The notes below the pieces were generated by a model. The model worked only from the letters and a program-made list of their open reading frames with translations, was not told the DNA's origin and did not search any database. Made by a program: the position numbers and the translations under genes. Positions 1 through 44,761 of a DNA stretch of 44,761 nucleotides are shown piece by piece; position 1 is the stretch's first letter; the number at the start of each line of letters is the position of its first letter. Source of the DNA: Gracilaria domingensis (Eukaryota > Rhodophyta > Florideophyceae > Gracilariales > Gracilariaceae); the NCBI GenBank assembly GCA_022539475.1, contig VCMS01000453.1:1-44761 (forward strand). The letters are read 5' to 3'.

Positions 1-1643
1 TCTGCAGGAGCAGGTATTCGGGCGGTTTTCGCCACTCAGATCGCTGCCCACAAGGGAGTCAGCAGCGAGATATGCTTAGATATAACGTAGGCGGTAATAG
101 GCTTGGAACTATTGGGATATAGACCGGTTAGGACGCGCGTCGGAATAGATCACACGCGATGCTTCTACGGTGCGGAGACGCCCGCGACTAGACGGGGTAT
201 AGGCGTATTCCAAGCTGTGGTATCATGCCTCAAGGTTAAGATGAAGAACTCATCGGATTCCTACAACTAGGCGACGGCACATTCAGGCGGTTTGAAATGG
301 TGACCTACTGGGATTGAGACAAGACACCCGCATGCGTGGCACTACAACCTTGACAGGAAAGACGGCGAGGTACAGAGACGCTGACGAGCTTGCGAGGTTG
401 ACCGCGTCTTTCTATTCCGAATGACCGTGCTCACACCCACAAACTGGCTTCGCCCGAGAACGGGTGCATCCTACGCATCATGGGTACGGTGAATCACCTT
501 ATCGAAGCGATCCGCTGCTTAGAATCCGACGAAGATTGACCCGAATGCCTCGATGGAGTCACGGAATATGTTCTCTTTCATAACCGACCGATTTCTGCGA
601 GCAAAGTTCCGCTTTATGCGACGCCCTTCTGGCGAGGGACCTTATCAGCGATCGGCGTCCGAAAGTGAAAGGAAATGGCGATCCGCGTTGGAATTCCTTC
701 GTACCGTTACACGAATTCCGAAGTCGAACGTCTGCGACATGACGCGCTATCGGGTCGCTACGTTCGCAATTCCTCCATAGTGGAGGCAGAACCTTCGATG
801 GTTGGAAGGCGGTTGTGTGGCGTATTGTCCTCGCCTGCATTACCTTCATTGGCTCCCGCATTGATTGCGAATTCTCGAAGTCCGGTTACGCTAGGCTCTG
901 GATGATGTGCGAATGGGGTGTCCGCGTTGCGCGTTCACCCTCTGGGAAGTCTACGACCAGTGCCGTATTTGGTACCTTCCCACGAAGTTGAGGGCAGCTC
1001 ATCCGACAAGTGGATTTACACACCGCTCTCGGTTCCTCCACCAACGTAGATGAATTGCTGTACCTGCTCGACGTCATCGATGATATCCATTGGAGCAGAG
1101 TACCGCCCGAGAACGTTCCACCTGGTCAGCGTACGCGCTTCGATAAGTCGCCAGGTAGACGGTATCCAGGGGCTGGATACTTCGTATACTTCACCGTTCG
1201 GAGGGGACCGTGACCGACTTCGCGGAAGCACGCGCATTGAAGCAAGTGCCTCGTGTTGCGCCGATTCATCACCCAATCGGGTTCATGTTCTCCGACAGTT
1301 ACTATTCCCGAGAGAGCGGGGACGATCCGATGGTGGATAGCGAACCAGTGAATCCTGGAGAGGGGATGCAACCGACGCCGGTGAGTAACTTCCAGGTTAT
1401 CCCAACGACGGGAGCAAGCGGGGGTAGCGCTCGACCTGGTTGGAAACATCACGTCGACGGGGGCGGTTGATCCGCAGGCTGTTGCGTTGCGAAACCAGCT
1501 CACCCAGATCGGCGTCCCGATTCCACCGGAGATGACGGATATCGGCCAGATGCTGGCGTTAGCTGCGCAGAGCTACCCTTCGCTTTCCCTGAACCAGGGT
1601 GGTCCACCAATCCGGGAGGTGAAGGTTCATCGCCAGGAATATA
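1..1643 (+). pseudogene. Noisy mirror of the element C antisense ORF
   Basis: The sequence matches the reverse complement of 28795-27147 with many single-base indels, so only fragments stay open (553-780, 675-905, 1010-1213, 1210-1470, 1487-1690). The four in-frame TAG codons of the right-arm copy are also visible here as tag triplets near 145, 197, 776 and 893. They are therefore present in both sequence versions and are unlikely to be read errors. See 27147-29006 for the content. Confidence 0.8.
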
Positions 1644-2203
1644 AAAACCCCACGACGGGAGCAACGACCTCTCGTGACCTCTATAGCTAGGCAAATAGTA
1701 CATATCATCATAGAACAACTTGTGGTGAAGCAGAATTGCAGTGATAGATCTTTGTAGTACAGCCACACGCCGTGACAACGTACTATGCCTGATAAAGGAA
1801 CAAATTGCGCAGCACCCAAGCAGGGACGAAGGATCACTCAACGGACACTAACAACGGGCGCGAGATAGGCGCGCAGCACGGTAGTGACGGTAGGATGACC
1901 CTTGTGGGAACTAGACGATGGAAGAATCGGCTAGGGGGTGCTTGAGGTTTACCACGATGAGCTTTGCCCGGCGGGAGATGCTTAAGAGCACCTCCCACGG
2001 GCACAAGCCACGTGTCGAAAATAACAAACTATCTACCTATAAGGGAGGTCCCGAAGTACGACACGACAACTGTCACAACCCCACACGTATGGGACCCCGA
2101 GGTGCACCCTGAAGTAAGAGATCCAATAATACCAAAATATGGTGCACACTAACTAAATAAACTATTACTATGCACCCGTGTGGGCGGTGCCTCTCACTGC
2201 ACT
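1644..2203 (-). repeat. Mirror of the element B LTR
   Basis: This is the reverse complement of about 26579-27146 with few differences. No coding signal is seen. It ends on the mirrored polypurine tract, read here as a C-run followed by TTCTTAG at about 2204-2219. Confidence 0.6.
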
Positions 2204-2244
2204 GCAGACCCCCTTCTTAGGCCTGGCCTCGTCCCGAGGCTGGC
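2204..2244 (-). promoter_or_regulatory. Mirror of the polypurine tract and stem-loop of element B
   Basis: The C-run and TTCTTAG mirror the AAGAAGGGGGG tract. They are followed by the GGCCTCG-TCC-CGAGGC hairpin flanked by GGCC. This copy has one base fewer in the C-run than the right arm. Confidence 0.6.
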
Positions 2245-2249
2245 CAAAC

Positions 2250-3780
2250 ATTCCCATTCGGGGAGCGACCACGATTTCACTCCTCACTGAACACCAATTT
2301 GTAGTCCACCAAGATCCCCTTGGGGTGACCATCGTACGCAACGAAACGCGCGAGGGAGCGGCGCACATCGCTCGCAGTGGAACGTTACACATCTGGCGAG
2401 CAACACAGCGACCCACGTTTTGTCGTCCTTAAAATTCCCTATAGGCGACGAATGAGCGCGCGAGCGCTGCGGCTGACCGACACGGCGAAGAGCCCGTCAT
2501 TGGAGGTCCGCCATACCCAGGTGGTGCGGTTGTCTCAGATCGCAGAAGTCCCATTAGGTTGGCCAGAGAACTCGAACGGACCTTCCCCAATGGGGACGTT
2601 CATGCCAAAATGTAGCGCCGTCGATTCCCTCACGGGCTGTGGAAATGAGCAGAGTGTCGCTAGATTCCCGGTTGGGGCACCACGACCATTAGCAGCGCGC
2701 TTCATATTTTGCAACCCGCCGGAATCCCTATGGGCGAATATATCGCCCGTTGAGCGACCATTGCGCGTTAGCGAGCGAAGCGGCTTCCCAAGGGGTTGAG
2801 GTCTCTGCGTGAGACAAATTAACAAACGAAGAAATCCCGAGAGGGTCACGAAAGACTGCGACCACGAAACAGCAAGGTAGAGATCACAGAAGTCCCGTAG
2901 TGGGCCATCCGACCGAATTAAGAACCGGCGACAGACGCCAAGGACTGCTGGAGTTTGGATTCCTACAATCGCTGCGAAGCGCACGCGAGTGATGCGACAC
3001 GGCGAGCCTGAGTGCGGAAAAATCCCCTTTGGGTCGACAGTCTGATAAGCAAACCAAAAAGAAATTCCAGACCAATCGGGATCCCAGTTGGGCAAGCTAC
3101 GAGCGAAACAGGGTTCGCGGTTGCTCTATAATGCGAGCATCCCACGCGGTGTCCAGCGATGCCAACTGTGCAAGAGCAGGTTCTAACCATCCTCAGAAGT
3201 CCCAGAGGGGTGATACGCCATGGGCGGAGTCACGAATAGAGCCCTTAGATGTGTAGCAGACTGTCATTTCGAGGAGGAGCTATTAGGCGCACACCGCGTT
3301 ACGAGGCTTAGTACTTTCCTCTCAGGTCACGGAAGGTACGGTAGAGACGCCGCGATGCTGCGAGACTTTGGTTCCCAGCTGGGTCCTTTCCACTCATCGG
3401 CATCCCTCTCCGGGCGCTTCAGTTTGCTCCTGTATCCTCCCGTAGGGTTCTTTCCGAATACGCACTGTACTGAAACACTCGAAGTAGACGGCAAACGTTG
3501 CTTCCCAATGGGTATGATTTCCTTCCCGTCGGGGTACAACGTGGATGGATCGAGAGACAACTTTCATTGACCCTGTTGGGAGCTAGGAATCACAGTCGCC
3601 CAGCCACAAGCTACTGAAGGTCGAAGGACTGCTCACATGTCCGGGATGGGCCTTATCGTTTGCCGGTCCCAACGGCTGTTGACCCCGGTACGGGTCGTTT
3701 CATCCTCGCGCATGGCCCTAACAAGGGGCATTCTAGATGCGTCCCTGGCTCCCTGGTGAGCGATGGTCCCGTTGGGCTTT
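2250..3780. repeat. Mirror of the CCC..GGG palindrome array
   Basis: This carries the same ~25 imperfect palindromes as 25000-26530, with essentially identical sequence. Core positions here include 2253, 2316, 2437, 2550, 2585, 2624, 2667, 2726, 2786, 2836, 2894, 3024, 3083, 3141, 3201, 3374, 3403, 3439, 3504, 3525, 3571, 3683 and 3767. Confidence 0.75.
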
Positions 3781-4315
3781 GCTCACTGTACTCGTCATAT
3801 ATGGATGAGTCCTCTTTCGCACCGTCTGAGTCGGACTTGAACGGCCCAGGGGCTGCGGTCCGTCGTAGCTGTCGTACTCGCGGCGGGGAATGCGTAGCGC
3901 GCTTCGGCTCGTGTGAGTCAATAAAGAACTTCAGCTTCTCCATTTTCTCTTTGCAGGACGCGTGGGCGCGGCGCGTTTGCGGTGCGATCATCCATCTCGA
4001 GGGCCAGCGCAGGCACTTCAGCGATGCGCGCGCGGGGTGCGGAGCATGCGTTACGGCGCTCATGGCGTGCATTGAGCCGTGCTTCGGTCCCCTCTCCTTC
4101 TTGGAGCGCGCTTGGGCTCCAAGTGCCAAGATCTTCTGGCTGGATGAGACGGAGAGCCGTTGGCAGCACGCGCGCGCGTGCGCGGCACTGGCGCGTGCGC
4201 GGCACTGCGCTCGTGCGCGCGGCACGTGCCAGCAAGGCTGTGGGGGAGAACAGTACTCGCGGCGGCCAAATAGGCATGTCCTCGATAGGTGAATAGGCCG
4301 GAATCGGCTGATTTC

Positions 4316-4492
4316 TCAGAGGGTTACTTGCAAGGCGAATCAAAAACTTCGGGCCGGAAATTACCCTCCAGATGGGGTCAAAAACGCCTATTCTTTGTTT
4401 TGCCCATAACTCAGAAACGCGGGCGTTTCAGCGGCTCGCAATGCCCGATTTGGGGCGGGCGGCACATCACAATACTTAGGATTTTTTGATTG
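4316..4492 (+). repeat. Mirror of the conserved ~175-bp module (element B copy)
   Basis: This is the reverse complement of 24291-24467: ACTTGCAAGG, GGTCAAAAACG, the GAAACG..CGTTTC stem and the terminal ATACTTAGGATTTTTTGA. The mirrored GC-alternating stretches lie on both sides (about 3960-4260 and 4560-4690). Confidence 0.7.
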
Positions 4493-4879
4493 TTCCTGGC
4501 GGCGTCTATACGGGCAATACTGTATACCCAATCTGCTACCCACAGGCGTGGGCCACGGGCGTTTGGCATGCTTGCAACGGCGTATAGCGGCGCGCGCGCT
4601 TGTGCATGGCGCGCGCGTGTCCCACGTGGGTAATTCGAGCGTGCCAAAGGGCGCGCGTGTCCAACTTGGCCGTTCCGTGCGTGCAACGGGTCATTCCAGC
4701 AATTTGATGCGCTGCGGCGGGTGTGCACAGTCCTCAAAAGGTCGCCCGCTCGCTACTGCGAGTGTTCCAAGTCGTCCTGGATTATCCGGAGGGGTCCAAA
4801 CCTCTCCGAAAGCATTGTGAAGCCTTCCGAAGGCCTCCACGAGACCCATAGGGACTTCAAACGAGCTCTATCCCGCCGG

Positions 4880-6900
4880 GAAAATTTTGGCCGCCATGGC
4901 CGGGGGGAGATTATGCCAAAATTTTCCTTGCGCAACACGGGATACAGTACTCCAAGTCCTCGCAATGAGGTTGTGTTTCAGTGCGCGAGGGTGCGCGGTC
5001 CGCGTCGCGCGCGAAAGCGAGCGAAAAAGTTAAAGGAATGTTTTTTGAGAGGCTCTTCAGGAGTCTCTCGAGGTGCGGGTACCGTACGCACGGCAACTTT
5101 GACGACTGCAGACTGCAGAGCCGCTTCAGAGGCCACATCCCTCGTTGGAGGACTTTTTCTACGACCCATTCACCGGAGAATCCCTTCGCTTCCTCCTCGA
5201 GGAGTATTAGCGCGCAATTCCACGTCTGGAGGTGACCGCGGACGGGTCAATGGCAAGGTTCGTAGGGATTCGACGCAGAGACCTGCTTGGCCCAGTAGAC
5301 TTGTGGCTCAGAAGTAGCGTTCGCCAGCGGGGTCAGACGCCGCCCTCGGAAACTGCGGCGTTGGTGGGGCTGAATGCGGGCTGAGGCTTTTTCCGAGCTG
5401 CGTCTTTCTGTGCACTCGGACGCGCCAGGACCCGGTGGGCGCTTTGATGATATGGTCGATAGGAGACCGTGTCATGCAGGTCGCCGTGCCAAAGATGGTC
5501 ACGTTGTGTCTGTAGCTGTTGACAACTCGGCGAAAGGGACCAGTTGTCCTGGGAGGAGCTTGGCGGGAGATCCTTATATCGTGCTGCCGCGCAGTCTCGC
5601 GCTGCTTTCCGTGGAGGCCGCGGTCTAAAAAGACGTAGTCGCCCAGAGGGGAAAAGAAAGCTGAGGCCCGTACAAGGTGAATCGAAGTCGACTTGTAGCG
5701 CGGGCTGGACACGGGGTCCATTTGTCGCTTTGGCTTCGAAAGGAGATAACCGGAGGTACGCGCGCGTGTCTGACGTTTGCACTGTGGCCAGAATATCGGG
5801 ATTTTTCAACAGACCCAGCTTGCGGAGAGATAGCAGTAGTTGGGGCGGTCGCACGACGATTCCAGGTGGGTGGTCGCGTTACACCAAAGTCAAAAAGGTG
5901 TCGTCCCGGTGGTTCTATGAACCTAGGGAGTAATTTGTACGCGGAGACCAAGGGCTGGACGAATCATCTCACGTCTCGCTGGTGCTTCAGACCGTAATGC
6001 CTAGGCGTCCAGCAAGGGTGTCGATTAAAACGCTGCCGCGTAGTCCGTTAGTCTGCGGTGGGTAGCCGCCGATTTCAGCTGAAATGACGCATAACCTAGA
6101 TCTGCGCACTATATAGGGCTGTTTCGATATAGATATTGTCGCGTACTTGAGGACTGCGGTGATCCGGTGGGTAAATTCGGTACTCGCGCTATGTTACTGG
6201 AAGCCGAACCGATGTTAGCCTCACCCATAGAGGTCGCGCTTGCTTAGAATATGCGAGCAATGGGGCTTTCCAACATCGCAGGTACTATAGGCGGCGAGCG
6301 CACTAGTTAATAGTTCATGTGCTCGCGTGCCAGCCACAGATAAGGGAACGTAGCAGCCGCGCAAGTGCGCGAGTCATTAGCAGAGCGAGAGTTTTAATAA
6401 TTGTACACAGATTGAAAAAGCCCTTTGTGTGATGGTTGACTCTACGATATGTGTGTGGTCTTAGGGTCTAGATGTGGCTGACCTATGTATGTCCATAGCG
6501 ACAAATTACTCGAGACGGGGCGCTGACCAGACCTGCCGGGAATCAGCTATGCAGAGACTAAGGCCGTGTCTGTGCGATATATTGCATATGTGCTGCGCAC
6601 CTACCGCTGTGTTGCGTGCAGCGATGAGACCGCCATATATTAATGTCTTCGACAGGTCTTTCAATGTATTAACTTCTGGCAGACTTACGCCATTGAACTA
6701 GGGCGGGACAAATAGCACCTTAAGTCCGCGGAGAGAATGGTCGCAACTTATTCTCTGGTTCATGTCCTCTTAGGTGGACATGTCTAAGTCGTTCTTAAAG
6801 ACACAAATTCGTCGCATAGGATTATTAGAGCATTAGCAGCCGGTCCGCGGCGAAGAACGGTTGGTAGAGATCTAGCGGTTGTGCTATCGAGACGTTAGAC
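4880..6900 (-). pseudogene. Noisy mirror of element B integrase and chromodomain
   Basis: On the minus strand, fragments of the element B pol end are visible. They include chromodomain-like pieces (4911-5138), an integrase C-terminal piece containing GDLHDTVS (5333-5854) and a short match to the integrase core start near 6490. From 6000 to 6890 the match to 22250-22900 is so poor that only islands of 10-20 bases align. No independent gene is supported. Confidence 0.7.
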
Positions 6901-7940
6901 ACTCGTCACAGGGGTGAGATCCTTGAAGGAAACCATGATGGTCGTACCCGTAAGCGGACCGCACCTCTGGAAAGAGTAGCTGTGTACAGGAGCTCGGAAT
7001 GTACCACGGCCAGGAATACCTCTTCTATCATTACCGCTTGGGCCAGCCTGAGGTCTCTCTCGCTGTAAGTCTTCGCCGAGGAAGTTCACGCCTCCGGTAT
7101 TAGAGTCATGAGATGGTCGAAGATCGAGGGCTGCAGACCCGGTGATCAGTGTTCGACCTGAACAATGGCCCACTCAAGGCGAGACATGGGTCCCGTGGTC
7201 CAGCGAAGGAGGCATTCACGGGGTCTGGTTAGAGTGGTCGTGGAGGCGGCCTCAGTATGCTGTGTATTATACTGGGGGACGCTAGTCGGTTGCAGGTGCA
7301 GGAGTGAGTCTCCGGCACTCTGCGTGAGCGTGCCAAGCGAGGAGTACTGGAGAGGGATGTTCCTCACCCACAGGTCCGTCGATCTACGCGCAGCAAGCTG
7401 GTACCCCCTGTCGAGCTCTAGGTATGAGACCGGGGACTAGCGCAACACAACTCGGCTAGCTGAATCATTCGCGCAGCAGATACCAGCGCTGTGAGACAGC
7501 GCTTCTTAGGACAAAGCTGGGTTCACTAGAACCATCGCGGTACTTAGGTTCTAGTGCCCACCGGGAAACAAAGTCAGCAACCGCATAGTACGACACATAG
7601 TGAGCGACACGCCACCTATGGCTTGTGACGTGGGTCCCATGGCGGTGTGGCTCAACCAGGCCGAGATGGTGCAAAGAGGGAAAGCGATAAAGCCACTCGA
7701 CACTGCATCGTCACGGCCCGTCGCATACCAAGATGCTACGACTACCCACGAGGTCCCAGAGGGCCACTAGACGGCACCGGCGTATCTGCACGGCCCCTAG
7801 CACCTACGTGCTGATAAAACGTCTACTCTACCACATCATGAGTCACTCACCACGTGAGAGCGGGTTTCTTACACTTGTGGCGCCACTGACAGCCGTGCAA
7901 ACCGTACGGCCGTAATCTTACAAGACGGCGCGCCTTACTT
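6900..7940 (-). repeat. Noisy mirror of the start of element B integrase and of the element A LTR
   Basis: The stretch at 6905-6960 aligns with the reverse complement of about 22200-22260. The rest, up to the degraded polypurine mirror near 7915-7940, corresponds to the LTR at 21584-22131. Alignment is patchy because of dense indels. No coding potential is seen. Confidence 0.55.
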
Positions 7941-7943
7941 AGC

Positions 7944-8135
7944 TTGTTTGTCCGTCCTCGGACAACGATTCCCTCAAAAACCGCTAAATGCCGAATTTCG
8001 GGATCTACATCAAGCAGTCGCCCCACCCAGTTCGCTCTTGTTTTTTTTGCTCATAAAACTCCGACTTCGGTGCCGCAGCTTTGCTTTTCTACAAAATCCT
8101 GTATCCTCCGTCCGCAACGGTTTCCCCGCCCCCGC

Positions 8136-8167
<32 letters not shown>

Positions 8168-10230
8168 CCCCCCCCCCCCCCCCCCCACCCCCTCCTCACA
8201 GCTATGCCTCGAGAGTGGTAAGACACAATGGGTAAGTCGGATAAGGAGTTTTGAGGCAATCGACTGCTTGGCAACCGCAACGCGAGTTGGCAGAGCGCGA
8301 CTCAGTGACACTACCGTACTCGGTTAATCCATTATGTAGTCCCTTGGCGGAAAATTCTTCAGACGCGTCAGCGGTTTGCAGCAATACATCGAATCCGAAA
8401 GGGGGGTAACTTGGCTCCAGGCAACAAACGCTTCGTAGTGGTGCCTGGAAAGCGCGTGGCCCCACATGGCGAAGTTAATCCTTCTTGCATTCCGACATCG
8501 GTGTCCGCCTGGATCCTGGTCTTCACCAACGGAATATGCCATGGGTCCGTTGTCTGGCCGGAGCGAGAATACCGAGAAAGCCGCCTGGTCGCGAATAAAC
8601 TACTCCTGCTTACTGCCGCGTGGCAGTTTGGAGATCCTCCGTTTCGTGTTGCGCGCAGGAACACTTCCCACGTCCCTAGTCTAACATCCTCGCTTGGGTC
8701 AGCGGTGGACACCGCCGTTCGATTGAGATATCACTTCTTCTCGAATCGCAGACCCGCGGCGATGACGTTAGGCACCGTAAGCTACGACATGCCGGACGGC
8801 CATGGCTTCTTCTTCTCATGACACAACGGCATAGAATTGCCAATGATCTGCTTCGCCCTTGGCGGCCAAGGGTCCGTTATGTTCACAATCGAAAATCGAG
8901 GTGTCTTCGCGGTGAGTCGGTATCGTGGCTGCGGTGCCGACGCACCAATCTACTGCCTAGCTTTTCCGCGTCTTGTTACTGACCCGAGAACCGCCTTGCC
9001 ACCCTTGCGTGGCAGGTAGTGAAGCGCGGGAGTGGATCGTCTTGGCATTTCCTGAGTTTGCTTTTGCCGGGCCGATACGGTATGCGGCCATGCAGCTAAG
9101 TTTAGCGACTGGAGACTTGGTCAGCGATCGTGATTTGAGATTCCGCCGCAGGCGTCTGCTTTTCGCTCCCACCTGAGGCTAGTGCGTTTAAATCGTGACG
9201 TCGGGGTTCAAAACATTGTTCGAGAACGGAGTTCAAGGCTCCCGAAGCGGATTCTCTCCTTGAGCTACGTCCTGTCAGATCGATTGGACATGGACTGCCA
9301 AGACGGGCTTTCTTTGGTATGATTACGACTCGACAGTTTTCCGACATCCCTCGACAGTCCTGGCGATGCGAGATGATGGAAAAGAGTACTTGCACAACCC
9401 TCCGTACCTTCCCGAGGCGGAATGGATGGATGCTCATAGGAGAGAGCGTGTCAACTATACTTTCCGAAGGGCGGCAGGGTTTCGTAGAAGGAGTCACTAC
9501 TGGTGGGCAGCGCTCGGTCCTGTTCTGTCGCTCAGTGGTCCTGCTTGATGTCTGATTCCGGTCATAACCATGGCGGCTGCGCAGGTCCTTCCCGAAAGAA
9601 TTACGTTTTGGAAGGCGAATACGAGGACGGTTCAAAACTGGCAGTTCTATGTTCAGTCGAACATCGAAGGCTTCCAGAAATGAAAAGTTCAACAGGGACG
9701 CAAGTCGCAGCAGAGAGCCGACATAGAAATGGGGCGCCTTCGCAGTCTAGCAGCGCTTCCTCACCAAACAAGCCCGAGACAGTCGGATAAGATGAGACCG
9801 GATGGGCTGTTCCACTGCGCTGCAAGTTCGCTGCATGATGAGTGCGAGATGCTCGGTTTGCCGAGATCCTAATAGTGCGGCAGCAGGCTTCTCCAAACGG
9901 GCCAAACGAATGGGCTGGAGCGCATCTCGATTGCGAGAGTACGAAGCCACTTCAAAGCGAGTTCCTGTGACGGCGGTTTGGCAGGGCGTGCCGATAGATG
10001 TCCACAACGACATGTGCAACGCGATGGATTGGGTATGCCTCCAAGGGGCGCAAGCAAGCTCATTGAGGATGTGACAGATACGTGTTCCGATTGGAGCAGG
10101 GGACGGAGGCGGAAGCACTCAAGCCGAACTTGCTTTGTCCAGCAATCGGGTCACGCCAACCGCAGTCCTCCAATACCAGAGAAGCGAAGGGACGTACCGC
10201 AATCGTAGCTGTTTTCTGGGACCTCAGCTC
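7944..10230 (+). pseudogene. Noisy mirror of the element A antisense ORF
   Basis: This is the reverse complement of 21498-19501 with roughly one indel every 15-25 bases. The clear anchor is 9180-9700, where long runs match but frames break repeatedly. The ORF is intact only in the right arm (665 codons). A ~65-nt poly-C tract is inserted at 8128-8192. Confidence 0.8.
8128..8192. repeat. Poly-C tract (~65 nt) absent from the mirror copy
   Basis: This is an almost pure C-run with a few G, T or A interruptions, lying between CAACGGTTTCCCCG and CTCCTCACAGC. The corresponding place in the right arm (about 21388-21396) reads straight through with no such insertion. It is best explained as a sequencing or assembly artefact. 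Confidence 0.9.
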
Positions 10231-10394
10231 GAGCTGCCTGATCAATTGTTTGGTTGCATTGCGCAAAGCCAATGCACAGGCGATGTACATCAAAATAAAC
10301 GATTGATTTTTCGAAGAATGCGTACTGAGATGCATCATTGTGAAGCTTTAGTAGCCGAAATCGGTGCTGCCAAAGTAATACGCGTTAGGGCCGC

Positions 10395-10600
10395 GCGCGC
10401 CTGGGCACTCACAACAAGTCTCTGAGCTGTATTTTGAGCGAGCAGAGCGGCAAATCGCGTGTTTTTTCAGCCCTCTGAAAAGGCTTCGTTTCCGAGATAT
10501 CGGGTCAAACAAGTAATCGCCGTTTTTGACCGTTTGCGGAGGGTAATATTCCCACAAATATTTTGATTATTCCTTTGCAAGTCAGCCTCTGGCGCTTCCA
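10395..10600 (-). repeat. Noisy mirror of the conserved module (element A copy)
   Basis: This is the reverse complement of 19145-19325 with scattered indels. Recognisable parts are the CCGTTTGCGGAGGGTAAT and TTTGCAAGTCAG-type motifs and the GTTTCCGAGATATCGGG part. Confidence 0.65.
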
Positions 10601-11039
10601 GGCGGCTCCCTGCTGTATACGGGCGCATAGAGAGCAATGCGCGAATGGTACTGTCGCTCTCACGTGGCGTGGCGCGACCTTGCTGGAGCCCGCCGCGTGC
10701 ATCGGCGTCCTTTGCTTTGCGCCTACCGCGTGTGCCGGCGTCGCATGCCTGGGCGCCCCCCGTGTGTGCCGCGCCGTTTGAGTGCATATTGCTGTAAAGC
10801 TGTCCGGGGTTGCTTTTTCTCAATCTGTTCGCGGGATATACGGGTTGTTTCTCAATGTTGTTGTTAATTCTGTGCTTCATGAATGTGATGGTGAGGCACA
10901 GATAGTATACCCGCGCCAGTCTGTTGTCGCTTTCCAATGGTCGCGGGATTCGGGAACGCTTCTGGAAGTTGGAGGCGGACTACCGTTTCAGGATTGCTTT
11001 GCTCCGTGTTTGGCGTTTTCGTACCTCCCTTCTTAGGTT

Positions 11040-14000
11040 GCGATGCGTCTCGCGAGCCGTTCGTCGAACGTAACCGTTCTGACAAAGTTGTGTGGAATGT
11101 GCGGCTCGGTTCGCCACGTAGACTTCTTGAGAACCCGTACGCACTTCACTAGTACGAGCTCCTCACTGTCTTCGGCTGTAGCCGGTGGCGTGTACGACCT
11201 TCTCGCACTGAACCATATCTTTTTTCCAGTCTCTGGGTGACGTAGAAGCCGTGGTCGGGCTGAGATGTAGGCGGAGTCGCGTTGTGCAGCGAGCAGGCGT
11301 ATCGGAGGTACTGGTCTCAACCGGAGCGGTTTCTTCTAAAGCAGTCGGCTTGTGGCAGGCGTGGGCATCTGCCGAGTGAGGGCGCTTCTGGGCGAGCGTT
11401 CGGTTCGTAGCGGCTCTGTCCTTTGTTTGTTATCAGCCATATTTTCCCTCTGCTTCGGAAAATAGGAGGGAGGTGGCCGATTCGGAACCTAGAATCGGTG
11501 ACGGGGGCGGGGGTATGCGCTCAGTCCTCGGGAAACAGGAGCGGGCCGCAGCCGTCACTCGTCAATACTAACAATATCGGTGTAACCCGTTCAATATCCA
11601 GTGTGACATGTAGTGTCAGGTAAATCACGAATCCCCCGCTACGACCTTATACGGACCTTCCGAAGCGGCAGCAATTGTTTCTTGAGCGATATCCTTCGTA
11701 TCTCAGTGATGTTATTCTTCTTCACCGAGCGGAGCGTCCAAGTAAACGCGATCATAACCCTTCCTTAAAGGTTGGAGTGTATGCCGTATCCGGGAATCAA
11801 AGGACGCTTGTAGCGCTCGCTGCGTTTTTTTGCCTAATTTTGGTGTATGGCTAGCTTGATAGTTGTCCGAATATTCGGGGCGTGTTACGCGACGGTTCCA
11901 GGCGTTGTCGGTGGAGAGATGCCGTTTGCGGGAGAGCTGAAACGTAGCGCCCTCGTTCGAGCGATGGGGCGATCCCGGGAGGGTGCCGCGTAAGAGAGAG
12001 GTCGTAAGGGAAGTGAATCCGGTTGAAGCGGTGACCTGCAGGTTGTACCCGTACACCAAAACGCTGGACCAACTTATCCCAGTCCTTCTGGTGGTTTTGT
12101 TTTACCTCTGCTACGTAATCCGCAAGCGGTTCACCAAACTTATTGAACCCTTTCGCCTGCCAGTTCGTGCTGCGGATGATATGCCGTGCGTGAGAGTCGT
12201 GCGTAATACGAGAATCAGCAGAGAGCGACCTCGAAGTACTTGGCGACGAACTGTGGGCCATTGTCGGTTGAGGAGGTAAGTAGGAATGCCCGTAAGGGTA
12301 GACCAATTCCGAGGAACGCGAATAGCGATATCAGCGGCCTTAGTGTCCGAGGACAGCGGTATGGCTCGAGTGAGCTTAGTAAAGCGGTCCGTTATCGACC
12401 AATATCTTATCTCTTTCCGCGTCCGGTTTCGGGCAATGGTCCGAGTATGTCCATGGCCACAAACTGAAGGGTACCCGTTGCCGGGAAGCAACTTCAAGTA
12501 TTTTTGGTTCCTGAATGAAGTTCGCGAACGTCGACACGTGTTCAACACGAGAGACGGTCTCAAAATACATGCTGCGACATGAGTGGCAGTAGAATCCGGC
12601 GCGTAGGGTGTAGTACAATCTTGATTTTGCACCGGGGTGTCGCAGCAAGCGTTGGAAATGAGCGAGTTCAAGAACTCTTTACCGTAGGAACTCCGGTACG
12701 ACTCTCTGTACCTGCTTCGTCGATCGGTGATATTCTGCACAAGTAATCTCCGGGACGGTTGTAGTCCAACTAGGATGTGTAGGATCTCCGACGGATTCGG
12801 CCTTAGCTTTGCAAAAAGAGTCCCTCGCCTGGGCGCAATGAACTCTTTCAATCCGTTATCAGGAGTTGACGGCAGGTTGCTCCTGGGACGGTTGTGATAC
12901 ATGCAAGGGCTGCACCGTGCATCGATAGATTGTTGGCGCAGTTGATCAGCGCGTCCTTGAATGACTTCTCCGTTAACGAGGGACATCTACCACAACATAG
13001 TCGCGTGTCGGTCTCCATCTCCCTTCTGTACTTGAACGAGGCAAGGGTGGGATTTTCATCCTCCAAAGGGCGTTCTGGAATCATCTTCCGTCGTGGGGTC
13101 GGCAAATGCCGTGACACTGCGTCGCCAGGAAGATGTTTATGGCGCGGGTCGGTAGTCGGCACTCAAAGTCAAACGTCTGCGAGGCGTGAGACGCACCTCG
13201 CGAGTCCTTCCCGTAGCGTCCGGTTAATATTGATGGAGCCAGCGCAAAAGCGTTGGTGATCCGTTGCGAACTACAAAAGTTGTCCTCCATGGTTATGGCC
13301 TGAGAAGTAGCATGCTCCATCTGTATGGCCAGGGCACTCTAAGCTCAGAGGTGCTTGTAGTTCCTTCCGGCCGCGGTTAACGAAACGGCTCCAGTCTCCG
13401 ATTGGGCGGTAGTCCTTCTCATCTCTTGCTGCTGTAGCAGAGTACCATCCACTTGACGGTCACGAAGGCGTCCGTCTCCAAGATGGTAGGCCTTTCGGGT
13501 TTCGGTAAAGAATAAGATTGGGAGGGGAGGTGAGCCTCTTCTTCAGTTCTTCGACGCTCCATATCTTCTTCCGAAAACGGTTCGAGGTCGAAGGTTGTCT
13601 CTTCTCAAGCTTCCGGTTCGCGGGTGGGCGATCCTTGCAAAGTTCGGCAAGCGAAGCGTCTGTAGACATTGGAAGTGACGTAGGAACGCCCGTGAGCTCG
13701 GTCTGTGTCCGTGTGGTTTAGGCGCTTTTTTGTCACAGCGTCACAAGTCTTCAGAGCCACTTAGAAATGCTTCCGCGAGGTCGGAATCACATGTCTCCAG
13801 TAATCAACTGCTGACTGGAAGAAGAAGCACTTATATATATCAACTTTCAGTGTTATTCCGGCGTGTCTCGGAGCAAGATTCAAGTGAGCCTTTAGATAGG
13901 TGTCGGTAATATGATCCGATGACGGAGCTCGAGTAGATTATCGACATCGTCGAGATACACGATAGCAAATTGCCAAGCGCACCTTATTCAAGGATGACAT

Positions 14001-15209
14001 CTATAAGACTCTTTGAAACGTCGCAGGGGGCGTTCTTCACACCAAAATGGGCATGCCGCAATAAAGGGTAGAGACCCAGTGGAGGTGAAAGTAGTTTTTG
14101 TCACCTAATTCCGGGCTTGTCTATTCCATTGCCAATACCCCGAGTTGGCGTCAAGGGTAGAGAACTACTCTTGCGTCTCCCAGTGAATCAATTGCATTCA
14201 TCCATCCGTGTATCGGGTTAAGAGTCACGACTGTGGACGGCGTTGAAGCTTTCTTGATATACGATGGCAGAAGCGCCAGGAGCCATCCTTCTTCAAGGCG
14301 AATGACGACGGGGCTAGCCCACTCTGCCGAAGACGGTTCAATTACTCCCTTGCCTTCAAATCCTTTGTGATTTGCTCCTTCTGCCAACATATCTCGGCTC
14401 TGTCTGACCGGATCGGTAGGGGGCTTGGTTGCACTGGACGTTGCATCAGGAATCTAGTTCAATCGATGGTTTTTGCGGCGAGATTGTTCCGCAAAGTGTC
14501 CGTCCCACATATCAGCGTACTCGAAGCAGCTGAACATGGATCTTATTCCCGCTGCGGCTCGTACTCTTCACCGAGTCGTGCCACTGTCGATGTCCAGTCC
14601 GCTTCCGGTGACTCAATGCTCGTCTTTTGTACGCCCCCTTCTTGGGCTGTCGACGTCTGTCGACTTTGTGATGTAGTGGGGTTGGTGATGAGAAAAGAGC
14701 AAGCGGGGGCTGGTTGAGCTTCGCCGACAACGTGTGTTTTTTCGTATAGAGTTGTAGGTCGTTCGCGTCATGTTTGCCACCGAATACATGGAATGGGCCG
14801 GTTCGGAAAGAACTTCGCATCACTCATTTGCCAGTTAGTTGCAGGTTCCTGGCGAAGCGGTTGAATCTGTTCTGTTAAGTAAACCATTCCACTTGTATCG
14901 GTTTGAAGCCAAGACAGCCGTCCAGACAATAGGAGGGGAAGCATGATGGAGCGGGAGCGACACGAAAGCTTCTGTGATGCCGTTGTCTCGGGATGCGATG
15001 CGGGAATGGGCTTCCCATCTCGAGAACCTTTGTTGTGCGTCAAGAAGGGCCACGGGTGGTGGTTGTAGAACGAAATTTTCCGTTCCCCGGGGTAGATTCG
15101 CTTTGATGTATCGATTCTATAAAAGTGTGCCCAGGATACAGTAGCACTGCCCAGGTTGGAAGATACAAGAAACCGGATCCGTACCTTCAAGTTACCGAGT
15201 CGGATATCC
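11040..15209 (-). pseudogene. Noisy mirror of element A pol, extending upstream of the right-arm copy
   Basis: Minus-strand fragments run from a chromodomain (11060-11240) through integrase (about 12110-12900), RNase H (about 13080-13470) and reverse transcriptase (13900-14400). The block at 14340-14400 shows an LKARGVIEPSSAEWASP stretch typical of the Ty3/gypsy RT N-terminus, which the right arm lacks because of the gap. 14400-15209 should hold the RT-protease linker and part of protease; frames are too broken to place the protease active site. No long open frame exists. Confidence 0.75.
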
Positions 15210-15799
15210 NNNNNNNNNNNNNNNNNNNNNNNNNNNNNNNNNNNNNNNNNNNNNNNNNNNNNNNNNNNNNNNNNNNNNNNNNNNNNNNNNNNNNNNNNNN
15301 NNNNNNNNNNNNNNNNNNNNNNNNNNNNNNNNNNNNNNNNNNNNNNNNNNNNNNNNNNNNNNNNNNNNNNNNNNNNNNNNNNNNNNNNNNNNNNNNNNNN
15401 NNNNNNNNNNNNNNNNNNNNNNNNNNNNNNNNNNNNNNNNNNNNNNNNNNNNNNNNNNNNNNNNNNNNNNNNNNNNNNNNNNNNNNNNNNNNNNNNNNNN
15501 NNNNNNNNNNNNNNNNNNNNNNNNNNNNNNNNNNNNNNNNNNNNNNNNNNNNNNNNNNNNNNNNNNNNNNNNNNNNNNNNNNNNNNNNNNNNNNNNNNNN
15601 NNNNNNNNNNNNNNNNNNNNNNNNNNNNNNNNNNNNNNNNNNNNNNNNNNNNNNNNNNNNNNNNNNNNNNNNNNNNNNNNNNNNNNNNNNNNNNNNNNNN
15701 NNNNNNNNNNNNNNNNNNNNNNNNNNNNNNNNNNNNNNNNNNNNNNNNNNNNNNNNNNNNNNNNNNNNNNNNNNNNNNNNNNNNNNNNNNNNNNNNNNN
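15210..15799. other. Assembly gap (590 N)
   Basis: This is a run of 590 N between the two inverted arms. On the right the sequence restarts inside the reverse transcriptase of element A. The left arm carries ~1.03 kb beyond that mirrored point (14175-15209), which would encode the reverse transcriptase N-terminus and the region before it. The missing 5' LTR, gag and protease of element A could lie here or outside the scaffold. Confidence 0.99.
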
Positions 15800-17553
15800 A
15801 CGCAAGAGTGTTCTCTACCCTTGACCGCCAACTCGGGGTATTGGCAAGTGGAAATAGACCAGCCCGATAGGGACAATACTACTTTCACCTCCACGTTGGT
15901 CTCTAACCCGCTTGTATTCGGATGCCATTTGGTTTGAAGAACGCCCCTGCGACGTTTCAAAGAGCTATAGATGTCATCTGAATAAGGTTGCTGCATTTGC
16001 TATCGTGTATCTCGACGTGTCATAATCTACTCGAGCCTCCGTCACGGATCATTACCGACACCTATCTAAGGTACTTGATCTGCTCCGAGAAGCCGGAATA
16101 ACATGAAGTTGAAGAAGTGCTTCTTCTTCAGTCAGCAGTTGATTACCTGGGACATGTGATCCGACCCGGGAAGCTTCAAGTGGCGTCGAAGACTTGTGAC
16201 GCTGTGACAAAAGCTAAACCACCACGGACACAGACCGAGCTCCGGGCGTTCCTAGGTCTCTCCAATGTCTACAGACGCTTCGTGCCGAACTTTGCAAGGA
16301 TCGCCCACCCGCTGAACCGGAAGCTGAGAAGACCAACCTGTCGACCTCGAACCGTTTTCGGAAGAAATATGGAGGCGTTCGAAGAACTGAAGAAGAGGTC
16401 ACCTCCCCTCCAATTCTATCTTTACCGAAACCCGGAAAGCCTACATCTTGGAGACGGACGCCTGTGACCGTCAAGTCGGATGTACTCTGCTACAGCAGCA
16501 AGAAGATGAGAAAGACTACCGCCCATCGGATACTGGAGCCGTTCGTTAACCGCGCCGGAAAGGAACTACAGCACCTCTGAGCGAGAGTGCCTGGCCATCG
16601 TATGGAGCATGCTACTTCTAAGGCCATACCTGGAAGACAACGTTTTGTAGTTCGAACGGATCACAACGCTTTGCGCTGGCTCCTCAATATAACCGACGCT
16701 ACGGGAAGACTCGCGAGGTGGCGTCTACGCCTCGCAGAGTTTGACTTTGAGGTGCACTACCGACCGGCATAAAACATCTTCCTGCCGACGCAGTGTCACG
16801 GATGCCGACCGACGGAAATGATGAGACGCCTTTGGAGGATGAAATCCCATGCCTGTTCATAGAAGAGATGGAGACCGACACGGACTATGTTGTGGCAGAT
16901 GTCCTCGTTAACGGAGAAGTCATCAAGGACGCGCTGATCAACTGGCCAACAATCACCGATGACGGTGAGCCCTTGCATGTATTCACAACCGTCCCGGAGC
17001 AACCTGCCGTCACTCCGATAACGGTTGAAGAGTTCATTGCCGCCAGGCGAGGGACTCTTTTTGCAAAGCTAAGGCCGAATCCGTCGGAGATCCTAAATCC
17101 AGTTTGACTACAACCGTCCCGGGATACTGTGCAGAATATCACCGATCGACGGAGCAGTACAGAGAGTCGTACCGGAGTCCCTACGGGAAAGAGTTCTTGA
17201 ACTCGCTCATTTCCAACGCTTGGCTGGACACCCCGGTGCAATCAAGATGTACTACACCCTACGTCGGGATTTCTACTGGCCACTCATGTCGCAGCATGTA
17301 TTTGAGACCGTCTCTCGGTGTGAACCGTGTCGAGCCGTTCGCGGAACTCATTTCAGGAACCAAAAATACTTGAAGTTGTTCCCGGCAACGGGTCCTTCGA
17401 GTTTGTGGCCATGGACATACTCGGACCATTGCCGAAAACCGGACGCGGAAAGAGATACATATTGGTGATAACGGACCGCTTTACTAAGCTCACTCGAGCC
17501 ATACCGCTGTCGGACACGAAGGCCGCTGATATCGCTATCGCGTTCCTCGAGAA
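15800..17553 (+). CDS. Element A pol: reverse transcriptase, RNase H and integrase N-terminal part (frame-broken, partial)
   Basis: This encodes the replication enzymes of a Ty3/gypsy retrotransposon. The RT part begins at the gap with an SGYWQVEI motif (about 15833). It continues with FGLKNAPATFQRAID in another frame (about 15930-15975) and a broken version of the YLDD active site near 16005-16020. 16117-16467 has the end of RT (LGHVIRP, AFLGLSNVYRRFVPNFA) and the start of RNase H. 16587-16772 has the RNase H end (TDHNALRWLL). 17200-17345 encodes the integrase HHCC zinc finger (GHPG..TLRRDFYWP..SRCEPC). 17400-17560 begins the integrase core with the first catalytic Asp (MDILGPLP). At least four frame changes interrupt it. 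They may be sequence errors next to the gap or real decay. Confidence 0.85.
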
Positions 17554-18777
17554 TTGGGTCTACCCTTACGGATTCCTACTTACCTCCTCACCGACAATGG
17601 CCCACAGTTCGTCGCCAAGTACTTCGAGTCGCTCTCTGCTGATCTCGGTATTACGCACGCTCTCACGACGGCATATCATCCGCAGACGAACGGGCAGGCC
17701 GAAAGGTTCAATAAGGTTTTGGTGAACCGCTTGCGGCATTACGTAGCAGAGCACCAGAAGGACTGGGATAAGTTGGTCCAGCCGTTGGTGTACGGGTACA
17801 ACCTGCAGGTTCACCGCTCAACCGGATTCACTCCCTTCGACCTCTCTCTTACGCGGCACCCTCCCGGGATCGTGCTCGACGAGCCTACGTCAGCTCTCCC
17901 GCAAACGGCATCTCTCCACCCGACAACGGCTGAGACCCGTCGCGTAACACGGGCCCGAATATCGGAACTAATCAAGCTAGCCTACACCAAATTAGGCAAA
18001 GCGCAGGAGCGCTACAAAGCGTCCTTTGATTCCCGGATACGGTACACTCCAACCTTTAAGGAAGGGGATATGGTTTACTTGGACGCTCCGCCTCGGAAGA
18101 AGAATTCAACTGAGTACGAGGATATCGTCAAGAAACTGCTGCCGGCTTCGGAAGGTCCGTATAAGGTCGTTCGTGTTACCGACACTACTGTCACACTGGA
18201 TATTGACGGGTTACACGATATTGTTAGTATTGACCGAGTGACGGCGGCGCCCGCTCCTGTTTCCGAGGAGAGCGCAACCCCCGCCCCCGTCACCGATTCT
18301 AGTTCCGAATCGGCCACCCCTCCTATTTCCGAAGAGAGGGAAAATATGGCTGATAAAACCAATAATGGAAGAGCCGCTACGGAACCGAACGCTCGCCCAG
18401 AAGCGCCGCACTCGGAGGCCACGCCTGCACAGCCGCTGGAAGAACCCGCTCCGGTTGAAGACAGTACCTCCGATACGCCGCTCGCTGCACACGCGACTCC
18501 GCCTACATCTCAGCCGACCACGGCTTCTACTCACCCAGAGACGGAAAAAGAATGGTTCGTGGAGAAGGTCACCGGCCACGGTACAGCCGAAGACAGTGAG
18601 GAGCTCGTACGAGTGAAGTGGTACGGTTTCAAGAAGTCTACGTGGGAACCGAGCCGCAACATTCCACACAACTTTGTAGAACGGTACTTCCGACGAACGG
18701 CTCGCGAGGACGCATCGCAACCTAAGAAGGGAGGTACGAAACGCCAAACACGGAAGCAAAGAATCCTGAAACGGTAG
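17554..18777 (+). CDS. Element A pol C-terminus: integrase core, GPY/F module and chromodomain
   Basis: This is an open frame of 407 codons in phase with the end of a longer polyprotein. The second integrase Asp is in LLTDNGPQF (residues ~12-20) and the catalytic Glu is in TNGQAERFNK (~44-54), completing a DDE triad. A GPY/F-type module (LPASEGPYKVVRV, ~195-210) and a long Pro/Ser/Thr/Glu-rich linker follow. The C-terminus is a chromodomain (EKEWFVEKV..VKWYGFKKSTWEP..NFVERYF, about residues 325-380). In chromoviruses such domains direct integration to chromatin marks. Aromatic positions W and Y/F of the fold are present. The frame ends with TAG at 18775. It is the best-preserved retroelement protein in the window. 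Confidence 0.93.
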   Translation: MGLPLRIPTYLLTDNGPQFVAKYFESLSADLGITHALTTAYHPQTNGQAERFNKVLVNRLRHYVAEHQKDWDKLVQPLVYGYNLQVHRSTGFTPFDLSLTRHPPGIVLDEPTSALPQTASLHPTTAETRRVTRARISELIKLAYTKLGKAQERYKASFDSRIRYTPTFKEGDMVYLDAPPRKKNSTEYEDIVKKLLPASEGPYKVVRVTDTTVTLDIDGLHDIVSIDRVTAAPAPVSEESATPAPVTDSSSESATPPISEERENMADKTNNGRAATEPNARPEAPHSEATPAQPLEEPAPVEDSTSDTPLAAHATPPTSQPTTASTHPETEKEWFVEKVTGHGTAEDSEELVRVKWYGFKKSTWEPSRNIPHNFVERYFRRTAREDASQPKKGGTKRQTRKQRILKR

Positions 18778-19144
18778 TCCGCCTCCAACATTCCAGAAGC
18801 GTTTCTCCGAATCCCGGCATTGGAAAGCGACAACAGCTGGCGCGGGTTACTATTGTGCTCACCATCACATTCATGAAGCACAGAATGTAACAACAACATT
18901 GAGAAACAACCCGTATATCGGAACAGATTGAGAAAAAAGCAACCCGGACAGCTTTACAGCAATATGCTCAACGCGCGGCACACACGGGGGCGCCCAGCAT
19001 GGACGCGGCACACGCGGTGGCGCAAAGCAAGGACGCGATGCACGCGGCGGCTCCCAGCAAGGTCGCGCCACGCCACGGAGAGCGACAGTACCATGCGCGC
19101 ATGCTCTCTAGGCCCGTATACAGCAGGGAGCGCCTGGAAGCGCC
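18778..19144. other. Post-pol spacer of element A with a 30-bp tandem repeat
   Basis: No gene is supported. The notable content is three consecutive 30-bp units at 18974-19003, 19004-19033 and 19034-19063, each beginning CGCG(G/A) and rich in CACGCGG and CAGCAAGG. A fourth partial unit follows. Because 30 is a multiple of three, one + frame reads as 10-residue Ala/Lys-rich repeats (DAAHAVAQSK, DAMHAAAPSK). Confidence 0.6.
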
Positions 19145-19320
19145 AGAGGCTACTTGCAAGGATAATCAAAATATTTGTTGGGGAAATTACCCCTCCGCAA
19201 ACGGTCAAAAACGGCGATTACTTGTTTGCCCGATATCTCGGAAACGAAGCCGTTTCAGAGGCTGAAAACACGCGATTTGCGCTCCTGGCGCGCTCAAAAT
19301 ACTTAGGATTTTTTGAGTGC
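19145..19320 (+). repeat. Conserved ~175-bp noncoding module, element A copy
   Basis: This shares an ordered set of blocks with the reverse complement of 24291-24467: ACTTGCAAGG, AATCAAAA, GGAAATTACCC, GGTCAAAAACG, TTGCCC, GAAACG..CGTTTCAG, ATACTTAGGATTTTTTGA. The 16-nt stem GAAACG-AAGC-CGTTTC (19241-19256) is kept in both while its centre differs. A T-run closes the module (19309-19314). The function is unknown; a structured RNA with a Pol III-type T-run end or a cis element are options. Confidence 0.6.
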
Positions 19321-19500
19321 CAGCGCGCGCGCCCTACGCGTATTACTGGCAACCGATTCGGCTACTAAGCGCACAATGGATGCATCTCAGTACGGCATTC
19401 TTCGAAAAATCAATCGTTTATTTCGTGTACATCGCTGTGCATTGCTTTGCGCAATGCAACCAAACTTGATCACGCAGTCGAGCTTGAGGTCCAGAAACAG

Positions 19501-21498
19501 CTACGATTGCGGAACGTCCTTCGCTTCCGGTATTGGAGACTGCGGTGGCGTGACCGTTGGGTACAAAGCAAGTTCTGGTTTGAGTGCTTCGCCCGTCCAT
19601 GGCTCCAATCGAAACGTATCTGTCACATCCTCAATGAGGCTTGCTTGCGCCCCTTGGAGGATACCATCCATCGCGTTGCACATGTCGTTGTGGACATCTA
19701 TCGCACGCCCTGCAAACCGGTCACGGAACTCGCTGAAGTGGCTCGCGTACTCTCGCAATCGAGATGCGCTCCCAGCCCATTCTTTGGCCCGTTGGAGAGC
19801 CTGTGCCGCACTATTGGATCGCGGCAAACCGAGCCTCTCGCACTCATCATTCAGCGACTGCAGCGCAGTGGCAACAGCCGCATCGGTCTCATCTTCATCC
19901 GCTGTCTCGGGCTTGTTTGTGTGAGGAAGCTGTAGACTCGAAGGCTGCCCATTCTTGTCGGCTTCTGCTGCGACTTGCGTCCTTTGAACTTCATTTTCTG
20001 GAGCTTCGATGTTCGGACTTGAAACTAGAACTGCAGTTTGAACGTCCTCCGTATTGCCTTCCAAAACGGATTCTTTCGGGAAGACCTGCGCAGCCGCAGT
20101 TATGACCGGATCAGAATCAAGCAGCACTGAGCGAAGAACAGGACCGAGGTGCCCACCAGGTAGTGACTCCTTTACGAACCCTGCCGCCCTCGGAAAGTAT
20201 AGTTGAACGCTCTTCCTAGGAGCATCCATCCATTCCGCCTCGGGAAGGTACGGAGGGTTGTGCAAGTACTCTTTCCCATCATCTCGCATCGCAGGATGTC
20301 GAGGGATGTCCGGAAAACTGTCGGAGTCGTAATCATACCAAAGAAAGCCCGGTCTTGGAGTCCTGTCCCAATCGATCTGACAGACGTAGTCAAGGAGAGA
20401 ATCCGCTTCGGAAGCCTTGAACTCCGTTCCTCGAACAATGTTTTGAACCCCGACGTCACGGATTAAACGCACTAGCTCAGGTGGGAGGCGAAAGAGACGC
20501 CCTGCGGGGCAATTCAAATCACGATCGTGACCAAGTCTCCAGTCGCTAAACTTGAGCTGCATGCGCATACCGTATCGGGCGGCAAAAAGAAAGCTCAGGA
20601 ATGCCAAGACGATCCACTCCGCGTTCAGTACCTGCCACGCAAGGGTGGCAAGGCGGTTCTCGGTCAGTAACAACGCGGAAAAGTAGGAGATGATTGGTGG
20701 CGTCGGCACGCAGAGATACCGACTCACCGCGAAGACACCCGATTCCGGAATTGTGACATAACGACCTTGGCGCAAAGGGCGAAGCAGATCATGGAATTCT
20801 TGGTTGTGCCAAGAGAAGAAGAAGCCATGGCCGTCCCGGATGCGAGCTTCGGTGCTAACGTCATCGCCGCAGTGGTCTCGATTCGAGAAGAAGTATATCT
20901 CATCGAACGGCGGTGTCCACGCTACCAAGCCGAGGATGTTATGACCAGGACGAGGGAAGTGTCCTGCGGCAACCGAAACGGAGGGATCTCCAAACTGAGC
21001 GCGAAGCAGGAGTAGTATCGCGACCAGGCGGCTTTGGTATTCTCGCTCCGGCAGACAACGGACCCATGGCATATCCGTTGGAAGACCAGGATCCAGGCGG
21101 ACACCGATGTCGGAATGAAGAGGATTAACTCGCATGTGGGCCCACCGCGCTTTCCAGGCACCATCACGGAGGCGTTTGTTGCTGGAGAAGTACCCCCTTT
21201 CGGGATTCGATGGTATTGCTGCAAACCGCTGAGCGTCGAAGAATTCCCCGCCAAGGGATACATAATGATTAACCGAGTACGGTAGTGCCACTGAGCGCGC
21301 GCCAACTCGGTTGCGGTTGCCTAAGCGTCGATGCTCAAACTCCGTATCCGGACTTACCCATTGGTTACCACTCTGAGGCATAGCTGTGAGGAACCGTTGC
21401 GGAGGAGGAGACAGGATTTGTTTAGAAAAGCAAGAGCTGGCGGCACCGGAAGTCGGAAGTTTTATGAGCAAAAAAACAAGGCGAACTGGGTGGGGCAC
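19501..21498 (-). CDS. Element A antisense ORF (665 codons), related to the element C ORF
   Basis: This is a long open frame on the strand opposite to pol, lying between the chromodomain and the polypurine tract. No enzymatic motif is recognised. The central part aligns by eye with the element C ORF at 27147-29006: both have a GRYV-IP segment, a (C/N)AEW-V or CEW-V segment followed by ~30 residues and L-xLIR-V, then a (D)xLLxxV-IDWDR/IHWSR segment before a Pro/Gly-rich stretch. The C-terminal third is acidic and Gln/Ala-rich with a helical region (LQRAKEWAGSASRLREY). The first codon of the frame is GTG at 21498; a real start could be a nearby ATG or an upstream exon. It stops with TAG. The shared position next to the PPT suggests an element-encoded accessory or gag-like protein, but I do not assign a function. 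Confidence 0.8.
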   Translation of the reverse strand: MPHPVRLVFLLIKLPTSGAASSCFSKQILSPPPQRFLTAMPQSGNQWVSPDTEFEHRRLGNRNRVGARSVALPYSVNHYVSLGGEFFDAQRFAAIPSNPERGYFSSNKRLRDGAWKARWAHMRVNPLHSDIGVRLDPGLPTDMPWVRCLPEREYQSRLVAILLLLRAQFGDPSVSVAAGHFPRPGHNILGLVAWTPPFDEIYFFSNRDHCGDDVSTEARIRDGHGFFFSWHNQEFHDLLRPLRQGRYVTIPESGVFAVSRYLCVPTPPIISYFSALLLTENRLATLAWQVLNAEWIVLAFLSFLFAARYGMRMQLKFSDWRLGHDRDLNCPAGRLFRLPPELVRLIRDVGVQNIVRGTEFKASEADSLLDYVCQIDWDRTPRPGFLWYDYDSDSFPDIPRHPAMRDDGKEYLHNPPYLPEAEWMDAPRKSVQLYFPRAAGFVKESLPGGHLGPVLRSVLLDSDPVITAAAQVFPKESVLEGNTEDVQTAVLVSSPNIEAPENEVQRTQVAAEADKNGQPSSLQLPHTNKPETADEDETDAAVATALQSLNDECERLGLPRSNSAAQALQRAKEWAGSASRLREYASHFSEFRDRFAGRAIDVHNDMCNAMDGILQGAQASLIEDVTDTFRLEPWTGEALKPELALYPTVTPPQSPIPEAKDVPQS

Positions 21499-21545
21499 TG
21501 TATGATGTAGATCCCGAAATCGGATTTAGCGTTTTTGAGGGAATC

Positions 21546-21565
21546 GTTGTCCGAGGACGGACAAC
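21546..21565 (+). promoter_or_regulatory. Stem-loop directly upstream of the polypurine tract, element A
   Basis: GTTGTCCG (21546-21553) and CGGACAAC (21558-21565) form a perfect 8-bp stem with loop AGGA. It is preceded by GGGAATC and followed after 5 nt by the polypurine tract. Element B has the same arrangement with an unrelated stem sequence (26539-26564). Confidence 0.7.
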
Positions 21566-21570
21566 AAGCT

Positions 21571-21581
21571 AAGAAGGGGGG
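21571..21581 (+). promoter_or_regulatory. Polypurine tract of element A
   Basis: AAGAAGGGGGG is followed by TC and then TG at 21584. This is the expected plus-strand primer just 5' of a 3' LTR. The same 17-nt string TAAGAAGGGGGGTCTG occurs at 26565-26580 in element B. Confidence 0.75.
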
Positions 21582-21583
21582 TC

Positions 21584-22131
21584 TGTAAGATACTGTGCCG
21601 TGACGGTTGCAGTGGTGGCACTGTAAGGAAACCCGCTCGTCGGATGACATTGTGGTAGTAGATATAGTAGTAGTAGTAGTCCACGTGTATGCCGGTGGCA
21701 GCTAGTGCCCCGTGATCGGTAAGTCGTACACGTGTGTGGCGACGCCGGACGAGGTATTTATTTTCGCCAGCTCGGCTGTAGCCACCATGACAGTAAACCA
21801 AGGTGCTTCCTACTAGCTTCTTCGTCTTGTTTCCCGTGGCACTGATCCTAAGTCGTAGTAGGAACCCAGCTTGTCTAAGACCTGCACAGGCTGTTCTGCG
21901 GCGATATCACTACCGTTGCACCGGCTCTCTGGCTAGGCGCGTGGTACCTTTCTGGACTGCGCGTGTCTCCGTACTCGGTTTCACCACAGAGTGCCGTGGA
22001 CTACTCCGCACCTTCAACGACCGTCTTTTCCGACTCGGCAGCTCACACGGCCTTACACCCCGTGTGCCGCGCATCCACACCACCGTTCCCGGACATTCTC
22101 TTGAGTAGTCGCTCGCGCGCACTATCTCACA
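21584..22131 (+). repeat. Probable 3' LTR of element A
   Basis: It starts TGTAAGATACTG right after the polypurine tract and probably ends near ATCTCACA at 22131; the end is approximate because no second LTR copy is in the better-quality arm. It has no convincing coding frame. A short TAG/AGT microsatellite-like run is at 21655-21680. The element B integrase remnant begins within about 100 bp, as expected if A inserted into B. Confidence 0.55.
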
Positions 22132-22199
22132 CCTATCCCAACGGGTGAACTTCTGGCGGAGCAAGCGAAAGACCCGTGGTGTAAGGGTATCGCTGAATC

Positions 22200-23757
22200 C
22201 GTTTGACAGCTCCAGTCCCGCTTCGGGTACGACCATCATGGTTTCCTTTCAAGGATCTCACCCCTGGACGGTGCAATTCAGCGCCTGGTCCCTCCAACCC
22301 TGCGGGACCGCGTACTCTATCTATCGCATTTTCTAAGATTAACTGGTCACCCTGGAGGGAAGAAAATGTAGGCGACCCTCAGACGGGACTTCTATTGGCC
22401 ATTCATGGCGAATGAAGTTTATGAGACCGTCAAGAATTGCCGGTCATGCGCTGAGACGCGAGGTACGCAGCACAAGCATCAGAAGTATCTGAAGCTATTT
22501 CCCGCAGCGGGTCCCCTGGAATTTGTCGCTATGGACATACTGGGGCCACTCACGAAGACCCCACATGGTAATCACTTTATCTTGGTCATTATTGACCGCT
22601 TCTCTAAGCTGGCTCGCGCTATTCCCTTACGGGCTACAGAAGCTAACAATATCGCGCTTGCCTTCTTGGAGCACTGGGTATTCTCCTATGGGGCACTCCA
22701 GTACTTGCGGACCGATAACGGACCGCAGTTCGTCGCGAAATTCTTCGAAGCCCTTTGTGGGATCTAGGTTTGCGTCATTTACTGACGGCGGCCTACCACC
22801 CGCAGACTAACGGACAGGCGGAGCGTTTTAATCGAACCCTTGTGGGACGCCTTAGGCATTACGTGTCTGAGCACCAGCGAGACTGAGATGATTTCGTCCA
22901 GCCCTTGGTCTCCGCGTACAACTCCCAGGTTCATAGAACCACCGGGACGACACCTTTTGACTTGGTGTTAACGCGACACCCACCTGGAATCGTCGTGGAC
23001 GCCCCAACTACTGCTATCTCTCCAGCTGGGTCTGAAAATCCGAATTCGGTCACAGTGAAACGTCAGACACGCGCGCGTATCCGGTATCTCCTTTCGAAGG
23101 CCAAAGCGACAATGGACCGTGTCCAGCGGCGCTACAAGTCCGACTTCGATTCCCGTGTACGGGCTCAGCTTTCGTTTTCCCCTGGGGACTACGTCTTTTT
23201 AGACCGCCCTCCACGGAAAGCAGCGGAGACTGCGGAGGATAAAGGTATCTCCCGCAAGCTCCTCCCTAGGACAACTGGTCCCTTTCGGGTTGTCAAAGCT
23301 ACAGACACAACCGTGACCATCTTGGACGGCGACCTGCATGACACGGTTTCCATCGACCATATCACAAAAGCCCCACGGGGTCCTGGCGCGTCCGAGTCAC
23401 AGAAGACGCAGCCGGAAAAGCCTCAGCCCGCATCAGCCCCACAACGCCGGTTTCCGAGGCGTCTGACCCCGCTGGGAACGCTACTTCTGAGCCACAGTCT
23501 ACTGGCCCTAAGCAGGTCTCGGTCGATCCTACGACCTTGCCTGAACCCTCCGGGTCACCCCTCCGAGACGTGGAATTGCCGCGTAAACTCCTCGAGGAGG
23601 AAGGCGAGGATTCCGGTGAATGGGTCGTAGAAAAAGTCCTCAACGAGGGTGTGGCCTCTGAAGGGTCTGCAGTCTGCAGTCGTCAAAGTGCCGTGGTACG
23701 GTTACCCGCCCTCGAGAGACTCCTGAGAGCCTCTCAAAAACATTCCCTTTAACTTTG
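22200..23757 (+). pseudogene. Element B pol remnant: integrase and chromodomain, 5'-truncated and disabled
   Basis: This begins in the integrase zinc-binding region (GHPGG and TLRRDFYWP-type motifs, 22340-22400; NCRSC at about 22435). The catalytic core follows (MDILGPLTK at 22530, TDNGPQF at 22713, NGQAERF near 22808). 22905-23630 gives the integrase C-terminus with a GPF module (TTGPFRVV). The chromodomain (GEWVVEKVL at 23615; WYGYPPSRDS near 23695) is broken by a frame change. Two stops look like Trp codons mutated to TGA: 22885-22887 in the integrase and 23722-23724 in the chromodomain. It is a chromovirus related to element A but a distinct subfamily. The missing 5' half fits interruption by element A. 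Confidence 0.88.
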
Positions 23758-23852
23758 TCGCTCGCTTTCGCGCGCGACGCGACCGCGCACCCTCGCGCAA
23801 CTGAACACAACCTCTTTCGAGGACTTTGGAGTACTTTTCCCGTGTTGCGCAA

Positions 23853-23901
23853 GGAAAATTTTGGCATAATCTCCCCCCGGCCATGGCGGCCAAAATTTTC
23901 C
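23853..23901. repeat. 13-bp perfect inverted repeat
   Basis: GGAAAATTTTGGC (23853-23865) and GCCAAAATTTTCC (23889-23901) flank a 23-nt spacer containing a C-run and CCATGG. Both arms are also internally palindromic around AAAATTTT. It lies just after the element B chromodomain. It could be a foldback in the transcript. Confidence 0.65.
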
Positions 23902-24059
23902 CGGCGGGATAGAGCTCGTTTGAAGTCCCTATGGGTCTCGTGGAGGCCTTCGGAAGGCTTCACAATGCTTTCGGAGAGGTTTGGACCCCTCCGGGATAAT
24001 CCAGGACGACTTGGAACACTCGCAGTAGCGAGCGGGCGACCTTTTGAGGACTGTGCACA

Positions 24060-24290
24060 CCCGCCGCAGCGCATCAAATTGCTGGAATGACCCGTTGCAC
24101 GCACGGAACGGCCAAGTTGGACACGCGCGCCCTTTGGCACGCTCGAATTACCCACGTGGGACACGCGCGCGCCATGCACAAGCGCGCGCGCCGCTATACG
24201 CCGTTGCAAGCATGCCAAACGCCCCGTGGCCCACGCCTGTGGGTAGCAGATTGGGTATACAGTATTGCCCGTATAGACGCCGCCAGGAAC
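24060..24290. other. GC-alternating spacer of element B
   Basis: CGCGCG-rich stretches lie at 24122-24135 and 24170-24195. Overlapping ORFs on both strands are low-complexity Arg/Ala-rich translations, so no gene is called. Confidence 0.5.
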
Positions 24291-24467
24291 AATCAAAAAA
24301 TCCTAAGTATTGTGATGTGCCGCCCGCCCCAAATCGGGCATTGCGAGCCGCTGAAACGCCCGCGTTTCTGAGTTATGGGCAAAACAAAGAATAGGCGTTT
24401 TTGACCCCATCTGGGAGGGTAATTTCCGGCCCGAAGTTTTTGATTCGCCTTGCAAGTAACCCTCTGA
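24291..24467 (-). repeat. Conserved ~175-bp noncoding module, element B copy (opposite orientation)
   Basis: This is homologous to 19145-19320 but on the other strand relative to pol. The conserved blocks read on the minus strand are ACTTGCAAGG, GGAAATTACCCTCC, GGTCAAAAACG, TTTTGCCC, GAAACGC..GCGTTTC-type stem and ATACTTAGGATTTTTTGA. GC-alternating sequence flanks it on both sides. Confidence 0.6.
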
Positions 24468-24486
24468 GAAATCAGCCGATTCCGGC

Positions 24487-25130
24487 CTATTCACCTATCG
24501 AGGACATGCCTATTTGGCCGCCGCGAGTACTGTTCTCCCCCACAGCCTTGCTGGCACGTGCCGCGCGCACGAGCGCAGTGCCGCGCACGCGCCAGTGCCG
24601 CGCACGCGCGCGCGTGCTGCCAACGGCTCTCCGTCTCATCCAGCCAGAAGATCTTGGCACTTGGAGCCCAAGCGCGCTCCAAGAAGGAGAGGGGACCGAA
24701 GCACGGCTCAATGCACGCCATGAGCGCCGTAACGCATGCTCCGCACCCCGCGCGCGCATCGCTGAAGTGCCTGCGCTGGCCCTCGAGATGGATGATCGCA
24801 CCGCAAACGCGCCGCGCCCACGCGTCCTGCAAAGAGAAAATGGAGAAGCTGAAGTTCTTTATTGACTCACACGAGCCGAAGCGCGCTACGCATTCCCCGC
24901 CGCGAGTACGACAGCTACGACGGACCGCAGCCCCTGGGCCGTTCAAGTCCGACTCAGACGGTGCGAAAGAGGACTCATCCATATATGACGAGTACAGTGA
25001 GCAAAGCCCAACGGGACCATCGCTCACCAGGGAGCCAGGGACGCATCTAGAATGCCCCTTGTTAGGGCCATGCGCGAGGATGAAACGACCCGTACCGGGG
25101 TCAACAGCCGTTGGGACCGGCAAACGATAA
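24487..25130. other. GC-rich stretch with overlapping ORFs on both strands
   Basis: A 190-codon + frame (24558-25130) and a 210-codon minus frame (24491-25123) overlap completely. The sequence is dominated by CGCGCG and GCACGC runs at 24560-24615 and by balanced codon-like composition, so open frames arise easily on both strands. Neither translation resembles a family I know. The minus frame continues the direction of the antisense ORF in element A and would be the better guess if one is real. Confidence 0.3.
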
Positions 25131-26530
25131 GGCCCATCCCGGACATGTGAGCAGTCCTTCGACCTTCAGTAGCTTGTGGCTGGGCGACTGTGATTCCTAG
25201 CTCCCAACAGGGTCAATGAAAGTTGTCTCTCGATCCATCCACGTTGTACCCCGACGGGAAGGAAATCATACCCATTGGGAAGCAACGTTTGCCGTCTACT
25301 TCGAGTGTTTCAGTACAGTGCGTATTCGGAAAGAACCCTACGGGAGGATACAGGAGCAAACTGAAGCGCCCGGAGAGGGATGCCGATGAGTGGAAAGGAC
25401 CCAGCTGGGAACCAAAGTCTCGCAGCATCGCGGCGTCTCTACCGTACCTTCCGTGACCTGAGAGGAAAGTACTAAGCCTCGTAACGCGGTGTGCGCCTAA
25501 TAGCTCCTCCTCGAAATGACAGTCTGCTACACATCTAAGGGCTCTATTCGTGACTCCGCCCATGGCGTATCACCCCTCTGGGACTTCTGAGGATGGTTAG
25601 AACCTGCTCTTGCACAGTTGGCATCGCTGGACACCGCGTGGGATGCTCGCATTATAGAGCAACCGCGAACCCTGTTTCGCTCGTAGCTTGCCCAACTGGG
25701 ATCCCGATTGGTCTGGAATTTCTTTTTGGTTTGCTTATCAGACTGTCGACCCAAAGGGGATTTTTCCGCACTCAGGCTCGCCGTGTCGCATCACTCGCGT
25801 GCGCTTCGCAGCGATTGTAGGAATCCAAACTCCAGCAGTCCTTGGCGTCTGTCGCCGGTTCTTAATTCGGTCGGATGGCCCACTACGGGACTTCTGTGAT
25901 CTCTACCTTGCTGTTTCGTGGTCGCAGTCTTTCGTGACCCTCTCGGGATTTCTTCGTTTGTTAATTTGTCTCACGCAGAGACCTCAACCCCTTGGGAAGC
26001 CGCTTCGCTCGCTAACGCGCAATGGTCGCTCAACGGGCGATATATTCGCCCATAGGGATTCCGGCGGGTTGCAAAATATGAAGCGCGCTGCTAATGGTCG
26101 TGGTGCCCCAACCGGGAATCTAGCGACACTCTGCTCATTTCCACAGCCCGTGAGGGAATCGACGGCGCTACATTTTGGCATGAACGTCCCCATTGGGGAA
26201 GGTCCGTTCGAGTTCTCTGGCCAACCTAATGGGACTTCTGCGATCTGAGACAACCGCACCACCTGGGTATGGCGGACCTCCAATGACGGGCTCTTCGCCG
26301 TGTCGGTCAGCCGCAGCGCTCGCGCGCTCATTCGTCGCCTATAGGGAATTTTAAGGACGACAAAACGTGGGTCGCTGTGTTGCTCGCCAGATGTGTAACG
26401 TTCCCACTGCGAGCGATGTGCGCCGCTCCCTCGCGCGTTTCGTTGCGTACGATGGTCACCCCAAGGGGATCTTGGTGGACTACAAATTGGTGTTCAGTGA
26501 GGAGTGAAATCGTGGTCGCTCCCCGAATGG
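25000..26530. repeat. Array of ~25 imperfect palindromes CCC-N(2-5)-GGG
   Basis: Between the GC-rich stretch and the polypurine tract of element B, the motif (A/T)TCCC-N(2-5)-GGG recurs at least 23 times. A run of about ten copies is spaced 50-70 bp, mostly 58-60 bp (about 25582, 25642, 25700, 25759, 25889, 25947, 25997, 26057, 26116). Flanks are mostly unrelated, although AGAAGTCCC recurs. Read on the minus strand, the motif gives recurring (I/V/F)-P-x-G every ~19-20 codons in shifting frames (VPLG, SPMG, FPVG, FPRG, FPMG, FPSG). It may therefore be a decayed repeat-protein gene rather than a DNA signal. A 186-codon + frame at 25688-26248 is one of several partly open frames. Confidence 0.65.
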
Positions 26531-26538
26531 GAATGTTT

Positions 26539-26564
26539 GGCCAGCCTCGGGACGAGGCCAGGCC
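26539..26564 (+). promoter_or_regulatory. Stem-loop directly upstream of the polypurine tract, element B
   Basis: GCCTCG (26544-26549), loop GGA and CGAGGC (26553-26558) form the stem, extended by GGCC on both sides (26539-26542 and 26561-26564) with a small internal bulge. It is preceded by GGGAATG. The position relative to the tract matches element A while the stem bases differ completely. Confidence 0.7.
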
Positions 26565-26565
26565 T

Positions 26566-26576
26566 AAGAAGGGGGG
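26566..26576 (+). promoter_or_regulatory. Polypurine tract of element B
   Basis: AAGAAGGGGGG is followed by TCTG, identical to element A. The LTR start is placed at TG, 26579. Confidence 0.75.
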
Positions 26577-26578
26577 TC

Positions 26579-27146
26579 TGCAGTGCAGTGAGAGGCACCG
26601 CCCACACGGGTGCATAGTAATAGTTTATTTAGTTAGTGTGCACCATATTTTGGTATTATTTGGATCTCTTACTTCAGGGTGCACCTCGGGGTCCCATACG
26701 TGTGGGGTTGTGACAGTTGTCGTGTCGTACTTCGGGACCTCCCTTATAGGTAGATAGTTTGTTATTTTCGACACGTGGCTTGTGCCCGTGGGAGGTGCTC
26801 TTAAGCATCTCCCGCCGGGCAAAGCTCATCGTGGTAAACCTCAAGCACCCCCTAGCCGATTCTTCCATCGTCTAGTTTCCCACAAGGGTCATCCTACCGT
26901 CACTACCGGTGCTGCGCGCCTATCTCGCGCCCGGTTGTTAGTGTCCGTTGAGTGATCCTTCGTCCCTGCTTGGGTGCTGCGCAATTTGTTCCTTTATCAG
27001 GGCATAGTACGTTGTCACGGCGTGTGGCTGTACTACAAAGATCTATCACTGCAATTCTGCTTCACCACAAGTTGGTTCTATGATGATATGTACTATTTGC
27101 CTAGCTATAGAGGTCACGAGAGGTCGTTGCTCCCGTCGTGGGGTTT
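26579..27146 (+). repeat. Probable 3' LTR of element B
   Basis: It starts TGCAGTGCAGTGAG after the polypurine tract. The right limit is approximate and is set by the end of the element C ORF. The length is similar to the element A LTR but the sequence is not obviously the same. A TATAAAAACCCC string lies on the minus strand at 27147-27158. No coding frame is convincing. Confidence 0.5.
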
Positions 27147-29006
27147 TTATATTCCTGGCGATGAACCTTCACCTCCCGGATTGGTGGGACCACCCTGGTT
27201 CAGGGAAAGCGAAGGGTAGCTCTGCGCAGCTAACGCCAGCATCTGGCCGATATCCGTCATCTCCGGTGGAATCGGGACGCCGATCTGGGTGAGCTGGTTT
27301 CGCAACGCAACAGCCTGCGGATCAACCGCCCCCGTCGACGTGATGTTCCAACCAGGTCGAGCGCTACCCCCGCTTGCTCCCGTCGTTGGGATAACCTGGA
27401 AGTTACTCACCGGCGTCGGTTGCATCCCCTCTCCAGGATTCACTGGTTCGCTATCCACCATCGGATCGTCCCCGCTCTCTCGGGAATAGTAACTGTCGGA
27501 GAACATGAACCCGATTGGGTGATGAATCGGCGCAACACGAGGCACTTGCTTCAATGCGCGTGCTTCCGCGAAGTCGGTCACGGTCCCCTCCGAACGGTTG
27601 AAGTATACGAAGTATCCAGCCCCTGGATACCGTCTACCTGGCGACTTATCGAAGCGCGTACGCTGACCAGGTGGAACGTTCTCGGGCGGTACTCTGCTCC
27701 AATGGATATCATCGATGACGTCGAGCAGGTACAGCAATTCATCTACGTTGGTGGAGGAACCGAGAGCGGTGTGTAAATCCACTTGTCGGATGAGCTGCCT
27801 CAACTTCGTGGGAAGGTACCAAATACGGCACTGGTCGTAGACTTCCCAGAGGGTGAACGCGGCAACGCGGACAGCCCATTCGCACATCATCAGAGCCTAG
27901 TACCCGGACTTCGGATTCGCAATCATGCGGGAGCCAATGTAGGTAATGCAGGGAGGACAATCCGCGAAACAACCGCCTTCAACCTCAAGGTTGCTCCACT
28001 ATGGAGGAATTGGGACGTAGCGACCCGATAGCGCGTCATGTCGCAGACGTTCGACTTCGGAATTCGTGTAAGGTACGAAGAATTCCAACCGGGATCGCCA
28101 TTTCCTTTCACTTCGGACGCCGTCGCTGAAGGTTCCCTCGCCAGAAGGGCGTCGCATAAAGCGGAACTTTGCTCGCAGAATCGGTCGGTTGAAGAGTAAC
28201 ATATCCGGATCCATCGGAGCATTCGGGTCAATCTTCGTCGGATCTAAGGCAGCGAGATTCGCTTCATAGGTGATTTCACCGTACGCTCGGTATCGGGAGA
28301 GATCGAACCCGTACTCGGGCGATACCATTTCTGGTGGGTTGTGAGCACGGTTCATTCGGAAGTACGAAAGACGCGGCATACCTGCGCAAGCTTCGTCAAG
28401 CGTCTCGTACCGTCTGCCGGTTCTTTTCCTGTCGAGGAGGTGTAGTGCCACCGCGATGCGGGTTCTCCAATCCCAGGAGGTCACCATATCTTGTGGCAAA
28501 CCGCCTGGCAATGTGCCGTCTTCCGTGTAGGAATCGATGAGGTCTTCATCCTTAACCGCTTGAGGATGGAACCAGGGAGCTCTGGAATACGCCTAACCGC
28601 CGTCTAGTCGCGGGTCTCGCACGAGAAGCGATTCGCGTGTGATCTATTCCGACGCGTGTGCCGTAACCGGCATAGCTCCAGAGGAGTTCCAAGCCGATAC
28701 CGCGGCGACGTTAATAGCTGAAGCAACCGGCTGCTGACTCCCTTGTGGCAGCGGGGCAGTGGCGAAACCGCCGAAGTATCCTGCTCCTGCAGAGGAAGGT
28801 CCGACAACGGAGGGAACACCAGACTGACTGCGACCCCCTGCGGAAGGGAAAGCGCTGTCGTTAGAATTCGGATTCATCGAAGAAGCGACTTGTCGCGTTG
28901 CTTGGTCTTTCGGAATGTCGAAGCTCGCAGGAGGCGTGTGTTCACTTGAGAGTTTATCGCTGTTGAGCGTTGGTTTTCTTGGTATCGGGATGTCCGATTC
29001 ACTCAT
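27147..29006 (-). CDS. Element C antisense ORF: one 620-codon frame interrupted by four TAG codons
   Basis: From ATG at 29006 (MSESDIPIPRK) to TAA at 27147 the same frame stays open except for TAG at 28644-28646, 28593-28595, 27999-28001 and 27897-27899. There is no frameshift, no internal TAA and no TGA. The N-terminal ~120 residues are Ser/Pro/Asn-rich. The middle is related to the element A antisense ORF (GRYV-IP, CEW-V, LRQLIR-V, DELLYLLDVI..IHWSR). The C-terminal part is Gly/Pro-rich. All four TAGs are also seen in the mirrored left arm. The C-terminus is shorter than in element A, consistent with truncation by insertion of element B. It could be a pseudogene, a read-through protein or a gene using TAG as sense. 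The function is unknown; a gag-like structural role is only a guess. Confidence 0.7.
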
Positions 29007-29068
29007 GCCTGAGCTTATATGTTCTTACGAACGAGGTGGTGATGTCGCCGACACGGTGTTCCTTGACG

Positions 29069-29077
29069 TAAGGAGGG
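29069..29077 (+). promoter_or_regulatory. Possible polypurine tract of element C
   Basis: TAAGGAGGG is followed by TGATGTG. It sits 63 bp from the start of the antisense ORF; in element A the same distance is about 73 bp. The hairpin seen in A and B is not obvious here, so this is tentative. Confidence 0.3.
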
Positions 29078-29584
29078 TGATGTGTAGAGCAATCCTGATT
29101 TCGCGTTTGTGCCGTGTTCCGTCTCATAAAACCTCGGTTTTCCGAGTTGCCTCTACAGCAAGGTTATGAATTTAGGTAGCGTTCTGACACCATATGGCAT
29201 GGTGGCACCCGATGGGTTTGATGGATTGGTAACTGGTTGTGGCAGTGGATCGCGTGTACGCGTGTATGGATTGGCTCTGTTACAGAGCCCATTGGATTGG
29301 TTATTAGAATTGGTGGCCGCCAAGGCTGGTCTGCACAAGTGCAACACGTATGTGGCTCTGCCGTATTTGGCACTACTTCGTTTAATTATTTAGTTTAATT
29401 TGTAAAAACCTACTTAGGTGGTGGCGACCCCGCCGTCACCACCACAAAGTAAACTCAACCTTGTCCGCAGCTCTGACTTGAGCGCCTGCGCGTAGTACAA
29501 AACTCCGCGAGAAGGGTCACCGCGTACGATTTCGCTGATTTCATCCCCAAGGGATCACTCAGGTACCCTGATCTAACACTCTGG
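29078..29584 (+). other. Possible LTR of element C and flank; no gene seen
   Basis: If 29069-29077 is a polypurine tract, an LTR would start here; no end can be fixed. Alternatively, on the minus strand TGGTGTCAGAACG (near 29183-29195) resembles a tRNA-type primer-binding site, which would put an LTR of opposite orientation at about 29200-29450. A near-perfect inverted repeat GGTGGTGGCGA / GCCGTCACCACC lies at 29417-29442. Confidence 0.35.
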
Positions 29585-30260
29585 TTGTCTTCGGACTGTG
29601 TTCGCACATTTACTTGCAGGTGTCTGCTACTCTGGTGTTCAGATATTGTATCGACTCTGTATAGAGGTCTGCCGCGTGGGCTCAATACACATCGTCACCC
29701 TCGGCCCGGGTCTATTGCCGCTTGTCGCACGACCCCACCCTCGGGTTTGTCCCTTTTCCTTTTCTCTCCTTTCCCCTTTTTTCCATCCTTTTCCCTATCT
29801 TTTCCCTCTTTTTCGAGGCACCCCGTCGGCCGGGGTTCCTCCCCTTTCGCCTCCGACCAGAGATCTCCGACTCTCGGACGTTTGCGTACAGATCACTTCT
29901 TGGCGATTCCCGCCGTCACCTCCGTGCTATTTCCGAAGTACGGGCGGTTTTACAGCCGCGCTATCCGTATACGGAGGGCTGTTCTGCTCAGTCTACGTCC
30001 CAAGGGAGCAACGTCTGTGTTCTGCGAAGTGGAATATAGTCTGTTCGCTTTGGAAGCTGATCTATTTCTGGGGCTATCTGGGGCGCGCGAGGGGGTAGCA
30101 GAGGCTGGCACTCAAAAAATTAAGAAATTTTGGAATATTAAATTCCATTTCGCGCAGTTTAGTTCTTGGGTCCCCTAGTTTTTGTAGAGGTTCTACTTCG
30201 CCGCACCACCCCATTCACTCTTTTCCGCGACACTCTCTCAAAACTGCACTCGTGCTAGTT
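29585..30260 (+). other. Pyrimidine-rich stretch with overlapping weak ORFs
   Basis: Three overlapping + frames (29585-30178, 29598-30098, 29722-30039) stay open because of a long CT-rich run (29752-29815). The translations are Phe/Pro/Ser/Arg-rich and resemble no family. This may be a CT-rich promoter or leader region. I do not call a gene. Confidence 0.3.
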
Positions 30261-30488
30261 TGCCTTTCCATTTTCTCCCATGTTGCAATGCCAATCGCAA
30301 CTCATCCCACCTCAATCATCCCATCACTTCTTCCCAGTCCACACCACCCCCGCTATTTACCCATTTCTCGCCCATCACGCGTTCGCATCCTCTCTCTCCG
30401 TCTCCGCAAACGTCATTTTGTAGAAGTCAGGTGGACAACTCTCCCCCTTCTCGTATACCCGCTTCGCCCCAAAACGGCTTCAAATCCC

Positions 30489-31505
30489 TCACATCCTTCT
30501 CTCCTTCTGTCCCCTCATAATCCCCTTCGCAGTCCGCGCTACCTCCGCCGCATTCCTAAACCCAGTCACCACCGGAGCTCCGACTCCATCCGGCGGCACC
30601 TCCTCCACCACCTTCTTCATCTCCTTACGCCTCTTTTTCAGACGGCTCTTCCCATCCCCAACCCCACCACTCTTTGTCTTCGGTGTCACAGGGGACCCCT
30701 TCCGCACCGCCACCCTTCCCACACTTCCCTTCTCCGTCTTTCCCTCCACACCTCCTTTCACCGTCTACTCTTCCACCAATCTTTGCCTCTTGCCCAGCTC
30801 TTTCACTTCCTTCTCCAGCACGTCCAACCTCTCGTTCAGAACCCTATTTTCCTCCCGCAACTTTCCAACCTCCCTTCCCGCACACTCCACTATCCCATAC
30901 ACATGATTTCTCATCTCCACTCCCAATACCGACAACGAATTCCGCAGGCTCGAAATTGCCTCAACCGAAACACCACTACCACCTCCACTCAGCACCACAC
31001 CGCCCATTTCCGTTACAATCTCCACAATTCCATCGTCCAGTTGCTCCTTCATCACCAACCCCAACATCCCCACCCTCGCCTTCATCTACCCCACAAACCG
31101 CATCTCCCTGTCACCCTCTCCGCCCCCACTCTCTATCAGGTCTCCAACCTCTAACTGACTCAGATGCACCGCACCCCTTCTCTCCATTGCGACCCCCTCC
31201 ACCTCAAATTCTACACCCTTCTCCACCTCATCATCATCCCCTCTCCTCGCCTCACACTTCTTTCCTTCATCGGTCACTTCCTTGTTCTGCGACATCCGAC
31301 CAGCCGCCGTAATCACGTCCTCTTCCCGCTTTGGTGACGGCGTCGGCGGTACCTCCTTCCCCTCCAACAGCGCCAACAGCTCCTCATCCTTCACGTATCC
31401 GTTCGACATCTTCAGAAGAAGAAGTAGTAGTTCGATCGAAGTTTCCGCAGCGATACAGCGCAATCGAGCTAAACTGTGCTGTCCACCCCCACTGTCCAAC
31501 CACAC
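30489..31505 (-). CDS. Unknown basic/coiled-coil protein, one frame with two in-frame TAG codons
   Basis: A single minus-strand frame runs from about 31505 to TGA at 30489, broken only by TAG at 31086-31088 (followed at once by ATG) and at 30765-30767. The likely start is the ATG of MSNGYVKDEELLALL, near 31408. The first part is acidic with KREED. The second has a heptad-like helix (LREENRVLNERLDVLEKEV), predicted to be a short coiled coil. The third is Lys/Arg-rich with SRLKKRRKEMKK, a likely nuclear localisation signal. The + strand ORFs over the same bases (30252-31312) are Pro/Ser-rich shadows. Possible explanations for the TAGs are small unspliced introns (GGGTAGATG resembles a donor), decay or read-through. 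No homology is recognised. Confidence 0.55.
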
Positions 31506-32049
31506 GGGCTATATCCAGCACCATGATTGTCTCTGTTTCCCTCATCCCATTTCCCGCCAAAACATCTACTGTACACCTCCGCACCTTCCACTTTTTAAGC
31601 GCCACCTCTCTGTCTCCTCTTTCGCGCTCACATAATCCCCACCCACCTCGCCTCGACCGGCGATATTTTTCTCTTCTACCATAACCTCACTCGATGGTTA
31701 TAGCAAAACAGGAAGATATTGCCAGTGGAGGCAAGCTAGGGACTTTTGATTGTACTTACAGTAGCTCACCCTCTGTCTCGACTGGGGGCATCTTCTTCTT
31801 CCGTCACATCCTTTCCAGGTTGTGACAAGAAAAGAATATGTCACCACTCGACACCGGATGGGTAACAATGATAGCACGTAGAGTAGTTCATCCTCCCTCT
31901 CAGCGTCCACTGGAGATATATTGATGTTCTCTCACATCCTTTCCCGGTTGTGATACAAGAGAAATACATCTCCAATGGAGACGGAGAATATAGTCGTGAT
32001 AACACGTAAAGGTAACAATGTAATAAACAATAATTTTATGGTACTATCT
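31506..32049. other. Intergenic region with a diverged direct repeat
   Basis: No gene is convincing. Two diverged copies of a ~45-bp segment lie ~128 bp apart (about 31803-31850 and 31930-31976). They share TCACATCCTTTCC(A/C)GGTTGTGA, a following AAGA(A/G)AA, and later ATAACACGTA-like strings. A + ORF at 31282-31684 is Ser/Pro/His-rich and probably spurious. Confidence 0.45.
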
Positions 32050-32493
32050 CTAACCAACCTTTCGAAAACCAGCTATGACATGAGCTGGGTTACTCGAGCC
32101 AAAGATGGCAGATCCTGCAACTGAAATGTTTGCACCGGCCTTCACTACTCCTTTCACAGTACTCAGTCCAATACTCCCATCCACCTGTATCCCTATTCTT
32201 GGGTACAACTCCCTTGCATGTCGCACCTTATCAAGAACACCCTCCATAAACGCCTGTCCTCCAAACTCTGGCTCCACCGTCATCAACAATAACATGTCTA
32301 CAACTCCTTCCTTCATAAGTGCTTCTACGACCTTTATAGACGTATTCGGGCGCAATGCAACTCCAACCTGCATTCCCATCCTTTTAATTCGGTTACATAA
32401 TTCCTTCAACACCACTTTCTCTTCCTCAGTTGGTACCTCAAGCACGCAATATCCATTCTGCCTTAGCTCAGCTTGCATTCGGGCGAAGAACAT
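32050..32493 (-). pseudogene. Ribulose-phosphate 3-epimerase, C-terminal half only
   Basis: Residues ~20-147 match the second half of the (beta/alpha)8 enzyme that interconverts ribulose 5-phosphate and xylulose 5-phosphate. Visible motifs are a GMQVGVALRPNTS strand-helix, VEPEFGGQAFME (usually EPGFGGQ, so Gly is replaced by Glu), an IQVDGSIG segment carrying the second catalytic Asp, and VAGSAIFGS. The N-terminal ~90 residues with the metal-binding His-x-Asp and the other His are absent, so the fragment alone cannot be an active enzyme. The frame is contiguous with the upstream 571-codon ORF: TAA is followed immediately by ATG. It ends with TAG at the usual C-terminal distance. It may be a captured exon, an insertion-disrupted gene, or the last exon of a gene whose first exons lie elsewhere. 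Confidence 0.85.
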
Positions 32494-34209
32494 TTACCCA
32501 AATTTGTCATGCTCCTTCGCAGCAACCCTCAGCACCTCTTCATCATCCATACCTGTCGGCCGAGTACGAGGATACTGCATACCAAATGTCTCCGCCCGTA
32601 GGCGATGTTCAGCCCTTGCAGCGTGCCAAAAGACAAGATGGTGTACATCTCTGAGATTCGAGACACTTAGCAGCTCCGACCTATGTCCCTTCGGCAAGTG
32701 AATGACTCTGAGCCAGTGGTTCTTGTGCTCAATTACGTTCTTCTCTTGCCATTCCTGCGGTCTCAGCCTGACATACCCGCAACATGATGGGTTCGGTGGG
32801 CCATCATATGGGTCTCCTCGAACAAGTCCGTGCTCCTCAGATTCCGGAAGAGCTGTAGGTAACTCGTCATCAAATGACCCCCCACCTGTCTCTTGCTGAT
32901 CGTCTGGCGCAGCATCTTTTTCGACGGTGACAACCCGTGGAACCGTCACAGAAAGAAGCTCTTCGTTATCCACAAATGCAGAACTGCCTGCGTTCTCTGC
33001 ATTCGCTCCCTCTCCCAATGCCACGAACTGAACCTTCATCGACCTTCCTCTCAGCACATGTTCATTTAGTTGAGACATCAGGTCATCCGGTGTCATGCTG
33101 TTCAGAGTAGATCTCATCTGTTGTGTGAAAGTCTTTCTCCGTTTCTTCCTCGGCGGAGCCCACTGTTCTTCTTCAGAGCTATCCAGAACTTCTATCGCAC
33201 CTCGATTTCGGCCGTGCTCAATTTCCCTATAACTCACCTGCGCCCGTTCTCGTGCACTTCTTCGCGGCTCCCCTTCTTCACTTGTAGATGTTGCAGCAGC
33301 AGCAGCGGGAGTCCTCCTCTTCGTCACGGACTGCTTCACTGGTGCGGGGGGCGGAATTACCTTGAGCATCGTCCGCAATCGATTCTGAACGGAAGTCGTG
33401 GCGGTTCTAGTTGAGTTCGTCCTGCTCCGAACACGCGGCAATGTGTTGAAGTTCACAACTTGTCCCAAAAGGAACTGATACACAGCTGCGTTGTTGTCTG
33501 GGTCTTCAACGTCATCTTCAGTCGATGGAGCAGAAAGGCTGACTTCGCGTTTCAGGAACACTTCCATGGACTCTTCCTCGTTCAGTTCATTCCTCACTGC
33601 TCGAGCCGCCCGGAACAGAGACACTGCTCTATCATAAAAGAAACCTCGGACCTCCTCAAAGCTTTTACATTGCTTTGTCTTCGTCGACTTGCCCTTCAAT
33701 AGAAACATCTGAAGACAATCAAGAATGAAGGAAAACTCCTCGGCATCCAAAACATATAGCGGAGTATGGGACAGATGTGTGAGACCTATGTCACTCACAG
33801 TCTCACATATGTCCTCGAAATGGGCCAGCATTCCCTCACGACACATGAGTTGCAGGGCGACATTGGCATATCTCAGATACTGACGCTCTTGCACAGTCCC
33901 AATCAGTTGGCTCTCCTTCAACACTTCTGTCACTTCTGCAGGATCCACGTCTGCCGGCGTCACCCCCTCAACATCTTCAATTAGAATGTCGACCACACTA
34001 ACTATAGAGTGTATCTTGTCTGCAAACATCATCCTTCGCATGGTACTCGTCGACTCATTGAGGAATGAAGCAACACATAACAATTCCTTCATCCCAATGG
34101 GCCTCCCATCTCCTCGTATCAGCAGATTGCAACGCCAAAACTTGGTTAATCGCTTCCACTTCGGTGCACCAGTCCGTCTGTGTTTCCGGGATGCTAGTTT
34201 ACAGTCCAA
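32494..34209 (-). CDS. Unknown 571-codon ORF with SUMO-interaction-like and nuclear-localisation motifs
   Basis: This is a long open frame ending TAA at 32494. The first codon in frame is not ATG; either the ATG about 40 codons in (GMKELLCV) is used or an upstream exon splices in (a CTAG acceptor-like site precedes CATCCCGG near 34195). The N-terminal half is mixed helical. The middle is basic and low complexity (TKRRTPAAAAATS). It then shows AIEVLDSSEEEQ, a hydrophobic-acidic SUMO-interaction-like motif, followed by PPRKKRRK, a nuclear localisation signal. The C-terminal 150 residues are acidic, then contain CCGYVRLRPQEWQEKN and HHLVFWHAARAEHRLR, not recognised. It is probably nuclear. The same SUMO-interaction-like signature occurs in the methyltransferase gene at the right edge. 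Confidence 0.7.
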   Translation of the reverse strand: MDCKLASRKHRRTGAPKWKRLTKFWRCNLLIRGDGRPIGMKELLCVASFLNESTSTMRRMMFADKIHSIVSVVDILIEDVEGVTPADVDPAEVTEVLKESQLIGTVQERQYLRYANVALQLMCREGMLAHFEDICETVSDIGLTHLSHTPLYVLDAEEFSFILDCLQMFLLKGKSTKTKQCKSFEEVRGFFYDRAVSLFRAARAVRNELNEEESMEVFLKREVSLSAPSTEDDVEDPDNNAAVYQFLLGQVVNFNTLPRVRSRTNSTRTATTSVQNRLRTMLKVIPPPAPVKQSVTKRRTPAAAAATSTSEEGEPRRSARERAQVSYREIEHGRNRGAIEVLDSSEEEQWAPPRKKRRKTFTQQMRSTLNSMTPDDLMSQLNEHVLRGRSMKVQFVALGEGANAENAGSSAFVDNEELLSVTVPRVVTVEKDAAPDDQQETGGGSFDDELPTALPESEEHGLVRGDPYDGPPNPSCCGYVRLRPQEWQEKNVIEHKNHWLRVIHLPKGHRSELLSVSNLRDVHHLVFWHAARAEHRLRAETFGMQYPRTRPTGMDDEEVLRVAAKEHDKFG

Positions 34210-34557
34210 AAATCGCAGAAAAAAAATGCTAGTATTTCATATGTTAAATTGCGATAAGTGGAAGTTTGAAGTGGAAGAAAAACTAGAGTAAACTCCAGAA
34301 TCTGCAGTATGGTTTGAATGGAATACTAGGCTTGACTTTCAAACTACGAGCTATTTCTAAGAAATATGAAAGTTGCTAGAATCTTAGAACTAACTTCCAT
34401 TTCTGCTAGTTCACTAGTACTACCGGTCCATCGGTCCAAAAGAGCCATCGGTCCGAAAGCACGGTGGAAGTTCCATCCTAGCAGAAATGAATGTTATTGA
34501 TGCAGTATTGCAGGTTCACGCAAGGTATAGCACCACATGAAAACAGGTCCAAACCGG
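34210..34557. other. Intergenic region with a short foldback
   Basis: No gene is seen. CCATTTCTGCTAG (near 34398) and CTAGCAGAAATGA (near 34478) form an inverted repeat around ~70 bp. Inside it CCATCGGTCC appears twice (34428-34437 and 34447-34456). It resembles a small MITE or solo foldback. Confidence 0.45.
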
Positions 34558-34661
34558 TCATCGTACACATCTCCATCCTACTTCCCACCCCCGAAAATCC
34601 ATTCTGACATCACCAAAGAAGCCCTGTATCATTTTGAAGACAATTACGCATCGAAACTCAC

Positions 34662-35963
34662 CGAATAGATACCCTGAAAATGCTCTCGTTGCCCTCAATG
34701 TAGACATCCCCTTGGTTAGTTTTCTGTTGCCTAGTCTCTTCGTCCATCCCAACATGGAAATAAACACACTTACCTCAACATTCTTCGCCATCTTCATCTC
34801 CCCAACTCCCTCGAAAACATCTCTACTGCACAATTTCCAGCACCGCCACCGATCCATTGCCATCCAACGCACCTGCACATGCACAAACACAAGCTAGTCA
34901 AATACTCCGTTAGATACTTTTCCATCTTCGAAACTTTCCCAAATGCACACTTATCTACTTACCATGTGTCCCTACCTCACCAATAGCCTCGAAAACACGA
35001 ATCAAACTGTCCCGAAAATCCTGCACATACACATAAAACAGTAACCAGTTAGCATTCTTATCAGAACTCGAACAAAAAACATCTCGTACTTACCCCGACG
35101 CGTACCTTGCCATCCACACCGAACTCTGACGAACAGGAATTTGGAGTAATGGCAAAGAATGATTACCTGGAAGGCCTCCGTTGAGGTAATCATTCTTTCC
35201 ATGACTCCAAACTCTTGTTCGTCAGAGTTCAGGGTCATTAGCATGATTCCTCTAGAAACCCAGCCACCCAGCCACATCGTAACCATTCTCCCTTATCCAC
35301 TTCACCTCAAAAAACACGTTACACATAGGAAACGAAGTAAACCACCGCCTTCCGCCCCATCCCCATTCCACTTCCAATCCAAAGATCCCGCACGCTATAA
35401 CTCCATGAACCTATCGCGCTCATTCTCGCAAACAGCCCCCGCCGCGCACTCACATATCCCGTTAGCTAACTCTTCGCTCTTCGAAACATTCTCAAATGAA
35501 CACTCATCTAATTACCATGTGTCCCCTACATCACCAATACCCTCGACAACACGCATCGAACTGTCCCAAAAGCCCTACGCATACGTATACAACATTATCC
35601 AGTTAGCATTCACATCAAAAGTCGAACAAAAAGCTTCTCAAACTTACCCATAGGCCCCCGCCCAAGACATTCACGCTAACCTGCTTCCAAATCCTCTCCG
35701 TGCGTCTCGCAAAATCACGTAACGTTCTGCAGTTAGACTTCGCAAACACCATCAGCATCAAAAGGTCTCACTTACATTGAACCCACTCAGTACGCATCCC
35801 AAACATAAAACCCCTGAACTACTCCGGTTCCAATCCAAAGATTCCGCACGCTGCAGCTTCATGAACCTGTCGCGCTCATTCTCGCACACAGCCGCCGCCG
35901 CGCAAAAACACGGGTCAGAGTCGCGCATATTCGCCATATCAAACATTTACGCCTCGACTTACC
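34662..35963 (-). CDS. Intron-dense gene segment (unidentified), with duplicated exons
   Basis: This is called from splice signals rather than ORFs. Minus-strand donors GTAAGT (GTAATT in one copy) lie at 35962, 35775, 35647, 35515, 35093, 34962 and 34773, each with a branch-like CTAAC and a CAG or TAG acceptor. Predicted exons are about 35776-35850 (or from 35866), 35648-35726, 35516-35574, an exon ending at 35094, 34963-35020, 34774-34872 and a 12-nt piece at 34662-34673. Introns are 49-100 nt, two of them exactly 73 nt. Exon peptides such as FRDSLIRVFEAIGEVG and TLRDFARRTERIWKQ are helical, but the family is not recognised. One duplicated block carries an in-frame stop, so part may be pseudogenised. 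Both gene ends are undetermined. Confidence 0.5.
34915..35094 (-). repeat. Exon-intron block, copy 1 of a tandem duplication
   Basis: Matching segments: 34915-35094 with 35480-35650, and 35370-35470 with 35825-35925. The offset of the first pair is ~554 bp and of the second ~456 bp. The ~98-bp difference is explained by the foldback at 35121-35230. Splice donors, the TGCTAAC branch and the acceptor are kept in both. Confidence 0.65.
35121..35230. mobile_element. Foldback (MITE-like) insertion, ~110 bp
   Basis: Arms 35121-35168 and 35184-35230 are inverted copies, about 48 bp each with a handful of mismatches, around a ~15-nt loop. Its length matches the size difference between the two offsets of the tandem duplication, so it probably inserted into one copy afterwards. 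No coding capacity. Confidence 0.65.
35480..35650 (-). repeat. Exon-intron block, copy 2 of a tandem duplication
   Basis: This is a diverged copy of 34915-35094. It contains the 59-nt exon 35516-35574, a 73-nt intron and the TGCTAAC branch. The next donor has drifted to GTAATT. Confidence 0.65.
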
Positions 35964-36016
35964 TGTTTCGCACGTTTCACATCCCAGGACAGGACTCTGA
36001 GAGGCAACGCCACTGA

Positions 36017-36456
36017 AGCTCACAGAAGAAGAACTTCAATCGCAGCCACACTGTACGTCAATCATCGCCGGCCGCGTAATGTCCCGTCCGCGAAAATTTT
36101 TGAAAGTTGTGTTCAGAAAAGTTCGAAATCCTCCCCACACTGAAACATGCAGGAAAGGTACGTAAACGATCACGTGCACGGTGGAGTTGGTGGCGTATAA
36201 ACACACTTTATACTCTCCCCTGCAGGGTGCTCCAAGATTCTGCGCCGCACCATCACCACCGACCTCCCTCTGCAAGCAGCTTCCCTCACTACTTTCATAC
36301 CCTCTCACCCAGCCATGCACAACTGTTGTTTCCCCCGCTGCTCATTCCATACACAGTCCCTCGCCTCTCTCGCCCAGCATCAGAAGCGATGCAGACACAG
36401 GAATGACCCAAACCCGTTTCTCACCCCCACACTTCATCGAGGATCCCACTTCTCTC
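36017..36456. other. Region upstream of the transposase; candidate promoter and leader
   Basis: No confident gene. GGCGTATAAACAC at about 36192 is TATA-like. CTCCCCTGCAG at about 36218-36228 resembles a splice acceptor. A short + frame starting at an ATG at 36403 (MTQTRFSPPHF) ends at 36534 and might encode the first exon of the transposase. Confidence 0.35.
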
Positions 36457-39400
36457 CCTGAACCAAGCGCCGCAGACTCAACAACACCGAACCCCCTTCC
36501 TTCCCCTCCTCTAACCGCCCGTCCGATAACGTAGAACTCGCAGACGACGACCCTTATCTCCAGGAACAGCTTGCTCTCTCCCTACGCTCATCCGACGCAG
36601 CACAGATACTCAGCCCGCATCACCAACTCGCCTCCCAGTCCCCTTCCACAGGCTCAGGTAACGCCTTGTCCCCCTCTCCACCCTCACAGAAAGACCACAT
36701 CCATAACCTCGTCACCTACATATCCTCCATCGCCACAAAACTCGGAAAGCGTTCTGCTGACGAGCTCATCAACATTCTCAAGCACTCCACCTTTCCCTCT
36801 TCCCTCTTCCAGACCTCTATCACTTCCGCTGCCGAATGTCTGAAACTGCACTCCAAAATCTTCGAAGAAACAGTCAGCTCCATTGGGTTCACCTCAGCCA
36901 TCATCCATGACAAAAACCATAACTTCTCCGCCACCCTCTACCTCAGGGACCCCGTTCAGGTTCTCCTACAACAACTTCGTCTCGCATCCCACAGCAACTC
37001 CTTCTTTCATCCAGTCAAACAAGCTTCAAGAACAGGAACTACCGCAATCGCACACCCTATGGCTTCGGAACTCGGCCGCCATGTCGTCCCGACTATCAAG
37101 AGGCATATCATGCATTCTCCGGACCCCGACGTCATCTGGCACGATCCCAGTATCACCGGCACAGACTCGTTCGTTGGCCTCGTTCAACTATATTCAGACA
37201 AGTCTTCCACCTCTTTGAAAAGTTCTTCTGTTACGTCGTATCCTCTTCACATCACCCTCCTCAATTTCAATGACTCCTTCCGCAGAACGTGCATCACGCA
37301 GAACTACACACTCGTCGGATACATACCCACATCCTTCACCTCCGACTCGTCCTCCACTGACACAGATTCCTTGGAAGTCGCTCCCTCAACCCCCAGCGTG
37401 ACCCGCATTGTGCGCATGCAGCTCGTCCAGGAGTCCCTAGAAACCATCCTCAAACCTCTGTATCATATCGGTATGAAGGGTTTTCCCTTCCGCGACGCCA
37501 AAGGAGTCCTTCGTCAATGCCATCCAGTCATCTCCAACTACAGCGCTGACATCCCCGAAGCCAAGGACATTCTCGCAGTACTTTATGGCACAAAGCCAAG
37601 CAAACCCTGCCACCGGTGTCTCCTCCCTCGTTCAAAACTCAACCCTTACCAACCTACTCTCACAGAGCGAACCCTCTCACACACTTTGCAAACCAGAAAA
37701 AGACATGATGACCTACTTCTCGAGTCAGATTCTGCTCTCCTCTCCCATAGACCACGGGTTGCAAGGAACCTCAAAGAAGAAGCTGCAGAACTTCTCCACT
37801 CCACCTCTCTCTCTCCATACAAGTCCTTTCTGGAATCTTACCCTCTTCTCAACATCTCTTCACTGCTCACTCCTTATTCAATCTTCTCCTTCGAGCCCCT
37901 TCACAACTTTCACCTTGGCATCTCTAAACTCATCAAACTCGCCACAATCGAACGCCTGAAGTCCGATTCTCTTCACACTTCCGTGGGCTTCAATGGATCC
38001 TCCAGGTCGTTTCGGTCCATCAGAACATCTATTCTTACTCACGCCAACTCCATCCTAGCTGACATCGAACGCTCGTTTCCGGCTCCAGGGCTTCATATTG
38101 ATTTCTCGACATCTGAAAAGGGTAAGTCTCTCAACGGCTTCTTCACCACTGACGGAATCAGAGGCATGCTAGAAGCAAAGGACTATCGCGCCCTCGACAT
38201 GGTCTTCCCCTTCATCGGTGCATTCTTCGACCGTTGCTGCGGTGAAGTATCTCGCGCCCCAATAACCACCATTTTCACCTCTTACGTCGATCTCGTCAAT
38301 AATGTTCTTCACTACCACACTGCCCCAGAATGGACTGATGATCGCTTACGCTCTTTGGAGACTCTCATCAAGAACTTCAAGACTCAAACTGTCTCAGTTT
38401 TGGGTCCATACCAGGCCTCCAACTTTCGTACTCTCAAATTCCATCTCCTGGATCACATCATTCCAGACATCCGTCGATACGGAGGCCTCCATTTCGGTGA
38501 TGAAGGTGTGTACGAGCACGCGCATCTCCTCTTCAAGAACCACTACCGCCGTACCTCTCGCAGAAGATCAACTGCGCATAAGGAAACAGTGGACTCAATC
38601 CAAGAGTCGCAGGATTTCTTACACTCCATCTCGGTAAGGAAACACTTCTCCATGTCTACCAACTAGGCCAGTCGTTTGTCGCAGCGGTGTCCCTCCATGG
38701 TTCGTGATGGTAGTTCATTCTCCCTCTTCGACATCATCACGGCCGACAAGTATCTACGGTCCCATCCAAACGTCCCGTCATCTGCTCTCACAGATTTGTT
38801 CTCCAAAACTACATTGCAGTTCATCAACCAAATCTCTCGCGACGCCCTCTCTTCCGTCCGTACCCTAAGCTTAGAAACTCTTCAACCGTGAGACAACCCC
38901 CATGACATCAAAATCACCGTCGTTAACTCCGCTTACATTGTTTCTGGATTCTGCCCCTCGCTGGATGACTACGATCGTCACTTTCAATGCATTAGACTGC
39001 GAGAGCCGGAGGTCTCTTTGTGTGAACGTATTTTTGCAACCACTTCTTTCGGCCCTTCCAAGTCCCCAAAATTCTCTACCGTCCTGGTTAATGGAACTCC
39101 TCCTCCCGGTTGTGACTTCCCGACCGCATGGGTATGCAAAGTCTTTGCCCTGGTTCGCTTTAGCAGATGTAACCAAAGCAATTCCGATTCTGAATTTGCC
39201 TTTGTTCGCTTCTTCGAGGTAACGGAGCCGTTGGATAACATTGACGAATCCTTGAACTGCATTTCCCTCCGCTGGGCCACGGATGACGAGGAAGATCACA
39301 CATTGCAAACCTCCAATTCTCTAAAACGGTCAACAAATGCATCTGTATCCCCATGGTTCGGTCTCGTCCCATTCTCTTCGATCAAAGGCTTGGTACACAT

Positions 39401-39533
39401 CCTCCGACAAAACTATCCCGCACGCCTCTTTTTCCCTCCATTGCACTGGAAGTTCCACCGATTCTACATTGACAGATTCTATCGCAATCCCCGAGCTCGT
39501 TTACAATACCATCCAATCACCAAACTTTCGTAA
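36457..39533 (+). CDS. Plavaka-like (CMC/EnSpm-related) DNA transposase
   Basis: The frame is open from just after a TGA near 36457 to TAG 38664, then in phase to TGA 38889 and on to TAA 39533. The early part has a basic KRRR motif. Numbering from 36666, the catalytic-core pattern is LYSDKS (Asp178), YPLHITLLNF (192-201), a VGYIPT segment, the HIGMKG..GVLRQCHPVISNYSADIPE block (Asp295) and PCHRC (314-318). This matches the order seen in fungal Plavaka transposases. The first internal stop falls in a convincing 51-nt phase-0 intron, 38634-38684 (TCG|GTAAGG ... CTACCAAC ... TCGCAG). The second, in ACC|GTGAGA at 38888, may begin another intron ending near 38996. The C-terminal part resembles the usual tail (FALVRFF near 39148). 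The true start is not resolved. Confidence 0.75.
38634..38684 (+). other. Predicted 51-nt intron in the transposase gene
   Basis: Donor GTAAGG, a CCAAC branch-like site and acceptor TTTGTCGCAG. The length is a multiple of three and it lies between codons, so the frame is unchanged by splicing and the TAG at 38664 is removed. Confidence 0.6.
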
Positions 39534-39549
39534 CGTAAACCATAATGCA

Positions 39550-42100
39550 TTAGTGACGTTCTATCCAATTCTCCTCATGTAATCCTTCTTGCACAGACCT
39601 TTCCCTTACATCCCTTTCTGCAGTTATGTCGTAGACCATACGGTCTCCCCGACTACAGCATCCAACATAGCAATCCAGTACAGCTCCGAGCTTCTCAGAG
39701 ATCTCTCCCATAAACACATCTTCTCGGACAGCAAGGTACATTTTCCTTTTCGACGGAATCCAGTAAACCACAGTGCCCACCCGGTCATCATTTCCATGCC
39801 GCGCATCTTCAGCATTCGATGGGCCATTTCTGAACTCTGTTGGATAACTCTGCTGCATGCGGACCCTCACGGTCTTCAGTATACTCTCAAGTGCCAGTGG
39901 TAGATATTTCCCGAACAAGTTGGAGAACAACACTTGTCTCTTACCACCTCTCCCTCGTTCAGACTCTGTCGCGCGAACAACGGACGCTATCCAGGCATCA
40001 AGACGTGCCAGATTCATAATTGTTCCATCCACTGGATCCCTCTCTTCGGTATTCCTCGAACTTGTTTGTAAAACGTCGTAGCCCATGAACTCACGCAGCA
40101 TCTCCAAGCTCAGGCTGTTCCGAAAAAGCAAGTCACATGGTTCATCTTCGGTTGCATGATATGGGTTAAAGCCCGAGAAACATATATCTTCTACCTTCTG
40201 AGTTCTCTACGACGACAGAATCTCACATCCATTTGCATCTTTGGGTAGGAGTTTTTCACGTACCTCTCTGGTTTGTATTTCATACTTGTTCTGCTCCCTT
40301 TCATCATTTTTTATCGGGGTCCTTACAAGCATGTCGTAACCTAGTCCCATCAATAACTTCTCCTTCGTATGGCGTTTTCGAACACCTATTGCATCACTTA
40401 AAGCCTGTTTCAACCTTCTGCGCAAACAAATGTCGTGCGTTAACTGTTTCACACAGTCATCTTCCATTTTCATTCCTCGGATAGATTCCCAACGTGGCTT
40501 CATTACCTCCGTCTCCACAATTTGCATCAATAAATGGTCGCCTCCACCACGCACGGATGGCGTGTACGCCCTCATCTCCATGGCAAGATCCATTGGGCAC
40601 CGTGGCACTATCTCCTTCCCATCAACAACCAGCACACTGTCGTCTTTCTCAGGTCCAACTGTCTCACTTCGGTTGCCCCAGTTCCTTGCCGGTATACTCA
40701 TCTCGAAGCATAGCTCTCCTGTCTCGTCTTTGGCGTATTGAAGTATGGAGTCATAGACGGTCTTCGCAACACCAACAAACTCGTCGTTCACGTCAATGTT
40801 GTACCGCTTCCTGCTCTTGTTACTGTCACGTTCGTTCCTTTTCCCTCCACTTCTGAGAGCCTCTCTCAAAGAGTGTATGAGAACCTCTTGTTCTCTGACC
40901 TTAACCTCCAGTTGCTCTATGTTCTTCTGAGCAAGTCGTACGCTCATTTTCAGACTTTGCTTGTCCTCTATTGTACGATACAGATCTCCCTTCAGTTTCC
41001 CGATCTTTTCCAAAAGCTCGTATCGCGGAGTAAGGGATTCATCTTCATCTTCTTCCATTGCACCATGCAGGGAAAAGCTCCGTGACAAAGCACCATGATC
41101 AACATCTTTATCGTTCCATACTTCTCTACGGGCGTTTGCTATGACAGGTTGCCGATCGTTCCCCACCCGTCTATTCTCATTTCCATGGTTCGTCCTTCTT
41201 CTGACCTGATTGAACCTGTTTCTCTGTAGCTCACTTGTGACTGGTGTCGGTTGTATCTCGTCTTCGTCTTCGTCTTCATTGTGTCTGGACCCAATATAAG
41301 GGACGGAATCATGCCTGCCTTCGATGGGAGCCATATGCGTTGCATTTCCGGCGTCCACGTTATCGTTCGCTTCCACGTTATCCTTGTCCTCGACGTCACT
41401 TGGGATATCTACTGCGTCCGTGGACTCCCGCTCCTTTCTTCCACTGCCTTTCTTGGCACGAGAGACACCATCATTCATTTTCTCGTTCCTCTTCACTTTT
41501 CTCGAATCATAACTGTTACGTTCTGTTCCGGCACCGCATCTGGGTATCTCCCTATCCCCAGGTTCGGCTCTAGGTTCGGCTCTCACGATGGCGCAATCCA
41601 CGGTTTCCATCTCCGCATTGTCATCCGCAGTGCTCACCTTGTCGAAACAATCATCGATACGAGGACCTTCTGTTCCTACACTGCCTCTTGTCCTCCTTAC
41701 ATTCTGACGTACAGCCGTTCTTCTCTTATTTCCTTTCATCGCTTTGACATCTACATTTCCATCATCACTGACCCTTGGCTCTTCCATTGCAGCCATGTGG
41801 CGTGTAACAGGCCCACGCATTGCAATTCTTGGCTTGAACGGTTTCACTTACTGTGCGTTCCGTAGTGCATGTGGAAGCTCCTGACCTCCTTCTCGGTTTT
41901 ACTTCCGATACTGTAGATGAAGATTTTGGTTTGCGAAGTCCAGCACGAGGTGCTCGGCCTCGGCTACCTCTCCCATTAGTAGCACTACTTCGTGAGACGA
42001 CCGCGCTCCTACGTTTGGCCACCTCAGTATCCCAGCGCTCCGGCGGTTTCGATGCCTTTCGCGGTTTACCACCTGCATGCTCCGCACGTTGAGGGGCCAT
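39550..42100 (-). CDS. Unknown basic/coiled-coil protein gene converging on the transposase
   Basis: The likely start is ATG at 42100 (MAPQRAEHAGGK) with a Lys/Arg/Ser-rich exon 1 ending at donor ACA|GTAAGT (41852/41851). A second exon covers most of 41847-40207. Its translation has an acidic, low-complexity N-terminal half (DEDEDE, EDEDES), then a coiled coil of ~65 residues (LLEKIGKLKGDLYRTIEDK through LIHSLREALR) and a C-terminal domain of unknown fold. A TAG at 40207-40209 is followed in the same frame by a further stretch to TAA at 39550 (FRNSLSLEMLREFMGYDV). An 81-nt intron (40226-40146, GTGAGA ... CTTTAAC ... GAAG) would remove the stop in phase. The gene ends 16 bp from the transposase stop, tail to tail, so both may belong to one transposon. 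Confidence 0.6.
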
Positions 42101-42564
42101 CCGAGATCCTTCGGCCTTCGTGCGCGGTAGTATTACGGAACAGATATAGAAACGTGAACGATACTGAAGGTATATGATTGAGAGTGATATGTGAGGGTCA
42201 CGTACTCGGTGTGCAGGACTGATATGTGAAGGCGAGGGGAATTTAACCTCGTACTGCATATATGGAGAAAAGCATTCTGCAGCATTTGTGGCGGATCGGC
42301 ATTCAATTTTGGGACCTTTCCCGGGTCCATATTCCGGACTTGGTCCGATTTTCCCGGATGTTGCGCCCTGCATATACAAGTACGGCACTTTCAACGATCT
42401 TTCATACCACTATATGCATCAATATGTTACACAGTACAGCTTGAGTGTACATATGAGTAGTATTTCTGCAATCACAGCACAAGTGTTCAATACAATTTAC
42501 TTCAACAAAAAGCTTTTCTCACTACATTGAGCCCATACGAAGTTCAAGGACATTGTCTGAGAAC
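42101..42564. other. Intergenic region between two minus-strand genes
   Basis: It holds the promoter side of the gene starting at 42100 and the 3' flank of the SET ORF. Short + frames (42262-42444, 42288-42530) look spurious. GGATCGG and CGGGTCCATATTCCGGACTTGG form a loose local repeat at 42295-42350. No RNA gene is recognised. Confidence 0.4.
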
Positions 42565-43510
42565 CTAGGTTAACCTTTCCCAAGGATATGTGGGTCCATA
42601 GTCAACGTAAATTTCGTCGTGCTCCTTAATGTCCCTTGAGGCCGTGACTACGAGGAGTCTGAAGTTCTCCAAAAGCCCCAAAGTTGTAGCCTGATACTCT
42701 GTGGGCTGGCGAATGAATACATTTGGTTTGCGTGCCATGTTAGAATCCATTTCTTCCAATTCCTTGTCCTCATCACCTTCACGATATGACACGTCATTGA
42801 TATAGCTCGCTACAAAGAAAGGAGCAGGAACTATCCAGGCATGACCAGCGTTGACTTCAGTATCATAATGCGGGAGAGTGTTGTACATTTGCCCCTTCAC
42901 CCTCACTTGCATGCAATACTTCCTGAACCGAGATGCAGTGGCCCCCAGCATTCCGTCTCCATACGTCAAATGTGTGGTATTGCGTCGGCTTAGATCATGA
43001 TACACCAAGGTCCCATAAAAGTATCCAATAACCTCCCCTTCGGAAAACGCCCTACTCGTAAATACTCCATTTCCACTTGCTGCATGTTTGATATTCGACT
43101 TCTTCACATAGAGCCATAGCGATGTCGCCTCGACAGAGAGTAAAGTGTGACTGTCCAACGTAGTCATCTTCCCTTGTAAGGCAAGTGGCCACTCATGGAA
43201 CGGTTTCTCTTTGTACGTAGTGATAAGACCAGGTTCATTCCAATAGGTGGATAGGTACGACATGATATGGAATGGGAAAGATTGGTACGATGGGAATCCC
43301 TTGGGTGCATTCCATATAGTCGAAGTCTTTCGTTTCCGTTCAGGAAATTTGGCATCCACCACATAAGACGCTTGAACTACCTCATTCGTAACCGGTTCTT
43401 TCATCTCGAATTCATTGCGCCACACCTTTCTTGCGTAATGCACAATAGCATTGTGCTTGGCATGAGAGAAACACTGCTCATCTTGCTCACATCCAATGAA
43501 ACGCCGAGGC
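42565..43510 (-). CDS. SET-domain protein-methyltransferase part of a fused gene
   Basis: SET enzymes transfer methyl groups from S-adenosylmethionine to lysines. In the 292-codon frame the SET-N motif is SGNGVFTSRAF (residues 123-133) followed by GEVIGYFYGT. The pseudoknot strand is YINDVSYREG..KPNVFI (214-244), where NDV replaces the classical NHS, a variant common in divergent SET families. The final motif is DEIYVDYGPTY (276-286) with the Tyr of the DYG signature. It ends WERLT then TAG. Upstream, the same frame reads through 43443 into a methyltransferase-like FIGCEQDEQCFSHAKHNAI stretch. That stretch is the natural continuation of the neighbouring methyltransferase ORF in another frame. 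One indel near 43505 therefore separates the two halves of what was probably one protein. Confidence 0.82.
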
Positions 43511-44227
43511 CCTCAATATCCATACATGCCAGCGCGCACGAGAACGTCCCGGAGTAGAGATCAACAACAACACCCCCGGGTTTCGAGAACCTCGCTATTA
43601 GCTCCATCAGTAGCTGCCTCGACTTTTGTTCTGGACGAGCCTTCGCGGTTCGAATTCTTCTACCACTCTTCACTCTCCATCGGAGACTCTCCCCAGGCGT
43701 AAGATTTGGAACCTGGTCAATGATAGAATAGTGCCCAGGATAGCGAGCTGAAACGTAGTTGAAGTTCTGATAGTTCATCATTACCTTCTGTTCCGCGTAC
43801 GGGTTTCCATTCCTCACGCCATGCACGGCGTACTCCGTCGCCCCAAACAGGCGAGTAGTATTACGCGCAGGGTTCTTCAAGGGGTTCGAACGAGAACGAA
43901 TGAAGTTCATGGGCCTCGAATCCACTAAGAATGATGCGGTTTTCTTTCCGCTTGCGTCCTCCGACTTGTGCTCTCGCAAAATCTCTTCCCAATCTCCAAA
44001 CTGGTCGATACTGCAGAACAAAACGAAATGCCTTCCTGGTCGAAGCATGGATGCCATGATGTCCGCAGTATTTTCCATATCATCGTCAGCCAATTCGTCG
44101 TACTCGCTGTCGCGGATGCCATATGGTGGGTCTGTGAGCACGAACTGAACGTTGCCTTCCAAGATGTATCCGATGGGAAAATAGTACCATGGGCCTCCAC
44201 CAGTTCGTCATATCCGACACAATGCAT
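43460..44227 (-). CDS. Bacterial-type beta-class DNA amino-methyltransferase (DPPY), frame-broken
   Basis: The motif order is catalytic motif IV first (FVLTDPPYG, residues 7-15 of the 253-codon frame) and S-adenosylmethionine-binding motif I last (VVVDLYSGTFS, 198-208, followed by IEGLG and, in the next frame, FIGCEQDEQ). That order defines the beta class of N6-adenine/N4-cytosine DNA methyltransferases such as CcrM and M.HinfI. It differs from eukaryotic MT-A70 proteins, which carry DPPW. LRPGRHFVLFC (41-51) and a central variable region are as expected. Upstream, another frame (43925-44227) carries MHCVGYDELVEAHGTIF, probably the N-terminal continuation across a frameshift at about 44165. 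Whether it methylates DNA, and which base, is inference. Confidence 0.85.
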
Positions 44228-44761
44228 TTAGAATTGCTTCTCCATGCTTCCTCGCACCACATCTAGAGCATTTAACGTGCGCGTGTCATCAAAGTCATGA
44301 GGGGGGAGAACCCATCTGGAACGTTATCTTTCGCCCCAACAGAGGCACCAGGTGCATCACCTTCTTCATTGTCGCTATCGAGGATGACGATGACATCGGA
44401 GTTAACTGAGCTTTTCCCTGCGGCGTTCCTCTTGGAGGAGCTCGGAATCTGTATCGAGTCCTCAACCTTAACCGTGACGGTATTATTTCCTCCATCCTGC
44501 CCTGAAGGAGCGGCCCTAGGGATAAGTCGAGATGGTTGGAAGTTATGTACAGACATCGCTTGACGAATAGGAGACACGTACTCTTCGGAGAATACATTGA
44601 AACGGGGGTGGTACTCGTGCGGGGCGGCCAGGTCTGAAGCTTTCCAACAAACTCCATCTGACTTGGACATTTGGTATAGCGAGCCATTTTCAGCACAATC
44701 TTGCTTGGAAATCTGCCAAGAATTCCTCTTGCAAACATCCCGTAAGTTGCGTCGATAGTAT
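44228..44761 (-). CDS. N-terminal segment of the methyltransferase-SET gene with a SUMO-interaction-like motif (partial)
   Basis: The frame is open from the window edge to TAA at 44272, so the gene start lies outside. ATG at 44670 (MSKSDGVCWK) is internal or a possible start. It contains a Ser/Lys-rich stretch (SSSKRNAAGKSS) followed by SDVIVILDSDNEEGD, a textbook hydrophobic-acidic SUMO-interaction-like motif. After a six-base C/G homopolymer near 44301 the neighbouring frame continues as DDTRTLNALDVVRG towards the methyltransferase, interrupted by TAA near 44228. The frameshifts may be assembly errors or decay. Confidence 0.6.

Follow-up and report, generated by a model that had tools for sequence, protein, structure and literature searches.

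The window analysed here, that is the entire 44,761-bp contig C453 of Gracilaria domingensis, almost certainly ends in a decayed gene copy that derives from giant Plavaka-type transposons of this red alga, and intact copies of this gene encode a DNA methyltransferase and a SET domain in a single polypeptide (MTase-SET). Transposons with a chromatin enzyme are already known, whereas a polypeptide that unites DNA methyltransferase with lysine methyltransferase appears to be new as judged from open-access literature. The initial annotation knew of no described fusion of this kind, and our search of open-access literature likewise retrieved no report. Such a fusion would let a selfish element write DNA and histone marks together. 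The best explanation overall, namely a decayed Plavaka-borne MTase-SET gene whose product serves self-marking or anti-silencing, is in our judgement an evenly balanced call.

The MTase-SET gene copy in the window

Reading of the open frames at positions 42565–44761 (minus strand) revealed one decayed gene spread over three frames (Table 1). The frame 44207–43404 contains motif IV (LTDPPYGIR) followed by motif I (VVDLYSGTFSCALACM), and its translation matches the Pfam profile N6_N4_Mtase (PF01555) with E=4.1e-11 over residues 20–230. An overlapping frame of the same direction (43512–42568) carries the SET signature (Pfam SET, PF00856, E=3.2e-7) as well as the continuation FIGCEQDEQ, and the N-terminal segment VIVILDSDNEEGD lies in a frame of its own (44760–44275). 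All of these features had been pointed out in the initial annotation and were recovered at these positions. That annotation had bridged the two domains across a single indel at about 43505. A break is indeed present at ~43.5 kb, but it is not the only one: since VIVILDSDNEEGD sits in the third frame, a second break has to be placed at ~44.25 kb. As the window comprises the whole contig, the gene is truncated on its 5' side by the contig end. The methyltransferase part of the window copy shares 50% identity with protein P0003 over 223 columns.

Table 1. Features of the window and of the P-family element on contig C171
Feature	Position	Strand	Remarks
SET part, linker and FIGCEQDEQ continuation of methyltransferase motif I	42565..43512	-	ORF and Pfam SET
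DNA methyltransferase part, with motif IV (DPPY) ahead of motif I	43401..44207	-	second frame; ORF and Pfam N6_N4_Mtase
N-terminal part with VIVILDSDNEEGD	44272..44761	-	third frame; collinear with the open 1118-aa frame of C12
Gene B	39550..42409	-	frames broken: 39550-40206, 40207-41847, 41765-42409
Plavaka transposase	36462..39533	+	two frames: 36462-38666, 38892-39533; convergent to gene B
W-family transposon, part on contig	34175..44761	-	transposase-side terminus ~34175; other end beyond contig
Gene 4 piece of P-family transposon, host of the W insertion	32438..34174	-	identity to L019
C171, gene 4	16013-12753	-	frame
C171, MTase-SET	16953-20117	+	frame
C171, gene B	20261-22756	+	frame
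C171, transposase	26033-23037	-	frame

Two domains in one polypeptide

The two domains occupy different frames in the window copy, as would be the case if two adjacent genes had acquired a fused appearance through frameshifts or an assembly error. Other copies of the gene make this highly improbable. Window positions 35442–44761 align with C12:66714–76035 at 98.4% identity across 9.3 kb, and in this counterpart (W family) the gene reads through 1118 aa as a single open frame that contains both Pfam domains. A second, diverged family (P) is represented among the fetched loci by eight copies with an open 1055-aa frame, which derive from 12 stretches selected mostly for long open frames. In addition, 34 database proteins, one of them from Chondrus crispus, combine PF01555 and PF00856. 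The single open frames and these 34 two-domain proteins rule out two neighbouring genes or an assembly error, short of cDNA, and uphold the earlier proposal that methyltransferase and SET reside in one chain. With intact copies present elsewhere in the genome, the frameshifts of the window copy are not a fixed state lacking any intact paralogue. MTase-SET is thus one protein of ~1050 aa, in which an N-terminal region, predicted to be helical, is followed by a beta-class methyltransferase and a C-terminal SET domain.

Chance can be excluded because the 98.4%-identical C12 copy is an open frame and because the W-family SET piece recurs, over at least 250 aa and at 94–100% identity, at no fewer than 27 places in the genome (the window's own included). 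Beyond these, the same search returned a middle group with mostly 55–72% identity and the P copies with 38–39%; 127 of 637 candidates were scored, so all counts are lower bounds. A direct BLAST comparison of the W SET piece with the P protein gave 37% identity. At the level of families, at least 150 SET matches were obtained in the 77.9-Mb assembly (150 of 311 candidates scored), from which the eight best by score were set aside as other SET genes while 142 were kept, unchecked one by one. For the methyltransferase family there are likewise at least 150 genome matches, with 150 of 328 candidates scored.

Searching databases with the P protein identified 29 relatives at 28–46% identity, 20 of which carry both Pfam domains according to precomputed assignments. 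The SET piece of the window aligns with all 29 in BLAST, the weakest match being the Pyropia protein (E=5e-14); this relative, from Pyropia vietnamensis, is partial and has the methyltransferase domain only by Pfam. A second, alignment-based search gave 34 rows with 14 new proteins containing both domains, the others including partial and methyltransferase-only sequences. The methyltransferase part is also all that is present in P0049, a partial protein from a 'Bacteroidota' metagenome bin, which appears to be a mis-binned eukaryotic piece. The nearest bacterial-type rows include the ParB-methyltransferase proteins P0056, P0057 and P0061. A viral origin of the fusion was considered and rejected: in IMG/VR, searched with two methyltransferase patterns, no viral MTase-SET occurs among the best 80 of at least 149 confirmed relatives, whose matches are confined to query residues 446–754, that is the methyltransferase part. 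Separately, a third MTase-SET version of 1170 aa, in which EPPY replaces DPPY, was noticed at L018:1415–4924 (contig C382, three copies); two frames beside it have no Pfam match (E to 0.01), and no Plavaka match lies on C382 among the matches listed.

The methyltransferase domain scores 55.8, 55 and 43.7 bits with PF01555 in the P family, the W family and the window piece, respectively (curated cut-off 26.7). Its motif order, in which motif IV (DPPY/F) precedes motif I, is that of beta-class enzymes, and the fold obtained by structure prediction agrees with this class, the closest solved structures being CcrM, M1.HpyAVI (DpnA) and M.BceJIV. Across 32 proteins, the Asp of motif IV is conserved in 30 and its two Pro in 31 and 32, whereas Asp and Gly of motif I are present throughout. 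The enzyme is accordingly classed by us as CcrM/DpnA-like and predicted to modify N6 of adenine, because the structures closest to it belong to N6-adenine enzymes and because DPPY typifies N6A enzymes of bacteria, as opposed to SPPY of N4C enzymes (PMC8885841). The three bacterial enzymes lack a SET domain, to which the methyltransferase is fused here. A further relevant system is N4CMT of bdelloid rotifers, a host gene that combines SPPY with a chromodomain (PMC8885841), whereas the transposon gene described here combines DPPY or DPPF with SET; no chromodomain was matched by Pfam in the P protein (E to 0.1) or the W protein (E to 0.01). The same paper states that rotifer N4CMT has no eukaryotic homologues, against which beta-class bacterial-type methyltransferases are now found in Gracilaria, Chondrus and Pyropia, at least three red algae.

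For the SET domain, PF00856 scores are 32.2 (P), 28.2 (W) and 31.2 bits (window piece) at a curated cut-off of 22.4, and short profile stretches match EZH2, KMT5A, KMT2C and vSET. The best 50 fold matches are all methyltransferase rows, one domain filling the list, and contain no SET structure; the assignment of the SET fold therefore relies on Pfam and the short profile stretches. Among 32 proteins, the Asn of the NHxC motif is kept in every one, but its His is replaced by Asp in 31, which renders SET activity uncertain. Some active SET-like domains also deviate at NHxC. Given this replacement and the modest scores of 28–32 bits, the domain could be a degenerate, non-catalytic module that docks the methyltransferase to chromatin, making the protein a targeted DNA writer and not a dual writer. 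We regard this as a rather less likely but serious alternative, since GxG is retained along with the Asn and the catalytic Tyr, the last of these in all 30 rows with a letter at this column (two rows are gapped), and pN/pS of the SET region amounts to 0.35 in the eight P copies, which were chosen for being intact. In 12 copies of the W-family SET piece, one of them with a stop, pN/pS is 0.66, indicating less constraint.

The Plavaka-type element

The suspicion raised in the initial annotation that the gene is carried by transposons proved well founded, as a Plavaka transposase is found in fixed orientation and at near-constant spacing wherever both are listed. The transposase of the window matches the Pfam profile Plavaka (PF18759) with E=1e-23 and 84.5 bits, as compared to 85.3 bits at C12 and 40.4 bits for a P-family part (cut-off 26.3), and its counterpart at C12:67474–70803 is an open frame of 1110 aa. 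Within the G. domingensis genome, to which examination of the link was restricted, 37 pairs of Plavaka and SET occur among the matches listed; the transposase is always on the opposite strand and downstream, with a spacing of 4.46–4.65 kb in 31 of the pairs. No Plavaka is found among the matches listed for 119 of the 142 SET rows and 13 of the 27 W places, counts that disregard contig ends and truncation. Both C171 (P) and C12 (W) display the same gene order: the transposase, gene B convergent to it, MTase-SET transcribed in parallel with gene B, and finally gene 4 in divergent orientation. Gene B, which probably starts near 42.1 kb in the window, consists of two overlapping frames at C12, and its P counterpart (L009:5262–7757) has no match in Pfam at E up to 0.1, nor any in NCBIfam and PDB at E up to 1.

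Borders were mapped on the transposase side only. This end is sharp in the W family, where it reads about CGTCTGTGTTTCC and the matches of 38 out of 40 scored copies break off within 11 bases of one another; the exceptions are C171 itself and C61, which shares the flank of C171. It is likewise sharp in the P family (39 of 40 scored copies). Plavaka termini are described as 5'-TGT..ACA or CATCA..TGATG with duplications of 2–3 bp (PMC12730594). No terminal inverted repeats were found at the element ends, nor were target duplications or the other terminus of the element. The C12 element extends from ~65,376 to beyond 85,000 without a border, and the last 4.5 kb of the C12 stretch are matched completely or nearly so at 24 of 34 scored places (C12 included). 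These figures suggest an element of more than 19 kb, provided that the C12 stretch represents a single element, with which the shared layout of many copies agrees.

At its transposase-side border, the W element of the window adjoins P-family DNA: positions 33992–34174 are 97.8% identical to L019, and the translation of 32438–34174 matches gene 4 of C171. On the basis of these matches, the W element is inserted in gene 4 of a P-family element at ~34175, so that the two elements are nested. C171 shows comparable nesting at a different position of gene 4. Several further repeats were observed. An inverted repeat with arms of ~50–100 bp occupies the spacer between gene 4 and MTase-SET (C171:16064–16970 and C12:77286–77902) and is possibly a two-way promoter; in C171 the arms measure ~100 bp. 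Many P copies contain extra repeats of the terminal region in steps of ~375 bp beside the transposase-side end (C171:26500–27000 and copies). In the window, the gene 4 piece adjoins a high-copy repeat (30802–32437) with at least 39 further copies at 95–97% identity (40 of 728 candidates scored), whose matches stop at 32369–32439 and which includes a fragment resembling, by eye, ribulose-phosphate 3-epimerase (32050–32437). Integrase- and chromodomain-like retrotransposon frames were also recognised by eye at 16100–18800 and 22372–23630, e.g. 17530–18777 (plus strand).

Possible roles of the enzyme and of gene 4

Within the element, the methyltransferase would methylate the element's own DNA and the SET domain a lysine of a nearby chromatin protein. 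The outcome would be a non-host chromatin state over the element, in which its genes stay expressed or the transposase finds the mark despite host silencing. Such a self-marking or anti-silencing role is our favoured, if tentative, reading, to which we give slightly less than an even chance. It is favoured because other Plavaka elements carry TET/JBP dioxygenases thought to aid escape from silencing, and because a gene that a selfish element retains while spreading should be of use to that element. The TET/JBP enzymes of fungal Plavaka are interpreted in this way by their author (Kojima 2025, PMC12730594), and, as here, they share an element with a Plavaka transposase and modify chromatin or DNA; however, they are 5mC oxidases of fungi, whereas the red algal element carries an N6_N4 methyltransferase-SET protein accompanied by genes B and 4. 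HarbingerS and MuDR of Phytophthora, cited in the same paper, resemble the present case in that a SET histone methyltransferase is located on a DNA transposon, but they belong to other transposase superfamilies, and no DNA methyltransferase is mentioned in the relevant part of that text. The giant Plavaka repeats of Amoebidium differ in that many genes encode tyrosine recombinases, and the words 'SET domain' are absent from the main text of the respective paper (PMC11244446), while a SET domain is present in the element here.

The initial annotation had envisaged a dual DNA/histone silencing enzyme. This part is not supported: nothing shows repression, and the comparable TET/JBP enzymes in Plavaka are read as promoting escape (PMC12730594). 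A related idea is that the element limits itself by placing 6mA, along with a repressive mark on lysine, on its copies, thereby damping its own activity. With SET in the same polypeptide, marking of DNA could be linked to that of histones, and bdelloid N4CMT, a related beta-class enzyme with a chromodomain, acts in chromatin-based transposon silencing (PMC8885841); yet N4CMT is a host gene, whereas here the element itself carries the enzyme. Moreover, strong self-restraint looks unlikely because the enzyme sits in dozens of highly similar copies (94–100% identity for SET at the at least 27 places, mostly 98–100% for the DNA on the gene 4 side), and we consider this possibility improbable.

Alternatively, the methyltransferase may serve transposition, with methylated or hemimethylated ends signalling the time or place of cutting to the transposase and SET modifying the transposase or the target chromatin. 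Dam methylation controls Tn10 and IS10 in bacteria and thus provides a precedent, and in the 37 pairs the distance between the enzyme and the neighbouring transposase is nearly constant; the mapped transposase-side ends, however, contain no known methylation site, and a function in transposition seems unlikely to us. The fused enzyme offers a system in which to examine whether, in red algae, 6mA shields transposons against silencing by 5mC or histones.

Gene 4 might add to these activities. When proteins were searched with the gene 4 piece, the matches at E<=1e-3 were limited to three from G. domingensis, with 88–94% identity. These matches, together with Chondrus among the homologues of MTase-SET, led us to reject a fungal host, which Plavaka had at first suggested. 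P and W versions of gene 4 share 28% identity over 627 columns, rising to 45% over 101 in a C-terminal stretch, and in both families HTDF is followed 76 or 77 residues on by the His of GDVxHA. This HxD...H pattern (seen at L053:882–1349 and at residues 323–399 of P0033) resembles the iron ligands of 2-oxoglutarate dioxygenases, which suggests that the C-terminus is a candidate member of this enzyme class. The HxD...H part is stop-free in 58 of 84 long genomic matches (84 of 738 candidates scored); the C12 copy of the W family has it in a different frame from the remainder of gene 4, which reflects an intron or a break. Nothing usable for gene 4 was found in Pfam, NCBIfam or PDB. P0033, the only one of the three proteins with HxD...H, has no Pfam match at E<=10, HMMER filters being able to drop remote relatives; a TET/JBP match is absent from the Pfam results for gene 4, P0031 having no match and P0032 one to TFIIA (E 0.37). 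AlphaFold, supplied with three sequences, gave no usable fold for P0033 (pLDDT 28.2). Pairwise hhalign comparison of the middle of gene 4 with the ParB regions of bacterial ParB-methyltransferases returned an E-value of 0.0025, but the associated probability was just 11.7%, for which reason a ParB-like character is put forward as a suggestion only.

Combining these pieces, the element could encode a full write/erase kit, in which a single-chain writer of 6mA and lysine methylation would act alongside a gene 4 product whose ParB-like module would be linked to a 2-oxoglutarate dioxygenase that removes host marks. This extended scenario is speculative and on balance improbable. If it were true, the element would swap the host chromatin state for its own over 20 kb and would carry the first enzyme to write methyl marks on both DNA and protein. 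As a minor observation, gene 4 proteins bear the names 'mediator subunit 15-like' and 'SasA' in public databases, which look wrong.
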